Origin: Agrobacterium cucumeris
GTDB lineage: Bacteria > Pseudomonadota > Alphaproteobacteria > Rhizobiales > Rhizobiaceae
Reading direction: 5' to 3'
Length of the DNA stretch: 64,000 nucleotides
Assembly (NCBI RefSeq): GCF_030036535.1
Contig: NZ_CP080388.1
Span: 620,001 to 684,000, forward strand
In this document: positions 1 to 64,000 of the stretch, piece after piece
Layout of the letters: each line of letters begins with the position of its first letter
How positions within the stretch are numbered: the first letter of the stretch is position 1
The notes under the pieces: generated by a model
Told to the model about the DNA's origin: nothing
The model's database searches: none
Seen by the model: the letters and a program-made list of their open reading frames with translations, nothing else
Translations under genes and position numbers: made by a program

Positions 1-1
1 G

Positions 2-967
2 CCGCAGCGCGACCAGTTCATCTCCATCGAACAGGGTTATCACGGTTCCACCACGGCCGGTTCGGGCCTCACCGCCCTGCCCGCCTTCCATGCCGGTTTT
101 GGCGTGCCTTACGACTGGCAGCATAAAATCCCGTCGCATTATGCCTACCGTAACCCGGTTGGAAACGACCCGGCCGCCATCATCGCCTCCTCGCTGCAAA
201 TCCTGAAAGACAAGATCGAAGCCATAGGCCCGGACCGGGTCGCGGCGTTTTATGCCGAACCGATCCAGGGCTCGGGCGGCGTTCTCGTGCCGCCGCCGGG
301 CTGGATCAAGGCGATGCGCGACCTCTGCCGCTCCTATGGCATCCTTTTCGTCGCCGACGAAGTAATTACCGGCTTTGGCCGCACCGGCCCGCTATTTGCC
401 TGCGCCGACGAGGACATCGTGCCGGACTTCATCACCGCCGCAAAGGGCCTGACGTCAGGCTATGTGCCGATGGGCGCCGTCTTCATGGCCGATCATGTTT
501 ATGATACAATTGCCGACTTCGCAGGCGAAGCGGCCGTGGGGCATGGATACACCTATTCCGCCCACCCCGTCAGTGCCGCCGTTGGTCTGGAAGTGCTGAA
601 GCTTTACGAAGGCGGACTGCTGGAGAATGGCCGCCGCGCCGGTCATCGACTGATGGCAGGACTGGAGGGCTTGAGAAGCCACCCGCTGGTGGGCGATGTC
701 CGCGGCCGCGGCATGCTTGCGGCGATCGAGCTTGTGACCGACAAGGAAAAGAAAACGCCGCTTCCGGCAGCCGCCACGCCGGCCCGCAAGGTCTTCGACC
801 GCGCATGGGAAAACGGCCTCATCGTCAGGGCCTTTGCGAATGGCATCCTCGGTTATGCACCGCCGCTCTGCTGCACCGATGGCGAAATCGACGCCATCAT
901 CGAGCGGACGCTGAAAACCCTCGACCAGACGCTAGAGGACCCGGCCGTGCGGGCGGCAATGGCCTGA
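2..967 (+). CDS. Class III (omega/GABA-type) aminotransferase, 3' part
   Basis: PLP-dependent class III aminotransferase that moves an amino group between an amine or omega-amino acid and a keto acid, in the cytoplasm. The gene is open from the first bases of the window, so its start lies upstream. Visible family signatures are the cofactor-binding Asp in VADEVITGFGRTG (near base 350) and the Schiff-base Lys in AAKGLTSGYVPMG (near base 440). The C-terminal small domain is complete. It precedes a HAD hydrolase and a peptide/amine-type ABC importer on the same strand, so a role in catabolism of an imported amine is likely. The exact substrate cannot be told from sequence. Confidence 0.9.
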   Translation, partial: PQRDQFISIEQGYHGSTTAGSGLTALPAFHAGFGVPYDWQHKIPSHYAYRNPVGNDPAAIIASSLQILKDKIEAIGPDRVAAFYAEPIQGSGGVLVPPPGWIKAMRDLCRSYGILFVADEVITGFGRTGPLFACADEDIVPDFITAAKGLTSGYVPMGAVFMADHVYDTIADFAGEAAVGHGYTYSAHPVSAAVGLEVLKLYEGGLLENGRRAGHRLMAGLEGLRSHPLVGDVRGRGMLAAIELVTDKEKKTPLPAAATPARKVFDRAWENGLIVRAFANGILGYAPPLCCTDGEIDAIIERTLKTLDQTLEDPAVRAAMA

Positions 968-1223
968 GGCGTAACCCGGCTGTATCGCGACACCTTCTCT
1001 AAATGTCGCAACACACCGCATATTCGCAATATTCTGCCGAAGAGCCGATCCATTTCGGCGAATCCGGCGTGCTGGAAGTGCCAAACTATCCTTAGAAAAA
1101 GCACAAAGCGCCATGAAAACCGGCGTTTTCAAAAATAGGAACGGGACAAGGATCTCGTCCGGGAACAAAATAAAATGCCGCAACCTCCCCCAAGAGGACG
1201 AGGCGGCAGAGCGGAGACCGACA

Positions 1224-1937
1224 TTGCCCAAAAAATTGAGCGACTTCAAATATATGAGCTTCGATGTGGTGGGAACTCTCATCGATTTCGAAGGGGGTCT
1301 GAAATCGACCCTGACGCAGATCGGTGCTGAGAATGGCGTCGAAGTCGATGGTGAAAAGGCGCTCGGCCTTTACCGCGCGGCCCGTTATTCAGACGCGACA
1401 AACCTGTTTCCGGACGATCTCGTCCGCGTATATCTCATCATCGCTCCGCAACTTGGCTTGCCGGCAGAACGTGCTCTTGGCGAACGCCTGCGCGACGCCG
1501 CCAAGAACTGGAAGGGGTTCGAAGACAGCCGTGCCGCGATGGCGCAGCTTGCAAAGACACACCGCCTCATCGCTATGACAAACGCCCAGCGCTGGGCCTT
1601 CGAACATTTCTCGAAAGAACTCGGCAATCCCTTCCATGCCGCTTTCACGGCGGATGATACCCGCACCGAAAAGCCGGACCCGGCCTTTTTCGAGAAGGTC
1701 TTCGCGTTTGTTGAGAGCGAGGGCGCCTCGAAGGACGACATCCTGCATGTCGCGCAAAGCCAGTACCACGATATCGGCATTTCCCGGAAGCTGGGCATGA
1801 CCAATTGCTGGATTGAGCGCCGCCATGACCAGAAGGGATATGGCGGTACGATCGAGCCGGAAAACTTTACCGAGCCGGATTATCACTTCACCTCGATGGC
1901 CGGCCTTGCCGAAGCCGCGAGGCAGGCGGGCGGCTGA
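1224..1937 (+). CDS. HAD-superfamily hydrolase (haloacid dehalogenase-like)
   Basis: HAD hydrolase of 237 residues when started at the TTG at 1224, which has a GGAG ribosome site 7 bases upstream; a longer upstream start adds low-complexity residues unlike the family. Motif I is FDVVGTLID, motif II MTNAQ, motif III the Lys of TEKPDPAFF, and motif IV the Asp of QYHDIGISRKLG. The second Asp of the usual phosphatase motif I (DxD) is Val here. In this superfamily that is typical of dehalogenase/phosphonatase-like members rather than phosphomonoesterases, so C-halogen or C-P type chemistry is possible. Substrate unknown. Probably in the same unit as the downstream importer. Confidence 0.8.
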   Translation: MPKKLSDFKYMSFDVVGTLIDFEGGLKSTLTQIGAENGVEVDGEKALGLYRAARYSDATNLFPDDLVRVYLIIAPQLGLPAERALGERLRDAAKNWKGFEDSRAAMAQLAKTHRLIAMTNAQRWAFEHFSKELGNPFHAAFTADDTRTEKPDPAFFEKVFAFVESEGASKDDILHVAQSQYHDIGISRKLGMTNCWIERRHDQKGYGGTIEPENFTEPDYHFTSMAGLAEAARQAGG

Positions 1938-2031
1938 ACCGCCCTCCACCAGGGCGTGGCGCGAACTGGGACGCGGACCGCCGGAATTTTCTGCAGACGC
2001 ATTTCAACAAATCATACAAAAGGGGAAGACC

Positions 2032-3642
2032 ATGAGTGACAGGATTACAAACTGGACCCGCTCCGACGATGCCGCCGTTGAACAGGCGATCCGTCGCGGC
2101 GCGACGCGGCGTGAGCTGCTTCACATGATGCTGGCCGGCGGCGTCGCCCTTTCTGCCGGCTCGGCCATTCTCGGCCGCGCCTCGCAGTCGCTCGCGGCCA
2201 CTCCGGTTTCCGGCGGCACGCTGAAGGCGGCCGGCTGGTCCTCCTCCACAGCCGATACGCTCGACCCCGCGAAAGCCTCGCTTTCCACGGACTACGTCCG
2301 TTGCTGCGCGCTTTATAACCGGCTGAGCTTCCTCGATGCTTCCGGCACGCCGCAGATGGAGCTGGCCGAATCCATCGAATCCAAGGACGCCAAGACCTGG
2401 ACGGTCAAACTGCGTTCCGGCGTCACCTTCCACGACGGCAAGGCGCTGACGGCCGATGACGTGGTCTATTCGCTGAAGCGCCATCTCGATCCGGCTGTCG
2501 GCTCCAAGGTCGCCAAGATCGCCGCCCAGATGACCGGCTTCAAGGCGCTCGACAAGAGCACGGTCGAGATCACGCTTGCCAGCGCCAATGCCGACCTGCC
2601 GACAATCCTTGCGATGCACCACTTCATGATCGTCGCCGACGGCGCGACCGACTTCTCCAAGGGCACCGGCACCGGCGCCTTCAAGCTTGAAACATTCGAG
2701 CCGGGTGTGCGCTCGATCATGTCCAAGAACAGTAATTACTGGAAATCCGGCGGCCCGCACGTCGACAGCTTCGAGTTCTTCGCGATCTCGGACGACAATG
2801 CACGCGTCAATGCGCTTCTCTCCGGCGACATCCAGCTCGCGGCCGCCATCAATCCGCGCGCGCTTCGCCTGCTCGACAAGCAGGAAGGTGTCGTCCTGTC
2901 GAAGGGAACTTCCGGCAACTACACCAATCTCAACATGCGCCTCGATCAGGCTCCGGGCAACAAGGCCGATTTCATTGCCGGCATGAAGTCGATCGTCAAC
3001 CGTGAGCAGATCGTCAAGGCGGCCTTGCGCGGTCTTGGCGAAGTCGGCAACGACCAGCCGGTTCCGCCCATGAGCCCCTATCATAATCCGGACCTGAAGC
3101 CGAAGGCCTTCGATCCCGAGAAGGCCAAGTTCCACTTCGAGAAAGCCGGCCTCCTCGGCCAGTCCATCCCGGTCATCACCTCGGATGCGGCAAATTCGGC
3201 CATCGACATGGCAATGATCATCCAGGCCTCCGCTGCCGAAATCGGCCTCAAGCTGGATGTGCAGCGTGTTCCCGCCGACGGCTACTGGAGCAATTACTGG
3301 CTGAAAGCGCCGATCCATTTCGGCAATATCAACCCGCGCCCGACACCGGACATCCTGTTCTCGCTGCTTTATGCGTCCGACGCTCCCTGGAACGAGAGCC
3401 AGTACAAGTCGGAGAAGTTCGACAAGCTGATGCTCGAGGCGCGCGGCCTGCTCGATATGGAGAAGCGCAAGCAGATCTACTTCGAGATGCAGACGATGAT
3501 CGCCGACGAAGCCGGCACCATCATTCCCGCCTATCTTACCAACGTGGACGCCATCAGTTCCAAGCTGAAGGGCCTGGAAGCCAATCCGCTCGGCGGCATG
3601 ATGGGTTACGCCTTTGCGGAATACGTCTGGCTAGAAGCCTGA
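2032..3642 (+). CDS. ABC transporter substrate-binding protein, family 5 (peptide/nickel/opine type)
   Basis: Periplasmic solute-binding protein of 536 residues. The ATG at 2032 follows AAAAGGGGAAG. Residues 21-60 form a twin-arginine type leader (RR at 26-27, then a hydrophobic stretch and an alanine-rich cleavage region). The mature part has the family-5 pattern, including VKLRSGVTFHDGKALTADDV. It is followed by two permeases and a double ATPase on the same strand, completing a DppABCDF-type importer. Neighbouring aminotransferase and FAD oxidoreductase genes suggest an amine, amino-acid derivative or opine-like ligand; this is inference. Confidence 0.92.
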   Translation: MSDRITNWTRSDDAAVEQAIRRGATRRELLHMMLAGGVALSAGSAILGRASQSLAATPVSGGTLKAAGWSSSTADTLDPAKASLSTDYVRCCALYNRLSFLDASGTPQMELAESIESKDAKTWTVKLRSGVTFHDGKALTADDVVYSLKRHLDPAVGSKVAKIAAQMTGFKALDKSTVEITLASANADLPTILAMHHFMIVADGATDFSKGTGTGAFKLETFEPGVRSIMSKNSNYWKSGGPHVDSFEFFAISDDNARVNALLSGDIQLAAAINPRALRLLDKQEGVVLSKGTSGNYTNLNMRLDQAPGNKADFIAGMKSIVNREQIVKAALRGLGEVGNDQPVPPMSPYHNPDLKPKAFDPEKAKFHFEKAGLLGQSIPVITSDAANSAIDMAMIIQASAAEIGLKLDVQRVPADGYWSNYWLKAPIHFGNINPRPTPDILFSLLYASDAPWNESQYKSEKFDKLMLEARGLLDMEKRKQIYFEMQTMIADEAGTIIPAYLTNVDAISSKLKGLEANPLGGMMGYAFAEYVWLEA

Positions 3643-3736
3643 TAGACCATGGAGCCGGGCGCAAACGCAGCGCCCGGCCAAGTTTTCCGCCGATGCGGAA
3701 AGCCTCCACAATCAGGCAGGTCGCAGGAGCATGTGA

Positions 3737-4687
3737 ATGAACAGCCGGATATTGTCCCTTGTCGCCCGGCGGCTGGTCGTCATGCTGACGACGCTGCTGA
3801 TCGTGTCATTTATCGTCTTTTCCGCCACCAGCCTGCTGCCCGGCGATACGGCGACGATCCTTCTCGGTCAGGCGGCAACGCCGGAGGCCGTGGCCGGCCT
3901 GCGCACCGCCATGCATCTCGATGATCCCGCCCTGCTGCGCTTCGTTCGCTGGCTTTTCGGCCTGCTGCATGGCGAACTCGGCACCTCCTATGCCAACAAC
4001 ATGGCGATTGCCGATCTCATCGGCCCGCGCTTCGTCAACTCCATGAAGCTGGCCGGCATCACCACGCTCATCGCCGTGCCACTGGCGCTCACACTCGGCA
4101 TCAGCTCCGCCATGCTGCGTGGAACGCTTTATGACCGCATCGTCACGGTGCTGACCATCGGCGTCATTTCCGTGCCGGAATTCATGATCGCCACGCTCGC
4201 CGTCCTGCTTTTCGCGGTTTATCTGAAATGGCTGCCGGCGCTGTCGCTGGTCAGCGAGGTTCACACGCTGTTTGATGTACTGCGCGTTTACGCCATGCCG
4301 GTCATCACGTTGACCTTCGTCGTCTCGGCCCAGATGATCCGCATGAGCCGCGCCGCGGTGATAGAGACGCTGGATACGCCCTATGTCGAAATGGCGCTGC
4401 TGAAGGGCGCGCCGCGCATGCGCATCGTGCTGCGTCACGCGCTTCCCAATGCACTCGGCCCCATCGTCAATGCAGTGGCGCTGTCGCTTTCGTACCTTGT
4501 CGGTGGCGTCATCATCGTCGAGACGATCTTCAACTATCCCGGTATCGCCAAGCTGATGGTCGATGGCGTGGCCACCCGCGATCTGCCTCTGATCCAGACC
4601 TGCGCGATGATCTTCTGCGTCGGTTATCTCCTGCTCATCACGACGGCTGACATCATCGCCATCATGTCCAATCCGAGGCTGCGCTGA
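3737..4687 (+). CDS. ABC transporter permease (DppB-like)
   Basis: Inner-membrane permease of 316 residues with an N-terminal helix (about 10-32) and several further membrane segments. A cytoplasmic coupling (EAA-type) loop lies near residues 217-237 (EMALLKGAPRMRIVLRHALP), where the ATPase docks. Pairs with the next gene as the DppB/DppC heterodimer. Its stop overlaps the next start by one base (TGATG), indicating translational coupling. Confidence 0.93.
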   Translation: MNSRILSLVARRLVVMLTTLLIVSFIVFSATSLLPGDTATILLGQAATPEAVAGLRTAMHLDDPALLRFVRWLFGLLHGELGTSYANNMAIADLIGPRFVNSMKLAGITTLIAVPLALTLGISSAMLRGTLYDRIVTVLTIGVISVPEFMIATLAVLLFAVYLKWLPALSLVSEVHTLFDVLRVYAMPVITLTFVVSAQMIRMSRAAVIETLDTPYVEMALLKGAPRMRIVLRHALPNALGPIVNAVALSLSYLVGGVIIVETIFNYPGIAKLMVDGVATRDLPLIQTCAMIFCVGYLLLITTADIIAIMSNPRLR

Positions 4688-5538
4688 TGGCCGATCATAT
4701 CAAGACATATCAGGGGACCGCGCGTTTGGGTTACAAGATCAACGCAGTCGGCGTTTTCGGCTTTCTCGTCATTTTCCTCTGGGCCATGGTTGCGATCTTC
4801 GCGCCCTATCTCATTCCCCATCCGGTGGGTGAAATCGTCGATCTCGATTATTTCGGGCCGATGACGTCAGATCTCTGGCTCGGTTCCGATTATCTCGGTC
4901 GCGACGTATTCTCCCGTATCCTCATGGGCGCGCGTTTCACGGTCGGCATTTCGCTGGCGGCCGTCACCATTGCCTGCACCTGCGGCGTCGTGCTCGGCAT
5001 GTGCGCCGCCGTCATCGGCGGCTGGTTCGATGCAGCACTCAGCCGTTTCCTCGACGCGGTGAATTCCATTCCGAGCAAGCTGTTCGGCCTCGTGGTCGTG
5101 GCGGCCGTCGGCTCGTCCATTCCGGTGCTCATCGTCACGCTGTCGGTCATCTATACGCCCGGCGCCTATCGCTTCGCGCGGGCGCTGGCCGTCAATGTCA
5201 ACACCATGGATTTCGTCACCGTCGCGCGGGTGCGCGGCGAAAGCCTGCTTTATCTCATCAGTTCCGAAATCCTGCCCAACATCATCCGGCCCGTACTTGC
5301 CGATCTCGGCGTGCGTTTCGTCTTCATCGTGCTGCTTCTGTCCGGCCTGTCCTTCCTCGGTCTCGGCCTGCAGCCGCCAAACGCCGACTGGGGCGCGCTG
5401 GTGCGTGAAAACATCGGCGGCCTGCCCTTTGCCGCACCGGCCGTCATCTTCCCGTCGCTGGCGATTGCCAGCCTGACGATCAGCGTCAACCTGCTGATCG
5501 ACAATCTGCCGCAGAAAATCCGCGACAGGAGCGAATAA
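4687..5538 (+). CDS. ABC transporter permease (DppC-like)
   Basis: Second permease of the importer, 283 residues. It has the DppC-type N-terminal segment, a first membrane helix near residues 18-40, the LGSDYLGRDVFSRI signature of the family, and a coupling loop around RVRGESLLYLISSEILPN. Start and stop both overlap neighbours by one base (TGATG and TAATG), so the permeases and ATPase are translated as a coupled unit. Confidence 0.93.
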   Translation: MADHIKTYQGTARLGYKINAVGVFGFLVIFLWAMVAIFAPYLIPHPVGEIVDLDYFGPMTSDLWLGSDYLGRDVFSRILMGARFTVGISLAAVTIACTCGVVLGMCAAVIGGWFDAALSRFLDAVNSIPSKLFGLVVVAAVGSSIPVLIVTLSVIYTPGAYRFARALAVNVNTMDFVTVARVRGESLLYLISSEILPNIIRPVLADLGVRFVFIVLLLSGLSFLGLGLQPPNADWGALVRENIGGLPFAAPAVIFPSLAIASLTISVNLLIDNLPQKIRDRSE

Positions 5539-7193
5539 TGAGCAATCTCGTTGAAATCCGTGGACTGAAGGTCGAGGCCACCACCGATTCCGGCCGCCGC
5601 ATCGATATCATCAAGGGTATCGACATCGATATCGCCGAGGGCGAAATCGTCGCGCTGATCGGCGAAAGCGGTTCCGGCAAGACTACCATCGCGCTGACCC
5701 TGATGGGGTACGCGCGGCCGGGATGCCGCATTTCCGGTGGCAGCGTCACGGTGGCAGGCCGGGACATGGTGCAGCTTTCCGAAGCCGAGCGCGCCAGGGT
5801 GCGCGGCACGAAAATATCCTATGTGCCCCAGAGTGCGGCCGCCGCATTCAACCCGGCGCAGAAAATCATCGATCAGGTCATCGAAGTCACCCGCATACAC
5901 CACCTTATGCCGCCTCAGGAGGCGCGTAAAAAAGCGGTCGAGCTTTTCAAGGCATTGTCACTGCCCAATCCGGAAACCATCGGCGAGCGTTACCCGCATC
6001 AGGTGTCCGGTGGCCAGCTGCAGCGCCTCTCGGCCGCCATGGCGCTGATCGGCAATCCTCAACTGGTGATTTTCGACGAACCGACGACCGCACTTGATGT
6101 GACGACCCAGATCGAGGTTCTGCGTGCCTTCAAATCGGCGATGCGCAAGGGCGGCATTGGCGGCGTCTATGTTTCGCACGACCTTGCCGTCGTCGCCCAG
6201 ATTGCCGACCGGATTGTGGTGCTGAAAGGCGGCGAGGTTCAGGAAACCGGCACGACCAAGGATATTCTGGAGAACGCCCAACACCCCTATACCCGCGAAT
6301 TGTTGACCGCCTTTAACGACAAGGTGCGCGTCGTGACACCGCCCAAACAAAGTGAGGCGACACCGCTCCTCGATATCGACCAGCTGATCGCCGGTTATGG
6401 CACGAAAGGCGATGACCGCATGCCGCTGGTGCGTGCGGTGGATTCCGTCAGCCTTGCGGTCTATCCCGGCCGCAATCTTGGCATCATCGGCGAATCCGGC
6501 TGCGGAAAATCGACACTGGCGCGTGCCATTGCCGGCATCCTGCCGGCCGCAAGCGGCCACGTCGTCTTCGAGGGCCATGAACTCAACGCCGATGCCCGGC
6601 GTCGAACCAGCGACCAGCTTCGCCGCATGCAGATCGTGTTCCAATATGCCGATACCGCGCTCAATCCGGCAAAACCCATCGAAGATATTCTCGGCCGGCC
6701 GCTGACTTTTTATCACGGCATGAAAGGCAAGGCCCGCGATGCGCGGATCGATGAGCTGCTCGATATGGTGAAGCTGCCGCGCTCGGTCCGTCACCGCCAT
6801 CCCTCCGGCCTTTCCGGCGGGCAGAAGCAGCGTGTCAATTTCGCCCGTGCGCTTGCGGCCGAACCATCGCTCATCATCTGCGATGAAATCACCTCGGCGC
6901 TGGATACGGTCGTCGCAGCCGCGATCATTGATCTGCTCGGAGAATTGCAGCGGGAACTGAACCTCTCCTACATCTTCATCAGCCACGATCTTTCGGTGGT
7001 TGAGACAATCTGCGACGAAATCGTCGTTATGTATGGCGGCCAGAAAGTGGAGCATCTGGAAACGGAGGCGATCAAATCGCCCACCCATCCCTATTCGAAG
7101 CTGCTGTTTTCCTCGGTGCCGAAACTCGATCCGACATGGCTCGACAATCTTGAGCAGGATGCGGAGCTGGTGCGGGCGTTTTCCAAACGGTGA
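5538..7193 (+). CDS. Double ABC ATPase (fused DppD-DppF type)
   Basis: Cytoplasmic ATPase of 551 residues with two complete nucleotide-binding domains in one chain. Domain 1 has Walker A GESGSGKTT (42-50), signature VSGGQLQR and Walker B LVIFDEP. Domain 2 has Walker A GESGCGKST (318-326), signature LSGGQKQR and Walker B LIICDEI, with Ile in place of the common Pro after the catalytic Glu. It replaces the separate DppD and DppF proteins and energises the two permeases upstream. Last gene of the operon; followed by a palindromic repeat region. Confidence 0.93.
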   Translation: MSNLVEIRGLKVEATTDSGRRIDIIKGIDIDIAEGEIVALIGESGSGKTTIALTLMGYARPGCRISGGSVTVAGRDMVQLSEAERARVRGTKISYVPQSAAAAFNPAQKIIDQVIEVTRIHHLMPPQEARKKAVELFKALSLPNPETIGERYPHQVSGGQLQRLSAAMALIGNPQLVIFDEPTTALDVTTQIEVLRAFKSAMRKGGIGGVYVSHDLAVVAQIADRIVVLKGGEVQETGTTKDILENAQHPYTRELLTAFNDKVRVVTPPKQSEATPLLDIDQLIAGYGTKGDDRMPLVRAVDSVSLAVYPGRNLGIIGESGCGKSTLARAIAGILPAASGHVVFEGHELNADARRRTSDQLRRMQIVFQYADTALNPAKPIEDILGRPLTFYHGMKGKARDARIDELLDMVKLPRSVRHRHPSGLSGGQKQRVNFARALAAEPSLIICDEITSALDTVVAAAIIDLLGELQRELNLSYIFISHDLSVVETICDEIVVMYGGQKVEHLETEAIKSPTHPYSKLLFSSVPKLDPTWLDNLEQDAELVRAFSKR

Positions 7194-7260
7194 GCCGCTG
7201 GAAAACAGTAAGGCGTTGCAAAAACCTGGGTGAGTGCCAAAGAGGATTGAGAAGCTGTCC

Positions 7261-7380
7261 TCCGTCATGCCGGACTTGATCCGGCATCCAGCCACGGCGC
7301 GTCTGCGCCGTGAGGAAATGAGTCTTTCGCAATCAAGGACTTGATCGCGCTGGACCCCGGATCAAGTCCGGGGTGACGGA
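7261..7380. repeat. Composite palindromic intergenic repeat
   Basis: The gap between the ATPase gene and the convergent Lrp gene holds three perfect hairpins: 7267-7287 (8-bp arms, 5-base loop), 7293-7312 (8-bp arms, 4-base loop) and 7354-7374 (8-bp arms, 5-base loop). The outer two are also inverted relative to each other (7261-7291 against 7350-7380), so the whole block can fold as a cruciform. Differences between the two arms are compensated within each hairpin. It looks like a mobile intergenic palindromic element and may also end transcription from both sides. The rest of 7194-7444 shows no gene. Confidence 0.7.
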
Positions 7381-7444
7381 GTGTAAGTGCAACGCCCTGT
7401 CAAGCCCATCGGTTCTGCGGACGTCTGATGCACTCCCTCTCACC

Positions 7445-7921
7445 TCAAAGCGGAAACAGGCTGGTCAGCGGCATGTGCGATTTGGTGATCGGCGATTTCA
7501 GCACCACGAAGCTGAAATATTTGTCGATGCCGACATCCATATCCGTCAGCCGCTCCATGATCGACTGATATTCTACGATGCCTGATGTGACGAATTTCAG
7601 CAGGTAGTCGTAACCGCCGGAAACGAGGTGGCATTCCACCACCTGGTCGATCTTCTCGACGACACCGAGGAAGCGGGCGAAATCGATCTGCCGGTGGTTC
7701 TTGAGCGTGATTTCGGTAAAGACAGTCAGTGTCTGGCCGAGCTTGTTGATGTTGATCTGCGCCGAATAACCTTCAATGTAACCTTCGGACTGAAGTTTCT
7801 TGACCCGCATCAGGCAGGGGCTGGGCGAAAGATTGACAAGCTCCGCCAGTTCCACATTGGTGATGCGACCGTTTTTCTGCAGTTCGTAGAGGATCTTGAT
7901 ATCGATCCGGTCAAGTTTCAT
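7445..7921 (-). CDS. Lrp/AsnC-family transcriptional regulator
   Basis: 158-residue regulator. The N-terminal helix-turn-helix (about residues 4-50, LDRIDIKILYELQKNGRI and NVELAELVNLSPSPCLMRVK) binds DNA; the C-terminal RAM domain (about 68-145) binds amino-acid effectors. ATG at 7921; a GTG one codon earlier is possible. It is divergent from the FAD oxidoreductase at 8154, the usual arrangement for an Lrp protein controlling an amino-acid oxidase/dehydrogenase gene, and may also affect the importer operon upstream. The 230-base divergent gap should carry its operator. Confidence 0.9.
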   Translation of the reverse strand: MKLDRIDIKILYELQKNGRITNVELAELVNLSPSPCLMRVKKLQSEGYIEGYSAQININKLGQTLTVFTEITLKNHRQIDFARFLGVVEKIDQVVECHLVSGGYDYLLKFVTSGIVEYQSIMERLTDMDVGIDKYFSFVVLKSPITKSHMPLTSLFPL

Positions 7922-8153
7922 CACGTGCGGAACCCCTTTTTTGTTTTTTCGAGTGCGCGGCATAAAATTCTGACGCTGCAGTGGAAATCTTATCACATGC
8001 ACGTGCCCTGTCGATGTAAGCATGTTTTTTTGATGCAGCATAAAGAGTTGCAGACATGGCCATGAACAGCAGGAGATTCCGGCAAACCACTCAGTCTGGC
8101 AGCGTTTACACGCCAGCCAAGGTAAATTAGGACGAATATAAGGAGTCCGACCC

Positions 8154-9479
8154 ATGCCCGCCCCGCTGCAACAGATCACGACATCGCCGGAGCTGCCGAA
8201 AACAGCGGACGCCGTCATTATCGGCGGTGGCATCGTTGGGGTGTTCGCGGCCTATTACCTCGCCCGGCGCGGCCTGAAAGTGGCTCTGGTGGAAAAAGGC
8301 CTTGTTGGCGCGGAGCAATCCAGCCGCAACTGGGGCTGGTGCCGGCAGCAGAACCGCGATGCGCGTGAATTGCCGATTTCGACCCAGAGCCTTGCATTGT
8401 GGGAGCAATTTGCCAGTGAAAGCGGCGAAGACACCGGCTTTCGCCGTTGCGGATTGTTTTACCTCAGCGACAACGAGGCGGAACTTGCCGGCTGGGCGCG
8501 CTGGCGCGACTTTGCCATCACCGCCGGTGTGACGACGCATATGCTGAGCGCCGATGAGGCAAGTGAGCGCGGCCACGCCACCGGCAAACGCTGGAAGGGC
8601 GGCGTCTTCTCACCCACCGACGGCACGGCCGATCCTTCCATGGCGGCACCCGCCGTGGCGCGCGCCATCATCAAACTCGGCGGCACGGTGCATCAGAATT
8701 GCGCTGCGCGCGGGCTTGAGACCGAGGGCGGCCGGGTCAGCGCCGTCGTCACCGAAAAAGGCACGATCCGTACCAAAACCGCCATCATGTCCGGCGGGGC
8801 CTGGGCGTCTTCCTTCTGCCGCCAGCTGGGCATTCGTTTCCCGCAGGCCTCCGTCCGCTCCTCCATCCTGTCGGTCACGCCAGGTGCGGAAGGCCTGCCG
8901 GATGCGCTGCACACCGCCGTCGTCTCGGCAACGAAGCGAAGCGACGGCGGTTATACCCTCGCCATCAGCGGCCTTGGCCGTATCGACCCGACTGCGCAGC
9001 AGATGCGGTTCGCGCGTGAATTCGTGCCGATGTTCCTCAAGCGCTGGCGCAGCCTGCGGGCGGGTGGGCTGGAAGGCATTCGCGGCGGCCACGAGACGTT
9101 GAAGCGCTGGCGGCTGGATGCGCCGACGCCGATGGAGCGGGTTCGCATTCTCGATCCAAAACCCAATGCCGCCGCCATCCGCGAGACCCATAAACGGGCG
9201 CTGGACCTTCTGCCCGCGCTTCGCAACACCCAGATTTCCGCGGCCTGGGCCGGTTTCATCGACAGTACGCCGGATGGCGTTCCGGCCATTGGCGAAACCA
9301 GCGAATTACCCGGTTTCATCCTCGCCGCCGGCTTCAGCGGCCATGGTTTCGGCATCGGACCGGGGGCCGGTCATCTGATCGCCGATATCGTCACGGGTTC
9401 CAACCCGATCGTCGATCCCATTCCTTATCACCCCAGCCGTTTCCTTGGTTCGTCATGGGGCAAGGTTGCGGATTTCTGA
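8154..9479 (+). CDS. FAD-dependent oxidoreductase (DAO family)
   Basis: 441-residue member of the D-amino-acid oxidase/glycine oxidase/DadA family, which oxidises the C-N bond of amines or amino acids with FAD. The N-terminal dinucleotide fold is VIIGGGIVGVFAAYYLARRG at about residues 22-41. The C-terminal FAD-binding end includes GFILAAGFSGHGFGIGPGAG. The ATG at 8154 has AAGGAG upstream. It faces the Lrp-type regulator and probably acts on an imported amine together with the aminotransferase upstream. Substrate not determined. Confidence 0.88.
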   Translation: MPAPLQQITTSPELPKTADAVIIGGGIVGVFAAYYLARRGLKVALVEKGLVGAEQSSRNWGWCRQQNRDARELPISTQSLALWEQFASESGEDTGFRRCGLFYLSDNEAELAGWARWRDFAITAGVTTHMLSADEASERGHATGKRWKGGVFSPTDGTADPSMAAPAVARAIIKLGGTVHQNCAARGLETEGGRVSAVVTEKGTIRTKTAIMSGGAWASSFCRQLGIRFPQASVRSSILSVTPGAEGLPDALHTAVVSATKRSDGGYTLAISGLGRIDPTAQQMRFAREFVPMFLKRWRSLRAGGLEGIRGGHETLKRWRLDAPTPMERVRILDPKPNAAAIRETHKRALDLLPALRNTQISAAWAGFIDSTPDGVPAIGETSELPGFILAAGFSGHGFGIGPGAGHLIADIVTGSNPIVDPIPYHPSRFLGSSWGKVADF

Positions 9480-9495
9480 AGCCATAGAGCAAAAC

Positions 9496-9523
9496 AATAT
9501 CCGCAGGCGAACCTGCGGATATT
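9496..9523. terminator. Hairpin terminator between convergent genes
   Basis: Perfect 12-bp inverted repeat (AATATCCGCAGG and its complement) with a CGAA loop, sitting in the 68-base gap between the converging oxidoreductase and binding-protein genes. A T-rich stretch follows at 9536-9540. Probably a bidirectional transcription stop. Confidence 0.75.
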
Positions 9524-9547
9524 GCCGTCCGCCGCATTTTTGACCGG

Positions 9548-10486
9548 TCAGCTTTTTGGCAGACCGGGGGGATTGGTGCGCGATTCCGGCAGGGCTTCTT
9601 CCGCTAGCTGCCAGCGATCGAGAATTTTTGCGTAAGCACCATTTTTGATCAGATCATTGGTGGCAAGCGTCAACGCGTCGGCCAGTCCAGAACCCTTGCG
9701 GGTGGTGATGGCGACATCGGAGCGCTCCGGCCAGCCGGCGGAGAGCGTTCCCACCCGCTTGATGGTCTTGTCGCGCGCGGCGATGAAAACCAGCTGCGCA
9801 TGCGGCTGGACGATCACATCCGCCCGGCCGGCTGAAAGCGCGACGAGCCGGGTGGCTTCGTCATCGTAATATTGCAGCTCGATCGGCTTCAAACCGGCAG
9901 CGACATTCTCGTCGCTCCATTTCAGCAGAATACGCTCCTGATTGGTGCCGGCACCAACGATGATCCTCAGACCGGCGGCATCCTTCGGCTCAGTGATGGA
10001 GGTTATGCCGCTGTCGGATTTGACGAAAAAGCCGTGCAGGCCCTGGCGGTAGGTGGAGAAATCGAACTTTTCCTTGCGCTGTTCGGTCACGCCGACATTG
10101 GAGATGACGGCATCATATTTGCCCGAGGCAAGGCCGAGCGGCCAGTCGGCCCAGGCCACGGCCACCAGTTCCAGCTCGAGACCGAGGCTGTCGGCCACGG
10201 CGAGCGCGTAGTCCGGGTCTGCGCCCACGACGGTCTTCGCATCCGTCGCGTAGGTGGCCAATGGCGGTCCACCGGGAGAAACGGCGACGGTGAGTTTGCC
10301 CGGCGTGACGAATTTGAAATCTTTCGGAAGGGCGGCGATGGCGCCGGGGTCTTTTTCAACCCTGATACGGCCGGGCTGATCCGGTGACAGATCGAAGACA
10401 TCGGTTGCGAAGGCCGGGACGAAACCGGCGATGGAAAGAAAGACGCCGAACGTGGCCTTGGCGAAACGAGAGGTGAAGGTCATCAT
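9548..10486 (-). CDS. ABC amino-acid-type substrate-binding protein (family 3), copy A
   Basis: Periplasmic binding protein of 312 residues with a signal peptide (about residues 1-27, ending AFA) and a bilobed family-3 fold (KLTVAVSPGG, WADWPLGLASGKYDAVISNV). It is a clear paralogue of the next gene: both contain a WADWPLGLASGKYDAV segment and end ESRTNPPGLPKS. Together they look like the paired cystine/S-alkyl-cysteine binding proteins TcyJ/TcyK of B. subtilis, which likewise accompany a permease/ATPase set, a GNAT acetyltransferase, LLM monooxygenases and an M20 deacylase. Ligand specificity is inferred from context only. Confidence 0.9.
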   Translation of the reverse strand: MMTFTSRFAKATFGVFLSIAGFVPAFATDVFDLSPDQPGRIRVEKDPGAIAALPKDFKFVTPGKLTVAVSPGGPPLATYATDAKTVVGADPDYALAVADSLGLELELVAVAWADWPLGLASGKYDAVISNVGVTEQRKEKFDFSTYRQGLHGFFVKSDSGITSITEPKDAAGLRIIVGAGTNQERILLKWSDENVAAGLKPIELQYYDDEATRLVALSAGRADVIVQPHAQLVFIAARDKTIKRVGTLSAGWPERSDVAITTRKGSGLADALTLATNDLIKNGAYAKILDRWQLAEEALPESRTNPPGLPKS

Positions 10487-10515
10487 GATTTTCCGATGAA
10501 TGATTGCGGGACGAG

Positions 10516-10547
10516 GGTAGCGCGGGCGGGAGGATGCCCGCGCTACC
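10516..10547 (-). other. Intercistronic hairpin between paralogous binding-protein genes
   Basis: A perfect 12-bp stem (GGTAGCGCGGGC and its complement) with an 8-base loop lies between the two binding-protein genes. There is no U-tract, so it is more likely an mRNA-stability or attenuation element that keeps the upstream binding protein more abundant than a full terminator. Confidence 0.55.
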
Positions 10548-10601
10548 GGCTGAGTGATGTCCCACCTTCGACTCAGCTTTTAGGAGCTCCGGTTTTCACG
10601 C

Positions 10602-11540
10602 TCAGCTCTTGGGCAGACCGGGCGGATTGGTGCGGGATTCGGTGATGGCTTCCGAGCCGAGATTCCAGCGAGCGAGAACCTTGCCGTAATTGCCGTTCTT
10701 GATCTGGGCATTCAGCGCAGCGGTGACGGCCTCGGCGATGCCGGCATCCTTTTTCGAAGCGAAGGCGATTTCCGCCGCTTCCGGCCAGCCGCCCGAGAAG
10801 GTGCCGACGAGCTTGGTCTTTTTCTGGCTTGCTGCCTGAAAGGCAGAGGTGGCATTGGGGCCGAGATAGGCGTCCGCACGGCCGGATTGCAGGGCGACGT
10901 CAAGCACGGCCTGATCGTCGTAATATTGCACTTCGGTGTCGGCCAGTCCCTTCGCCTTGTTGTCCTTGATCCATTTCAGCAGGATCTGCTCCTGATTGGT
11001 GGCTGCGCCAACGATCACCTTCAGCCCGGCGACATCCTCAGGCTTGCCGATTGATGTGACCTTGCTGTTGTTGCCCACATAAAAGCCGAGCAGATCGTTG
11101 CGATAGCTGGAGAAATCGAACTTCTCCTTGCGCGCTTCCGTCACCGTGATGTTGGAGGCGACGGCATCATATTTGCCCGAAGCAAGGCCGAGCGGCCAGT
11201 CGGCCCAGGCAATCGGAACGAGCTGAAGTTCAAGTCCAAGGCTGTCGGCAACCAGCTGGGCGATATCCGGCTCCACACCGATCGGCGTTTTCGTGTCGCT
11301 CGCATAATCGACCAGCGGCAGGCGGAAGGGCACGGTCGCGACCGTCAGCTTGCCATCGGCAACGAATTTATGGCCGGCGGGCAGAAGCTTGATTGCCTCC
11401 TCAACCTTTTCGGCGCGCACCCGGCCCTTCTGTTCGGGCGACAGGTCAACCTCCTGCGCATGCGCGGCCGGAATGAGCGCGGTGGTGGCGGTGAAAAGAC
11501 CGCCGGCGAGCAGGGACAATAATTTCGATGAAAAAGCCAT
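10602..11540 (-). CDS. ABC amino-acid-type substrate-binding protein (family 3), copy B
   Basis: 312-residue periplasmic binding protein with a signal peptide (about 1-28, ending AHA) and the family-3 fold (GKLTVATVPFRLPLVDYASD, WADWPLGLASGKYDAVASNI). It has the same length and C-terminal sequence as copy A, so the two arose by tandem duplication and then diverged in the ligand-binding lobes. It lies directly downstream of the fused permease-ATPase. AAGGA precedes the ATG by 8 bases. Confidence 0.9.
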   Translation of the reverse strand: MAFSSKLLSLLAGGLFTATTALIPAAHAQEVDLSPEQKGRVRAEKVEEAIKLLPAGHKFVADGKLTVATVPFRLPLVDYASDTKTPIGVEPDIAQLVADSLGLELQLVPIAWADWPLGLASGKYDAVASNITVTEARKEKFDFSSYRNDLLGFYVGNNSKVTSIGKPEDVAGLKVIVGAATNQEQILLKWIKDNKAKGLADTEVQYYDDQAVLDVALQSGRADAYLGPNATSAFQAASQKKTKLVGTFSGGWPEAAEIAFASKKDAGIAEAVTAALNAQIKNGNYGKVLARWNLGSEAITESRTNPPGLPKS

Positions 11541-11561
11541 GTGAGTGTTTCCTTGTTATGA

Positions 11562-13364
11562 TTAGAGAACTTTTGCGAGAAATTCGGCCGTGCGCGGATG
11601 TTCAGGGTTGTTGAACACCTTCTCCGGTGTGCCCGTTTCAACGATGCGGCCCTGTTCCATGAAGACGACCCTGTCGGAGACTTCGCGGGCAAAACCGATC
11701 TCATGGGTGACGATGATAAGGGTGACGCCGGAGCGGGAGAGCTCCTTGATGACGTCAAGCACCTCATTGACCAGTTCAGGATCGAGCGCGGATGTTGGCT
11801 CATCGAACAGCAGCACCTTTGGCCGCAGGGCGAGTGCCCGGGCAATCGCCACGCGTTGCTGCTGGCCGCCGGAAAGCTGGCGCGGGTAGGCATTGGCCTT
11901 CTCGGCAAGGCCGACACGAGCCAGAAGATCGCGCGCCTCCGCTTCAGCCTGTTCTTTCGAGATGCCGCGAACCGCGACCGGCGCTTCGATGATGTTTTCA
12001 AGCGCAGTAAGATGCGGAAACAGGTTGAAGCTCTGGAACACCATGCCCACTTCGACGCGGCGTTTGAGGATTTCCCGCTCCTTCAGCTCATAAAGCGTAT
12101 CGCCGTGCTGGCGATAACCAACCAGCTCGCCGTCTATGGCGATAAAGCCGTCATCGACGCGCTCCAGATGGTTGATGGAGCGCAGCAGGGTGGACTTACC
12201 CGAACCAGATTGGCCAAGAATGGTGGTGACGCTGCCTGCCGGAATGGAAAGGGAGACATCATCCAGCACCTTGAGTGTGCCGAAAGACTTGGAAACACCG
12301 TGGATATTCACCGAACCGCCACGATTGCCGATGCGGAAGCCTCCCGCACGCGCCGATACCGAAGCCTCCCGCTTTGCAGGCACTGTCACCAGGGCCGCCG
12401 GCTCCGACGCTGCCCGGCGTGGCAGGAAGGTGCGGTAGACGGTGGCGAAAAGCGAAGGGGGCGGATTGCGAAGCGCACCCCGGGAAAAATGCCGTTCGAT
12501 ATGATGCTGAACGATGGATAGCGCCGTCAGGATCACCAGATACCAGACGGTTGCGACCATCAGCAGCGGGATCACTTCCAGATTGCGGCGATAGATGATC
12601 TGGATCGTGTAGAACAATTCCGGTAGCGCGAGGATATAGACCTGCGATGTTCCCTTTGCGAGGCCGATGATGTCGTTGAAGGCCGTCGGCAGGATGGACC
12701 GCATGGCCTGCGGCAGAACGATGCGGGAGGCCTGCCGCCGACGTGGAAGGCCGAGCGCGGCGGCGGCTTCCAGCTGCCCCTGGTCCACCGAGAGAATGCC
12801 GCCACGTACGATTTCCGATGCAAAGGCCGCCTGATTGAGAGTGAGGCCCAGCACGGCGGCCGCAAACGGCGTCATCAGCTGCGTCGTATTCCAGCTGAAG
12901 AAGTTGATGCCGGTATAAGGCACGCCGATCGTCACGGTTTCATAGAGATAACCGAGATTGTTGAGGATCAGCAGAAGCACGATCAGCGGGATCGACCGGA
13001 AAATCCAGATATAGGTCCAGGAAACGGCAACCAGCAACGGCGAGCGGGACACACGGGCAAGTGCCAGCAGCGTTCCGAGAACAAACCCGAACAGCGCACC
13101 CAGCACCGTCAACAGCAATGTCCGGCCAAGGCCAACGAGTACCGGTTCGGCGAAGAACCATTCGGCAAAGACGTCCCAACCCCAGCGCGGATTGCCGAAA
13201 ACGGAATGCAGCACGGCCGCAATGATCAGGACGGAAAAAACCGTGCCCACGGTGCGCAGGGGATAACGGGCGGGAACGATACGGAAATGGCCGTAACCAC
13301 CTTTAACCGGCTCGCCCTTCTGCTCGCTGACCGCCACATGCGGAAAATCAGAGGCTATCGTCAT
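11562..13364 (-). CDS. Fused amino-acid ABC permease and ATPase
   Basis: 600-residue fusion. Residues 1-290 are a HisM/Q-type permease with membrane segments and a coupling loop ([20 protein letters not shown]). Residues 290-350 are a variable linker rich in Pro, Arg and Ala. Residues 350-600 are a HisP/GlnQ-type ATPase with Walker [10 protein letters not shown] (384-392), signature [15 protein letters not shown] and Walker [13 protein letters not shown]. In most polar amino-acid importers these are separate proteins. Since only one permease type is present, a homodimer would make the whole channel and both ATP sites. It serves the two binding proteins downstream. Confidence 0.93.
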
Positions 13365-13376
13365 CTAAAGAGCCTT

Positions 13377-13934
13377 TCACGGATGGGCGGAAGAGGGTTG
13401 CGGATGGACGGCCGGTATCGGCGTGCCGTCCGGGACGGAACCGCAAGCCGCATCGGCAAGAAATTTTTCGAAGGGCAGCGACCTGATCGTCTCGGGATCA
13501 GCCGCCGTATCGAACAAGGCGCGATAACCATTGGTGAGATAGAGGCCGACGGCTTCCGGCTGGCGGAACCCCGTGGTCAGATAAACACGGGCATAACCCT
13601 GCCGGATCGCCTGCTGCTCCAGTTCCCGAAGCACGAGCTTCGCCAGCCCCTGCCGACGATGGGCCGAATGGGTCCAGACCCGCTTGAATTCGGCAGTCTC
13701 CTCGTCGTAACGCATGAAAGCGCCGCCGGCGATCGGCTTTCCATCCCGCAGAAGCAGCAGGAAATTGCCAGATGGCGGACTAAAGGCTTCCGGCGGATAT
13801 TTGTTCAGCTCCGCCCTTGCCCCTTCCGCATTGAAGAATGTGCCGTAACGGCTGTCATATTCGAACAGCAACTCCTCCAGAAGCGGAGTTGCGAGCGGAT
13901 CCTTGACCGATGTGTAGAAAAAACTGTCGCTCAT
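13377..13934 (-). CDS. GNAT N-acetyltransferase (SnaA/YtmI-like by context)
   Basis: 185-residue acetyl-CoA-dependent N-acetyltransferase. The acetyl-CoA site motif A is at about residues 95-125 (AHRRQGLAKLVLRELEQQAI). In the B. subtilis snaA/ytmI operon the equivalent enzyme acetylates S-modified cysteine before a monooxygenase cuts the C-S bond and an M20 enzyme deacetylates the product. The same four functions are neighbours here, so that role is proposed. It sits between the M20 gene upstream and the importer downstream with short gaps. Confidence 0.82.
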   Translation of the reverse strand: MSDSFFYTSVKDPLATPLLEELLFEYDSRYGTFFNAEGARAELNKYPPEAFSPPSGNFLLLLRDGKPIAGGAFMRYDEETAEFKRVWTHSAHRRQGLAKLVLRELEQQAIRQGYARVYLTTGFRQPEAVGLYLTNGYRALFDTAADPETIRSLPFEKFLADAACGSVPDGTPIPAVHPQPSSAHP

Positions 13935-13955
13935 GTCCTTGTCCTAAATTTCGTG

Positions 13956-15143
13956 TCAGGAGAGGTATGCTTCAGCCAGGCGCACCCAGAAGCGTGCCGC
14001 AGGCGCAATGATTGCATCGTTGAAATCATAGTGAGGGCTGTGCAGGGAGGCGCTGTCGCCATTGCCGACGAAGAGGTAGGAGCCGGGTCGCTCCTGCAGC
14101 ATGAAAGCGAAATCTTCGCTCGCCGTGCGCGGCTGAAACCCTTCGACGATCTGTCCGGCTGGAAAATGCCGTCTGGCGACATCGCGGGCGAAAACCGTCT
14201 GCGCCGCGTGATTGATTACAGGCGGAAAACCACGGGAATAGGCAACGTCAGCCCTCGCGCCAAAACTTTCCGCCTGCGCCTTGGCGAGTGCCGGAAGCCG
14301 TTCTTCCAGCCTGTCGCGCACGGCGGGTGAAAAAGCCCGGGCAGTGATCTGCAGTTCCACGCTCTCGGGAATGACGTTGGAGGCGGTTCCGCCATGGATG
14401 GAACCGACGGTCAGCACCGCCATTTCGCGCGGATCGACGTTGCGGGAAACAATGCTCTGCAGGGCGGTGATGAAGCTTGCCGAGGCCAGAACCGGATCGA
14501 CGGTCTCATGCGGCGCCGCACCGTGACCGCCCTTGCCGACGATCCGCACCCGCGCCTTGTCGACGGAGGCCATGGCAGGGCCTTCAACGAAACCGAACTG
14601 TCCGGTTTCCACACCCGGCCAATTGTGCAGGCCGAAGACCGCATCAACGGGAAACCGCTCGAACAGCCGGTCCTTTATCATCGCCCTCGCACCCGCGCCG
14701 ATCTCCTCGGCGGGCTGGAAGATCAGCGTCAAGGTGCCGGAAAAATCCGAGGTTTCAGCAAGATAACGGGCAGCAGTGAGCAGGATCGTCGTGTGACCAT
14801 CATGACCGCAGGCATGCATGACGCCCGGCGTTTCGCTGGCATAGGCAAGGCCGGTCTCTTCATGAATTGGCAGCGCATCGATATCGGCGCGGATGCCGAG
14901 ACGTTTTTCACCATGACCCCGTTTCAGGGTGGCAACGACACCGTGACCGCCGACACCTTCCGTCACCTCATATCCGAACGACAGCAGATAACGGGCGATG
15001 AGCGCCGCCGTGCGGTTTTCCTTGAGCGACAGCTCCGGATGCCGGTGGAGATCATGCCGGATGGCGATGCTCTCCTCGATGAAGGCAAGGATTCCCCGTT
15101 CGGCGTCGTCCTGCGGACGCGCGCCGTTAATGCGGATATTCAT
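13956..15143 (-). CDS. M20 family amidohydrolase/deacylase (SndA/hippurate-hydrolase-like)
   Basis: 395-residue di-metal aminoacylase. Metal ligands are recognisable in HACGHDGH (110-117), QPAEEIGAGA (Glu pair near 146-147) and the C-terminal SLHSPHYDFND; the first motif region is GIRADIDALPIHEETG. It cleaves N-acyl groups from amino acids in the cytoplasm. With the adjacent acetyltransferase and two LLM monooxygenases it would remove the protecting acetyl group at the end of an S-modified-cysteine pathway. The ATG has AGGAGA 7 bases upstream. Confidence 0.88.
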   Translation of the reverse strand: MNIRINGARPQDDAERGILAFIEESIAIRHDLHRHPELSLKENRTAALIARYLLSFGYEVTEGVGGHGVVATLKRGHGEKRLGIRADIDALPIHEETGLAYASETPGVMHACGHDGHTTILLTAARYLAETSDFSGTLTLIFQPAEEIGAGARAMIKDRLFERFPVDAVFGLHNWPGVETGQFGFVEGPAMASVDKARVRIVGKGGHGAAPHETVDPVLASASFITALQSIVSRNVDPREMAVLTVGSIHGGTASNVIPESVELQITARAFSPAVRDRLEERLPALAKAQAESFGARADVAYSRGFPPVINHAAQTVFARDVARRHFPAGQIVEGFQPRTASEDFAFMLQERPGSYLFVGNGDSASLHSPHYDFNDAIIAPAARFWVRLAEAYLS

Positions 15144-15223
15144 GGTTCTGTCTCCTGCACGGCTTTTTGCGCGCCGCGCCTTGTAATCTGCGCGGACGGC
15201 GGCCTTGCCGCCCGGCCGCAGCT

Positions 15224-16564
15224 TTATGCTATGGCCTTGTCCGCGCCGCTTTCGCCGCTGGAATAGACGCTTTCCCGGAAAGGCAGGCCGAGATGATCCC
15301 GCAGGGTTGCCCCTTCCAGATGCGGATCGAAATAACCGCGCCGCTGCAGCACTGGAATGACGAGGCGGATGAAATCGTCCAGCCCTTCGGCAATGACCGG
15401 GAAGCCCAGGATGAAGCCATCGGCCGCATCATTTTCCACCCAGCGGATGATTTCGTCCGCCACCTTGTCCGGCGTGCCGATGAAACCTTCGCGTGGGGTT
15501 GCAGCCTCCAGCGCCGCTTCCCGCAGCGTCTGGTTCTTTTCTTTTGCCCGGCGCTTGATACGGTCGGTCGTTGAACGGAAGCTATTCTTGCCGATATCAC
15601 CGAGTTCGGGGAAAGGTTCATCCAGCGGATAGGCGCTGAAATCATGGTGGTCGAAAAAGCGGCCGAGATAGGCAAGCGCATCTTCGATGGTGATGAGGTT
15701 GCGGATGACGTCATATTTCGCCTCCGCCTCTTCCTGCGTCTCGCCGACAATCGGTCCGATACCGGGGAAAATCTTCACGTCGCTTGCGGATCTGCCCTGC
15801 GCAACGGCGCTCTGCTTTACACGTTTGAGGAAGGTCTGGTTTTCTTCCAGCGAAGCGGAATTGGTGAAGACGGCATCGGCATGTTTGCCCGCAAGGCCGA
15901 TGCCCGCATCGGAGGAGCCGGCCTGAAACACCACCGGCTGCCCCTGTGGCGAGCGCTGGATGTTCAGCGGGCCTTCCACCTGGAAGAACCGTCCCTTGTG
16001 ACCGAGCGTATGGAGTTTGTCGCGCTCGAAGAACTGTCCGCTCTCCCGGTTGCGCACGAAGGCGTCGTCGTCCCAGCTATCCCACAGGCCCTTGATGACT
16101 TCGAGATATTCATCGGCAATCTCGTAGCGCAGCGCATGTTCCGGATGATTGCGGCTGTAATTTTTCGCCGTGCCTTCAAGCGGCGTCGTCACCGCATTCC
16201 ATCCGGCACGGCCGCCGCTCAACAGATCGAGCGAGGCGAACTGGCGGGCGATTGTGAAAGGGTCGCTATAAGACGTCGAAACAGTACCCGCGAGGCCGAT
16301 CTTCGAGGTGACGGAGGCAAGCGCCGAAAGAATGGTCAGCGGCTCGAAACGGTTGAGGAAATGCGGGATCGACTTGTCGTTTATGTAAAGCCCGTCCGCC
16401 ACAAAGGCGAAGGCAATGCCGGCGGCTTCCGCCTTCAGCGCCGTCTTCCTGAAGAAGTCAAAATTGACGCTGGCGTCGACCGGGCTTTTTGGGTGCCGCC
16501 AGGCGTTCATATGCCCACCGGGACCCTGAAGCATGATGCCGAAACGGATTTTCTTTCTCGTCAT
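15224..16564 (-). CDS. LLM flavin monooxygenase, NtaA/SnaA/DszA family (CmoJ-like)
   Basis: 446-residue FMNH2-dependent monooxygenase of the luciferase-like superfamily. The start at 16564 has AGGAG 7 bases upstream and opens with the family's usual MTRKKIRFGIMLQGPGGH. Further signatures are GRAGWNAVTT and QGQPVVFQAGSS. Family members use reduced flavin and O2 to oxidise C-S or C-N bonds. Its position beside acetyltransferase, M20 and cystine-type importer genes fits CmoJ (YtnJ), which breaks down N-acetylated S-modified cysteine in B. subtilis. Reduced flavin would come from a reductase such as the one at 19337-19882. Confidence 0.9.
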   Translation of the reverse strand: MTRKKIRFGIMLQGPGGHMNAWRHPKSPVDASVNFDFFRKTALKAEAAGIAFAFVADGLYINDKSIPHFLNRFEPLTILSALASVTSKIGLAGTVSTSYSDPFTIARQFASLDLLSGGRAGWNAVTTPLEGTAKNYSRNHPEHALRYEIADEYLEVIKGLWDSWDDDAFVRNRESGQFFERDKLHTLGHKGRFFQVEGPLNIQRSPQGQPVVFQAGSSDAGIGLAGKHADAVFTNSASLEENQTFLKRVKQSAVAQGRSASDVKIFPGIGPIVGETQEEAEAKYDVIRNLITIEDALAYLGRFFDHHDFSAYPLDEPFPELGDIGKNSFRSTTDRIKRRAKEKNQTLREAALEAATPREGFIGTPDKVADEIIRWVENDAADGFILGFPVIAEGLDDFIRLVIPVLQRRGYFDPHLEGATLRDHLGLPFRESVYSSGESGADKAIA

Positions 16565-16586
16565 GTCATTTCTCCTGAGGACAAGA

Positions 16587-17591
16587 TCACGCCGCGCGGG
16601 AAAGGCGATGCGTGGCCAAGAGTTCAATCGAGGCAAGCCGCTGATCGGCTCCCACATGCGGCGGTTCGATGATGAATTCCTCGATGCCGTGTTCTTCGGA
16701 AAGCGCACGCAACGCCCGGTGAATATCTTCTGGCGCGCCATGGAGCACGTTGGGCTTGCGCTCCTCGATGCGATAATCGCTGCCACCGGACTGGCGGGCG
16801 AACTCTTCCGCCTGCTCCCGCCGGCCGAGGTTGAATGCCCTGCCATCGCTCAGAAATACCCGGTAGATGCGCTGTCCCTCCACCTGCCTTGCGGCGTGAT
16901 CGGGGTCACTCGCGGCAAAAGCCGACAGGGCAAGGACCGGAGCTTTGCCGCCGCTTTGTTCTCGGAAAGCCAAAACACTGCTGCGAAGAACCTCCGGATC
17001 ACCATTGAGGTGACCGGCAAAAACGAAGTTCCATCCCTTTGAGGCCGCAAGCCTTGCGCTTTCCGGGCTGGCGCCGAGCAGAAACCTCTCCGCTGCAACG
17101 GGAGGCGCCGGCGTTGCCTGCAATCCGGCCTGCGCGTGGTCCTGTGGCGCTGCACCAGACAAGAATGTGGTGAGTTCCCCGAAAGCCGTTTCGAAATCCG
17201 GCTTTCTCGCCGGGTCATAAGCCTGTTGCAGGGCTGAGGTTGCCAGCGGCAACCCGCCCGGTGTCTTGCCAACACCAAGATCGACCCGGCCGGGTGCAAG
17301 CGCCGATAGCACGTTGAAGACTTCGGCAACCTTATAGGGGCTGTAATGCTGCAGCATCACGCCACCTGAACCGACGCGGATGCGGGATGTCTTCGCCAGA
17401 ATCCACGCCACCAGCGCCTCGGGTGCTGAACCGGCGAGTTCCGGCGAATTGTGATGCTCGGCCACCCAGAACCGCCGGTACCCCAGATCTTCGGCGCGTC
17501 TGGCAAGGTTGATCGTGTCGCGGAATGCGCCCGCCGCATCCTCGCCCGCCGAAACGGGGCTCTTATCCAGCAAACTGAGAGTATACATCAT
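16587..17591 (-). CDS. LLM flavin oxidoreductase, MsnO8 family (CmoO-like)
   Basis: 334-residue luciferase-like enzyme beginning MMYTLSLLDKSPV, the usual N-terminus of the MsnO8 subgroup, with WVAEHHNSPELAGSAPEAL and VGSGGVMLQHYSPYKVAE. Start chosen at 17591 with GAGGTG just upstream; the next codon is also Met. First gene of the minus-strand unit that continues through the second LLM enzyme, deacylase, acetyltransferase and importer. Its B. subtilis counterpart by context is CmoO (YtmO). Exact reaction unknown. Confidence 0.86.
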   Translation of the reverse strand: MMYTLSLLDKSPVSAGEDAAGAFRDTINLARRAEDLGYRRFWVAEHHNSPELAGSAPEALVAWILAKTSRIRVGSGGVMLQHYSPYKVAEVFNVLSALAPGRVDLGVGKTPGGLPLATSALQQAYDPARKPDFETAFGELTTFLSGAAPQDHAQAGLQATPAPPVAAERFLLGASPESARLAASKGWNFVFAGHLNGDPEVLRSSVLAFREQSGGKAPVLALSAFAASDPDHAARQVEGQRIYRVFLSDGRAFNLGRREQAEEFARQSGGSDYRIEERKPNVLHGAPEDIHRALRALSEEHGIEEFIIEPPHVGADQRLASIELLATHRLSRAA

Positions 17592-17894
17592 CACCTCGCA
17601 CGTCTTTTGATGCATACTTTGTCTACTGATTTTATATTCTAATAAAGAACGTTCGTTCCACGTTGCAGCGCGATCAGAGAAAATATTGTTTTCCGCCACG
17701 ATTCTGAAACCGGTCTAGGCAAAAAATATCCGCAGTGCTGGAGATGTGACGTTTAAAAGGCGGAAAGCAGGCGGTTTTCAAGGCCATATCCGGAGGAAAC
17801 GGCTTGCGCGGGAATTCGCTAAAAACTACTTAGTAAGTTAGGAATAATATGGCCGGCGTTGCGGAATGTACCGGCCCTCTTTGCGGATCAGGCG
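17592..17894. promoter_or_regulatory. Divergent promoter region of the cysteine-derivative operon and Rrf2 regulator
   Basis: 303-base AT-richer gap between divergent genes. It holds TTTATATTCTA (17631-17641), an 11-base word shared exactly with the region upstream of the flavin reductase gene (19964-19974). It also holds the perfect palindrome ACTTAGTAAGT (17828-17838) about 57 bases before the Rrf2 start, which may be an operator. No gene seen inside. Confidence 0.5.
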
Positions 17895-18344
17895 ATGTTG
17901 ACCAAAAAAGGCAAATACGGATTAAAGGCTCTGGTCGATCTGGCGCGGTTGCCCCAGGGAGAAACCGCCTTCGTGACCGAGATTGCCACGCGCAACAATA
18001 TTCCGAAGAAATTTCTGGACACCATTCTTCTGGAGCTGCGCAACAGCGGTATTCTGCGCTCCAAGAAGGGACCGAATGGCGGTTATTCCCTATCGAAAAT
18101 GCCATCCGAAATCATGATCGGCCAGGTCATCCGCACGCTGGACGGGCCTTTGGCTCCCATCCGCTGTGCCAGCCGTACCGCCTTTGAAGCCTGCGACGAC
18201 TGTGACGATCCCGAGACCTGTCAGGTCAGGGTTTCGATGACGGACGTGCGTGACGCCATCGCGACCATTCTGGACAATATGACGCTCGCACAATTCGTCG
18301 CGAAGGATGGGCAGGACGCGCTTTCCATTCCTGCCGGAAAATAG
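17895..18344 (+). CDS. Rrf2-family transcriptional regulator with Cys cluster
   Basis: 149-residue winged-helix regulator: LTKKGKYGLKALVDLARL at the N-terminus, recognition region near ATRNNIPKKFLDTILLEL, and wing KGPNGGYSLSK. A cluster of four Cys (C-x8-C-x2-C-x5-C, in the CASRTAFEACDDCDDPETC stretch) sits where IscR, NsrR and RirA hold an Fe-S cluster. It could therefore sense iron-sulfur status, iron or redox; CymR-type members sense cysteine synthesis instead. Start placed at 17895 because it gives the canonical N-terminus. It is divergent from the LLM/importer operon and convergent with the flavoprotein gene, making it a candidate local sulfur regulator. Confidence 0.88.
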   Translation: MLTKKGKYGLKALVDLARLPQGETAFVTEIATRNNIPKKFLDTILLELRNSGILRSKKGPNGGYSLSKMPSEIMIGQVIRTLDGPLAPIRCASRTAFEACDDCDDPETCQVRVSMTDVRDAIATILDNMTLAQFVAKDGQDALSIPAGK

Positions 18345-18351
18345 GCTTCGC

Positions 18352-19296
18352 TTATTGCCGGCGCAGATCATCCTCCAGAGAGGCAATCAGCCCGGATTCA
18401 CTCAGGCCATCGATAAGGCCGAGACGCGCCATCAGGATTTCAAGCGTGATGGCATTGTTTCTGACCGAGCGAAAGGTCACGTTTTCCGCGCCCACCTGCG
18501 CCGCATCGATATTTGCCGCCAGGCTGGAGATTTGCGCTTTCAGCAGTTCAATGGCGAGAAAAACCTCGCCGATGACGGGACGCGCCACGCCCTCGTCTGC
18601 CAATCGATCAATCAGTAGCGTCGAGAGTTCACGCTGTTTTTCACCCAGCGCCACCGCGGCTTTCAGCAGGGTGGCGACGGAGGCGGCGAGATTTCCTGCG
18701 CCCTGCGCAAGAAATGTAACCTGATCGGCGCGCAGCAGGCCATCCCATGATGTATCCGGCCGATTGCGCAAAACCACGAGCAGGTTTTTTCCCGCCGCAT
18801 TCACAGCCGGAACCACAATCCAGTCCGCATCGGTCGCAACAGGGCGCACCACGTCGTCGGGAAGCCGCAGGGCGAAATCGTCGTCATTCGTTAAGACCGC
18901 ATGCTCCGCGCTGAGATCGGAGGAAGCAAGCGCGAAGGTTTCGCCAAGATCGAGACGGCCAAAGAGGGCCTTGCGTTGCTCTTCGCCGCCGGCATTCCGG
19001 ATGAATTCAAGCGCAGTGAAATGTTCGACCAGATCACGCGCTGCCTCCGCATCCGCGGCAGCAATAATCGAAAGCGCCTGGGCGAGAATATCGTTGGTTA
19101 TATCCGCTCCACCCAGTTCGTTCGGAACGGAGAGGGCAAGAAGGCCGGAGCGGGCGATCCGCGCGTGGATCTGTCCGCTATTTTCGAAGGGACATTTCCC
19201 GGCAATTGCCCGGGCGACGGTCAGCACATCGCCATCCGCGCCGAGACGTGGAGGAACGAAACGAATTCTTTCGCCGAGAGGCGTGACAGATCCCAT
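18352..19296 (-). CDS. Acyl-CoA dehydrogenase-like flavoprotein, short divergent form (SfnB/DszC-related)
   Basis: 314-residue protein with the N-terminal helical part of the acyl-CoA dehydrogenase/group D monooxygenase fold (IARSGLLALSVPNELGGADI) and a helical C-terminus. At 314 residues it is about 80 shorter than complete members. The C-terminal region after residue 190 lacks the usual RHWR-type FAD-contact motif seen in the 34197 gene. The ATG at 19296 has GAGGGAG upstream. It may be a reduced or degenerate relative of SfnB/DszC oxygenases acting on sulfur compounds. Downstream of the flavin reductase on the same strand. Confidence 0.72.
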   Translation of the reverse strand: MGSVTPLGERIRFVPPRLGADGDVLTVARAIAGKCPFENSGQIHARIARSGLLALSVPNELGGADITNDILAQALSIIAAADAEAARDLVEHFTALEFIRNAGGEEQRKALFGRLDLGETFALASSDLSAEHAVLTNDDDFALRLPDDVVRPVATDADWIVVPAVNAAGKNLLVVLRNRPDTSWDGLLRADQVTFLAQGAGNLAASVATLLKAAVALGEKQRELSTLLIDRLADEGVARPVIGEVFLAIELLKAQISSLAANIDAAQVGAENVTFRSVRNNAITLEILMARLGLIDGLSESGLIASLEDDLRRQ

Positions 19297-19336
19297 GCTC
19301 AACTCCCTCAAAAAATAACCCGTTGAAAGCGCTCAC

Positions 19337-19882
19337 TCAGTCCAGCGAATGATAACGCCCGTTCTGGTAGACCAGCGAATGTCCGGAGCCTATGCGGATC
19401 GCCTCTACCTTGCCGATGATGATGACATGGCTGTGCCGCTCGATTGCTTCTTCAATGGTGCAATCGATAGCGGCAACGGCGTCCTCAAGGATGGGCGCGC
19501 CACTTGCAAGCCTGGTCCACTCCGCGCCGCGATAACGGTCCGCACCCTTCAGGCCGCCAATGCCGGCAAACTGGTTGGCGATGAACTGGTGGTTCGCGCC
19601 GATAATGTTGACGGCGAGGTGACCAAAACGCTGCACCACCGGCCATGTGGACGACGAACGGTTGAGCGCCACCAGAATTCTCGGCGGATCGACAGACAAA
19701 GCGGTAGCTGAAGTGACGGTCGCACCCGTGCGCGCCTCGCCTTCTCCGGCGGTGATGACGCTGACACCGCCGCCGAGCGTTCTCAGCGCCGCCTTGAGAC
19801 TGTCGGCATCCGCAGCCTTACCCGAGACCGGATCGCGAAGATTGATGAATTGTTGATCCTTGGCCGCATATTGCAGTGTCAT
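19337..19882 (-). CDS. Flavin reductase (NADH:FMN oxidoreductase component of two-component monooxygenases)
   Basis: 181-residue member of the flavin reductase-like family (split barrel). Signatures are LRTLGGGVSVITAGEG near residues 32-47, GATVTSATALSVDPPRILVA, and NIIGANHQFIANQFAG. It reduces free FMN with NAD(P)H and hands it to oxygenases such as the LLM and DszC-like enzymes of this region. It heads a minus-strand pair with the flavoprotein gene, with 40 bases between them. The promoter gap upstream carries a 22-bp AT-rich element shared with 20407-20428. Confidence 0.9.
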   Translation of the reverse strand: MTLQYAAKDQQFINLRDPVSGKAADADSLKAALRTLGGGVSVITAGEGEARTGATVTSATALSVDPPRILVALNRSSSTWPVVQRFGHLAVNIIGANHQFIANQFAGIGGLKGADRYRGAEWTRLASGAPILEDAVAAIDCTIEEAIERHSHVIIIGKVEAIRIGSGHSLVYQNGRYHSLD

Positions 19883-19953
19883 CGATCGCTCCTGAAAACA
19901 GCTGAATTGTCCAATAGCTAGCAGCGGCGGCAGGGCATTAAATAGACATCGTT

Positions 19954-19980
19954 TTCCATAATATTTATATTCTATGGAAA
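19954..19980. promoter_or_regulatory. AT-rich element upstream of flavin reductase
   Basis: TTCCATAATATTTATATTCT followed by ATGGAAA. The ends (TTTCCATA and TATGGAAA) are inverted repeats, giving a dyad about 28 bases long, 70-100 bases before the flavin reductase start. Nineteen of 22 bases match the element at 20407-20428. Probably a regulator-binding site of the sulfur island; the protein is unknown. Confidence 0.5.
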
Positions 19981-20148
19981 TAATGTTCTATCTGTCAGAC
20001 CCTTTCTTACTCATCCCGGCCGGCAAGAAACCGGACAAAAAGAGGGTAGCCAATTCCCCCGGCTATATAAGAAATTTCGTTCCAATTTTTCCGAATAGGG
20101 GAGTGTTTGTGTCTCCCGCGAGTCTTGCCACACCGGCGGTCTGTAACC

Positions 20149-20346
20149 TTAGAAAACCGGGTACAGGCTAAGCATGGCGAAGTTCATTTCGCAGATTTCT
20201 TCCCGCTCAAGCTCGAGATCGCTTTTTCCCTGCCTGATACGCCCGGTATGATCCAACGGATGAAGAGTAACCTGCTCATCTGCGTGCGGCCGACGCCGTG
20301 TCAGACCGAACAGATCAAAAGTAAACGCATGAAATCCCTGCGGCAT
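20149..20346 (-). CDS. Small hypothetical protein (65 aa)
   Basis: Encodes 65 residues beginning MPQGFHAFTFDLFGLTRRR, rich in charged residues at its centre and without membrane segments. Its support is a very strong ribosome site (AAAGGAGG, 6 bases before the ATG) and an AT-rich promoter element 60-80 bases upstream that matches the one before the flavin reductase. Function unknown; not recognised as a family. Location inside a sulfur gene cluster suggests a small accessory role. The rest of the 640-base gap 19883-20524 holds no other convincing gene. Confidence 0.55.
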   Translation of the reverse strand: MPQGFHAFTFDLFGLTRRRPHADEQVTLHPLDHTGRIRQGKSDLELEREEICEMNFAMLSLYPVF

Positions 20347-20406
20347 GTGCGCCTCCTTTGCTCAACGTCCACTATCCTCCGGCGCGGATCCAAAATCGTC
20401 AATATT

Positions 20407-20428
20407 TTCCATAAAATTACTATTCTAT
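20407..20428. promoter_or_regulatory. AT-rich element upstream of the 65-aa gene
   Basis: TTCCATAAAATTACTATTCT plus AT. It differs from the element at 19954 at only 3 of 22 positions, and its first 14 bases recur exactly at 29087-29100. Located about 60-80 bases before the small minus-strand gene. Confidence 0.5.
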
Positions 20429-20524
20429 AATTGGTGAGCAGCCTGCAAAGGTGGCCTAAGGTTGCCCTAATGGGGGAAATTCCATTTCGCAGGCCAGAAT
20501 CGGCAGGATTTCAGCGTATGAGCC

Positions 20525-21703
20525 TCACGGCCAGGCCAACCGACGTTTGAGAATGAGGCCTGTAAAAGCGCCAAGACCACAAAAAAGGAAAAATACCCAA
20601 CCCGACACCGCGCCCGCATGAATGCCCGACAGCAGCACGCCGATGGTGCAGCCAAGCGCGGTCATGCCACCCCAGCCCATCAGCACACCTCCGGCAAAAC
20701 GGGTTGCCAACCCGCCGGCAGACGGCCAGGATGGCTGGAATTTTCCCGCCGAAAGCGCGGCTGCGAAGCTCGCGAAAATCAGCCCCAGCACGAAGACGCC
20801 GTTAGGCGACAGAAGCGTGGTTTTCACCGCACTGATGCAGCCCCGCACCGTATCGAGGCCCGCAAGCGTTTCCGGCACCCATGCCGCGGATGCGCCGGCC
20901 GTTCTGACGACGCTGCCGAGTTCGGCGGTTACCCCAAGCGGCGCAACGCGGAAATAGGAAAAGGCGCTGATGGCTGCGACCACAACCCCGGTGACGACAG
21001 GCGGCCAGCGTTCGACGAAAACGCTTCGCAGGGCCTGCTGCAGCCGGTTTTCTGGTACGCCCAATGGAACAACCGCTGACTTGTCGAAAAAAAGAACAAT
21101 GAAGATCAGCCCGACCAAAACAAAACCGGCAAGCAACAGTGCCAAGCCGTATCCCAGATGGTGCGGCAGCCAGACCGGTGGGTCGTTGAATACGCTGAGC
21201 GTATAAAGAAAATTCCAGCTGAGGAACGCCAGCAGAAAACCGAGCGCCGCACCGGCAATGGCAAGAACGGAGCCAAGGGCTCCCTCCCCCAACCGGTAAA
21301 AATGCCCGGACAGGCAGGAGCCGGAAAGTGCAGCGCCTACACCAAAAACCGTCGAAGCCAACGCCAGGACCCAGCCGACCGGGCCGATATGCGCATTGGG
21401 CGGCAGACGGCCAGGTTGCGGAACCGGCATCCACGCGATGGTGATGATCTGATAAAACACCACGCCCGCAAGAAGTGCGACGAGAATTGCAAGGACGCCA
21501 TCCGAGCGCCTGTCGTCGATGAAATCCCGGAAATTGCAGAGGAAGCAGAACCGTCCGCGCTGCATCACGATGCCGAAAGCGATACCGGCCAACAGTGAAA
21601 ATGCAAGCTGCCTGCCATTTTCAAGCGTCCCCAGTTGGTGAGCAGCAACAGTCAGCGTGCATAAAATGGCGAGGGCCGCGGAGCGGCGAAAGGTAAGATG
21701 CAT
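20525..21703 (-). CDS. YeeE/YedE (TsuA-type) sulfur transporter
   Basis: About 392 residues with many membrane helices arranged as two pseudo-symmetrical halves. Each half carries Gly/Cys-rich membrane signatures: GRFCFLCNFRD, GAALSGSCLSGHFYRLGEG and GWGGMTALGCTIGVLLSG. In TsuA these conserved Cys line the path for thiosulfate. The start is uncertain: ATG 21703 gives a normal N-terminus but has a poor ribosome site, and a GTG at 21745 is possible. It lies directly downstream of a periplasmic rhodanese, so it likely imports thiosulfate or sulfane sulfur. Confidence 0.85.
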   Translation of the reverse strand: MHLTFRRSAALAILCTLTVAAHQLGTLENGRQLAFSLLAGIAFGIVMQRGRFCFLCNFRDFIDDRRSDGVLAILVALLAGVVFYQIITIAWMPVPQPGRLPPNAHIGPVGWVLALASTVFGVGAALSGSCLSGHFYRLGEGALGSVLAIAGAALGFLLAFLSWNFLYTLSVFNDPPVWLPHHLGYGLALLLAGFVLVGLIFIVLFFDKSAVVPLGVPENRLQQALRSVFVERWPPVVTGVVVAAISAFSYFRVAPLGVTAELGSVVRTAGASAAWVPETLAGLDTVRGCISAVKTTLLSPNGVFVLGLIFASFAAALSAGKFQPSWPSAGGLATRFAGGVLMGWGGMTALGCTIGVLLSGIHAGAVSGWVFFLFCGLGAFTGLILKRRLAWP

Positions 21704-21778
21704 GAAATACCGGATATGGCAGGAGAAAACGCCGGTGCACCTCACTGGCGCACCGGCTTCAAAAACGAAGGCTGCGGT

Positions 21779-22708
21779 TTATTTACCCGTCCAGACCGTA
21801 CCGGTCGGATTGCTGATGGGAACGCCGACCGCATTGCCATATTCGGTCCAGGAACCGTCATAGTTGCGGACGTCGTACCCAAGTATCTTCTTCAAGGCGA
21901 ACCAGGTGTGGCTGGAGCGCTCGCCGATACGGCAATAGGTGATGACCGGGGCGGAGCCGTCGATACCCTTTTCCGCATAGATCGCCTTGATCTCATCTGC
22001 AGATTTGAAGGTGCCGTCCTTGTTGACGATGGTGCCCCACGGCACGTTGACAGCGCCGGGAATATGACCAGCCCGCACTGACAACTCCTTGACGCCATCG
22101 GGGGCGAAAATCTTGCCGGAATATTCATCCGCCGAGCGAATATCGACCAGCTTGATATTATGTTTTCCTTCGGCCACGGCGACCACGTCAACAAACCGCG
22201 CTCGCACCGACGTATCCGGTTCATCAAGCTTCAGTTTCGTTTCGGCCGTTGCGGGTGCTGATGTGTCGAAAGGCAGGCCCTGCGCTTCCCAGAGCTTGCG
22301 GCCGCCATCCAGCAGCTTCACCCGGTCGCCAAGGCCATAGGTTTCAAAAATCCACGCGCCCCAGGCGGCGAACCAGTTATTGTTGTCGCCATAAAGAACG
22401 ATCGTCGTATCGTCGCCGACGCCGGCCTTTTGCAGCAGGGACTGGAAATTTTCCCGCGCGGCAATATCGCGCCGTTCCTTGTCGACGAGGTCCGTATGCC
22501 AGTTGAGGTTCACCGCGCCGGGAATATGCCCGCGCTCGTAGACACCCGTATCGACGCTGACTTCGAAAACCCGAACCTTCGGATTGTCGAGATTTTCCTT
22601 CAGCCAATCGGCCGTCACCAGCGCGTCCGATGCTCCGGCAGCGGACAGCGATACCGTCGACAACAACAATCCGCCGAGAGCCGACGCTACAAACTTGATC
22701 CTGGACAT
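21779..22708 (-). CDS. Exported rhodanese (thiosulfate/3-mercaptopyruvate sulfurtransferase type)
   Basis: 309-residue, two-domain rhodanese. An N-terminal signal peptide (about residues 1-27, ending SAAGAS) points to the periplasm. The inactive N-terminal domain has GHIPGAVNLNWHTDLVDKE; the C-terminal domain carries the catalytic Cys259 in the loop CRIGERSS. The CRIGERSS type loop is common in thiosulfate sulfurtransferases of this group. Start at 22708, preceded by AAGGGG. Together with the YeeE-like transporter downstream it would process thiosulfate outside the cytoplasm and pass sulfur inward. Confidence 0.88.
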   Translation of the reverse strand: MSRIKFVASALGGLLLSTVSLSAAGASDALVTADWLKENLDNPKVRVFEVSVDTGVYERGHIPGAVNLNWHTDLVDKERRDIAARENFQSLLQKAGVGDDTTIVLYGDNNNWFAAWGAWIFETYGLGDRVKLLDGGRKLWEAQGLPFDTSAPATAETKLKLDEPDTSVRARFVDVVAVAEGKHNIKLVDIRSADEYSGKIFAPDGVKELSVRAGHIPGAVNVPWGTIVNKDGTFKSADEIKAIYAEKGIDGSAPVITYCRIGERSSHTWFALKKILGYDVRNYDGSWTEYGNAVGVPISNPTGTVWTGK

Positions 22709-22785
22709 TCCCTTACCCCTTCCTGATTTGATGGCCATTGAAAGGTCGCAACAAAATCGTCCGGAGCGAAGAAACGCTTTTTCAT

Positions 22786-22801
22786 ATTTTCTGTAGAAAA
22801 T
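22786..22801. promoter_or_regulatory. Palindrome upstream of rhodanese gene
   Basis: Perfect 16-bp palindrome ATTTTCTGTAGAAAAT about 80 bases before the rhodanese start, in the 219-base gap after the hydrolase gene. Possible operator for the rhodanese/transporter unit. Confidence 0.4.
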
Positions 22802-22927
22802 AAATGCAGTCACTAAAAACAATCAAAAGGTGAGATTCGAAATTTATGGCGGATAAAACAGCCATAAAGCGCTCAAAGGTTGTGCATGCGACGTTTGGCT
22901 TGACCACATCCGTTTGCAACGGATGGA

Positions 22928-23551
22928 TTAGAGTGCGCTTACATCACCCTGAAGATGCGCACCACGAGCCGCCGGCAGTCCCCTTATTCTCGATCTGGTC
23001 GCAGGCGTTTCAGAACCCGCACCCGTTTTCAGGCGTGCCAGCAGGTCATATCCCTCTGGCCACCTTCCGAAACCGGCAGCGATATTGATATGTCCTGCCG
23101 GGCCAAGATTGACGAGATCGCTTCCCCAGCTGGCGGCCGTCTGTGCCAGATCTTCCGGGCTCATATAGGGGTCGTTCACACTGCCGACGACGAGACTGGG
23201 GAAGGCAAGCGGCACCAGGGGAAAGGCTCCAAACCGGACAATACAGGGATGCATCGCTTCCACCCTGTCCAGATGGGCCGGCGCGACAAGAAGCGCACCT
23301 CTGATTTTTGCCGCCGCCGGCCGGGAGGCCATATTCGCGACCAGCACGCAACCGAGGCTGTGGGCGACGATATAGGCGCTGTCGACAGAGGCAAGCGCTG
23401 CTTCAAGACGATCAAGCCAGTCCTCGAGAACCGGGCATTGCCAGTCATCCTGATCTACCAGCTGCGCTGCGGGATCATCCAGCAGCCAGTGCCGCTGCCA
23501 ATGCCCCTCATCCGAACCGTTCAGTCCGGGAACAATCAAGGTGGTACACAT
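22928..23551 (-). CDS. RBBP9/YdeN-family serine alpha/beta hydrolase
   Basis: 207-residue small alpha/beta hydrolase. The N-terminal strand TLIVPGLNGSDEGHWQRHW is the family hallmark. Nucleophile Ser65 lies in VAHSLGC, the acid is probably the Asp of GSVNDPYM, and the His is in GPAGHINIAAGFG. Natural substrates of the family are poorly defined. Upstream of the rhodanese gene on the same strand but 219 bases away with its own apparent regulatory gap, so co-transcription is uncertain. Confidence 0.85.
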   Translation of the reverse strand: MCTTLIVPGLNGSDEGHWQRHWLLDDPAAQLVDQDDWQCPVLEDWLDRLEAALASVDSAYIVAHSLGCVLVANMASRPAAAKIRGALLVAPAHLDRVEAMHPCIVRFGAFPLVPLAFPSLVVGSVNDPYMSPEDLAQTAASWGSDLVNLGPAGHINIAAGFGRWPEGYDLLARLKTGAGSETPATRSRIRGLPAARGAHLQGDVSAL

Positions 23552-23883
23552 GCCTGCTCCGTGGTTGCGGGTGGTCCGTGCAAAGCATGATGATTTTTAC
23601 GATTCCAGTCGAATGCTGGCTTGCTCACCTTTCTGGACCAAAGAAAAAATCGATCTGAAGAAATTCGATACAGAAGAAAATGCGTTCTCAACCGCCGATA
23701 AATTCCTGTTAAGGCGGAATCATTTACTCACATTTTTTACATAGAAAATATGTGCAATATATTCCCTTCCTGCGAAAAGCTTTTCCTCCGTCACACATCA
23801 AATGAGACACCGCTGCTTGGCCCATCCGCCGCCGCTTTGTCATTCTCCCACCGCGACATGAATCGAAAATTCAGGCGGATAAT
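23552..23883. promoter_or_regulatory. Divergent promoter gap before SsuD-like gene
   Basis: 332 bases between divergent genes, AT-rich at 23640-23765, with a partial dyad around 23730-23756 (CACATTTTTT and AAAATATGTG). No gene seen. Confidence 0.35.
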
Positions 23884-24954
23884 GTGAGCAGCACGAGCGA
23901 ATTTCTCTGGTACATCCCCAATGACGTCAAACCCGGCCACAGGGGCGATGCCGTCAGCGACAACCATAACAGCCTCGATACATTGACCAGCCACGCAAAG
24001 GCGCTGGAAAATCATGGCTGGAAAGGTGCGCTGATCGGCACCGGCTGGGGCCGGCCCGACACATTCACGGTGGCGGCCGCCCTTGCGGCGCGCACCACCA
24101 CCTTCGAGCCGCTGATCGCCATCCGCCCCGGCTACTGGAAACCGGCCAATCTCGCATCCGCCGCCGCCACACTCGATCAACTCTCGGGTGGCCGGGTACG
24201 GATCAATGTCGTCTCGGGTCGCGACGAGCTGGCTGCCTATGGCGATGAAGAAGGTGATCAGGCGCAGCGTTATGCGCGCACGAAAGAGTTCATGCGGCTG
24301 GTGCGGCGGCTCTGGACGGAAGAAAATGTCACCTTCGACGGGGATCATTTCCGGGTCAGGAATTCGACTGTCCTGCCGCGTATCGCCGCACGCGACGGCC
24401 GGCCGCACCCGAAGCTTTATTTCGGCGGCGCGTCCGAGGCGGCCGAGCAGGTCGCCGCAACCGAGGCGGACGTGCAGCTGTTCTGGGGCGAGCCGCTCGC
24501 CGGTGTGGGCGAACGGATAGAAAGGCTCAGGCATTTCAGTGAAACGCTTGGCCGCGACCTGCCGCCGCTGCAATTCGGCCTGCGGATCACCACGCTGGTC
24601 CGTGAAACGACGGCAGAAGCATGGCGCGACGCGGAAGCGAAGGTTGCCGAAATGGCAGCAAATAACGGAGCGCGCTGGAACGATCATCTGCAAGGCGTGG
24701 CAATCGGCCAACGCAGGCTGCTGGATCTGCACCGTCAGGGCGATGTTCTGGACGATAATCTTTACACCGCACCGGGCAAGTTCGGCGGCGGCGGTGCGGC
24801 AACCACATGGCTGGTGGGTTCGGCGGAGGATGTCGCGGCGTCACTGCGTAAATACCGCGCGCTTGGCATCACCCACTTCGTGCTTTCCGACACGCCCTAT
24901 CTGCAGGAGATCGAACGGCAGGGCGACAGGCTCTTGCCGCTGTTGCGGGATTGA
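23884..24954 (+). CDS. SsuD-like LLM alkanesulfonate monooxygenase
   Basis: 356-residue FMNH2-dependent monooxygenase close in organisation to alkanesulfonate monooxygenase: FLWYIPNDVKPG at the N-terminus, IRPGYWKPANLASAAATLDQ, LSGGRVRINVVSGRDELAAYGD, and PKLYFGGASEAAEQVAA. SsuD-type enzymes split C1 or larger sulfonates into aldehyde and sulfite. The likely start is GTG at 23884 with GGCGGA upstream; the nearby ATG is out of frame. It stands alone on the plus strand and ends at a hairpin terminator. Flavin could be supplied by the reductase at 19337. Confidence 0.88.
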   Translation: MSSTSEFLWYIPNDVKPGHRGDAVSDNHNSLDTLTSHAKALENHGWKGALIGTGWGRPDTFTVAAALAARTTTFEPLIAIRPGYWKPANLASAAATLDQLSGGRVRINVVSGRDELAAYGDEEGDQAQRYARTKEFMRLVRRLWTEENVTFDGDHFRVRNSTVLPRIAARDGRPHPKLYFGGASEAAEQVAATEADVQLFWGEPLAGVGERIERLRHFSETLGRDLPPLQFGLRITTLVRETTAEAWRDAEAKVAEMAANNGARWNDHLQGVAIGQRRLLDLHRQGDVLDDNLYTAPGKFGGGGAATTWLVGSAEDVAASLRKYRALGITHFVLSDTPYLQEIERQGDRLLPLLRD

Positions 24955-24966
24955 TGCCGAGACGAT

Positions 24967-25005
24967 GCCGGGTGATCTTGCAGAGGCAAGGCCGCCCGGC
25001 GTTTT
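24967..25005 (+). terminator. Rho-independent-type terminator after SsuD-like gene
   Basis: Branched stem (GCCGGG with CCCGGC outside, CTTGC with GCAAG inside) followed by GTTTT, in the 57-base gap between converging genes. Confidence 0.6.
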
Positions 25006-25011
25006 CATCGA

Positions 25012-26190
25012 TCAGCCGCCCGCCGCCTTGATGCTCTGACGGCCGAGAATCGTGCGGATCATGTGGCTTTGTGGCGCATGCGCCCTTGCCGTGATGGCAT
25101 CGCGATGATGGCGTTCGAGATTATAATCCCGGCGCAGGCCGCGATTGCCGCCAAGCTCCAGCGCCAGATCCGTCACCGCCACCGCATTGTCGATCACCAC
25201 ATGGCGAACGGCGAGCGCATCGGTTCCCACCCTTTCGCCAGCGTCGATATCGCGGGCGACGGAGAGAAGTAAACGCCGGTTTGCAGCAAGAAGCACTTCG
25301 ATCTGGCCGAGACCTTCCTGAATGCGGGGAATGGAGGAGAGCGGCGCACCAAGGCTTGCCGGGACATGGCCATTCAGATGACGCAGGAGATCGTCACGTG
25401 CCGAAAGCGCTACACCGTGATAGACGGAAGCCAGTAGCGCGAAGAAATTATAGCCGTCTGCCTCATCGCGCCGCAACGGCTCATCCGCCGGCTGTTCGGC
25501 AACGATATCAGCAAGCGCCACCCTTACCTCCTTCAGCACCAGGTCATGGCTTGCGGTGGCATACATGCCGGTCGCCTCCCATGCCTTTTCCTGGGTGATG
25601 CCCGGCGCATCGAGCGGTACCAGAAGCTGGATCAGGCGCGGCGCCTCTTCCGTCGTTACCGCAAGCACGATCGCCCATTTCAGACCCGGCAAGCCAGTGA
25701 CGAAACTCTTGCGGCCATTGACAACCCAGACATCGCCCTCGATCCGCGCCGTCGTTTCCGGCAGGCCGCCATGAGCCGGCGAACCGACCCCCGGCTCCGC
25801 CTGCGCATTGTTCAAAAGCGCCGGCTCCCTGCTATTGGCGGCCAGCACCCTTGAAGCAAGTGCCACCGGCCATTTGCCGCGCCGTATCGCGGCATGAACG
25901 CTGTAATGCATGGCGAGGATGAGGGCGGTGGACGGATCGCCCCTGGCAATGGCGGCGATGACGGCATGGGCCGTCTCAATGCCCTCGCCCCAGCCGCCAT
26001 CCTTTTCAGCCGTGACGAGACCCAGCAGGCCGGACTTGAAAAGCGCCTCGAAATTGCCGGCGGCGAATTCGCCGCTTTTGTCATGGTCCGCCGCCGTCAG
26101 GCTGAAATCGTCGGCCAGCGCAGTTGCAACGGCAACGGGGCTGGATTGCTGCTCCAGCGGGCGCGGAACGGCAGATAACGCACCACTCAT
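25012..26190 (-). CDS. DszC/SfnB-like flavin-dependent monooxygenase (acyl-CoA dehydrogenase fold)
   Basis: 392-residue group D flavoprotein monooxygenase. N-terminal helical domain to about residue 120, central beta domain (GGLPETTARIEGDVWVVNGR, then KSFVTGLPGLKW), and C-terminal four-helix domain ending LGGNRGLRRDYNLERHHRDA. The RDYNLERHHRDA motif replaces the RHWRNIR form of the 34197 paralogue at the same place. It starts 4 bases inside the end of the DszB-like gene (26187-26190), so the two are coupled. It probably oxidises a sulfide, sulfoxide or sulfone with reduced flavin, upstream of the desulfinase step. Confidence 0.87.
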   Translation of the reverse strand: MSGALSAVPRPLEQQSSPVAVATALADDFSLTAADHDKSGEFAAGNFEALFKSGLLGLVTAEKDGGWGEGIETAHAVIAAIARGDPSTALILAMHYSVHAAIRRGKWPVALASRVLAANSREPALLNNAQAEPGVGSPAHGGLPETTARIEGDVWVVNGRKSFVTGLPGLKWAIVLAVTTEEAPRLIQLLVPLDAPGITQEKAWEATGMYATASHDLVLKEVRVALADIVAEQPADEPLRRDEADGYNFFALLASVYHGVALSARDDLLRHLNGHVPASLGAPLSSIPRIQEGLGQIEVLLAANRRLLLSVARDIDAGERVGTDALAVRHVVIDNAVAVTDLALELGGNRGLRRDYNLERHHRDAITARAHAPQSHMIRTILGRQSIKAAGG

Positions 26191-27218
26191 GCCACCGCCC
26201 TTTCACTTGCCGTCACGAAACGATCGTCAATCCATTCGCCGAGATCGAAGTCGTTTTCAAGGAAACCCCATTGATGCAGGAAATCCTTGTAGTGACCGAC
26301 AGCGGCGACAAGGTCCGCATCAAGGCCAAGGCCGAGATGGCGGTGGACCTCCGGCCCGTTGGCGGCCAGAACCTGTTCCTCCGTCGCGCCGGCCTCACGG
26401 GCAATAAAACGACGCGTTTCTTCCGGATGCTGCTCCGCCCAGAGCGAGGCTTTGCCGATGGCGGCAACCAGCCGCTCCACCAGATCGGGACGCTCATCGG
26501 CAAGCCGCCCATCAACCGTCAGCACCCGGGGCGAACCGGAATTGATGCGTATTTTCGGATCGGGGTGAAAACCGAATTCCACCACCTGCACCGCACCGAT
26601 CAGATTGGCGGCAGCAATACCCGCCGTTCCCTTGATGAAGATCGCGTCGACCTCACCCCGCAATAGCGCGATGATCTCCTCACCGAAAGACTGCCGGCGC
26701 TTCAGTCCGAAAAGCGACGGTCCTTCCTGCGTGGCCAGCACCGAATCCGTGATGACGATATCCTTCAGTTCGACATCCTCTACCGTCAGCCCTTCCAGCG
26801 AAAGCGCAGAGACAATCCCCTTCAGCGCCGTCGCCCGCATGAAATCGACAATGCCTTCCGGCCTGCGCGGCACGCCGAAACGGCGACCGACAAGATCGGC
26901 AACAGAGCGGATACCGGTCTCAGGCAGGGTGATGATTGCCTGAAACTCATCCGTCCAGGTAATGCCAACAAGGCGCGTATTGCGCCCTTCCGAACGGGCG
27001 CGGATGGGCGGCACATTGCCGCCGTGACGGAAGGACCATTCCAGCGTGTGGTTGAAATGGCTCTGACGAACGGAACGGTCAGGCGAATCGATGATGGATT
27101 TCAGCGATATGCCGACCTCCTCGAAGGTCTGCCCGAGATAACCGAGCTGCGCCGCCAGTCCCACGGGCGTGGGCACCGGGCAGCGTGTGTACCAGATTTC
27201 AGAAAGTGACGTGCTCAT
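26187..27218 (-). CDS. DszB-like sulfinate desulfinase (SsuA/NMT1 fold)
   Basis: 343 residues with the fold of sulfonate-binding proteins but without any signal peptide: the N-terminus MSTSLSEIWYTRCPVP goes straight into the first strand. This matches 2'-hydroxybiphenyl-2-sulfinate desulfinase DszB, in which Cys27, His60 and Arg70 are the active-site residues. Equivalent residues here are Cys13 in the CPVP motif, His54 and Arg64, with the same ten-residue His-Arg spacing and the following GGNVPP (GGEIPP in DszB). The LVGITWTDEFQAI and ADLVGRRFGVP segments also match DszB. It should release sulfite from an organic sulfinate in the cytoplasm. It overlaps the DszC-like gene. Alternative: a cytoplasmic or lipid-less SsuA paralogue. 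Confidence 0.8.
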   Translation of the reverse strand: MSTSLSEIWYTRCPVPTPVGLAAQLGYLGQTFEEVGISLKSIIDSPDRSVRQSHFNHTLEWSFRHGGNVPPIRARSEGRNTRLVGITWTDEFQAIITLPETGIRSVADLVGRRFGVPRRPEGIVDFMRATALKGIVSALSLEGLTVEDVELKDIVITDSVLATQEGPSLFGLKRRQSFGEEIIALLRGEVDAIFIKGTAGIAAANLIGAVQVVEFGFHPDPKIRINSGSPRVLTVDGRLADERPDLVERLVAAIGKASLWAEQHPEETRRFIAREAGATEEQVLAANGPEVHRHLGLGLDADLVAAVGHYKDFLHQWGFLENDFDLGEWIDDRFVTASERAVA

Positions 27219-27285
27219 GGCTTTGTCCTCGATGAAAGGGAAAAGTCCCGGCCCGCAGCAAAGGGGGCCGGGTCTGGTGAAACGA

Positions 27286-28893
27286 TCAGGATGCGGCGAT
27301 ATGCGCGAAGGCGAGGCTTCCCGCCACACCTTCGGCGCCGATGGTGTGATCGGCGATACGCTTGTTGAAGATGGTAATTTCGGGTGCCGCAACGATATCG
27401 ATGGCCGGCACGTCCTCTACGAGAATCTGCTGAATTTCCTTCCATTGCGCGACGCGCTTTTCCGGATCGATCTCGATGGCGGCGGCTTCGAGAAGCGCAT
27501 CCACCTTCGGATTGCTGTAGGCCGCACCATTGGAGAAAGGCACGCCCTTCTTGAAGTTCTTCGACCAGTAAAGCCGCTGCACGCCGACGGTCGGATCGAA
27601 GAGATTGCTCATGCCCTCATAGGCAAAATCGAAATCGCGATCCGTGTAGATGCGCTTGGTATAGGTGGCGAAATCCTGCGTGCGCACCGTCACGTCGACG
27701 CCGACTTTCGCCAGCGCCTGGCGAATATAGTCCGCGCCGCGCGGATAGGCTTCGGTGCTGGGCACATAATCCAGATTGAGCTTGAAACGGATGCCATCTG
27801 CACCGCGCTTGTATCCGGCCTCATCGAGAAGCGCTTCGGCGGCCTTCAGATCGATCGGATAGGTTTTCAGATCATCCACGAACCATTTCGTCAGCTTGGG
27901 ATTGATCGGCCCGGTGATGGTTGCGCCGTAACCGTAATTAACGGTGTTGAAGATGACGTTGCGGTCGATCACATGCGCGAAGGCGCGACGGACGCGCACA
28001 TCCTTGAACACATCCTTTTCGAGATTGAACTCCACGCGGCTGACGGAATTCGAATATTGATAGCCGTTTGTCTCAAAACCGAGGCTGGGAAGCTCTTTCA
28101 GGCGGTCGAGATCGCTATAGGCGACCGGCGTGCTGGGGGCGAGATCGATCTCGCCGGTTTCAATGGCAATCGCGCGGGCGGATGCGTCGGGAATGAAGCG
28201 GACGATCAGCTTGTCGAGATAGGGGCGCGGCGCATCCCAATAATCGGCATTGCGCTCGAAAACGATATGGCTGCCGCGCACCCACTCCTTGAACTTGAAC
28301 GGGCCGGTGCCGATGGGGGCGAGATTGACCGGGTTTTCCGTCACTTTCGTACCTTCATAGAGATGTTTCGGCACGATGGGCGTTTCGGCGGCGGCGAGCG
28401 CCGTTATCAGGTATGGCGCTGGTTTGGAAAGAACCAGAACCGCCGTCAACTCATCAGGCGTCTCGACGCTTGTGAGGTTCAGGAATGTATTACGGCCGCG
28501 CGGATGCACTTCCTTGATGGTATTGATGGAGAAAGCCACATCGGCGGAAGTGAAGGGCTTGCCGTCATGCCACTTTACGCCGGGCCTCAGCTTGAAGGTA
28601 TAACGCAGGCCATCTGCACTCACATCCCATGATTTGGCCAACAGCGGCTTGGGATTGAGATCGAAATCATAGGTCAGCAGACCTTCGGTAACCTTTGGCG
28701 ATATATAGACGGAATTATAGGCCGTATGCGCGATCGTCGTCAGCACCGGCGGTTCCGATGAGATGAGCAGGGTGGCCGTGCCGCCACTTGCCGGCTCCGC
28801 CGCGCGGAGCTTCAGCCCCGGCAAAGACACCACGCCAAGCGCCACCGAGGCCAGCAGAAATCCTCGCCGCGTCGTCTGGTTGAAAATAGTCAT
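27286..28893 (-). CDS. ABC substrate-binding protein, family 5, copy A of the organosulfur importer
   Basis: 535-residue periplasmic binding protein. The ATG at 28893 has AAGGAGAGGG upstream. The twin-arginine leader begins MTIFNQTTRRGFLLASVALG and runs to about residue 33. The mature part includes FKLRPGVKWHDGKPFTSADV and GVQRLYWSKNFKKGVPFSNG. It is a paralogue of the 37862 protein (YWSKNFKxGxPFSN shared). Divergent from the permease/ATPase operon at 29164 and followed on its own strand by the DszB-like and DszC-like genes, so it likely delivers the substrate of those enzymes. Confidence 0.9.
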   Translation of the reverse strand: MTIFNQTTRRGFLLASVALGVVSLPGLKLRAAEPASGGTATLLISSEPPVLTTIAHTAYNSVYISPKVTEGLLTYDFDLNPKPLLAKSWDVSADGLRYTFKLRPGVKWHDGKPFTSADVAFSINTIKEVHPRGRNTFLNLTSVETPDELTAVLVLSKPAPYLITALAAAETPIVPKHLYEGTKVTENPVNLAPIGTGPFKFKEWVRGSHIVFERNADYWDAPRPYLDKLIVRFIPDASARAIAIETGEIDLAPSTPVAYSDLDRLKELPSLGFETNGYQYSNSVSRVEFNLEKDVFKDVRVRRAFAHVIDRNVIFNTVNYGYGATITGPINPKLTKWFVDDLKTYPIDLKAAEALLDEAGYKRGADGIRFKLNLDYVPSTEAYPRGADYIRQALAKVGVDVTVRTQDFATYTKRIYTDRDFDFAYEGMSNLFDPTVGVQRLYWSKNFKKGVPFSNGAAYSNPKVDALLEAAAIEIDPEKRVAQWKEIQQILVEDVPAIDIVAAPEITIFNKRIADHTIGAEGVAGSLAFAHIAAS

Positions 28894-29163
28894 ACGATAC
28901 CCTCTCCTTGATTGAACCGGCGAAAAACCGGCAAACTGAACGGTCGCGCTTAGGAAGAAGTTTGTTCCGCAGAGGAGAGTGAGTTTGGCATGAAGAACCA
29001 ACCATTCTCATAATTAGGAATTATCTTTTCTTTATGGCGCATATTTCCGTAAATTTCAGAAAATAATTCTATTACTCTTTGACAAATTCCATAAAATTAG
29101 TCAACTAATGCTCACGCCTTTCGAGGCTGATTTTATGTTTCCCACGCTTACGGACTGGAGCCG
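28894..29163. promoter_or_regulatory. Divergent promoter region of the organosulfur importer
   Basis: 270-base AT-rich gap. It contains TTCCATAAAATTAG (29087-29100), identical over 13 bases to the element at 20407, and ATTCTAT (29066-29072), the other half of that element. These may be binding sites of a shared sulfur-island regulator acting on both directions. No gene inside. Confidence 0.5.
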
Positions 29164-30153
29164 ATGTCGAATTCGAAACGGATTTTATCGCAGGCAAGAC
29201 GGGTGGCCATTCAGGCCATTCCGACGGTTCTCGGTATCGTCATCCTGAACTTCTTCCTGCTGCAGCTGGCACCTGGCGATGCCGCCGATGTCCTGGCAGC
29301 GGAAGCGGGTTCGGCAACCGTCGAGACCATGGCGGAAATCCGCTCCCGCTTCGGGCTTGATCTGCCGGTTCTGCATCAGCTGATGAACTATCTCGGCAAT
29401 CTGGCCCAGTTCAGCCTTGGTTTTTCGCCGCGATACGGCATGCCTGTGGCAGACCTTATCGGCCAGCGCCTGCCCGGCACGCTGGCGCTGATGGGCGCAG
29501 CCCTTGGTATCGCGATCTTCGTCGGCGTGTTCCTCGGCTCCATCATGGCGCTTTTCTCCGGCAAGCTGCCGGACCGGATCATTTCGATTGGCTCACTGAT
29601 CTTTTATTCCGTACCGGGTTTCTGGATCGGCCTGATGCTGATCCTGACCTTTTCGGTCAAGCTCGGCTGGCTTCCGTCCGGCGGCGACAGCACCATCGGC
29701 AGCAGCCTTACCGGGTTTTCAGCCTTTCTCGACAGGCTGCGTTACATCGTGCTCCCTGCCCTGTCGCTGGCGCTCTATTTTCTGGCCATTTATGCCCGCC
29801 TCACCCGCGCGGCGATGCTGGAGGTGAAATCCCAGGACTATGTGCGCACGGCGCGTGCCAAGGGCGTTTCGCCGATTAGGCTCACCACGCGCCATATCCT
29901 GCGCAACGCCCTCATACCCATCACCACCATGGCCGGCATGCATATTGGCGGCCTGCTCGGCGGCGCCGTCGTGGTTGAAACCGTCTTCAGCTGGCCGGGC
30001 CTTGGCCGCCTTGCTTTCGAAGCCGTCATGGCGCGTGATTTCAGCGTGTTGCTCGGCATTCTGCTTCTCTCCTCCCTCGTCGTCATCATCGTCAATGCGG
30101 CCGTGGACCTGTTGCAGGCATGGCTTGACCCCCGCATCGGAGAAAGCCGATGA
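29164..30153 (+). CDS. ABC transporter permease (DppB-like), organosulfur block
   Basis: 329-residue inner-membrane permease with a first helix at about 13-36 (AIPTVLGIVILNFFLLQLAP), the DppB-type periplasmic segment, and a coupling loop around SQDYVRTARAKGVSPIRLTT. First gene of a tightly packed five-gene run (permease, permease, ATPase, ATPase, aldo-keto reductase). It overlaps the next gene by 4 bases (ATGA). Confidence 0.93.
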   Translation: MSNSKRILSQARRVAIQAIPTVLGIVILNFFLLQLAPGDAADVLAAEAGSATVETMAEIRSRFGLDLPVLHQLMNYLGNLAQFSLGFSPRYGMPVADLIGQRLPGTLALMGAALGIAIFVGVFLGSIMALFSGKLPDRIISIGSLIFYSVPGFWIGLMLILTFSVKLGWLPSGGDSTIGSSLTGFSAFLDRLRYIVLPALSLALYFLAIYARLTRAAMLEVKSQDYVRTARAKGVSPIRLTTRHILRNALIPITTMAGMHIGGLLGGAVVVETVFSWPGLGRLAFEAVMARDFSVLLGILLLSSLVVIIVNAAVDLLQAWLDPRIGESR

Positions 30154-31145
30154 ACTCATCCCACACGACAGCGGTTCTCAACACGGCCGAACTTGGCGCT
30201 GAAGAGACCAATCCCAAACCGAAAAAGCCGGAAGAAAAGGCCTGGCCCTATATTCATGCGCCGGATGCGCTTTCGGCCCGCTCCGTCTCCGTGCCGCGAC
30301 GTGGACTGCGGCGCGAACTGAAAATCTTCCTCACCAATCCCAATGCCATCGTCGGGTTGCTGTTTCTCGCCACCGTCATCGTCACCGCACTGATCGCCCC
30401 GTTGATCTATCCTGGCGATCCCCTGGAAATGGTGGCCCGCCCGTTCCTGTGGCCGGGCCAGAACGCGGCCTATCCGCTCGGAACCGATTCCATGGGCCGG
30501 GATGTTCTGGCCGGCATCGTGCATGGCGCGCGCATCTCGCTCACCGTCGGTGTCGTGGCAACGCTGATCGGCCTCACCATCGGCATCGCGGTTGGCGCTT
30601 TCGCCGGTTATTTCGGTGGTGTGATTGACGACATCCTCGTCAAGCTCATCGAAATCTTCCAGACCTTGCCGAATTTCGTGCTCTTGGTAGTGCTCGTCGC
30701 CATCGCCCAACCGTCTGTCACCACGGTCACGTCAGCCATCGGCATCATCACCTGGCCGCTCGTTGCGCGCCTTACCCGTGCGGAATTCCGCGCCATCCGC
30801 GAAAAGGACTATGTGCTCGCCGCGCGTAGCCTCGGTTATGGCCATGCCCGCATCGTTTTTCAGGAAATCCTGCCCAATGCGCTGCCGCCGATCATCGTCA
30901 CCTCCTCGGTCATGGTGGCGGGCGCGATCCTTATGGAAGCAGCGCTGTCCTTCATGGGTCTCGGCGATCCCAACCGTGTCTCCTGGGGTTCGATGATCGG
31001 TTCCGGCCGTGATGTCATCCGCACGGCCTGGTATCTGACCGCCCTTCCCGGCCTTGCCATCGTCTTCACCGTCATTTCGCTGAACCTCATCAGCGATGGC
31101 CTCAACGATGCGCTCAACCCCCGCTTTTCGGAGGAACGCCGATGA
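30150..31145 (+). CDS. ABC transporter permease (DppC-like), organosulfur block
   Basis: 331-residue permease with an extended hydrophilic N-terminus (about residues 1-55) before the first helix, then YPLGTDSMGRDVLAGIVHGA typical of DppC, and a coupling loop near EKDYVLAARSLGYGHARIVF. It overlaps both neighbours by 4 bases. Forms the channel with the preceding permease; served by the binding proteins at 27286 and 37862. Confidence 0.93.
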   Translation: MNSSHTTAVLNTAELGAEETNPKPKKPEEKAWPYIHAPDALSARSVSVPRRGLRRELKIFLTNPNAIVGLLFLATVIVTALIAPLIYPGDPLEMVARPFLWPGQNAAYPLGTDSMGRDVLAGIVHGARISLTVGVVATLIGLTIGIAVGAFAGYFGGVIDDILVKLIEIFQTLPNFVLLVVLVAIAQPSVTTVTSAIGIITWPLVARLTRAEFRAIREKDYVLAARSLGYGHARIVFQEILPNALPPIIVTSSVMVAGAILMEAALSFMGLGDPNRVSWGSMIGSGRDVIRTAWYLTALPGLAIVFTVISLNLISDGLNDALNPRFSEERR

Positions 31146-32140
31146 GCAAACTGATCGAAGTCCATGATCTCTCCGTCAGCTTCGGCTCAACCCAGCCGGT
31201 CAAAGGCGTCAGTTTCGATGTCAGCCCCGGCGAAATGCTGGCGATCGTCGGCGAAAGCGGCTCCGGCAAATCCCTGACGGCGCTTGGCCTGATTGGCCTC
31301 CTGCCCTCCCACGCCAAGACCGGCGGCCGGGTTCTGCTCGAGGGCCGCGATCTGCTGCCGCTTTCCGAGCGGCAATGGCGCGGCATTCGCGGCCGGGATA
31401 TCGGCATGATCTTTCAGGAGCCGATGACCTCGCTCAACCCGGTGCTGACGGTCGGCGAACAGATCATCGAGGTGCTGCGCATCCATGAGAAGATCGACCG
31501 GCATCAGGCGCGCAAACGCGCCATCGAGCTGCTGGACCTCGTCAACATTCCCGATGCCGGCCGCCGGGTGGATGATTATCCGCACCAGCTTTCCGGCGGC
31601 ATGCGCCAGCGTGTGATGATCGCCATCGGCGTTGCCTGCAATCCGAAACTCCTGATCGCCGACGAGGCGACGACGGCTCTTGACGTGACGATACAGGCGC
31701 AGATCCTGCAGCTGCTCGACAATCTGCGCCGCGATCTCAACATGGCGGTCATCCTCATCACCCACGATCTCGGTATCGTGGCACAATGGGCAGACCGGGT
31801 GATGGTCATGTATGCCGGCCGTAAAGTGGAGGAAGGGCTGCCGGAACCGGTTTTCTCCAACCCCTACCATCCCTATACGCGCGGCCTGCTTGCCGCCTCG
31901 CCGCGCGCGGAAGATGGCCAGCATTATCGCGACGGGCCGCTCATCGAGATTCCCGGCTCCATCGTTTCCGCCACGGGGGAACGCGGTTGCGCCTTCCGGC
32001 CACGCTGTCCGAGCGCCCGTGGTTTCTGCGGGCAGTTCGTGCCACCGCTAAGGCCGATTTCGGAAGGCCGCTACGCCGCCTGCCCCTTCGTATCCCCCAC
32101 ATCCCAGGAGGTGTCCAATGACGCTCTTGTCAGTGCATAG
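31142..32140 (+). CDS. ABC ATPase (DppD-like)
   Basis: 332-residue ATPase: Walker A GESGSGKS (37-44), signature LSGGMRQRV, Walker [13 protein letters not shown], and the C-terminal oligopeptide-transporter extension with Cys-rich [14 protein letters not shown]. It overlaps the previous gene by 4 bases and the next ATPase by 23 bases, so translation is coupled. Confidence 0.94.
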
Positions 32141-33053
32141 TCTTTCCACCCACTATACGGGCGGACGCGGAACCGTGCGCGCCGTCGATGACGTCTCGCT
32201 CGATATCGAGGCGGGCGAAACCGTGGCACTGGTGGGCGAATCCGGCTGCGGCAAATCCTCGCTCGGCAAGTCGCTGATGCGTCTGGTCGAACCGTCATCC
32301 GGCAGGATCACCTTCAAGGGCGCCGATGTGACGGCAATGACGCCTTCGCAGCTGCGCGGCATACGCCGCCGCATCCAGATGATCTTTCAGGATCCCTTCG
32401 CCTCCCTCAATCCGCGACAGACGGTGCGCACCATCCTTACCGGGCCGCTGAAAGTGCACGGCATCGGCGACCGGGCGCGCCAGCGGGAGATTGTTGAAGC
32501 CATCGTCGCGCAGGTCGGCCTGCCCACGGATTCGCTCGACCGTTATCCGCATGAATTTTCCGGCGGTCAGCGCCAGCGCATCGGCATTGCCCGCGCACTG
32601 GTTCTGGAACCGGAACTGGTGGTCTGCGACGAGCCGGTCTCGGCGCTCGATCTGTCGATACAGGCGCAGATCCTCAATCTTCTGGTGGAGATGAAAAAGC
32701 GGCTTTCGCTGTCCTATCTCTTCGTCTCGCATGATCTGTCCGTGGTGCGTTATTTCTCCGACCGCGTGCTGGTCATGTATCTCGGCAAGATCGTCGAAAG
32801 CGCACCGACATCGGAACTTTGGGCTTCTCCGAAGCATCCTTATACTCGCGCCCTTCTCGCTGCCGTTCCGGATCCCGCGCGCCGCAAGCAGGCCGCGCCC
32901 ATTTCCGGCGATCTGCCGAGCCCGCACGATCCGCCATCCGGCTGCCGGTTTCACACACGCTGCCCGCTCGCCACCGATCTCTGTCGCGAAAAAGCGCCGG
33001 ATTACACCCTTTTCGGCAAGAACCACGCCGTGGCCTGCCACCATGCCCAATAA
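32118..33053 (+). CDS. ABC ATPase (DppF-like)
   Basis: 311-residue ATPase: Walker A GESGCGKSS (40-48), signature FSGGQRQRIGIARAL, Walker B LVVCDEPVSALD, and a C-terminal SGCRFHTRCPLATDLC extension. The ribosome site CAGGAGG lies inside the end of the preceding gene. Pairs with the DppD-like protein. Confidence 0.94.
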   Translation: MTLLSVHSLSTHYTGGRGTVRAVDDVSLDIEAGETVALVGESGCGKSSLGKSLMRLVEPSSGRITFKGADVTAMTPSQLRGIRRRIQMIFQDPFASLNPRQTVRTILTGPLKVHGIGDRARQREIVEAIVAQVGLPTDSLDRYPHEFSGGQRQRIGIARALVLEPELVVCDEPVSALDLSIQAQILNLLVEMKKRLSLSYLFVSHDLSVVRYFSDRVLVMYLGKIVESAPTSELWASPKHPYTRALLAAVPDPARRKQAAPISGDLPSPHDPPSGCRFHTRCPLATDLCREKAPDYTLFGKNHAVACHHAQ

Positions 33054-33071
33054 CTTAAAGGAGCAACCATA

Positions 33072-34127
33072 ATGGTCGACTATCGCTATCTCGGACGCAG
33101 CGCGCTGAAAGTTTCACCGCTAAGCCTCGGCACGATGATGTTCGGAGGCCCGACACCGGATGACGTGGCCTTCCGCATCATCGACAAGGCACGCGAACAG
33201 GGCATCAACTTCATCGATACAGCCGATGTCTATCACGACGGCAAGTCGGAAGAGGTCGTTGGCCGCGGCATCAAGTCCACGCGCGATCACTGGGTTCTGG
33301 CGACGAAATTCGTCAATTCCCATACCAAGGGCCCGAACCTTGGCGGCCATTCGCGCAAATGGGTGATCGAGACCGTCGAAAATTCGCTGCGCCGCCTCAA
33401 CACCGACTATATCGACATCCTCTATTTCCACCGCGCCGTCTTCGATGCGCCGCTGGAAGAGCCGGTGCGCGCCATCGCCGATCTCATCCGCGCCGGCAAG
33501 CTGCGCTATTTCGGCGTTTCGAACTTCCGCGGCTGGCGCATTGCTGAAATTTCGCATCTGGCCGACCAGCTCGGCATCGACCGGCCGGTTGCCAGCCAGC
33601 CGCTCTACAACATCGTCAACCGCACGGCCGAAGCCGAGCAGCTGCCGGCGGCCAATCATTATGGCCTTGGTGTCGTGTCCTATTCGCCGCTCGCACGCGG
33701 CGTACTGACCGGCAAATATCAGCCGGGCGAACAGCCGGGTGCCGATACCCGCGTTGGCCGTGGCGACAAGCGCGTTCTGGAAACGGAATGGCGTCCGGAA
33801 TCGGTTGAAATCGCCCAGAAGGTTGCGGCCCATGCCGCTTCGAAGGGCGTTTCGGCGGCGGATTTCGCGCTCGCCTGGGTGCTGAACAACAAGTTCGTCA
33901 CCGCCGCCATTACCGGCCCGCGCACCGAAGAGCACTGGAATGGCTATATCCGCGCCCTCGATGTGAAAATCGATGCCGAAGATGAAGCACTGGTCGACAG
34001 CCTTGTGACGACAGGCCATCCCTCGACACCCGGCTTCAACGATCCGAGCCATCCCGTCGAAGGCCGCGTGCCGCGCAATCTCGAGGCCGCGCACCGCCCG
34101 GCGCTCAAGCCGCGCGCGGTCGCCTGA
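33072..34127 (+). CDS. Aldo-keto reductase
   Basis: 351-residue NAD(P)H-dependent TIM-barrel reductase. Catalytic tetrad recognisable as Asp in FIDTADVYHDGKSE, the Tyr of that motif, Lys in WVLATKFVN and His in ILYFHRAVF. It follows the ATPase gene by 18 bases with AAAGGAG before the ATG, so it is part of the importer operon. It could reduce the aldehyde or ketone left after oxygenolytic C-S cleavage; this is inference from context. Confidence 0.9.
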   Translation: MVDYRYLGRSALKVSPLSLGTMMFGGPTPDDVAFRIIDKAREQGINFIDTADVYHDGKSEEVVGRGIKSTRDHWVLATKFVNSHTKGPNLGGHSRKWVIETVENSLRRLNTDYIDILYFHRAVFDAPLEEPVRAIADLIRAGKLRYFGVSNFRGWRIAEISHLADQLGIDRPVASQPLYNIVNRTAEAEQLPAANHYGLGVVSYSPLARGVLTGKYQPGEQPGADTRVGRGDKRVLETEWRPESVEIAQKVAAHAASKGVSAADFALAWVLNNKFVTAAITGPRTEEHWNGYIRALDVKIDAEDEALVDSLVTTGHPSTPGFNDPSHPVEGRVPRNLEAAHRPALKPRAVA

Positions 34128-34144
34128 TCGCCCAGACGAACATG

Positions 34145-34167
34145 CCTGCGGCGCGTAGTGCCGCAGG
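34145..34167 (+). other. Intercistronic hairpin
   Basis: Perfect 8-bp stem CCTGCGGC/GCCGCAGG with a 7-base loop in the 69-base gap between the reductase and DszC-like genes. No T-run follows, so read-through with attenuation or mRNA protection is more likely than a full stop. Confidence 0.45.
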
Positions 34168-34196
34168 CCCTCACATCCGCTCACGGGAAAACCGCA

Positions 34197-35435
34197 ATGT
34201 CCAATCCGAAACCACAGACAACCACCACCAATAATTCCGGCGTGCCGAGCCGTGACGACATCCTAGCCCGGGCAAAGGACATTGCGGCTATCGCGGCCCG
34301 GGATGCCGCCCGCCGCGAGCGTCAACGGGAACTGCCCTTCGATATCTTCGCCCTTATCAAGGAGGCAAAGATCGGCACGCTGCGTGTCCCCGAAGCCAAG
34401 GGCGGACCGGGCGGCTCGATTGCCGACTATATCGAAGTGCTGATGATCCTCGGCGAAGCCGACAGCAATATTCCGCACGCGCTTCGCAGCCATTTCAATT
34501 TCACCGAAAATCTCGCCCTTGCACCCATCGAGCTGGAGGACCGGCGGCATCTCGAACATGTCCTTGCCGGCAAGCTCTTTGCGGGCGCCAGCACCGAGCA
34601 GGGCACCAAACGCCCCGGCGAAATCACCACGCGGCTGAGTGCCGATGGCGACCGCTACCGGCTGAACGGCCGCAAATGGTATGCGACCGGTACGGCCTTT
34701 GCCGATTTCGGCACCTTCAGCGCCATTGGCGATGACGAGCAGCCGATCGGCGTGCTCATTCCGCTTGATCGCACCGGCATCACCATCCTCGACGACTGGG
34801 ACAGCATGGGCCAGCGCATGACGGCAAGCGGCGGCGTGCTGCTTGAAAATGTCGAGGTGCTGCCGCATGAGCTGACAACCCGCAAGCTCGGCACCCAGAT
34901 CGGCCGCCACAGCTCGGCCATGCGGCAGCTGCACCTTGCTGCGTCTGCCGCCGGCGCAGTTCAGGGCGCGCTTAATGACGGTGTGGAATATGTTCTGCGC
35001 CAGGCGCGCACCACGCTTCACAGCGCTGCGGAAACCGCCAATCAGGATCCCTTCGTGCAGAAGATGCTGGGTGAAATCAGCGCCGGCGCTTTCGCCGTCA
35101 AGACTTTGATCCGCGAAGCCGCCAGAACGCTCGACCGAACGGCTGCCGCCTTCGCGAATGGTGACGAAGAGGCCATTGAGGCAGCCCTGCTGGAAGGCTC
35201 GCTTGCCACCGCCCGCACCCAGATCATCGCCTCGCAGCTTTCGCTGACCGTCGCCACCAACCTCTATGAACTCGGCGGCGGCTCGGCGACCTCGAGCGAC
35301 CGGAATTTCGATCGTCACTGGCGTAACATCCGCACTGTCTACAATCACAATCCACTTGCCCATAAGGCGCGGGTGATTGGTGACTATTACCTCAATGGCA
35401 CCACGACGCATCTCAGGGAAGGCCGGGTGTTCTGA
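34197..35435 (+). CDS. DszC-like flavin monooxygenase (acyl-CoA dehydrogenase fold)
   Basis: 412-residue group D flavoprotein oxygenase. N-terminal helical domain, central beta domain (GDRYRLNGRKWYATGTAFAD) and C-terminal helical domain with DRHWRNIRTVYNHNPLAHKA, the arrangement seen in DszC and other sulfide/sulfone monooxygenases. Start at 34197 with GGGAAAA upstream; a GTG at 34158 is less likely because it falls in the hairpin. With FMNH2 from a reductase it would oxygenate an imported organosulfur compound. Confidence 0.88.
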   Translation: MSNPKPQTTTTNNSGVPSRDDILARAKDIAAIAARDAARRERQRELPFDIFALIKEAKIGTLRVPEAKGGPGGSIADYIEVLMILGEADSNIPHALRSHFNFTENLALAPIELEDRRHLEHVLAGKLFAGASTEQGTKRPGEITTRLSADGDRYRLNGRKWYATGTAFADFGTFSAIGDDEQPIGVLIPLDRTGITILDDWDSMGQRMTASGGVLLENVEVLPHELTTRKLGTQIGRHSSAMRQLHLAASAAGAVQGALNDGVEYVLRQARTTLHSAAETANQDPFVQKMLGEISAGAFAVKTLIREAARTLDRTAAAFANGDEEAIEAALLEGSLATARTQIIASQLSLTVATNLYELGGGSATSSDRNFDRHWRNIRTVYNHNPLAHKARVIGDYYLNGTTTHLREGRVF

Positions 35436-35472
35436 CCATGCGAAAGATGCAGGCGGCAAAGGAGGAACAGCA

Positions 35473-36444
35473 ATGAGAACGGAGTTTGTCGCTCCCGCCG
35501 CGAGCCGGGCAGCTTTTCGCCTGCCCACACTTTCCCGCCTGCCGCCGCTGACCGCCTTGCGCGCCTTTGTGGTGGCCGCCCGCCATGCGAGCTTTTCGCG
35601 GGCGGCGGAGGAACTGCATGTCTCCACCGCCGCCATCGGCCAGCAGGTCCGTATTCTCGAAACCCATCTCGGCCAGCCGCTTTTCAGCCGCCAGCGCGGT
35701 GAATTGCTGCTGACGGATGCCGGCAGCGCGCTTTATCCCGGCCTTGCCGATGCTTTTGAGACCATGATCGGCAGTCTTTCCGACCTTATGGTTTCGAATG
35801 CCCGACCGCAGTTGAAGGTTCTGGCGGAAGGTTGCTTTGCCGCCCGCTGGCTGGCGCCGCGGCTGGGCAGCATCGTTCCGGCCCTCGGAGACATCGAGCT
35901 TTCGATCGAATCCATCGAGGGTGAAACCGTCGATCTCACCCATTTTGATGCCGATTGCGCCATCGTCGCCACCCACGCGCAAATTCCGGGCTTTCTTCAC
36001 GAGCCGCTTTTCGCCGATACCGTTAGCGCTGTCTGCACTCCGCAGTTCGCAGCCCGCCATGAGCTTGCAGGCGAGCCCGCCCAATTGCGAAATCTCGGCT
36101 TTGCAATGTTGCGCGGCAATGGCCTCGACGCCGCCTTCGAATGGGCGAATTGGCTGCGCGCCTGCCGCATTCCGCTCCGGCTTTCGGCGACAGGCCCACG
36201 TTTTTCGCGCCAGACGGCGCTGATAGAAGCAATCTTATCCGGCCATGGCATCGGCCTCGCGCGCCACTCGCTAATTTCGGAAGAGCTGAAAAACGGCCGT
36301 CTTATCGCCCCCTTCGGCTCACCACAGCCGACTGCAAGCCGTTACCACCTGCTGACCAGTCCTGACAGGCGGCGGCTGCCGGAGGTCGCATCTCTACTCG
36401 CTCTGTTGCGCGAGGATATACGCTCCCTCGAAGCCGCCGCCTGA
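35473..36444 (+). CDS. LysR-family regulator (GcvA-like)
   Basis: 323-residue LysR protein. N-terminal winged helix (about residues 26-85, with LTALRAFVVAARHASFSRAA and STAAIGQQVRILETHLGQPL), then the effector-binding domain from about 110. GGAGG lies 7 bases before the ATG. It is the last plus-strand gene of the block, 37 bases after the DszC-like gene, so it may be co-transcribed and autoregulate. A candidate regulator of the organosulfur genes; it converges with the LLM gene at 36461. Confidence 0.9.
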   Translation: MRTEFVAPAASRAAFRLPTLSRLPPLTALRAFVVAARHASFSRAAEELHVSTAAIGQQVRILETHLGQPLFSRQRGELLLTDAGSALYPGLADAFETMIGSLSDLMVSNARPQLKVLAEGCFAARWLAPRLGSIVPALGDIELSIESIEGETVDLTHFDADCAIVATHAQIPGFLHEPLFADTVSAVCTPQFAARHELAGEPAQLRNLGFAMLRGNGLDAAFEWANWLRACRIPLRLSATGPRFSRQTALIEAILSGHGIGLARHSLISEELKNGRLIAPFGSPQPTASRYHLLTSPDRRRLPEVASLLALLREDIRSLEAAA

Positions 36445-36460
36445 ACACGCCCGTCCCACC

Positions 36461-37813
36461 TCAGGCGCGTTCCCTTTGCAACTCTCTGGCCGCGTAGATG
36501 TTATCCGGCCGTGGCAGGCCATAATGGTCGCGCAGCGTATCGCCTTCGTAATCATCACGGAACAGGCCACGCCGCTTCAGGATCGGCACCACCTCATCCA
36601 CGAAGATATCGAACCCGCCATTCAGCCATGGCGGCATGATGTTGAAACCATCGGCTGCGCCTTCGCGGAACCAGGTCTCTATCCAGTCCGCCACCTGTTC
36701 CGGTGTTCCGGAAATCACCTTGTGGCCGCGCCCGCCGGCAAGCCGGTGCAACAATTGTCGGATCGTCGGGTTTTCCCGGTCTATGACATCGAGGACCAGC
36801 TGATGGCGGCTGCTATCCGCCTGCGCGCGCGTCGCCTCGACGGCCTCTATTGGCAGCGGCTGGTCAAGATCGGCCGATGACAGGTCTATGCCTGTCATGC
36901 GCTGCAATTGCCCGAGCGAAAAGGCCGGCTGGATGAGATCGTTGAAGGAGGCCTCAAGTTTGCGCGCCTCCTCCTCGGTTGAGGCGATAAAGGGGCTGAT
37001 GCCAGGCAGGATTTTAACATGGGCGGGGTTGCGCCCCGTGGCGGCAACACGTCTCTTGATGTCAGAATAAAAAGACCGCGCACTCTCCAGAGTTTGATGC
37101 GCGGTAAAGATTGCCTCAGCATAGTGAGCCGCAAAACCACGGCCCTCCTCCGAGGAGCCGGCCTGCACATAGACCGGCCGGCCCTGGGGTGAACGCGGCA
37201 CGTTGAGCGCGCCCCGCACCCGATAAAATTCGCCATCGTGATTGGCGGGGTGGATGCGGTCTGTCTCGGCAAACAGACCGCTTTCCTTGTCGGCGACGAT
37301 GGCATCGTCTTCCCAGCTGTCCCAGAGCTTCGTCACCACATCGACGAACTCAATGGCCTGACGGTAACGGTCGGCATGCGGCGGATGCTTCTGGAGATTG
37401 AAGTTGCTGGCCGCCGCATCCGCCGAAGTCGTGACGATGTTCCAGCCAACCCGGCCGCCGCTGATATGATCGACGGACGCAAACAGCCGCGCGAGATTAT
37501 ATGGCTCGTAATAGGTGGTGGAGGCCGTGGCGATGAAGCCGATCTTTTCGGTGACGGCGGCGAGCGCCGAAAGCATGGTGATCGGCTCCAGCCGGTGGCG
37601 GGCGGCGTAGCGGATATTGGCATCCAGCACCGGCGCATCGGCAAAGAAGATGGCATCCAGTTTCGCCGCTTCGGCCTTGCGGGCGATATCCTGATAGAGC
37701 TTTATATCGGTGACGCGATGCGGCTCCGAATCCGGATGCCGCCATGCCGCCTCATGATGTCCGCCCGGATAGATGAAGGCATTGAGAACCAGCTTTTCGG
37801 ATTTTCTGCTCAT
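36461..37813 (-). CDS. LLM flavin monooxygenase, NtaA/DszA family
   Basis: 450-residue FMNH2-dependent monooxygenase: LVLNAFIYPGGHHEAAWRHP at the N-terminus, SGGRVGWNIVTTSADAAASN, and QGRPVYVQAGSSEEGRG. Paralogue of the 15224 gene. In this family DszA opens dibenzothiophene sulfone to a sulfinate, which DszB then desulfinates; a DszB-like and two DszC-like genes are within 12 kb. Its neighbour upstream on the same strand is the second organosulfur binding protein, 48 bases away, so the pair forms a unit. Confidence 0.9.
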   Translation of the reverse strand: MSRKSEKLVLNAFIYPGGHHEAAWRHPDSEPHRVTDIKLYQDIARKAEAAKLDAIFFADAPVLDANIRYAARHRLEPITMLSALAAVTEKIGFIATASTTYYEPYNLARLFASVDHISGGRVGWNIVTTSADAAASNFNLQKHPPHADRYRQAIEFVDVVTKLWDSWEDDAIVADKESGLFAETDRIHPANHDGEFYRVRGALNVPRSPQGRPVYVQAGSSEEGRGFAAHYAEAIFTAHQTLESARSFYSDIKRRVAATGRNPAHVKILPGISPFIASTEEEARKLEASFNDLIQPAFSLGQLQRMTGIDLSSADLDQPLPIEAVEATRAQADSSRHQLVLDVIDRENPTIRQLLHRLAGGRGHKVISGTPEQVADWIETWFREGAADGFNIMPPWLNGGFDIFVDEVVPILKRRGLFRDDYEGDTLRDHYGLPRPDNIYAARELQRERA

Positions 37814-37861
37814 GGAAATAACCTCTTATTCGCTCTGATGCGGCTTGAAACCGAAGGAGGT

Positions 37862-39457
37862 TCACGCCTCCTTCGTCACCCAGGCTTTGGCGAGATTGCC
37901 GCTCAGCCCCTCTGCGCCTGTCGCATAGTCCTTGATGCGCACGCTGCCGACGACCGGCTGGATGGGAGAGACGAGATTGATGACGGGAAGATCCCTGGCG
38001 ACGACGGCCTGAAATTCCTTGAAGAAAGCCGCGCGCTTTTCGATATCCGGCTCCACTGCCGCCGCTTCCAGCAGCCGGTCCACTTCCGGATTGGCGTAAT
38101 GGCTGGCATTGGAGAAGGGCAGGCCGATCTTGAAGTTCTTGCTCCAGTAGACACGCTGCACACCGGCTGTCGGATCGAAGGTGTTGGAGAGGGATTCCAC
38201 CGAAAGGTCCCAGGCGCGGTCGGTATAGACGACCTTCACATAGGTGCCGAAATCGAATTTCTGGATATCCGCCTCGATGCCGATCTTCGATAGCGCCTGC
38301 GCGATGAAATCCGAATAGGTCTGCGGATTGAACGGGTTGGTGGTGACACGCAGCTTGAAGCGCTTGCCGCCGTCCTTGCGCGGAAAGCCTGCCTCATCCA
38401 GCAATTTCTCCGCCTGCGCAACGTCGAACTTGGCAAAACCGATATCCGCATTGTGGAACTTCGCAAGGCCGGGGCTGATCGGCGTCGGCGATGGCACGGC
38501 ATAACCATAAAGCACGGTATCGATGAGCGCCGGAACGTCGATGGCATGGGCGATGGCCTGTCTGACCTTCAATTCCTTGAGATATTCGTTCTCAAGGTTG
38601 ATGACGAGCTGATTCTGCTGGCCGGCATAGGCATAGATGCGGTCATCCACCTTCAGCGTCGGAATGGATTTCAGCCGTTCCAGATCGGCAAGCGCGACCG
38701 GGTTGGGGCCGATGTCCCCTTCCCCGGTTTCCAGTGCGGCAGCACGGGCACCCGCATCGTTGATGAGGCGGATGATGACGCGGTCGAGATGAGGGCGCGG
38801 CGCGTCCCAATAATCGGCATTTTTCTCCAGCAGGATATGACTGCCCGGCACCCATTCCTTCAGCACGAAGGGACCGCTGCCGATGATCTGGGCGGGCTTC
38901 GGATTATCTGTCGGCTTGAAGGTTTCGAAAATATGCTTCGGCACGATTGGCGATTCCGACGAGGCAAGCGCGGTGATCAGGCCCGGGGCGGGCTTGGAAA
39001 GCTTCACCTTCGCAACCAGCGGATCTGATATATCGACGCTTTCAACGTTCGAGAACGTCGCCCGGCCGCGCGGATGCGCCTCTTTCAGCCGCAGGATGGA
39101 GAATTCCACATCCGCCGATGTCACCGGTTTGCCGTCATGGAACTTCGCATTCGGCTGCAGATGGAAGACATATTCCAGCCCGTCGGCCGAAACGCTCCAT
39201 TCCCTAGCAAGACTTGGCTGGGGCGACAGCTCGTAATCATAGGTCAAAAGCCCATCATAAATCTTTGAGCCGATGAACTGCGGGCCGCCCGCACTGGTAT
39301 TGATGGCCACGAGCTGGGTCGGCTCGGGAAAATAAACGATCTTCAGCGTGCCGCCCGAAACGGGCTCTTCGGCAGCGGCGAAAGAACCACCGGGAAGCGC
39401 CACGAAAGCGCCGGCGGCAAGTGCAATCTTATGAAACTGGCGTCTGGAAATGGTCAT
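37862..39457 (-). CDS. ABC substrate-binding protein, family 5, copy B of the organosulfur importer
   Basis: 531-residue periplasmic protein with a twin-arginine leader (MTISRRQFHKIALAAGAFVA, to about residue 28) and family-5 features (FHLQPNAKFHDGKPVTSADV, VYWSKNFKIGLPFSN). Similar throughout to the 27286 protein. No permease genes lie beside it, so it probably uses the 29164-33053 core, extending its substrate range. Heads the unit with the DszA-like gene. Confidence 0.9.
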   Translation of the reverse strand: MTISRRQFHKIALAAGAFVALPGGSFAAAEEPVSGGTLKIVYFPEPTQLVAINTSAGGPQFIGSKIYDGLLTYDYELSPQPSLAREWSVSADGLEYVFHLQPNAKFHDGKPVTSADVEFSILRLKEAHPRGRATFSNVESVDISDPLVAKVKLSKPAPGLITALASSESPIVPKHIFETFKPTDNPKPAQIIGSGPFVLKEWVPGSHILLEKNADYWDAPRPHLDRVIIRLINDAGARAAALETGEGDIGPNPVALADLERLKSIPTLKVDDRIYAYAGQQNQLVINLENEYLKELKVRQAIAHAIDVPALIDTVLYGYAVPSPTPISPGLAKFHNADIGFAKFDVAQAEKLLDEAGFPRKDGGKRFKLRVTTNPFNPQTYSDFIAQALSKIGIEADIQKFDFGTYVKVVYTDRAWDLSVESLSNTFDPTAGVQRVYWSKNFKIGLPFSNASHYANPEVDRLLEAAAVEPDIEKRAAFFKEFQAVVARDLPVINLVSPIQPVVGSVRIKDYATGAEGLSGNLAKAWVTKEA

Positions 39458-39496
39458 GTCTGTCTCCGAAAAAATCCGATGTGCGGGTGCGACAGC

Positions 39497-39835
39497 TCAA
39501 TGCAGCTGCGGGAACCCGTGGCGCTCGGCGAGAATTTGCAAAATGCGTTTGGTGTCCTGAATGAAGTGCGTATCGCCCTTTGCCGCGGCGTCAGCGGGCG
39601 CCTCGCCGGCAAAGACGAACAGCGGCAGCGACTGGTTTTCTTCACCCACAGCGGCGATGACCGCCTCACGCGGGCGCTGAAAACCGACGCGGCGGATATC
39701 GATCTGCCCCGCCAGGTCTGGAAAGGCGGCAAGCAGACCCTCGATCTGGTTACAATGCGGGCAGACGAAACGGACACCCGGGTGCTTGGGGTCTTCAAAA
39801 CCGGGGGAGATCAGAAAAAGCGTGTCCTTGGCCAT
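39497..39835 (-). CDS. DUF3088-like thioredoxin-fold protein
   Basis: 112-residue protein starting MAKDTLFLISPGFEDPKHPG, with a CxxC pair in VRFVCPHCNQIEGLLAAFP and a thioredoxin-like outline; the family is uncharacterised. In-frame Met codons exist up to 17 residues upstream and none has a good ribosome site, so the start is uncertain. It precedes the binding-protein gene by 39 bases and may be the first gene of that unit. Possible redox or metal role from the CxxC only. Confidence 0.7.
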   Translation of the reverse strand: MAKDTLFLISPGFEDPKHPGVRFVCPHCNQIEGLLAAFPDLAGQIDIRRVGFQRPREAVIAAVGEENQSLPLFVFAGEAPADAAAKGDTHFIQDTKRILQILAERHGFPQLH

Positions 39836-40177
39836 GGCATCCATCATGTGAGGGTGAGATTTCCAGTTCACAGTGCAGGCAGCCAAAGCGTGGGTCCAGA
39901 AAGCAATTCTTGCTTTAAAACGAAGAATTGCTTTGCGCTAAATTATTGATGAAATTGATTTTTTTGAAATTTCAAATGCCGGCATCGCTGTTCCTGCCGG
40001 CCTGTTCCAAAAGCAATGTTTTTCCCGAAAATACCATTATCACGCGACAGCGAAAAAAGGCCGGACAGCAATTTTCAGCAATAAAAAACCCGACAGAATT
40101 GCCGGGTTAGAGTTGATGAGGAAGATCGTAGACCGCTCTACTGTAGCGCGCAAAATCGAATGGCGCGAAGCGCAATA
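39836..40177. other. AT-rich intergenic region at host-prophage junction
   Basis: No gene seen. It contains the promoter region of the DUF3088 unit (39840-39960, AT-rich), a minus-strand terminator (40081-40108) and the putative prophage end (about 40142) with two copies of GCGCAAnATC spaced 22 bases apart. Confidence 0.5.
40081..40108 (-). terminator. Rho-independent terminator, minus strand
   Basis: Stem AACCCG/CGGGTT (40087-40108). Read on the minus strand it is followed directly by TTTTTTAT. It would stop transcription leaving the prophage right end toward the host DUF3088 gene. Confidence 0.65.
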
Positions 40178-40179
40178 TC
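40142..40179. repeat. Putative prophage right end with tandem transposase-site-like repeats
   Basis: TGTAGCGCGCAAAATCGAAT begins with the TG typical of Mu-family termini. GCGCAAAATC (40148-40157) is repeated as GCGCAATATC (40170-40179) exactly 22 bases on, two helical turns, as between adjacent MuA sites. The other end is needed to confirm. Confidence 0.4.
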
Positions 40180-40639
40180 AGTTGGCAACAGTTTCAGGTA
40201 GTGCAGTGCCGCCAAAGCGGTAGCAAATGAGATCGGCTTTAGCCAAAGTTCCGGCCTGCACAAAGGTGTCGCCTTTCACGGTATCAGTGCTGCCCGGTGC
40301 GATGAGGTCAAATGGAGGGTTTGCGCTCAGTGCCGCTAGGGGCAAACTATCCTTGCCAAGCGCCAACACGTCCGCCGATAGGTAGGCATTCTCGTTGCTC
40401 CTATTGACGACGGAGAACGTAACCACCAGCTGCGTCAGTGGTTTTGCCGTGAATGCTTTTTTCTCGATCACGCTGAGATTGTTGATTTTGAATGAGGGGC
40501 CTTCAGCTTTGAAATTTTCCAGCTCGGTGACCTTTACACACGAATAGCTCCAAGTCTTGGCACCCTGCACCGGCTCCTCGGCTGATTGAGCGCTTGTAGC
40601 CAAGACAGTGGTCATCAGAAAAACAGCGAAGTGTTTCAT
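40178..40639 (-). CDS. Small exported hypothetical protein (possible prophage cargo)
   Basis: 153 residues from the ATG at 40639 (a TTG four codons upstream is an alternative). A signal peptide covers about residues 1-20 (MKHFAVFLMTTVLATSAQSA). Two Cys in the mature part (one near YSCVKV, one near LICYRFGG) could form a disulfide. No recognised family. As the last gene before the putative prophage end, behind an intercistronic hairpin, it looks like a lysogenic-conversion (moron) gene acting in the envelope; this is inference. Confidence 0.65.
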   Translation of the reverse strand: MKHFAVFLMTTVLATSAQSAEEPVQGAKTWSYSCVKVTELENFKAEGPSFKINNLSVIEKKAFTAKPLTQLVVTFSVVNRSNENAYLSADVLALGKDSLPLAALSANPPFDLIAPGSTDTVKGDTFVQAGTLAKADLICYRFGGTALPETVAN

Positions 40640-40647
40640 CGTAAGTT

Positions 40648-40680
40648 TCAAAGCCCCCTAGATAAGATAGAGGGCTTTGA
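40648..40680 (-). other. Hairpin overlapping the ribosome site of the exported-protein gene
   Basis: 9-bp stem TCAAAGCCC/GGGCTTTGA in the gap after the methylase gene. Read on the minus strand, the 3' arm includes the AGGGGG that would be the ribosome site of the next gene. It may terminate the late operon or hide that ribosome site when transcribed from far upstream. Confidence 0.45.
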
Positions 40681-40706
40681 AGCATGAATTTGAACGGTAC
40701 GCAAAT

Positions 40707-41510
40707 TCAAGCGTGCGGTCCGGAGATAACAACCTCCTTCACCGCTTTAGTGTTTCCTGCGCCCTGTATGGAATACGTGCAATCCACCTCATCAATTCGA
40801 AAATCCTTGAAGGTTTCGAAGACGCCTTGAACGGCATTTAAAGACAGTATGAAGCGGCCTTTAATCTGCCCGAGAACATCCGCCATTTCTGCAAATTCCT
40901 CCCGGCTAAACACACCAGAGCCATAGTCCGTTTCATTTCCGAAGTACGGCGGATCGAGATAGAAGAGTGTTTCCGGCCGGTCGTAACGCTCAATGAAGCG
41001 CCGCCAAGGAAGCTGCTCGATGACGACGCCTGCCATCCGTTCGTGGATCGCCTCCAGTTGCGGGGCGAGCTTCAGAAGATTGAAACGAGCGCCTTGCATC
41101 GTGACCCCGAAGTTCTGCCGGGCGACTTTACCACCGAATGCGGTTCGCTGGAGATAGAGGAACCGCGCAGCCCGCTCCAGATCGGTCAGTGTAGAAGGGT
41201 CGACACGAGAAAGGCGCTCGAACTCGCGGCGGCTCGTGACCTGATATCGCAGCGTCTCCATGAACTGCGGGTAGTGCCGCTGCAATATCCTGAAGAGATT
41301 GGCTACATCGCCGCTGATGTCGTTGATGACCTCCATGCGCGGCTGGAGGTTTCGGCGGAGGAAGACACCGCCCATGCCCACGAACGCCTCCGCATAGCTT
41401 TCGTGGGGCGTCTCGTTGATGCGAGCGATGATGGCTTTCGCCAGAACACGTTTTCCACCGATATAAGGAGCGGCGGGGGTGGCCGGAGCCACCGGCGTCA
41501 GATTCACCAT
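40707..41510 (-). CDS. DNA adenine methyltransferase (D12 class, Dam-like)
   Basis: 267-residue alpha-group N6-adenine methyltransferase. The SAM-binding region begins PYIGGKRVLAKAI (residues 15-27), with FVGMGGVFLRR next and the catalytic DPPY motif at 186-189 (FYLDPPYFG). No restriction enzyme gene accompanies it, so it is probably a prophage orphan methylase protecting phage DNA or altering regulation. It is the last gene of the sheath-to-D late unit, where Mu also carries a DNA-modification gene at its right end (mom). Confidence 0.88.
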   Translation of the reverse strand: MVNLTPVAPATPAAPYIGGKRVLAKAIIARINETPHESYAEAFVGMGGVFLRRNLQPRMEVINDISGDVANLFRILQRHYPQFMETLRYQVTSRREFERLSRVDPSTLTDLERAARFLYLQRTAFGGKVARQNFGVTMQGARFNLLKLAPQLEAIHERMAGVVIEQLPWRRFIERYDRPETLFYLDPPYFGNETDYGSGVFSREEFAEMADVLGQIKGRFILSLNAVQGVFETFKDFRIDEVDCTYSIQGAGNTKAVKEVVISGPHA

Positions 41511-41675
41511 TTCAAATATCTCTCGACTCAGTCACAGCAAATCCGCCCTGCAGGGTACGGGTGTGACAGTTATCGAATGTTGCTGTCGGACGGGTTAGGA
41601 CGCCAATCTTTGGCCCGTCGCTTGGGTGCACGACGCACCCCGGCCACCCGGCTTGCCGGATGACTATTCTCGCAA
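41511..41675. other. Gap before the methylase gene
   Basis: 165 bases, mostly non-coding on inspection. It has a 6-bp hairpin GGGTGC/GCACCC (41624-41640). A 64-codon open frame spans it but lacks a good start and protein-like composition. Confidence 0.4.
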
Positions 41676-41789
41676 TCAGACGATCTGGACGTGGTTCACG
41701 ATCCACCAGATGGCAAAGCCCAATCCTCCCAAAAGGAAAATGGCTCCGCAGATCAGACCGAAAATCGCCAGATAGAAAATCTCATTCAT
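41676..41789 (-). CDS. Small single-pass membrane protein (37 aa), prophage
   Basis: 37 residues, MNEIFYLAIFGLICGAIFLL then GGLGFAIWWIVNHVQIV: almost entirely one hydrophobic helix. The ATG at 41789 has AAGGAG 8 bases upstream inside the end of the D-like gene, strong support for translation. Position after the tail genes is compatible with a lysis/holin-like or superinfection role, but it is shorter than typical holins. Function unknown. Confidence 0.6.
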   Translation of the reverse strand: MNEIFYLAIFGLICGAIFLLGGLGFAIWWIVNHVQIV

Positions 41790-41794
41790 CGCGC

Positions 41795-42778
41795 TCACTC
41801 CTTGCCGCTTTCCGGCGCTTCGACCGCTACACCGGTCTTGTAACTGTCGGCCGCGAAGGTCTGGGTGACTGTTCCAGCGCGCCATGCGCCGTTTGCCTCG
41901 GGCCGAAACCCCGTGAGGTTCAAAGGCGTATCGGCCATCAATTCCGGTCGGCCAAACATCATGAGATTGCCTGATCCGGTCGCCCTACCGAGCTTGTCGC
42001 CCTCGGAACCGGCAGCAGCTTCCGCCTCGACCTTGTTGGCATAGACTGTTCGTAGCCGACGCACCGGCCCCTTCATCCCCGTCGAATGCGACACGATCTC
42101 GGTCTTACCGGTTGAACGATCAAAATAAGAGGCTTCGACCGTGCCAGATTTCATACGTGGCTCGACCTCAAAATCGCCGCTCTCGCATTCGCTTTTGTCG
42201 ATAGTGATCGTCGGCAGGATGCCGCGAGACAGGAACAGGAACTTGTTGCCCTTGATCGAAAAAAGCGCCCGGTTGCGGTCAGCAAGGCGGGTCAGGAAAT
42301 CAAGCGAACTCTGCCCGACGCGGGCTATGTATTCGATTTGCTTCGACGCCAGCTCGGGACTGACCTTTGCGTCATAGCCGTGCCGCTTGGCGAGCTGCTC
42401 AACCACATCACCGATCGTCGTCTGATCAAAGTGTTCAGAGCCTTGCTCTTTAACGTCCTCGCGCATGTCGGCCGAGTGACCGGAAATGGTCAGTTTGTCG
42501 CCGTCCTGCCCGAAGCTGATCCTGTTTTTCTCGACCGTGAATTCGCCCATGACCCACGAGCCGAATTCCTTGTAGCCGAATGACACAGATAGCTTTGCCC
42601 CCTTCTCCGGCATCTGGATCGCATTACCGGAATCATCGAACACCAGCTCAATACGATCGGTCTCCTGTCCCCCATTATCCGTGACCGTTGCCGTTGACAG
42701 GCGATCATAGAAGCCCGGTGCGACGGCTTTCCCGCCGACAAAACACTCAATGAACGGTTTATGGCGCATCAATCCCAA
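41795..42778 (-). CDS. Phage late control/tail protein D (P2 gpD-like hub)
   Basis: 327-residue protein of the gpD/phage late control D family, the baseplate hub that caps the tail tube next to the spike. Visible segments: KPFIECFVGGKAVAPGFYDR at the N-terminus, TTIGDVVEQLAKRHGYDAKV mid-protein, and QSSLDFLTRLADRNRALFSI typical of the family. It overlaps the X-like gene by 10 bases. Confidence 0.88.
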   Translation of the reverse strand: MGLMRHKPFIECFVGGKAVAPGFYDRLSTATVTDNGGQETDRIELVFDDSGNAIQMPEKGAKLSVSFGYKEFGSWVMGEFTVEKNRISFGQDGDKLTISGHSADMREDVKEQGSEHFDQTTIGDVVEQLAKRHGYDAKVSPELASKQIEYIARVGQSSLDFLTRLADRNRALFSIKGNKFLFLSRGILPTITIDKSECESGDFEVEPRMKSGTVEASYFDRSTGKTEIVSHSTGMKGPVRRLRTVYANKVEAEAAAGSEGDKLGRATGSGNLMMFGRPELMADTPLNLTGFRPEANGAWRAGTVTQTFAADSYKTGVAVEAPESGKE

Positions 42779-43032
42779 AGCCTCACGACAGAGGTGGACG
42801 TGGCCCGGATAGTGAACTCCGGCAGAATGATTGTGCTTCCCAACGGAAGAAGGAGGCCGCGATCGGCAATACTTGGATTGGCTTCGAGGGTCGCCTCGAC
42901 ATAACCATCCAGTTTGCCCGCCACGCGTCGATCATTGAGAGCCTTGAAGGCGTGCTCAAAGCACACGAGGTCGATACTCAGGTCTTCCAGTTCGATGACG
43001 CGGGTTCCGGCCGGGATAATGGTGGCGCTCAT
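42769..43032 (-). CDS. Phage tail protein X (LysM-like)
   Basis: 87-residue P2 gpX-like protein: DLVCFEHAFKALNDRRVAGK and the C-terminal PLGSTIILPEFT typical of the LysM-type tail X family that attaches at the baseplate/tube. It overlaps the U-like gene by 4 bases and D by 10. Confidence 0.85.
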   Translation of the reverse strand: MSATIIPAGTRVIELEDLSIDLVCFEHAFKALNDRRVAGKLDGYVEATLEANPSIADRGLLLPLGSTIILPEFTIRATSTSVVRLWD

Positions 43033-43460
43033 AGGAACAGCCCCACAGGCTTGCCGCCGTCATGGAAGGGCGCGACCTCGATCGTGTAGCTTACCTTGCG
43101 GCCGAGACCGGCCCTGTTAATTGCCGACTGCTCGTCATCGACAAACAGGATCACGACGCGACCGTAGATCGTGGCGACAGTGGAACTGGCGTCGGCCCAG
43201 CCGATCAGCATGACCGGATTGGCGGCGCGTTGCGTTATGCGCACGGCCTCGTAATCGGACCTGTCGCCGAATTCGTCGGGAAACAGCAGACCCGAGATCG
43301 TGATCGTGTCATCGCCGTAACCGACGAACTGGCGGCCGGGATAGGTGCCAAAGCGCGGGATAGAAGCCCACTTTGCTTCCGTTGACCGCGCAAACTGCTG
43401 ATAGTTCAATCGGTCGATCTGAAAAATGTGGGGGCCAAGGGCAAGAAGAGCCGAACTCAT
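43029..43460 (-). CDS. Phage tail terminator/completion protein U
   Basis: 143-residue P2 gpU-like protein (LLALGPHIFQIDRLNYQQFA, then RPRFGTYPGRQFVGYGDDTI-like segments). The ATG at 43460 overlaps the tape-measure stop (ATGA). It helps finish the tail shaft. Confidence 0.85.
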   Translation of the reverse strand: MSSALLALGPHIFQIDRLNYQQFARSTEAKWASIPRFGTYPGRQFVGYGDDTITISGLLFPDEFGDRSDYEAVRITQRAANPVMLIGWADASSTVATIYGRVVILFVDDEQSAINRAGLGRKVSYTIEVAPFHDGGKPVGLFL

Positions 43461-45775
43461 CAATATGCTCCGTCATTATACATGCCGGATTTCACAGAAT
43501 TGATTGCCGCTCCCAACTTGGAAGCCGCAGCGTCACCAGCAGCCTTGGGATCAGGTGAAGAGATGTTCTGTGTCACATTCTGGTTGACGGTGGTGACGTT
43601 GGACGTCGTGTTGCCAGCAGCAGGTGTGACGCCTCCGGTTTGTTGCGGCTGGTACGGCTGCGTAGCAGACATATCATCACTACCGCCAAATATTGCAGGC
43701 CACTTAAAAAGGCCGGTGAGATCGATACTGCCAATGGCAGCACGAATTCGCCCTGGCACACCAGCCAACCAACCATAGAGCGCTTCAAAAGCCGCTTTGA
43801 AGCCATCGACAACAGCATCGCCGAGCGCCGCACCGGCAGCACGCATCGCCTCCTTGTCAGCGTCAGAGAGCTTTTCCTGCGAGAAGAAAGACGTGATCGC
43901 TTTCCATATCTCGCCGAGCTTCTCCTTTGCGGCGTCAATCATGGCGCTAAAATCGAACATCTTCGCCATGGAGGCTTTGAACGCTGCGATCGAAGCGGGA
44001 TCAATGTTGAGCGCCGTGCCGATACGGTCCACGAGGAGCGACAGCGCCTTCGTGACACCCTCGACGCCGGTATTGAAGAAGGCGACAATCGGGCCTGCGA
44101 AACCGGACGCGAATGACGAAATGCGATCCCAATACTTCCAGACTGCAAATCCGGCTCCCGCCAGAACGGCCGCGATCGCCCAAACCGGCGCTGTGATCCC
44201 GGCGACGATGCCCGCAAGACCAGAGGCGAAGGCGGTCAGTGCGGCTGTCACGGCCGACAGCGAACCGGCAAGCCCGCCGCCGCTCGCGGCCGAGATGAAG
44301 GAAAGACCGGCGATCGCGTTTCGCAGCATCGGAATCCGGCCTGCGACCGGCAGAAGCGCCGAGCCGAGCGCCGAGGCGCTGCCCGCCGCAAACCGCCATG
44401 CACCGGCGATGATGCGCCAGCCGGTGGCGATGTTCCTGCCATCCTGAAACCGCAGGAAGGTCGAAGTGAAGCCAATCGCGGACAGCCGCATGGCGGCGAA
44501 GGCATAGGAGGCAACGCGCATGGCGACGGATGCCGCCAGCAGCCCGGCCGTGATTTTCACAATCGTCGCCGTCAACTCGGGGTTCGCCGTGGTCCAGTCA
44601 TTGACCATCCGCACGATTGCCGTGCCGCGCAGGACGATGTCCTGCACCACCGGCAGCAATGCGCCGCCTGCAGAAAACAGGTTATCGATCTCAGTCACGA
44701 GACCCTTGATCTGGGTTTTCAGGCCAGACATGACGTTGACGAAATCCTTGTCGATGACGCCGCTGGCAGCACCGGCTTCATCACGGATGCGCTTGTAATC
44801 CTCCAGATTGGGGATCAGGGCGCGAAGGAAATCGAGAACCTGCTTGTCGGCGAATAGCTCGCCCATCTTGTACTGGTCGCCGCCCGTCGCCTTTTTGATC
44901 AGCTCCAGCGAATGCAACAGGGGATCGGTACCCTTGGCAGCGGCCGACTTCATTTCCTTCTCGATGTCGATACCCATCTTCTTGAAGTTCTTCACCGTGT
45001 CCGGCGAAGTGATCTTCCCTAGGAAATTCGACATGTTGTTTGCGGCCTGATCGGCAGAACCTGCCGACTTCATGGCGATCTGGAGCGCGGCGGCAAGCGA
45101 TGCCACGGCCGGGACGCCCTGCATTTTCAGCGCCGAGGCGTTGGCCGTCAGTTCGGGGAAATTGCGCGCCATGTCCTTCAGCTCGAATGAGCCGGACTTG
45201 CCGGTGGACGCCATGACATCGAACGCCTTGGCAAGATCGGTCGCGGCAACCTTCAGGTTATCCATAACGGCGTAACCGGCATTGCCCATGTCGCCGACTT
45301 CCGCCTTGGTGGCAGTCGATGCCCGGCCGGTCGCCTCGATCGCCGCAAGGCTCTCGTCAAGGTCCATGCCCTTGCCGACATAGGTGGCAAGGATTTGCAG
45401 CAGCTCGGTCTTGTTCTTGCCGGTGGTGCGGGTCTGTGCAATCAGCCGCGCCTCGATCTCGCCCATGCGGTCGATCGGGATTTCCGCGACGTTTGCGAAG
45501 TCGATAAAGGCGTCCTGAAAATTCGCGCCCTTGAAGATCGGCGCGGCAAGCGTCATGGCCTGCCCGAATGCGCCAAGCATGCGGCCGCGAGCATCGCGCA
45601 GTGCCGCCTCGGCGTTTCTGGTAGCGGTTTCGATATTTTCGACGGTAAAGCCGTCCTTGATCGCGCCGGAGAAGCCCTGCTTGGCCGCTTGGCCCAAATC
45701 AAGAAGGCCGGACTTCACCTTTTTGGCGGGTCCGGTCAGTTGGTCGATCAGCCGAATGACAAAAGAGATATCCAT
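43460..45775 (-). CDS. Tail tape measure protein
   Basis: 771 residues; sets tail length. The N-terminal part carries the minor-tail/tape-measure domain (SFVIRLIDQLTGPAKKVKSG and following helices). The middle (about residues 390-570) is long and Ala/Gly-rich with hydrophobic helices, as usual for tape measures. A glutamine/asparagine/threonine-rich segment is near the C-terminus. Starts 2 bases after the E' stop. Corresponds to P2 gene T. Confidence 0.9.
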   Translation of the reverse strand: MDISFVIRLIDQLTGPAKKVKSGLLDLGQAAKQGFSGAIKDGFTVENIETATRNAEAALRDARGRMLGAFGQAMTLAAPIFKGANFQDAFIDFANVAEIPIDRMGEIEARLIAQTRTTGKNKTELLQILATYVGKGMDLDESLAAIEATGRASTATKAEVGDMGNAGYAVMDNLKVAATDLAKAFDVMASTGKSGSFELKDMARNFPELTANASALKMQGVPAVASLAAALQIAMKSAGSADQAANNMSNFLGKITSPDTVKNFKKMGIDIEKEMKSAAAKGTDPLLHSLELIKKATGGDQYKMGELFADKQVLDFLRALIPNLEDYKRIRDEAGAASGVIDKDFVNVMSGLKTQIKGLVTEIDNLFSAGGALLPVVQDIVLRGTAIVRMVNDWTTANPELTATIVKITAGLLAASVAMRVASYAFAAMRLSAIGFTSTFLRFQDGRNIATGWRIIAGAWRFAAGSASALGSALLPVAGRIPMLRNAIAGLSFISAASGGGLAGSLSAVTAALTAFASGLAGIVAGITAPVWAIAAVLAGAGFAVWKYWDRISSFASGFAGPIVAFFNTGVEGVTKALSLLVDRIGTALNIDPASIAAFKASMAKMFDFSAMIDAAKEKLGEIWKAITSFFSQEKLSDADKEAMRAAGAALGDAVVDGFKAAFEALYGWLAGVPGRIRAAIGSIDLTGLFKWPAIFGGSDDMSATQPYQPQQTGGVTPAAGNTTSNVTTVNQNVTQNISSPDPKAAGDAAASKLGAAINSVKSGMYNDGAY

Positions 45776-45776
45776 G

Positions 45777-46300
45777 TCATTCGGTCCTTTGGGCGGTTCC
45801 GGTCAATCGGGGAAGTTCGGCGCGATAAGAGAGAGCGTCCAGCCAAGGCATCTGTGCGATTTCCGAGGGCTGGAACTTGTAGACGGCCGCTAGGTCGGCT
45901 GCGTATTCGAACGCCCGAGGGACCGGAGTGCCGGAAAAAAATCAAGCAACGCCTTGCCGACAGCGACAAGATCGAGCCAGTCGAGCTGATCGATAAAAGC
46001 CGAGTCCTCCCGCGACATCGAAGCGACGATCCCGGTCAGGCTGTCGAGGCCGTCCGTGGTCAGCAGCGTGCTGGAAAGTTCGGTAATAAGCCCGCCAATA
46101 TCGACATCATCGATATTCGCTTTGCCGTCGCTCATCAGTTGCGAGGCGAGCTTCGGGCCAATCAGCACAGCGAGCTGCTTGGCGTGGGCGACGTTCGGCC
46201 GGAACATCGTGAAACTGTCCCGCTTGGCCTCTTTGCCGTCAGCATCCTTGACAGGAACCGGGACCGTGAGCGGGATTTTGACTTGTTGAACGAGCGACAT
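45777..46300 (-). CDS. Tail assembly chaperone E plus E' (programmed -1 frameshift product)
   Basis: The 0-frame product E is 136 residues (46300 to 45890, starting MSLVQQVKIPLTVPVPVKDA). Near its end the minus strand has seven T residues (complement of 45935-45941) in the order GAT TTT TTT CC. A -1 slip there continues into an open frame to the TGA at 45777, giving 122 + 52 = 174 residues. The extension (AAVYKFQPSEIAQMPWLDAL) resembles P2 E'. The same E/E+E' pair operates in P2 and most long-tailed phages to chaperone the tape measure. The frameshifted part has no ribosome site of its own. Confidence 0.82.
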
Positions 46301-46309
46301 GGCGAGACC

Positions 46310-46828
46310 TTACGAAAACAGGATGGAGCGGCGGGTGGAATTGATGGCCTGATAGTTCCAGATGTCCCAGCCACCCTTTTTGAAGCTGAAACGGTGCATC
46401 ACGCGACCGTCCCAATATTCGGTGTAGGACCAGATCGACTTGATCTCGTGGTCGTAACCGGTGGCCTTACCGCCAGCCATCGCCTCGCCCTCGACCTTGG
46501 ACAGACGGCCGGTCACGTCGATCGAATGCTCGTGCTCGGTACCGTCTTCCTCGGAAATCACCAGCTTCTTGCCGGTCCAGTTCTGACGGACACCGGCAGG
46601 CCCGCCGAACAGGGCAAGCGTTTCCGGCGTGTGGCTCTTCAGCTTGAACGGCATGGTGAGTGCCTTGATGCCGAGGCCGGTAATGTCCAGCTCCATGTCC
46701 GAGCCGCCCGGCTGGAAGGTTTCGGTGATTTCTTCCAGCGCTGGAAGCTTCAGCGTCTCGATGTCGAGCGCCAGATTGACGTTGTCGTTGACGTTGAGCG
46801 TGAAGCCCCTGATGATGCGCAGTGTCAT
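46310..46828 (-). CDS. Major tail tube protein (P2 FII-like)
   Basis: 172-residue tail tube subunit: RIIRGFTLNVNDNVNLALDI at the N-terminus and the conserved MELDITGLGIKALTMPFKLK region. Polymerises inside the sheath. It lies between the sheath and E genes as in P2. Confidence 0.9.
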   Translation of the reverse strand: MTLRIIRGFTLNVNDNVNLALDIETLKLPALEEITETFQPGGSDMELDITGLGIKALTMPFKLKSHTPETLALFGGPAGVRQNWTGKKLVISEEDGTEHEHSIDVTGRLSKVEGEAMAGGKATGYDHEIKSIWSYTEYWDGRVMHRFSFKKGGWDIWNYQAINSTRRSILFS

Positions 46829-46837
46829 GGTGGCCCC

Positions 46838-48112
46838 TTATGCGGCGGAGAGATAATCGGCGATCGTGCCGCCGAACTCGGCAGTCACACGGCGCTGGAT
46901 TTCATTGGCGAGGGTGTCGAAGTAAGCCTCGTTGCGGCGCGAGCCGAAGATCAGGTCTTCCAGCGGCGGCGTCTCTTCGGCATCGAACTCGACGCGCAGC
47001 TTGCCGAGGCGCAGGTTCGCATTGCCGTTCATCGCCCGGTCCCAATAGACGCGACCACCAAGGATGGCGCCAACCGCCTGCATGCTGTCGAGCAGGTCCT
47101 GCAGGCTGCGCATCACGGCGATGACATGCTGCGCCGTCAGGTTCTCGTCATTGGCCCATGGCCGGAAACCGTTGATGATGGCTTTCTCGATGGTGGCGCG
47201 GGTACGGACCACGTTGACGAACTGCCAGAGGGTGTCCGTGGAGGCGGTGCGGTTGCCCCACAAAATGCGACCGTTCGTGGCGAACTGGCCGCTGGCACCC
47301 TGCGAAAGCCGGGACGGGATGAAAGTGGCGATGCCGTTCTGGTTGAGGAGGTTCGCCTCGTGATCGATTTCGCCGTCAAAATAGGTGATCGGCCGTGCCG
47401 TGCCGAGGATGCCCTTGACCTCTTGGTTCGAGGGGGACCAGTACGCTCCACCCTTTTTCTTGTCGCGCTTCACGAACATTGCCGCAGCGAAGGGCGAAGC
47501 AGGCTTGGTGACGATCGTCGCGCCGGAAGCAACCCGGACGAATGGGTCGACCAGATAGGTGTAGCGGGAGGAAAAATCGGCTCTGAATGCGAGACTGGTC
47601 GCGGAATTGGGACCGCCCGTGTCAATAACTGCGATCGCCTTCAGCTTCTCAGAAACCTGCTCCAGCGCATCAGCGAGCGGGTTCTTGGCGTCCTCGACGC
47701 GACCTGAAGAATAGCCGGGCGCGATCACGAGACCCGGCTCGACACCGACATGACCACGGGCAAAGGAAAGAGCATGAACGCCCGTCATCGACGCGGCCGA
47801 ACCCTGCAACTTGGCGCGGGTTGCTTCCGGTGTCTGACCCGCCTCGCAACGGACGAACACGCACTGCGCCTCGATCCCCTGCGCCCGGATCGCATTAATA
47901 ATGTCGATCGCGGTACCGGTGGTGCCGAGCGCGGCAACCTTATCGGCCTCGTGGGTGTAGAACGCCACCGGCTCATCATAGGGGAAAAGCGTGTTTGAGG
48001 CGTCCGGCGCAATGACGGCCGCGCCGATCGCAGAGCTGTCGGCCGTCTCAAGCGGCCTGCTTTCGCTGCCAGCATCAATTACGCGGACGCCGTGATTAAA
48101 ATCGAGTGCCAT
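46838..48112 (-). CDS. Contractile tail sheath protein (P2 FI-like)
   Basis: 424-residue sheath subunit: FNHGVRVIDAGSESRPLETA, the VIAPDASNTLFPYDEP segment, and the C-terminal RRNEAYFDTLANEIQRRVTA characteristic of FI-type sheaths. First gene of a new transcription unit: a terminator and twin palindromes precede it. Confidence 0.92.
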   Translation of the reverse strand: MALDFNHGVRVIDAGSESRPLETADSSAIGAAVIAPDASNTLFPYDEPVAFYTHEADKVAALGTTGTAIDIINAIRAQGIEAQCVFVRCEAGQTPEATRAKLQGSAASMTGVHALSFARGHVGVEPGLVIAPGYSSGRVEDAKNPLADALEQVSEKLKAIAVIDTGGPNSATSLAFRADFSSRYTYLVDPFVRVASGATIVTKPASPFAAAMFVKRDKKKGGAYWSPSNQEVKGILGTARPITYFDGEIDHEANLLNQNGIATFIPSRLSQGASGQFATNGRILWGNRTASTDTLWQFVNVVRTRATIEKAIINGFRPWANDENLTAQHVIAVMRSLQDLLDSMQAVGAILGGRVYWDRAMNGNANLRLGKLRVEFDAEETPPLEDLIFGSRRNEAYFDTLANEIQRRVTAEFGGTIADYLSAA

Positions 48113-48160
48113 AAGCCGTCTCCAAAGGTCGAATTGGAGACCACATTAGGAAGTCAAGCT

Positions 48161-48185
48161 TGACACTGTCAGGCTGACACTGTCA
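48161..48185. promoter_or_regulatory. Twin TGACACTGTCA palindromes upstream of the sheath gene
   Basis: Two perfect copies of TGACACTGTCA at 48161-48171 and 48175-48185, starts 14 bases apart, 50-73 bases before the sheath ATG. The same core in a longer palindrome is at 59889-59903 before the protease gene. A TTGACT that could be a -35 box lies next to them on the minus strand. Position fits a late-activator binding site (role of Ogr in P2 or C in Mu). Confidence 0.65.
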
Positions 48186-48195
48186 GGCCCGGCAA

Positions 48196-48222
48196 TGAAA
48201 AAGGGCGGTTTGAACCGCCCTT
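48196..48222 (-). terminator. Rho-independent terminator after the fibre-assembly gene
   Basis: Perfect 8-10 bp stem AAGGGCGG(TT)/(AA)CCGCCCTT (48201-48222) followed on the minus strand by a TTTTT-containing tract. Ends the head-to-fibre unit just before the sheath promoter. Confidence 0.8.
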
Positions 48223-48265
48223 GAAGCCTATTTAATGACCTATTTAAGATCGCATGTCCATCCGG

Positions 48266-48676
48266 TCAGGTGTAGTTCGAAAGCGCCCACGTCCAAAGAT
48301 GATCGAGCTGCGCCTGCGAAATATTTTCCAGCTCGGCCATCTGGTTCAAAAGCGGGTCAGTGCGCCGGTAAAGCTGCGCATCCTCGAAATATACAATCGC
48401 CTGCTGCTTTTCGACACCTTCAGGCATGGCGTCGATATGGGCTTTCACACCTGCCTTGGTGACGCCAACTTCAGCGGCCGCAAGCCAGAAGCCAAGTCGA
48501 GGGATCGGCGGCACCAGCGTGGGGGGAGTAACGTAAGCCGGGATAGAATTTCCAGCAGCCTCCCACTCGGCAATAATTTGACGATGCCGATTTCCCATAT
48601 CGTCAGGCACAAACAATACCTGCTCATCGATCTCGATGCGGATCATTCCGCTTTCGGTATATCCGATAACGTTCAT
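48266..48676 (-). CDS. Tail fibre assembly-like protein
   Basis: 136 residues. N-terminus MNVIGYTESGMIRIEIDEQV, then a proline-rich PPTLVPPIPRLGFWLAAAEV and the helix segment with EGVEKQQAIVYFEDAQLYRR and PLLNQMAEL that is typical of small proteins behind phage tail fibres. GAGG lies 7 bases before the ATG; the gene starts 2 bases from the fibre stop. P2 gpG position. Confidence 0.75.
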   Translation of the reverse strand: MNVIGYTESGMIRIEIDEQVLFVPDDMGNRHRQIIAEWEAAGNSIPAYVTPPTLVPPIPRLGFWLAAAEVGVTKAGVKAHIDAMPEGVEKQQAIVYFEDAQLYRRTDPLLNQMAELENISQAQLDHLWTWALSNYT

Positions 48677-48677
48677 A

Positions 48678-50180
48678 TCAAATCCTCGCATCCGCGATCC
48701 ATACGCTGTTAGCTTGGAACGTGTCCTGCCTTCCATTGATAGACGCCGTAAGTGTTTCTACCCCACCGAACCCCGTGAAACCTGCGCTTACGGTCACACT
48801 AGGGGTTGCTCGCATTCTAGTTCCGATGTCCATGTAACAAGACTTCGTTCTCACATCCGCTCCATTCCCCGTGATGCTATCGGGAAGCGCAACCTTGGGG
48901 ATGGTCGATCGGAAATAATACCGCATGCAAGCCCGCCAGACGTCGCCAATGTTGGGGAGTTCCCATTCCGGCAATTGCCCTCCGGCGTAAAGGCCGATGT
49001 CAGCCACCTCTACTATATTCCCTACCGTTGCCATGAACGGGGTAAGGGAAGCCGTGGCAACGAAATTTCCGTTCACCCATTCGTTTTCTTGGGCCGTAAG
49101 GAAGCTGCTGCCGCTGGAAAGCGTTATTCTAACGGACAATCCAGAAGCACTGCTGTCCTTCACCCACGTGCCAGTTTTGCACCCCGGAACTACCGCCGTT
49201 ATCAGCTTATCCTTGTTCGCCTCTGCCGCCGTCACCGTGAACATTTTTACGTAGGATCGGGTGAGGCTAGTGTTGGTGAAGGAAAGACCGTAGCTTCCCT
49301 GCGGCAGCTTCACCACCCCGCGCCAAACGAACGGCATAGCGTCAGCCGTTCCGAATTTGAGGTCGGCAACTTCGATGCCCTCAATGGGAAATACGACTCC
49401 GTAATAGTCTCCTGTGCCAAAAGCGGCATCAGAAGTAAGAACGGTTGCTCTGAACCGATACGGCGAACCACCGGGGGTGTCAGATGCGAGTTGCCCGGCC
49501 CTGAGAACGCCGCCACCCGTCGAGTTTACATGGACTCCGTCCATGACGTATTGAGCGGAACCGACATCGATCGTTCCCGAAGTTCGATCTTGGCAAACTT
49601 GGAACGCCGGGTTCAGGTGCCGATTGCGTTTACTGGCCTTCGTAGACGTCGAATTGGCAGCGGCCAGCACTACAGCGTCGATTGCCTGCTGCTGCGCATC
49701 GCTTACAGGCTTGTCCTTGTCCGCCGTGTTATTGGCGTTACCGAGGCCAACATCGCCTTTTTCAATCGCAATATCACCGGAAAGCTCTTTGCCATTCACC
49801 TTGCGAGTGTTGGGTACCTTTCCGGCCAAACCGTCCGAAAGGGCGCTCGCCGTCGCGTAGTGGGCGGGCAACTGACCGCCGAACTTGAGTGCATCCGGTG
49901 CCTTGCCGCCAACAATGATCTGATCGATCTGGTTTTGGGCGAGCGTAATGGACTGCTGCAGATTTACGATCTGCGGCGCGACGTTGATCTGTATATAGTC
50001 AAGCGACGCCTGAATGCCCTGAGCCTTCAATGTCTCGAAGGTGGCCTCAAGCTGCTCACGAGCTGCAATGCGATCGGCAAGGTCACCAAATATCGCGTTC
50101 CACAGATCGGCCGTGAACTCGGTCGGAGGCCATGAGGGAAGCTGGTAGCGATTATCGCGCGTTGGCGTAGTCAATGACAT
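48678..50180 (-). CDS. Phage tail fibre protein
   Basis: 500-residue fibre. N-terminal attachment part (about 1-80), then a repeat-type segment with GDVGLGNANNTADKDKPVSD, common in tail fibres, and a variable C-terminal half rich in Ser/Thr/Gly likely to bind the host receptor. Corresponds to P2 gpH position. The ATG at 50180 has GGGGAGG just upstream, inside the preceding small gene. Confidence 0.85.
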   Translation of the reverse strand: MSLTTPTRDNRYQLPSWPPTEFTADLWNAIFGDLADRIAAREQLEATFETLKAQGIQASLDYIQINVAPQIVNLQQSITLAQNQIDQIIVGGKAPDALKFGGQLPAHYATASALSDGLAGKVPNTRKVNGKELSGDIAIEKGDVGLGNANNTADKDKPVSDAQQQAIDAVVLAAANSTSTKASKRNRHLNPAFQVCQDRTSGTIDVGSAQYVMDGVHVNSTGGGVLRAGQLASDTPGGSPYRFRATVLTSDAAFGTGDYYGVVFPIEGIEVADLKFGTADAMPFVWRGVVKLPQGSYGLSFTNTSLTRSYVKMFTVTAAEANKDKLITAVVPGCKTGTWVKDSSASGLSVRITLSSGSSFLTAQENEWVNGNFVATASLTPFMATVGNIVEVADIGLYAGGQLPEWELPNIGDVWRACMRYYFRSTIPKVALPDSITGNGADVRTKSCYMDIGTRMRATPSVTVSAGFTGFGGVETLTASINGRQDTFQANSVWIADARI

Positions 50181-50319
50181 CCTCCCCTTCCTGCTCGATG
50201 ACGGATTTCAGAACCGAGCCGGACATTTCGATTTCGTTGAGCGGCCGATACCGGAACGGTCCCAACGTCACCGGCCGCGTCAGTTTGACGTCATAGGTCT
50301 TTTTTTCATCAACTTTCAT
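50152..50319 (-). CDS. Small prophage protein (55 aa)
   Basis: 55 residues, starting MKVDEKKTYDVKLTRPVTLG and ending EDVIDYANAR. CGAGG lies 6 bases before the ATG at 50319. It overlaps the start of the fibre gene by 29 bases in another frame and supplies that gene's ribosome site, so the two are coupled. Mixed charged/beta-type composition; function unknown, perhaps a small baseplate or fibre accessory. Confidence 0.6.
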   Translation of the reverse strand: MKVDEKKTYDVKLTRPVTLGPFRYRPLNEIEMSGSVLKSVIEQEGEDVIDYANAR

Positions 50320-50332
50320 GGATGCCTCGGGT

Positions 50333-52597
50333 CTAAAGGGCGGAGATGAAACCGTCCTGAAGGAACGGAACGGTCACGGGATTGTCGGTGTTGGCGGCAA
50401 AATGCATGCGGGCGTTCTGTGTGGCAGCGCCCAGCGAATAGGTGGACAGGAAGGTTCGCCGTGCCGGATTGCTTGGATCAATCGTGACTTCCGTTGTGCC
50501 AGGAGCGATCACGTTGTTGCCCACCATGATCCGGGGGGTGAACTGGTGATGCGCCGGGTCAAAGGCATCCAACGTATATTGCGTCACGATCGCGCTGGTG
50601 GAGACACCGAACTCGAAGGCTTTGCTGAGGGCTTTCATGTTGGTGCGGTTGCGAGCCACCCGCGAGACAGCGGTCGCGTCCAGCTGGATCATGGGCTGAA
50701 GATCAGCCGTGCCGACCATCACGAGGCGCAGCTCCACCGATGCCGGCAGGCCAACGAGAGGGTTCGTGGCGGGATCACCATCATCCAGCTCGACCCACGC
50801 GGTCGTTCCTGCAGGACGGATTTCCCATACCAGCGCCGTGCCGCCCGGCACCCAACCCGAGAAAAGCATGTCGATCTGGGTCATGCCGTCAGCGAGATTG
50901 AGAGCCTGCATCGGGACTACAGTGCGCGGGCTGTGATATCGCGCTCCATTCACTCTGAAGCAGAAATCAATGTCCATCGAGCCTTGGGCGAACACGCCGT
51001 CCGTGCACGAGAACTGCGTGCCACCGGTGTACTTATTCCCGGTAGAGACAGAGAGCGCATGTGCGCCCGTGGTCACGGTCACGATGGCATAGCGCTTTCC
51101 GCTCTCCATGAGCGTGTACGGCATAACGCAATTGACCCAGCCAACCGCCATGTCCTTGTGTTCGATCTTGCTGACGGCAAGCACGCGGTCGAACAGCGGT
51201 GTTCCACCCGTCGAAACTTCGACCACAGCCATGTGAACATCGCCATCAAGTCCGACTTTTGCAAAATGCAAGTCGATGGACGTCATCAGCATGGGCTGGG
51301 CGACGAGGAACGATTGGGCATAGATCGAGCCATTCATTCCGACTTTTTCAGTGACGTAGCCCCAATAGGGTTCGCTGTAGATCTCGTAACGGATTTGGCG
51401 CACGCCGTAGGTTTGATGACCGACGCCGAGGTTCGCCCGGATTTCAACAACTTCGAACTGCTCGCCACCCACGTTCAGCATCTGGCCCACGCGGGAATCG
51501 CCGCCCAATCCAGCCCACCCGGCGGCGTTTTCACAGGCCCCCATTGTCGGACCGTAGGTGAGACGAATGCGGGAGGCTTCCATCCGCGTCAGCGTCGTTT
51601 GCGTGTGGACCAACTGAGAGATGTTGAGCGTGCTGTCGAGCGACGTGTTCTCGATCTTCACGACCTCGTCAAAGGCCGGGACCATGCGGCGGGTCCGGAA
51701 GGCAATCTGCGGATTGTCCTCGGCCTGCACTTCGAGACGCGCCTGCGTAATCGCTGCGAAACCAAAGCGAACGCCTTCTTCGACCCGCGCCAGCCAGTCC
51801 ACATGCTGCAGGTCCCACCGATCGGGGATCAGTCCGTTGTCGAAGACATAGGCGCGAGCCTCGTCAGGCAAATCGACCTTCAGCCTTGCGGCACCGATAT
51901 CGCGCTGCATCTGCCGAATAATGGCCGGGCGCGGAATATCGGTCAGCCGGGTGGCGATGTTGGTGATTTGCGTTTCAATAGTCTGCGTGCGCAAAAAGAG
52001 GCCCGAAAGGTCAATTTCCAGCGCAGTTACGCGGTTTTCTACCTCGTACAACGTCTTAACGCGGCTGGCGTTTCCCGGCTCGATGACATCAACACCGGTC
52101 GATTTCAGGAGGACGAAAGCGATGCAAGCGTCGGTCTCGGCCACCACCGGCTTTGCCGGAACCGGGTTCGCCTCGCCAGCCTGCACGATCAGATTAACGA
52201 TGCGTCGCACGGTCTTGGGCGTGACGCGCTGAACCGGGATCGAGGTTTCCGGGTCTTGCGATGTTTCGAACGGCCTGCTTGCAGTCTCGGTAATTTCTTC
52301 GCCGCGCAGCAGGATTGCCACCCAGCGCTGGTCAGAAGCTGCGGGCGGAATTTGAAGCTGAAGATTGACGTCCTTGGAAGCCGCCTGCGCATAGACTTTC
52401 TCACCCGCGACATAGCGGCCGGGCGACACGGTAATTTCCTGCACGGACTTTCGGGCAACGGTAAAATGCGACCAGTGCGCTGGATAGCCGATTGCGTCCC
52501 GCCAAACGCCATCTACATCCTGCTGGGCAAACAGGCTGACATTTTCAAAGTCGGTGTGATCGGCGATTTCGGCATTCGAGAAGGTAACGCGGGGCAT
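50333..52597 (-). CDS. Large baseplate/fibre-associated structural protein
   Basis: 754-residue protein between gpI and the fibre. The N-terminal part (about 1-110) is beta-rich (HTDFENVSLFAQQDVDGVWR). A helical region spans about 180-240 (heptad-like, VENRVTALEIDLSGLFLRTQ), and the long C-terminal part from about 420 is beta-rich. Resembles uncharacterised (DUF4815-like) tail proteins that occur beside fibres; not present in P2 itself. Likely an adapter or second receptor-binding element. Confidence 0.65.
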   Translation of the reverse strand: MPRVTFSNAEIADHTDFENVSLFAQQDVDGVWRDAIGYPAHWSHFTVARKSVQEITVSPGRYVAGEKVYAQAASKDVNLQLQIPPAASDQRWVAILLRGEEITETASRPFETSQDPETSIPVQRVTPKTVRRIVNLIVQAGEANPVPAKPVVAETDACIAFVLLKSTGVDVIEPGNASRVKTLYEVENRVTALEIDLSGLFLRTQTIETQITNIATRLTDIPRPAIIRQMQRDIGAARLKVDLPDEARAYVFDNGLIPDRWDLQHVDWLARVEEGVRFGFAAITQARLEVQAEDNPQIAFRTRRMVPAFDEVVKIENTSLDSTLNISQLVHTQTTLTRMEASRIRLTYGPTMGACENAAGWAGLGGDSRVGQMLNVGGEQFEVVEIRANLGVGHQTYGVRQIRYEIYSEPYWGYVTEKVGMNGSIYAQSFLVAQPMLMTSIDLHFAKVGLDGDVHMAVVEVSTGGTPLFDRVLAVSKIEHKDMAVGWVNCVMPYTLMESGKRYAIVTVTTGAHALSVSTGNKYTGGTQFSCTDGVFAQGSMDIDFCFRVNGARYHSPRTVVPMQALNLADGMTQIDMLFSGWVPGGTALVWEIRPAGTTAWVELDDGDPATNPLVGLPASVELRLVMVGTADLQPMIQLDATAVSRVARNRTNMKALSKAFEFGVSTSAIVTQYTLDAFDPAHHQFTPRIMVGNNVIAPGTTEVTIDPSNPARRTFLSTYSLGAATQNARMHFAANTDNPVTVPFLQDGFISAL

Positions 52598-52612
52598 GGG
52601 CTGGTCCTCGTA

Positions 52613-53275
52613 TCAAAGATATTGGCGCTGGCGATAACCGCCCGGCGAAGTGCTGCCGTCGATCATGACGGCGTCCTGCAGGGTGATCGGTCGACGCCAT
52701 GCGAAGCTGACGGTGTAGAGGGTGTCCGGCGTCTTTGCGGTGACCATGGCGCGCTGTGCGCGACGGATCGGCTCAAGATCGACGGATGTGAGGGCGGCGC
52801 GGCCAAGAGCCGACCGGCCGATCTGAAAATGATTTTTCGGGGCGCGCAACGTGACGTGCACGAGGTAATGCGCCGTGAACGGTTGGTGCGCGATCGGCGT
52901 GCGGCCGATGACGGCGCGACCGAAGGTGAAACGGGCCGGATGGGCGATGCGGTCGATGATATCGGCATCCACGAAAGCCAGATAGCGCTTCAGGCCGACA
53001 AGCGTGCCTTTCAGGGCCGCCAACCGCGAGCCGGGATAGAGGACAGAACGCCCCGCACATTGGGCGATCATTTCCCGCTTCCGCTCCTCGCTCCAGTCGT
53101 CGTACCAGAGGTCAACCGAATGGTGCGCGGCGAGATAGGGCAGCAGCCGCGCTTCCGTCTTGTACGGGTCCATCAGGTCTGCGAAAGGCACAGCCAGGTC
53201 ATCGGACATGCCACCGGCAAGCGCGTATTCAAAAGGCTCGGAATTGGACGGAAGAAGCGCTGCAACGTCCCTCAT
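52613..53275 (-). CDS. Baseplate protein I (P2 gpI-like)
   Basis: 220-residue tail protein I: LLPYLAAHHSVDLWYDDWSE followed by ERKREMIAQCAGRSVLYPGS is the family core. Joins J at the baseplate wedge. It overlaps J by 4 bases. Confidence 0.88.
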   Translation of the reverse strand: MRDVAALLPSNSEPFEYALAGGMSDDLAVPFADLMDPYKTEARLLPYLAAHHSVDLWYDDWSEERKREMIAQCAGRSVLYPGSRLAALKGTLVGLKRYLAFVDADIIDRIAHPARFTFGRAVIGRTPIAHQPFTAHYLVHVTLRAPKNHFQIGRSALGRAALTSVDLEPIRRAQRAMVTAKTPDTLYTVSFAWRRPITLQDAVMIDGSTSPGGYRQRQYL

Positions 53276-54210
53276 GTCCGAACCTCCGTTACCACCGTCA
53301 GCCCGGTCATGACCGGCACGGTGTATGGATCGGGCTCGATCGCCACCGGCGCGAGGTCGCGCACCTTCACGATGTTGGCGCCATAGGCAGCGCCGGACAG
53401 CAGCCCTTCAGGAATTTCGCCGCCGACGGTGGTTCGCTCGATCGCTGCGGCCGTCACACGCTTTTCCGCCTCGGCCTTCAGCAGATCAGGTGACGGGCCG
53501 GTCCCGACGATCTCCAGTACCAGAGACACCTGATATTCCCTGCGGGTCGCCGTCATGATGGAAACGCTGACAGCTTCCGGCGTGCGGTCTGGATCGAGAA
53601 CAGCGGCGCGCACGGTCGCCAGTTCGACCGAGGTCGGTTCACGGCCGAAGGGTCCAATCAACACGACATCGGTATCGCCGCGACGGCCATGGATAGCGCG
53701 GCCGTTGATCCGGGCGTCCCACAGGCCAAGTGTTTTGTCGTCAGTTTGCGGCCACGCCGTCCACGCATCATAGAGGTATCGGCCGGGAGAACCGGATGCG
53801 GGCGCGTCAAGCGACAACAGGTAGCGGCGAAGCAAAGACGCATCGCCTTCCATCACGGCATCTGTGTTTGCGGTTGCCGGTGTCACGATCTGGCGCGCAA
53901 CGTTGTTGTCGGCGGCGATCGCCTCCAGATCAGAACCCTTGGCATAGGGCGCGAGCAGTGCGCGAAAGGCATCGTTAACACGCTGGCGATCGAGAAGGCG
54001 CAGATAGGTCCAAGCCTGACCGACAATGTTGGCGCTGTCGGTTTCAAGATCGAGCGTCTCATAGGCAGGCAGCGTCGGATCAAGCTGACGCTGGATTTCC
54101 CAGACCTGAATGAAGCGCGCCTTGAAGGCAGCAATCATCGCCTCGGCGCTCAATGTCTCGATCGCGTCGGGAACCGGCAGGCGGGAAAGGTCGATAATCT
54201 GAAAGCTCAT
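53272..54210 (-). CDS. Baseplate assembly protein J (P2 gpJ-like)
   Basis: 312 residues from the ATG at 54210, which has CGGAGG 4-5 bases upstream and gives the usual MSFQIIDLSRLPVPDAIETL start. Baseplate wedge protein with the family RYLYDAWTAWPQ and VVLIGPFGREPTSVELATVR regions. It overlaps W and I by 4 bases each. Confidence 0.9.
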   Translation of the reverse strand: MSFQIIDLSRLPVPDAIETLSAEAMIAAFKARFIQVWEIQRQLDPTLPAYETLDLETDSANIVGQAWTYLRLLDRQRVNDAFRALLAPYAKGSDLEAIAADNNVARQIVTPATANTDAVMEGDASLLRRYLLSLDAPASGSPGRYLYDAWTAWPQTDDKTLGLWDARINGRAIHGRRGDTDVVLIGPFGREPTSVELATVRAAVLDPDRTPEAVSVSIMTATRREYQVSLVLEIVGTGPSPDLLKAEAEKRVTAAAIERTTVGGEIPEGLLSGAAYGANIVKVRDLAPVAIEPDPYTVPVMTGLTVVTEVRT

Positions 54211-54584
54211 GCGGCCTCCGGCCAAGACGTATTGACGGTTTCGTAGACGGACCAATCGCCGAGGTGGCCACGCGGGAACCAGACGCCCGTCAGAATGAAA
54301 ATGAAGCGGCCGGTGCGCTTGTATTCGAGCAGCTCGATCTTCTGCAGGCTGAAACCGGGTTCGCCACCATCAGGATCATTGAGCGCGTCGGCAATTGCCC
54401 GATAGGCTGCAAGAATGGTTGTGGCATCGGCGTTGCCGTCCTGCAGCTCGCGCAGTACCGAGCCGATATGACGGCGAAGAACACGGCTTCCCAGCCGTGT
54501 CGTCAGGCATTTCCTGATCGACTGGACGCAATGGTTCCAGCCGAGCAGCATCTTGCCTGTCCTCGCGTCGATACCGGCCCGCAT
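54207..54584 (-). CDS. Baseplate assembly protein W (GPW/gp25 family)
   Basis: 125-residue lysozyme-fold-like baseplate protein: IRKCLTTRLGSRVLRRHIGS is the GPW/gp25 signature, and the C-terminal strand part includes GRFIFILTGVWFPRG. P2 gpW position between V and J. Confidence 0.9.
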   Translation of the reverse strand: MRAGIDARTGKMLLGWNHCVQSIRKCLTTRLGSRVLRRHIGSVLRELQDGNADATTILAAYRAIADALNDPDGGEPGFSLQKIELLEYKRTGRFIFILTGVWFPRGHLGDWSVYETVNTSWPEAA

Positions 54585-54587
54585 GGT

Positions 54588-54806
54588 TTACTCCTTCACA
54601 GCCTTGGCTTTGGCTGCAGGCGTGGTTTCGGTTTCACCTGCAGGCGCTTCCGCCTTCTTGCCCGGCTCCTCGATCTCACCCGCGATCAGCGGATAGGCCG
54701 CCTGTTCGTCGGTCAATTCGATGGGCTTGCCGACGCCGGGCGAACGGACGCCCGCGACAAAAATTCCGGCTTTGGCGGTGACGGTGAAAGTCTTTTTAGA
54801 GGTCAT
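54588..54806 (-). CDS. Small hypothetical prophage protein (72 aa)
   Basis: 72 residues, MTSKKTFTVTAKAGIFVAGV at the N-terminus, then a C-terminal Ala/Glu/Lys/Thr-rich tail. AAAGGAG precedes the ATG by 7 bases. Inserted between V and W. The N-terminal half has the look of short Mu-phage proteins with a GxxxAGVRSPGVG motif; function unknown. Confidence 0.7.
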   Translation of the reverse strand: MTSKKTFTVTAKAGIFVAGVRSPGVGKPIELTDEQAAYPLIAGEIEEPGKKAEAPAGETETTPAAKAKAVKE

Positions 54807-54817
54807 TGAAGGCTCCT

Positions 54818-55369
54818 TTATTCGTTGGGTTCGTAGGTGTTTTCTCCGCCCCTGCGGATGCCGCCGTGGTTGTGGCTGTCGCCGACATTCTTTTCGTTGT
54901 GGCGCAGGCGGGCAGAAAGGGCGTGAATCGTGTCTTCCGAAAGCGTGATGCTGGAGCCGCCATGCGAAAGCTTCAGGCCCTCGGCCGTCATGCGTATCGC
55001 GGACCCGGCATAGGTGATTGTCAGCTCTTTCGGCGTCCCGGCCGGGTTCTGTGCGTCGTCGGTGTGGCTGTCGCGGATCGCGAGCGATTGACTGCCGATC
55101 TCGCCGTTCGGCGAAAACAGCCGCATCGGATTGCCGATTTCCACGGGCATGTTTGTGCCGGTGGCTCCGGCCGCCTCCTGCACCTGCACCCATGGCGACA
55201 GGAACGGTTTGCCGTTGGCACCGACCGCCGCCAGTTCCAGCCGCACGCGGCTGCCGTCGATCTCGGCGACACGGCCGGTCATCTGCGATGCCACGAGGCG
55301 GCGATTGAGATCGTCAATATTCTTGTAGATGCCGCGAAACTCGCGGACGATGATATCGGCATCAGACAT
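54818..55369 (-). CDS. Baseplate assembly protein V (central spike)
   Basis: 183-residue P2 gpV-like spike: an OB-type N-terminal fold (VASQMTGRVAEIDGSRVRLE) and a C-terminal repetitive beta part with SHTDDAQNPAGTPKELTITY. The C-terminus carries NVGDSHNHGGIRRGGENTYE, whose His residues may bind iron at the spike tip as in gpV. It overlaps the gp37-like gene by 8 bases. Confidence 0.88.
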   Translation of the reverse strand: MSDADIIVREFRGIYKNIDDLNRRLVASQMTGRVAEIDGSRVRLELAAVGANGKPFLSPWVQVQEAAGATGTNMPVEIGNPMRLFSPNGEIGSQSLAIRDSHTDDAQNPAGTPKELTITYAGSAIRMTAEGLKLSHGGSSITLSEDTIHALSARLRHNEKNVGDSHNHGGIRRGGENTYEPNE

Positions 55370-55883
55370 GACCGGCCTCCGGCGTATCGAGCTGCTCGCC
55401 GTTCACCTCGAATTCGGAGATGACGACGCCGTCAGGACCGAACAGCCCGTCGCCGAGCTGCCGGAGCGTCTGGTTCCACTCGACCGACATGACGCCGACG
55501 CCGCGCTGTTTCACGGCTGCGGATATGATCGGCTGGATGACGACAGAAGACGGCGCGGTGAGCTTCGTCATGCCCCAGAGCTGCGCCGGGTGAAGAAGCG
55601 TGCCAATCGCCTCGGCAATGTTCCAACCGTCTTCCTCGCGCTTGGAGCCTTCGGTGATGACAAAGGCGACCATGTTCAACGCGGCCTCGGCCTGTCCGTT
55701 CGGTTGCCATGCAAGCGGGCTGCGCAGGATCGCAAGGCGCACGCCCGGCGCACGGATCATTTCGCGCTCCAGCTCCGACAGATCGAAGCGGCCGAACTGC
55801 GCCTCGCACGACTTGATGTTCGGCAGGATGCGCTTGATGTCGGTCAGAACCGATTCACGGAAGGTGATAAGACGGCCGCTCAT
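55362..55883 (-). CDS. Mu gp37-like protein (DUF1834)
   Basis: 173 residues starting MSGRLITFRESVLTDIKRIL, of the Mu gp37/DUF1834 type found between the head-completion genes and the tail genes. Probably a tail- or neck-completion protein. Start at 55883 overlaps the gpG-like stop by 4 bases. Confidence 0.75.
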   Translation of the reverse strand: MSGRLITFRESVLTDIKRILPNIKSCEAQFGRFDLSELEREMIRAPGVRLAILRSPLAWQPNGQAEAALNMVAFVITEGSKREEDGWNIAEAIGTLLHPAQLWGMTKLTAPSSVVIQPIISAAVKQRGVGVMSVEWNQTLRQLGDGLFGPDGVVISEFEVNGEQLDTPEAGHV

Positions 55884-56368
55884 CGCTGCACCAGTCTGGA
55901 AAGCCAGTCCTCTGTGGTTTCCACCATTTCGTTCTGGTTGGCGACGGACATGCCAAGATACGGCCGGGCGGGCATTTCGACCTGTTTGACCACGGCGAAA
56001 TTGACAAAGCCGCCGGAGACCCACCAGAACTTCAGCGCACTGCCGTTCTTGGGCTTGATGATGCCGCCGAGCTGGTGGATACGGGCATAGACCAGACCGG
56101 AGCCGATCATGATGGTGGTGGCGTCGGCGATATAGTCGATCGAGCGGGAAAGAGCGCCTGAAGCAAACAGGATGCTGGTTCCCTGATTGTTGCGAACCCA
56201 CGGCGTTCCGTCCGGCTCGGTCTTTTCGACCTCGATACGGTGACGTATCTGACCCTGCACGAGACGGCCGATGCCTTCGTTCAATTCGCCGAGCGGCGCG
56301 TTCTCAATCCCATCAAGGGTGAGAATCGCCTCCTCGTAACCGACAAGTTCCGTGACGATACCGCTCAT
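55880..56368 (-). CDS. Virion morphogenesis protein (Mu gpG/P2 gpS-like)
   Basis: 162-residue tail/head completion protein: LGELNEGIGRLVQGQIRHRI, DGTPWVRNNQGTSILFASGA, then GLVYARIHQLGG, the standard run of the virion morphogenesis family. It overlaps both neighbours by 4 bases. Confidence 0.88.
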   Translation of the reverse strand: MSGIVTELVGYEEAILTLDGIENAPLGELNEGIGRLVQGQIRHRIEVEKTEPDGTPWVRNNQGTSILFASGALSRSIDYIADATTIMIGSGLVYARIHQLGGIIKPKNGSALKFWWVSGGFVNFAVVKQVEMPARPYLGMSVANQNEMVETTEDWLSRLVQR

Positions 56369-56784
56369 GGCAGGCGATCCCGGCCGAACAGACGAGGCCC
56401 GGAATAGAATGCAGCACCACTGGAGGACAGGCCGTCATCGGTCGGAACCTTCGGCTCGTCAGAGCCAAGACCCGCCTTGCCATCGGCAACGCGCTTCAGA
56501 AGCTCGACGGCCTGCTTGTAGCGGTCCTCGATCGTGGTGGTGAGACTGGTGTGGCGGATCGCCAGATAATAGACGGCAATGTTCACGCAGGGCATGACGA
56601 GCGCCTGCGGCGTGCCGGGAATCGGTGTCGCATAACGGGCAGAAAGATGGGTGTCGATTTCGCCGCTGGCCTGTTCGACGGCGCGGGCGATGGCAACCTC
56701 GGCGTCCACGTCCTCGCGAATAAGGTCCGCGATGAACTCGGAACCCCACAAATCCTCGATATTGGTGCGACTTGCATATGCCAT
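56365..56784 (-). CDS. Mu gp36-like head-tail connector (DUF1320)
   Basis: 139 residues: MAYASRTNIEDLWGSEFIAD and helices with ASGEIDTHLSARYATPIPG typical of the gp36/DUF1320 family at the head-tail joint. Overlaps gpG by 4 bases. Confidence 0.88.
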   Translation of the reverse strand: MAYASRTNIEDLWGSEFIADLIREDVDAEVAIARAVEQASGEIDTHLSARYATPIPGTPQALVMPCVNIAVYYLAIRHTSLTTTIEDRYKQAVELLKRVADGKAGLGSDEPKVPTDDGLSSSGAAFYSGPRLFGRDRLP

Positions 56785-56804
56785 GGAAGAAACCCGTTGA
56801 AGAT

Positions 56805-56832
56805 GCTCCCGCAGCCGGATTGCTGCGGGAGC
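56805..56832 (-). other. Intercistronic hairpin in the head operon
   Basis: Perfect 11-bp stem GCTCCCGCAGC/GCTGCGGGAGC with a 6-base loop between the Lys/Ala/Glu-rich gene and gp36. No U-tract; may lower expression of downstream genes relative to the capsid. Confidence 0.5.
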
Positions 56833-56856
56833 TGGTCGCGCCGCTTGGGAGGCGGA

Positions 56857-57312
56857 TCAGATAGCGCCGAACGTCCTGAAGGTGTCGAGATCGGTCTCGC
56901 TCACGTCGCCGGGCAGGTTCTCACCCGGCGCGTATGTCTTGCCGGGCAGGCGGATTTCCTGTTTGGCCTGCGGGCCGGGCTTGGCGGCGGCCGCAGCAGC
57001 TTTCGCCTCCGCCTCCGCTCTGGCCTTCTCGGCCGCCTCAGACTTCGCCTTTTCTTCCGCTTCCGCCTTTGCTTTGGCAGCGGCCTCGGCTTTGGCCTTT
57101 TCCTCGGCCTCGGCTTTTTCCCTCGCTTCAGCGTCAGCCTTCGCTTTTGCGTCGGCTTCCGCCTTGGCTTTCGCGGCTGCTTCCGCCTTGGCCTTTTCCT
57201 CGGCCTCGGCCTTTTTCTTCGCTTCCGCGTCAGCCTTTGCCTTTGCGTCGGCCTCTGCCTTGGCTTTCGCGGCCGCTTCGGCCTTGGCCTTCTCTTCTTC
57301 GGGAGTTCCCAT
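56857..57312 (-). CDS. Ala/Lys/Glu-rich helical repeat protein with conserved C-terminus
   Basis: 151 residues. Residues 4-112 are nearly all A, K, E, D and R in repeating blocks such as AEAEEKAKAEAAAKAKAEAD, predicting a long charged single helix or coiled coil. Residues 113-151 are ordinary sequence (LPGKTYAPGENLPGDVSETD). Sits where Mu has gp35. DNA repeats leave the opposite strand open too, but only this strand has phage context. Repeat number probably varies among relatives. Likely a small head accessory. Confidence 0.75.
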   Translation of the reverse strand: MGTPEEEKAKAEAAAKAKAEADAKAKADAEAKKKAEAEEKAKAEAAAKAKAEADAKAKADAEAREKAEAEEKAKAEAAAKAKAEAEEKAKSEAAEKARAEAEAKAAAAAAKPGPQAKQEIRLPGKTYAPGENLPGDVSETDLDTFRTFGAI

Positions 57313-57382
57313 GTCACTGTCTCCGGTCGGGTTGTACGACCGGCCCCGCAGGGCCGATGATGGTTTCAGGGGAGAACGCCGA

Positions 57383-58360
57383 TCAGGCGACGGCGTTCTG
57401 GATCAGGTAGCCGACGCTCTTGGCGCAGACGAGTTCGCGGACCTTTTCGCCGACACGGACGCGCTTGCCGCCTTCGAGGCCGATATCCTTGTCCTCGATC
57501 GAACCGGCGATGCGCTTGCCGTTGGCAGCGGTGAAGCCCCATGTGATGACAGAGCCATCCGCCTGCTTTTTCGTCGGGTCGATGTAGAGCAGCGAGATCG
57601 TCTTGCCCCAGACACGGCTGAGGTTCACCTGCTGACCCTTGCGGGAAAGGTTCACCTGGGCGACACCGATCAGCAGGTTCTTGATGTCGATTTCAAAGAG
57701 ATCGGCGAACTGCTGCTTGGTGATCGCGCCGTCTTCCGTCAGCCCGCCCTTGACGGCCTTGATCAGCTTCGGATGGCGCTTGATCTTCGACCATGCAGGC
57801 TGGCCCATGGTGATTGTGTTCGGGCGATAGACCAGCGTCTTGTCCATGCCCTCATCAATCACGGCATAAGGATCGGAATTGGCGAAGTCGGAAAACTGCT
57901 GGTTCCCCGCCAGAACCAGACGGCGGGCAGCATCATAGTTGTTGGGGTCCTGCACCACGGCGGCGGCACGAACCTCGCGGCCGAGCTGGAGAAGATTGGT
58001 GAGACCCTCGGTTGCCATCGACTCGGGGTCGATCGTGGACCGCTTTTCGCGCCGTGCCTTCTCGGCCTCCTTGATATCCGAATAGGGAATAGGATCATCA
58101 AGGCCGAAATTGCGGACGCTGCTGTCGCGCTCCTCGCCGGTGAACTCAATGCGGCCGGGCTGGCCGGTGCGGCCGACTTCCAGCTCCGGCACGGTGAAGG
58201 CTTCGCCGAGCGGGAATTCGGTCCATTTGAAGGTGTCGCCGAGGACATCGACTTCCGGCAGCACGCGATCATAGATCAGCGTGGCGGCCGGATTGCGATA
58301 TCCGATGGAAATCGCCGTCAGTGTCGGCGAGACCGGAAAGGGTCGATTGGTGGTGTTCAC
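57383..58360 (-). CDS. Major capsid protein
   Basis: 325-residue capsid subunit: TAISIGYRNPAATLIYDRVL at the N-terminus and C-terminal RELVCAKSVGYLIQNAVA, of the HK97-fold phage capsid E/Mu-T-like type. It lies after the protease/scaffold and decoration genes as expected. The start is preceded by a short gap from the decoration gene. Confidence 0.88.
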   Translation of the reverse strand: MNTTNRPFPVSPTLTAISIGYRNPAATLIYDRVLPEVDVLGDTFKWTEFPLGEAFTVPELEVGRTGQPGRIEFTGEERDSSVRNFGLDDPIPYSDIKEAEKARREKRSTIDPESMATEGLTNLLQLGREVRAAAVVQDPNNYDAARRLVLAGNQQFSDFANSDPYAVIDEGMDKTLVYRPNTITMGQPAWSKIKRHPKLIKAVKGGLTEDGAITKQQFADLFEIDIKNLLIGVAQVNLSRKGQQVNLSRVWGKTISLLYIDPTKKQADGSVITWGFTAANGKRIAGSIEDKDIGLEGGKRVRVGEKVRELVCAKSVGYLIQNAVA

Positions 58361-58377
58361 TTAAAGCGTCCTCGAAA

Positions 58378-58758
58378 TTAGGCGGGCGTGGAAAGAACGC
58401 CGGGCGCGACCTGATAGGGAATGACATCGTCGGCGGAGCCGTCCGACATCGCGAAGCCGATGATGCGCACCACTGACCCGGCAACCGGCACGGCCTTGAC
58501 GGCCTTTGCGTTGGCATTGGAGGTCAGCGGGTCACCAAAGGAGATGTTGCCGCCGCAGCGAACCTCGGACCAACCGGCCTGATCGACATCAAGGATGCCT
58601 TCAGCCGGAGCGCCGAGCATGGTGGCTGCGCCGACCAGCGGGTCGGTTGGAGCCGCAGCTGCGGCAACCTTGCCTTCGGCCGCAGCCTTGACGATGAGAT
58701 AGCCGGCGATCGCGGCGAGGCCGACGCGGAAAGACTTGATGAGAATGGGCGTCGTCAT
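58378..58758 (-). CDS. Capsid decoration/stabilisation protein (DUF2190-like)
   Basis: 126 residues, small beta-rich protein with the GKVAAAAAPTDPLVGAATML and CGGNISFGDPLTSNANAKAV pattern of DUF2190-type decoration proteins. It overlaps the protease stop by 4 bases and is followed by the capsid gene. Confidence 0.82.
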   Translation of the reverse strand: MTTPILIKSFRVGLAAIAGYLIVKAAAEGKVAAAAAPTDPLVGAATMLGAPAEGILDVDQAGWSEVRCGGNISFGDPLTSNANAKAVKAVPVAGSVVRIIGFAMSDGSADDVIPYQVAPGVLSTPA

Positions 58759-59369
58759 TTCGTCTTCGTCTCCTCGACATGGCGGACGGCCTCGGAGATC
58801 GAGACGCTGATGCCGAGTGCGGCCTGATCGTCCTGATACTTGCGGGCAAGCGATGCGATCACGACAGGGTCGCGGTCATCCTCGACGGTCCGGGTGTTGA
58901 CGTTGCGGTTGTCCAGATCGGACGGCGCGCAGATGACCGGCAGGGTCGCGGCAAGAGCCGTGAACCGCTCCAGCCCGCCTTTTTCGGCGCACATGGCACG
59001 ATAGCCGTCACGGGATGCCGGGGTGATTTTCCCGGCCGCGATCTCGGCATCGAGGGCGGCGTCGATCTCGCGATCGGCGTCCTTTTTCTGGAGCGCGGCA
59101 AGTGCCGTGCGGGTCTGGTCCAGATCGGTCTTCAGGGCCGCGACCTCGGCGACAGACGTATTCGACTTGACGGACGCAAGCGCCGTTTCGGTCTCTGTCT
59201 GCAGCTTGGTGACGGCGGCTGTGATCGCCTCGGCTTGTGCGCCGGTCTCGATCTTGAGCAGGCCGCACAGGGCGGAACGCTCATCCTGACGCGCAGTCAG
59301 TGCCGCAAGGATAGCCTTTTCATCGGCATCCTCCGCAAGACCGAGCGCCTTGGCAATTGCCTTGGACAT
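58755..59369 (-). CDS. Internal in-frame scaffold product (Mu Z-like)
   Basis: Met162 of the protease gene (MSKAIAKALGLAEDADEKAI) at 59369 has AAGGA about 10 bases upstream and lies exactly at the protease/scaffold boundary, after a Pro/Glu/Lys linker. In Mu, gene Z is the same in-frame internal start that makes separate scaffold. Expected product 204 residues. Inferred from this resemblance. Confidence 0.5.
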   Translation of the reverse strand: MSKAIAKALGLAEDADEKAILAALTARQDERSALCGLLKIETGAQAEAITAAVTKLQTETETALASVKSNTSVAEVAALKTDLDQTRTALAALQKKDADREIDAALDAEIAAGKITPASRDGYRAMCAEKGGLERFTALAATLPVICAPSDLDNRNVNTRTVEDDRDPVVIASLARKYQDDQAALGISVSISEAVRHVEETKTK

Positions 59370-59852
59370 CGGTGGATTTTCCTTTTCTTCAGGGGAGACA
59401 CGGCTCAAAGCCGTCATGACCAGTGCAGGCCGGTTTACGAGGCCAGCACCGTTGAGGCGCAAAATCAGGCCATCAATCGTGTGATCGAAATCGGGAGACA
59501 GGAAACGGTATTCCTTGTCGACAATTGCCGCAGATGCCTTGGGCGTCCAATCGACCTTGCCCCAGACACCGCCGTCGCGCTCCTCGACAAGCACGATCCA
59601 GCCAGCAGCCGGGGCAGCAATGCCCTGCGGTGCGAGATGGGCCTGACCATGCTCATAGTCGATCGCAAGCGGGCCATCGTTGAGCTTGAAGGCTTCAACG
59701 ACGATCTGCGGCTGGAGCGTCCAGTTGCGGCCGTCCCGCGCCTTGATCTCGGGACCGGCCGGAAACAGCTCGACCCATTCCGGAGGGGTCTTTCCCTTCG
59801 AAGCGGCGATTGCGGCGAGGCTGAAAATTGCGGTTGCGGTTTTTTTCGTCAT
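58755..59852 (-). CDS. Mu-type prohead protease/scaffold (gp32, gene I-like)
   Basis: 365-residue Mu I-type protease fused to a scaffold. The protease part is residues 1-160 (LNDGPLAIDYEHGQAHLAPQ and KEYRFLSPDFDHTIDG). Residues 162-365 are mostly helical scaffold (KLQTETETALASVKSNTSVA, AALQKKDADREIDAALDAEI). First gene after a promoter-like gap with the TGACACTGTCA palindrome. Confidence 0.88.
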   Translation of the reverse strand: MTKKTATAIFSLAAIAASKGKTPPEWVELFPAGPEIKARDGRNWTLQPQIVVEAFKLNDGPLAIDYEHGQAHLAPQGIAAPAAGWIVLVEERDGGVWGKVDWTPKASAAIVDKEYRFLSPDFDHTIDGLILRLNGAGLVNRPALVMTALSRVSPEEKENPPMSKAIAKALGLAEDADEKAILAALTARQDERSALCGLLKIETGAQAEAITAAVTKLQTETETALASVKSNTSVAEVAALKTDLDQTRTALAALQKKDADREIDAALDAEIAAGKITPASRDGYRAMCAEKGGLERFTALAATLPVICAPSDLDNRNVNTRTVEDDRDPVVIASLARKYQDDQAALGISVSISEAVRHVEETKTK

Positions 59853-60187
59853 GGGCGATTAATGCCCTGACGGCGGGAGACCTAAGAGACTGACACTGTC
59901 AGTGCCACGCCGATCTTTCCCAAAACCTGACCTGTGATGAAGAATACCCGAACGGCATCAAAATTGAAGCCGGATTGAAAGCCGTACAGGCGATTTCTCT
60001 GCCGGGACGAGCGATTGAGCGTTTCAGCCCGCCGTCGCGCTCTGTGGCCGTTTATTTCAATCCGGTGCTGGAGCAAAGCCCGGCTTGATAATTTCGGGGT
60101 TCGGGCGCATATTGATGGCAGGCGCGAGCAAGGTTTACTTGGACGGTTTTACCGGATCAACGAGGGAGTGCCGACCCTCCGCGCCTT
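59853..60187. other. 335-base gap between gpF and protease genes
   Basis: Holds the late-promoter candidate (palindrome 59889-59903) next to the protease start. An open frame on the plus strand (about 59894-60087, containing GLKAVQAISLPGRAIERFSP) has no ATG, GTG or TTG with a ribosome site and may be a gene remnant. No intact gene recognised. Confidence 0.5.
59889..59903. promoter_or_regulatory. Palindrome ACTGACACTGTCAGT upstream of the protease gene
   Basis: 15-bp perfect palindrome with the same TGACACTGTCA core as the twin sites before the sheath gene, 37-51 bases before the protease start. Candidate binding site for the prophage late activator. Confidence 0.6.
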
Positions 60188-61405
60188 TCAATCCCCCTCA
60201 ATCAGATTTCCAGCCCGCTTCGCCCGCTCAATGACCTTGTATGTCTCGGCGTAGCTTTTGCGATGGAAGCTGGTCAGCCACCATTCCGAGCCGTTCCCGG
60301 CCGTCTTCACGGCAAGCCGCCACCAGAAGCCGTCCGATGATTTCCCAAGCAGGGAGACCGCGTTGGTCGAGGCGCTACGGATGATCGCGGCCGGATTGAT
60401 GATGACCTCGATCGCCGCCTCGATATTATCGAGATCAAGCCCGCGCTCGGCGCGCTCCTGAAGAATATGGACGAGGCTGTCCGACGACAGGCGAACAACC
60501 GAGGTGGATGCGCCAAGCGCCTCGACAGCCGGTCCCGGCATCTGCGCCACCGGCAGATAGGATTTCGGCATTTTGCCGCGTGCCATCGCCTGCAGGAGCG
60601 GAGAGCGGACGATATCGCCGATGGCGATGCGCTGCCGATCTGCGGGCATGGAGCCGAGGCGCTCCTCAAGAAAGCGGGAAACATTCTGGCCGCGATACTT
60701 GCCGGGGTTGGTGTCCCAGCCCGGATCGATGCCGACCGGCACCATGCGGGTTTCGCCGGTACGCTTGTTCACCCATGGCTTCTCGACCAGCGGCATGACG
60801 GGCGTGTCCTCACGCCAGCCAAGACGGATCGCCTCGCTGCGCGAGATCTGGCGCACACCGCACATGCAGCCCCAACCGTTCGGCGGATAGAGGCGGTTCC
60901 ATATCGGATCGTCCACCGGAGCGACAAACCCGACCCAGCCTTCATGCTCCAGCCGTTTCCGCTCGGCCGTGGACAGGGTGTAGACGAGGAAGGGCAGGAA
61001 ATCCTTGTTCCGTTGCGTCCGTTCCCATTCGCCCGCCGCATGAGCCGACATGGTGTTTGCCCAATAGATCGTGCGCAGACGGCGCGGCGAGCCGAGCTGC
61101 ACGAGCTTCTCCTCGCCGGTCTCCGGGTCGATCGCCAGCGTCTTGCCCCACCAGCCCTTCTGCTGCAGCACCGGCATGAGGTTGCGCTGAAACTCCTCAA
61201 ACGGCGTCTTGCCGGTGATCGCATCGGAGATCGCAGAGCGGACATCGTCCAGAATGTCGTAACCGGCCGACTTGGCGACGGTGAAGGAAAACGCATGTTC
61301 CTGCGGCGCGATATCCCGCCAGTCGAATGTCGGAAGGCTGGCCTTGCCGTCAAAATACCGGGTGACTTCCTTCGGCGCGGTCTTGAAGAGATCAGCTACG
61401 CCCAT
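60188..61405 (-). CDS. Head morphogenesis protein gpF (Mu F-like) with C-terminal nuclease-like domain
   Basis: 405 residues. The Mu F head domain spans about residues 40-250 (WANTMSAHAAGEWERTQRNK, CGVRQISRSEAIRLGW). Residues about 290-405 form a separate domain beginning VVRLSSDSLVHILQERAERG and ending SFHRKSYAETYKVIERAKRA, resembling the barnase/EndoU/RelE-like nuclease domains (PBECR group) that often follow gpF in temperate phages. It overlaps the portal gene by 14 bases. The protein is packaged or acts at the portal in Mu; the extra domain might be delivered into the host. Confidence 0.85.
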   Translation of the reverse strand: MGVADLFKTAPKEVTRYFDGKASLPTFDWRDIAPQEHAFSFTVAKSAGYDILDDVRSAISDAITGKTPFEEFQRNLMPVLQQKGWWGKTLAIDPETGEEKLVQLGSPRRLRTIYWANTMSAHAAGEWERTQRNKDFLPFLVYTLSTAERKRLEHEGWVGFVAPVDDPIWNRLYPPNGWGCMCGVRQISRSEAIRLGWREDTPVMPLVEKPWVNKRTGETRMVPVGIDPGWDTNPGKYRGQNVSRFLEERLGSMPADRQRIAIGDIVRSPLLQAMARGKMPKSYLPVAQMPGPAVEALGASTSVVRLSSDSLVHILQERAERGLDLDNIEAAIEVIINPAAIIRSASTNAVSLLGKSSDGFWWRLAVKTAGNGSEWWLTSFHRKSYAETYKVIERAKRAGNLIEGD

Positions 61406-63011
61406 CGCCGATATCCCCCAAACCTCTGGCCTTCATCTGCAGCTTGGCAAGCCGGTCGGCGAGCGGCCCGGCATCCATCTTGGCAATCAGGTCATCGAGA
61501 CCGGCCTCAAGCTGCGCATAGCTTTTGGACGTTTCAAAGAGCCTTTGAAGCGGCTTTACGAGCGGCTCAAGATCGGTTTCCCATTCCGAGAGCGCTTCGT
61601 CGGCAAGCGCCTCCAGTTCGGGCCGCTGGTCAGCAGCAACGGCATGAAAGCCGCCGCAATGGGCGCACGGCTGGACGCGGGCCTGCGCGCTGTCCTTCGG
61701 CTTCAGCGGGTTGTTTTTCTCCGGCGCTGGCGGCTCCTCGGGCTTTGGCAGGGCTGTGCCAGGCACAACGGATTTGAGAAGTTTTTCATCTTCGTCCGGC
61801 TCCTCGAAACCGATGCGCTCGCGGACCTTGGACATGGAAACCTCAAGGCCAAGCGGTACCAGTGCCTGCACCGCCTCGACCAGCGCCTTGATGTCTTCGT
61901 TTTCGGTGATCGGGATGACCATCGTCGGATATTTGTCACGAGGCCCGAAATTCAGGTCCACAAACGGCCGGATAAGATCGCGGTTTGCGGTCACCGCCGT
62001 CTGGCGGGCATCGGCGCGGGCAATGTCATGACGGACGTTCTCATGCACGGCCGCCTGACCAAGCGAGGAACCGTCATCCGTGGTCATGGTCTGGCCAAGC
62101 ACGCCCTTGGAAATCTGCCGGTCGAGATATTCGGCCTTGGCCGAGAAGACGGCATTACCGGTGCCACCCTTGGCCTCGATAAACTCGATATCCATTTCCT
62201 TCGGGATAATGGCGGCGGCGTCCGAGCTGATGTTGCGCACTGCCGTCAGAAGCACGCGCTTCTCCGCGTCCTTGGCGTTGCGGCTGTAACGGCCGACGCG
62301 GAGCGGCATGCCGTAGACTTCCAGAAACGCCATCCAGTCCTTGAGCGTATAGCTCTTGTAGAGGAAAGCCCATGCCGCCAACCGGGCCAGACCGGCGCGG
62401 ATCGGCAGGCCGGACATCAGCTTCGGGCGATGAATCGAGAACTTGAAGGGCGGCAGGTCAACGCCTTCAATGCTGCTGTCCTTCAGGCGCAGCGTGCGGC
62501 CGTCGCGCTGGTCGATCACGAAATGCCGCTGGTCGCGCCACTCGTATCGCTTCGGATGCCATTCCTTGGCGCTGCGGTCCCATATGGTCTCGACAACCGA
62601 ATAGCCCTTGCCCAAGGCGTCGAGCAGGTCGGTCAGATAATCGTCCACGAACTCGGGCTGGCCGATCATTTCCCGCACGGCCTCGGCAATCTTCTCGTCC
62701 TCGGCCGAGTTCGACGCGGCAACGACAAGCGGCGTGATACCGGTCAGCGCCCGCTTGCGGGTGCCAAGCACCGCCGCATAATGCAGGTCGCGTTCCTCCA
62801 TGTCGGTCGCGAGCGAAAAGAAGCGGTCGGGATAACCGCGACCTGCCTGCCGCAGAACTTCCGCAAGTGCATGCGGGGTCAGCCCGCTGACAATGGTTTC
62901 CTGCCATACAGAATGAATGCCGCCCAAGGTGGGGGCGGCGAATTCATCTTCAAGGACTGTGGTCGAGATCGGGTTTCCCCACTGGTCGATGATCCGGGGT
63001 GGCGTGGCCAT
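61392..63011 (-). CDS. Portal protein (Mu gp29-like, DUF935)
   Basis: 539-residue portal: IIDQWGNPISTTVLEDEFAA at the N-terminus, RALTGITPLVVAASNSAEDE, and KGYSVVETIWDRSAKEWHPK, all typical of the Mu gp29 family. It has a CxxCGGFHA pair near residue 450. The start shares one base with the terminase stop. Forms the dodecameric DNA gate together with gpF and terminase. Confidence 0.9.
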   Translation of the reverse strand: MATPPRIIDQWGNPISTTVLEDEFAAPTLGGIHSVWQETIVSGLTPHALAEVLRQAGRGYPDRFFSLATDMEERDLHYAAVLGTRKRALTGITPLVVAASNSAEDEKIAEAVREMIGQPEFVDDYLTDLLDALGKGYSVVETIWDRSAKEWHPKRYEWRDQRHFVIDQRDGRTLRLKDSSIEGVDLPPFKFSIHRPKLMSGLPIRAGLARLAAWAFLYKSYTLKDWMAFLEVYGMPLRVGRYSRNAKDAEKRVLLTAVRNISSDAAAIIPKEMDIEFIEAKGGTGNAVFSAKAEYLDRQISKGVLGQTMTTDDGSSLGQAAVHENVRHDIARADARQTAVTANRDLIRPFVDLNFGPRDKYPTMVIPITENEDIKALVEAVQALVPLGLEVSMSKVRERIGFEEPDEDEKLLKSVVPGTALPKPEEPPAPEKNNPLKPKDSAQARVQPCAHCGGFHAVAADQRPELEALADEALSEWETDLEPLVKPLQRLFETSKSYAQLEAGLDDLIAKMDAGPLADRLAKLQMKARGLGDIGDGRS

Positions 63012-64000
63012 CAGTGAAGACCTCCATTCAATGTCGGGATAAGAGCGTCTCCGGTCGATACCGCCTCGAAGAGCTGGATGCCGTCCATGGTGTCCAGTTC
63101 ATCGACCGTGGTGTAACCGAAGTATTCAAGTTCGGATCGGGATGCGAAATAGGCCAAGGCTCCGGCGATCGCGGTGTCGCCGTGACGGTTGAAACCGTTC
63201 GCGCCCTTGAAGCGATGGCCGTCCGGCACCTTGATATAGCCGCCGCTCACATAGGCGAGGGCCTGATGGTCGGCCAGAACGTCGGCATCAAGCGGCAGGA
63301 CGATCGTCTGGTCGCCGAATGCGGCGACATAGGCGGTCATCTCGCGGCGATACCATTGTTCGGAGAATTTCACCTCAATGATGCTGGAGCCGTATCTCTG
63401 GGTCGCTTTTTCCGCGAGATACGAACCGTTGCCACCGGCATCGAGCGCGCCACCGGCAAGGCTTGGGATGCGATCGCAAACATAGAAAAGGATCTCGCGC
63501 TGCTGGTCGAACGGCATGTTGTGCAGCTCGACAATGAAGCGGGTGCGCCTGACGAGGTCCTGACCGATCTCCATCAACACGATCGCGGTGGCATCGCCGC
63601 TGCGGGCAAAGTCCACGCCGAACACATGCTGACGGCGATGGTCGAGCCGCTCCAGAACGGCGATCAGGTTTTCCTTGCACCACTTCAGCGCCTCGGCCGT
63701 GCGGTCCTCTTCACCCCAGTTCTTGAAATCGTCGGTCTGGGCATAGCGCAGGATCGGGATATCCTTCTCCATGCGGCTTTCGATCTGGACGCGGGTGAGC
63801 GCTGCGCCCGCCTGATCGGCCGGGATCGCGTCCAGCTCCTGCCGCATGGCGCTGAGACGAACGCCGTAGGAGCCACGGATTTTCTTTTCCCATGCGTCCT
63901 GTCCCGCTTGGGTCCACTCTTCGCCCTTGAGCATGCAGACGCGCCGGAACAGACCGTTCTTGACAGCGAGCGCGAACGGAATGTGATGAACCGAGAACGG
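63011..64000 (-). CDS. Large terminase subunit (Mu gp28-like), C-terminal part
   Basis: The reading frame stays open to the window edge (first visible residues PFSVHHIPFALAVKNGLFRR), so the gene continues beyond 64000 and the N-terminal ATPase is mostly missing. The RNase H-fold nuclease domain is complete: VDFARSGDATAIVLMEIG, ALDAGGNGSYLAEKA and FNRHGDTAIAGALAYFAS hold the acidic residues. It packages phage DNA into the prohead. First gene of the visible late unit. Confidence 0.9.
   Translation of the reverse strand, partial: PFSVHHIPFALAVKNGLFRRVCMLKGEEWTQAGQDAWEKKIRGSYGVRLSAMRQELDAIPADQAGAALTRVQIESRMEKDIPILRYAQTDDFKNWGEEDRTAEALKWCKENLIAVLERLDHRRQHVFGVDFARSGDATAIVLMEIGQDLVRRTRFIVELHNMPFDQQREILFYVCDRIPSLAGGALDAGGNGSYLAEKATQRYGSSIIEVKFSEQWYRREMTAYVAAFGDQTIVLPLDADVLADHQALAYVSGGYIKVPDGHRFKGANGFNRHGDTAIAGALAYFASRSELEYFGYTTVDELDTMDGIQLFEAVSTGDALIPTLNGGLH

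Follow-up and report, generated by a model that had tools for sequence, protein, structure and literature searches.

The question raised by this locus is whether a protein with the fold of a sulfonate-binding protein could be an enzyme which releases sulfite from a sulfinate, in the manner of DszB. Such an enzyme, cytoplasmic and DszB-like, had been proposed by a sequence-only reading at positions 26187–27218 of the window, i.e., the whole stretch of 64,000 nucleotides of Agrobacterium cucumeris DNA analysed here. These coordinates were found to be correct; a single gene fills the interval, and its strand, which had not been given, is minus. From the evidence described below we consider it probable that the product (P0001, 343 aa) is a cytoplasmic desulfinase of a sister family of DszB, which would release sulfite from a sulfinate other than HBPS, probably a more polar one, provided by way of the neighbouring enzymes.

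The gene and its neighbourhood

The ATG of the desulfinase gene is preceded by GAGG, and its stop shares 4 bp (ATGA) with the start of the next gene. The gene sits in an organosulfur island of about 25 kb (13956–39457), which holds four LLM-type/DszA-family monooxygenases, three SfnB/DszC-type genes, a flavin reductase, a YeeE-type transporter and a sulfurtransferase. The main features are:

15224..16846, minus: second NtaA/DmoA (DszA-family) monooxygenase, 35% to DszA; probably coding only from about 16564
19337..19882, minus: flavin reductase, possible FMNH2 supplier; matches RutF/HpaC-type models below their cut-offs
20525..21745, minus: YeeE-type sulfur transporter (Sulf_transp)
21779..22822, minus: rhodanese-type sulfurtransferase
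23884..24954, plus: SsuD-like LLM monooxygenase, below the alkanesulfonate monooxygenase cut-off
25012..26190, minus: acyl-CoA-dehydrogenase-fold flavin monooxygenase-type enzyme, directly downstream of the desulfinase gene with the 4-bp overlap
26187..27218, minus: predicted DszB-like sulfinate desulfinase (P0001; Cys13, His54, Arg64), from sequence, models and tree
27286..29001, minus: Opp/Nik/Gsi-type substrate-binding protein with a Tat-like signal peptide; ends 67 bp before the desulfinase start
29164..30153, plus: Opp-type ABC permease B, divergent
30150..31145, plus: Opp-type ABC permease C, named by likeness to the annotated locus L083
31142..32140, plus: Opp-type ATPase D, named in the same way
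32118..33053, plus: Opp-type ATPase F
33072..34127, plus: aldo/keto reductase
34158..35435, plus: SfnB/DszC-like flavin monooxygenase-type enzyme, 27% to DszC
35377..36444, plus: LysR regulator, GcvA-like; as listed it overlaps the SfnB-like gene, the true start probably being more internal
36461..37813, minus: NtaA/DmoA (DszA-family) FMN-dependent monooxygenase, 39% to DszA
37862..39457, minus: second Opp-type substrate-binding protein with signal peptide

A DszA-family enzyme (36461–37813) and a second DszC-like enzyme (34158–35435) had been claimed within 12 kb, and both are present. The contiguous order dszA-dszB-dszC is absent; DszA-type genes lie about 9 kb from the desulfinase gene on either side, and in comparison with dszABC the locus adds an Opp-type transporter and an aldo/keto reductase. 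A contiguous run was seen at 437–4118 of L086 (plasmid pMyong1 of Mycobacterium intracellulare subsp. yongonense), followed by transposase genes; there dszB overlaps dszC, and likewise the P0001 gene overlaps an acyl-CoA-dehydrogenase-fold gene. In the island, a further SfnB-like product (18352–19311) aligns only with the N-terminal portion of the SfnB model and lacks the C-terminal region in which the DszC-type His is found. Judged by the open reading frames at 40707–42778, which resemble genes for a phage tail protein and a DNA adenine methylase, the edge of a prophage may be located beyond about 40.7 kb.

The description of the overlapping gene as DszC-like can be refined: the overlap is real, but the product of 25012–26190, with 23% identity to DszC, is nearer to the solved chains 5z8t/5gj7 (E 6.5e-50), its closest in the PDB, than to DszC (4.9e-16). 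Both this product and the SfnB-like one have the acyl-CoA dehydrogenase fold. The SfnB-like protein (34158–35435) matches SfnB, DszC and the methanesulfinate monooxygenase 6u76, although it scores under the cut-offs for both SfnB and DszC. Where an acyl-CoA dehydrogenase of the same genome (L113) has Tyr-Glu (YEGT), the overlapping gene has His-Ala, the SfnB-like gene His-Asn and DszC His-Asp; the Glu is presumably the dehydrogenase base, and the aligned His is taken here to be the catalytic His of DszC. This His is present in 72 of 73 best-match rows for the overlapping gene and in 73 of 74 for the SfnB-like gene, the remainder being gaps. Seven other loci of the same genome were compared, three of which gave rows: L113 with Tyr-Glu, L114 with Gly-Ala and L117, a paralogue, with His.

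Conservation of the neighbourhood was assessed with 83 loci (the best 80 of 553 confirmed, plus L083–L085), a relative being a gene with at least 40% identity over half of the query, within flanks of up to 10 kb for the 80 loci. In this sample, which is heavy in Rhizobiaceae and conditional on having the desulfinase gene, relatives were found of the Opp-type binding protein in 81 loci, OppB in 79, OppC in 79, OppD in 80, OppF in 80, the aldo/keto reductase in 79, the overlapping flavin-type gene in 71, the SfnB-like gene in 64, the SsuD-like gene in 27, the DszA-family genes of the 36461–37813 type in 19 and of the 15224–16846 type in 9, and the flavin reductase in 15. The flavin-type gene follows the desulfinase gene directly in 70/83 loci, and in 78/83 an OppB is encoded on the opposite strand. 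DszC-type and DszA-family genes occurred together (both at 40% identity or more) in just 21/83 loci within the flanks examined, which counts against the route proposed below.

Relationship to DszB in sequence, fold and phylogeny

With P0001 alone as phmmer query against the PDB, DszB was the sole match at E 0.01 (E 7.2e-16); the family profile likewise matched DszB alone (E 4.5e-20). These two values exclude a chance likeness to DszB. The homology is significant and spans most of the protein, with an identity of about 25–27%; BLASTP against the plasmid-borne DszB P0122, which served as reference and itself matches 2de2 with E 3.4e-147, gave 27% over 362 columns.

A superposition of a structural model on DszB had been suggested as a check. 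Regarding the fold, DszB was the best match for both AlphaFold models of P0001, scoring above SsuA/TauA, also for the model built without DszB sequences, in which the lead of DszB over SsuA was smaller. The fold of a sulfonate-binding protein, as had been claimed, was recovered in the predicted models as the periplasmic-binding-protein type 2 fold, with SsuA/TauA as the next structural matches.

A maximum-likelihood tree was constructed from 81 rows (33 of the family, 39 of DszB, 7 binding proteins and the 2 intermediates P0205 and P0206). The family rows formed one clade (support 100/99) and the DszB rows another (100/98), so that the P0001 family is a sister clade of DszB and not placed inside it. 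Family, DszB and the two intermediates split from the seven binding proteins at 99/98; long branches meet at this split, according to a warning of the program, and it is therefore less sure than the support suggests. Secreted binding proteins as closest relatives would have refuted the proposed desulfinase; the closest relatives are, instead, Cys-His-Arg proteins without recognisable signal peptide. A plasmid protein of R. leguminosarum (L110:7962–9137; 392 aa, motif YTNCPLV, about 25% to P0001) joins the base of the P0001 family on a long branch; its gene adjoins a homocysteine S-methyltransferase gene, which itself comes after an amino-acid-type ABC transporter block.

Putative catalytic residues, substrate pocket and competing readings

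Cys13, His54 and Arg64 had been equated with Cys27, His60 and Arg70 of DszB, and this alignment was reproduced by phmmer, BLASTP and a MAFFT alignment of 329 rows, which takes in 121 family proteins, 75 proteins of the DszB set, 124 locus rows and 7 binding proteins. The spacing between His and Arg is 10 in both proteins, and the GGxxPP motif is kept, also as claimed. Cys13 is the single cysteine of P0001. In the Cys column, C is present in 120/121 family proteins (P0001 counted; P0095 is N-truncated), in 73/75 of the DszB set (one gap, one Gly) and in 115/124 locus rows, with Ser in the other nine; His is found in 121/121, 75/75 and 122/124, and Arg in 121/121, 75/75 and 124/124, respectively. 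The triad is absent from all seven binding proteins compared, five of which came from the family search of the own genome and two of which were added after their lack of the motif had been seen.

P0001 thus has in common with DszB/TdsB (PDB 2de2, 2de3, 2de4) the fold, the triad, GGxxPP and the Phe after the His; DszB Phe61 and Gly73 correspond to Phe55 and Gly67, whereas Ser25 is replaced by Thr11 and Asn26 by Arg12. In the crystal structure of DszB, as given in excerpts of PMC6100217, Ser25 is hydrogen-bonded to His60, the carbonyl of Gly73 bonds Arg70, and C27S is inactive; anchoring by His60/Arg70 is also given in excerpts of PMC12168087.

The pocket for the biphenyl tail is a different matter. 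Phe61 is kept, and the Phe203 column has Phe in 107/121 family proteins and Tyr in 13/121, but the residue set as a whole is not kept in P0001: Trp155 is replaced by Thr130 (Thr in 117/121 family proteins), Leu226 by Gly197 (Gly in 121/121), and Leu152 falls within a stretch deleted from the family (19 vs 36 residues, i.e., 17 missing); Leu152 and Leu226 are taken here to be biphenyl-pocket residues. Phe61, Trp155 and Phe203 are named as pocket residues in excerpts of PMC6100217. The family also has residues of its own, each conserved in 97% or more of the 245 rows for family and loci but in less than 20% of the DszB set, among them Arg51, His57, Asp90, Glu91, Lys196, Arg224, Asn226, Arg231 and Asp236.

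An export signal was sought by screening the 40 N-terminal residues for hydropathy. The score was 1.2 for P0001 and 0.43 for the version extended upstream in frame, as compared with 2.65 and 2.52 for the two signal-bearing binding proteins of the window, in agreement with the claim that no signal peptide is present. A value of at least 1.9 was reached by 0/121 family proteins and 4/7 binding proteins, but also by 15/75 proteins of the DszB set, and the method is therefore crude and merely a screen.

These data bear on the reading of P0001 as a soluble protein without signal peptide that serves as substrate-binding protein or ligand sensor, binding a sulfonate or sulfinate but catalysing nothing, with an incidental cysteine. 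We regard it as unlikely. The binding-protein fold, SsuA/TauA as next structural matches, the ABC binding-protein label on most of the named proteins among 120 listed relatives and the existence of Cys-to-Ser members are in its favour. However, within the main family and the DszB set the Cys varies hardly more than His and Arg do, and it is absent from the seven binding proteins. The transporter block already has its own signal-bearing binding proteins, and P0001 obtains only 76.7 bits with the NCBIfam model SsuA_fam (TIGR01728; cut-off 163.5), although this cut-off was passed by only one of the seven own-genome matches. A SsuA/TauA-type aliphatic sulfonate binding protein in the strict sense, which would share the type 2 fold, is disfavoured by the tree, the motif, the SsuA_fam cut-off and the hydropathy screen: P0001 has no visible signal peptide, possesses the triad, is far below the family cut-off and belongs to a separate clade.

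Six family genes (nine rows) carry Ser for the catalytic Cys, with Arg and GG kept: L067:1846–2880 (minus), G733:C18:69334–70365, G436:C1:259932–260954, G432:C1:2140882–2141904, G509:C1:150830–151852 and L107, about 9250–10970 (minus). They are natural counterparts of the inactive C27S form of DszB and indicate that the fold serves in proteins lacking the nucleophile as well. In G432, G436, G509 and G733 the Ser member adjoins a Cys-bearing copy, of which it may be a non-catalytic partner.

A DszB-fold enzyme which cleaves a C-S bond in a substrate other than a sulfinate, e.g., a sulfonate, sulfone or thioester, with a product other than sulfite, has in our estimate a small chance of being correct. 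The family's own conserved charged residues, the loss of part of the DszB pocket, the SsuD-like neighbour and the SfnG-like one beside the paralogue (see below), both enzymes of sulfonate/sulfone metabolism, would fit, but the full set of residues which grips the sulfinate is kept (Thr for Ser25, His60, Arg70, Gly73, Phe61). That P0001 is a true DszB is highly improbable and was rejected on clade position and pocket residues: triad and fold match, some database entries carry the name DszB (e.g., Devosia sp. DBB001), and Agrobacterium sp. MC501 is cited, with no gene named, among dibenzothiophene-desulfurizing bacteria in excerpts of PMC4327732, but P0001 stands in the sister clade, Trp155, Leu152 and Leu226 are changed or absent, the contiguous dszABC order is lacking, and an oligopeptide-type transporter would seem an unlikely carrier of dibenzothiophene. 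Although the Pfam domain NMT1 is matched (41.4 bits, cut-off 20.5), a Thi5/NMT1 HMP synthase was rejected, since the cysteine-rich CCCFC motif, which we take to be its mark, is absent and P0001 has one cysteine.

Proposed route, distribution and meaning

For the desulfinase reading we infer catalysis, a substrate class and an order of steps from the sequence, predicted fold, conserved triad, phylogeny and gene neighbourhood. The Opp-type transporter would import an organosulfur compound, which the SfnB/DszC-type flavin enzyme or enzymes could oxidise to a sulfone; a DszA-family flavin enzyme would then cleave the C-S bond to yield a sulfinate, FMNH2 perhaps being supplied by the flavin reductase (19337–19882). 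The neighbouring oxygenases would thus feed P0001, where Arg64, His54 and Gly67 should hold the sulfinate group in the cleft as in DszB, and Cys13 would give a proton to the sulfur-bearing carbon, with release of SO2/sulfite and a desulfurized product. The sulfite could enter sulfur assimilation, and a carbonyl remaining after cleavage could be a substrate of the aldo/keto reductase.

A substrate other than dibenzothiophene had been expected, and the loss of biphenyl-contacting residues strengthens this expectation; since the tail-binding pocket differs and invariant polar and charged residues absent from DszB are present, a different, probably more polar sulfinate is suggested. For DszB, DFT work described in excerpts of PMC6100217 gave an electrophilic aromatic substitution by the Cys proton; as this attack was computed on an aromatic carbon, an aryl or vinyl (sp2) sulfinate would be the likeliest class for P0001.

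Relatives of P0001 were found in 94 plasmid records and in at least 80 loci of named genomes (the best 80 of 553 confirmed), many of them named rhizobia. In even draws, always with the own genome counted, the gene was present in 4/385 genomes at the level of the class, in 8/398 at the level of the phylum (one of the eight, G460 with the weak match L102, is taken as a binding protein) and, at E 1e-50, in 4/151 of the family; two other genomes of the same genus in the family draw gave no match at E 1e-50. The distribution is patchy and sparse by even draws, yet the gene is no rarity of one genome.

The own genome contains a paralogue (55%, same motifs) 21 kb past the end of the window (L002, L112), with NmrA-type, SfnG-like, amidohydrolase, Opp-type binding-protein and DszA-family genes as neighbours. 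In Sinorhizobium meliloti 2011, the downstream run on pSymA (L111; middle genes named after the annotated locus L084) comprises a second desulfinase-like, an NmrA-type, a FAD-monooxygenase-type and a DszA-family (NtaA/DmoA) gene. This copy (L111:5421–18138), in a record which carries no annotation, presumably represents the divergent operons sma2085-sma2077 and sma2087-sma2101, to judge from the fit of gene number, divergence and rough position. Both operons are up-regulated when part of pSymB is deleted, according to excerpts of PMC5940162, the main text of which contains no word starting with "sulf".

It had been predicted that automatic annotation would call the protein an ABC binding protein. 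This was borne out by the majority of the named relatives in the list of 120 (of 774), which are called ABC or transport-system binding proteins; it failed for six (P0047, P0062, P0063, P0102, P0111, P0116), which bear desulfurase, DszB or HBPS-desulfinase names. At E 1e-20 NCBIfam gave no model for the DszB reference P0122, which may be the reason why the P0001 family keeps its transporter label, a common one for this gene in bacteria living in soil or with plants. No report on the activity of any member of the rhizobial P0001 family was found in the portions of the open-access literature covered. A Chelatococcus DszB peptide quoted in excerpts of PMC4839641 matched R. erythropolis DszB and is therefore uninformative on the family. 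We class the P0001 family as a sister family which probably works like DszB and is not a DszB.

A wider proposal, offered tentatively and somewhat short of probable, is that a new desulfinase family closes an unrecognised 4S-like route in rhizobia and agrobacteria, in which aryl or vinyl sulfur compounds, soluble in water and probably originating from plants or soil, would be taken up by a dedicated Opp-type transporter. DszB is regarded as the slowest step of biological fuel desulfurization (excerpts of PMC4839641 and PMC12168087), and new templates for this step would come from a large sister family that grips the sulfinate alike but has a different pocket. If the reading is true, many rhizobia have a dedicated means of obtaining sulfur from an organosulfur compound, which is mostly hidden under a transporter label.
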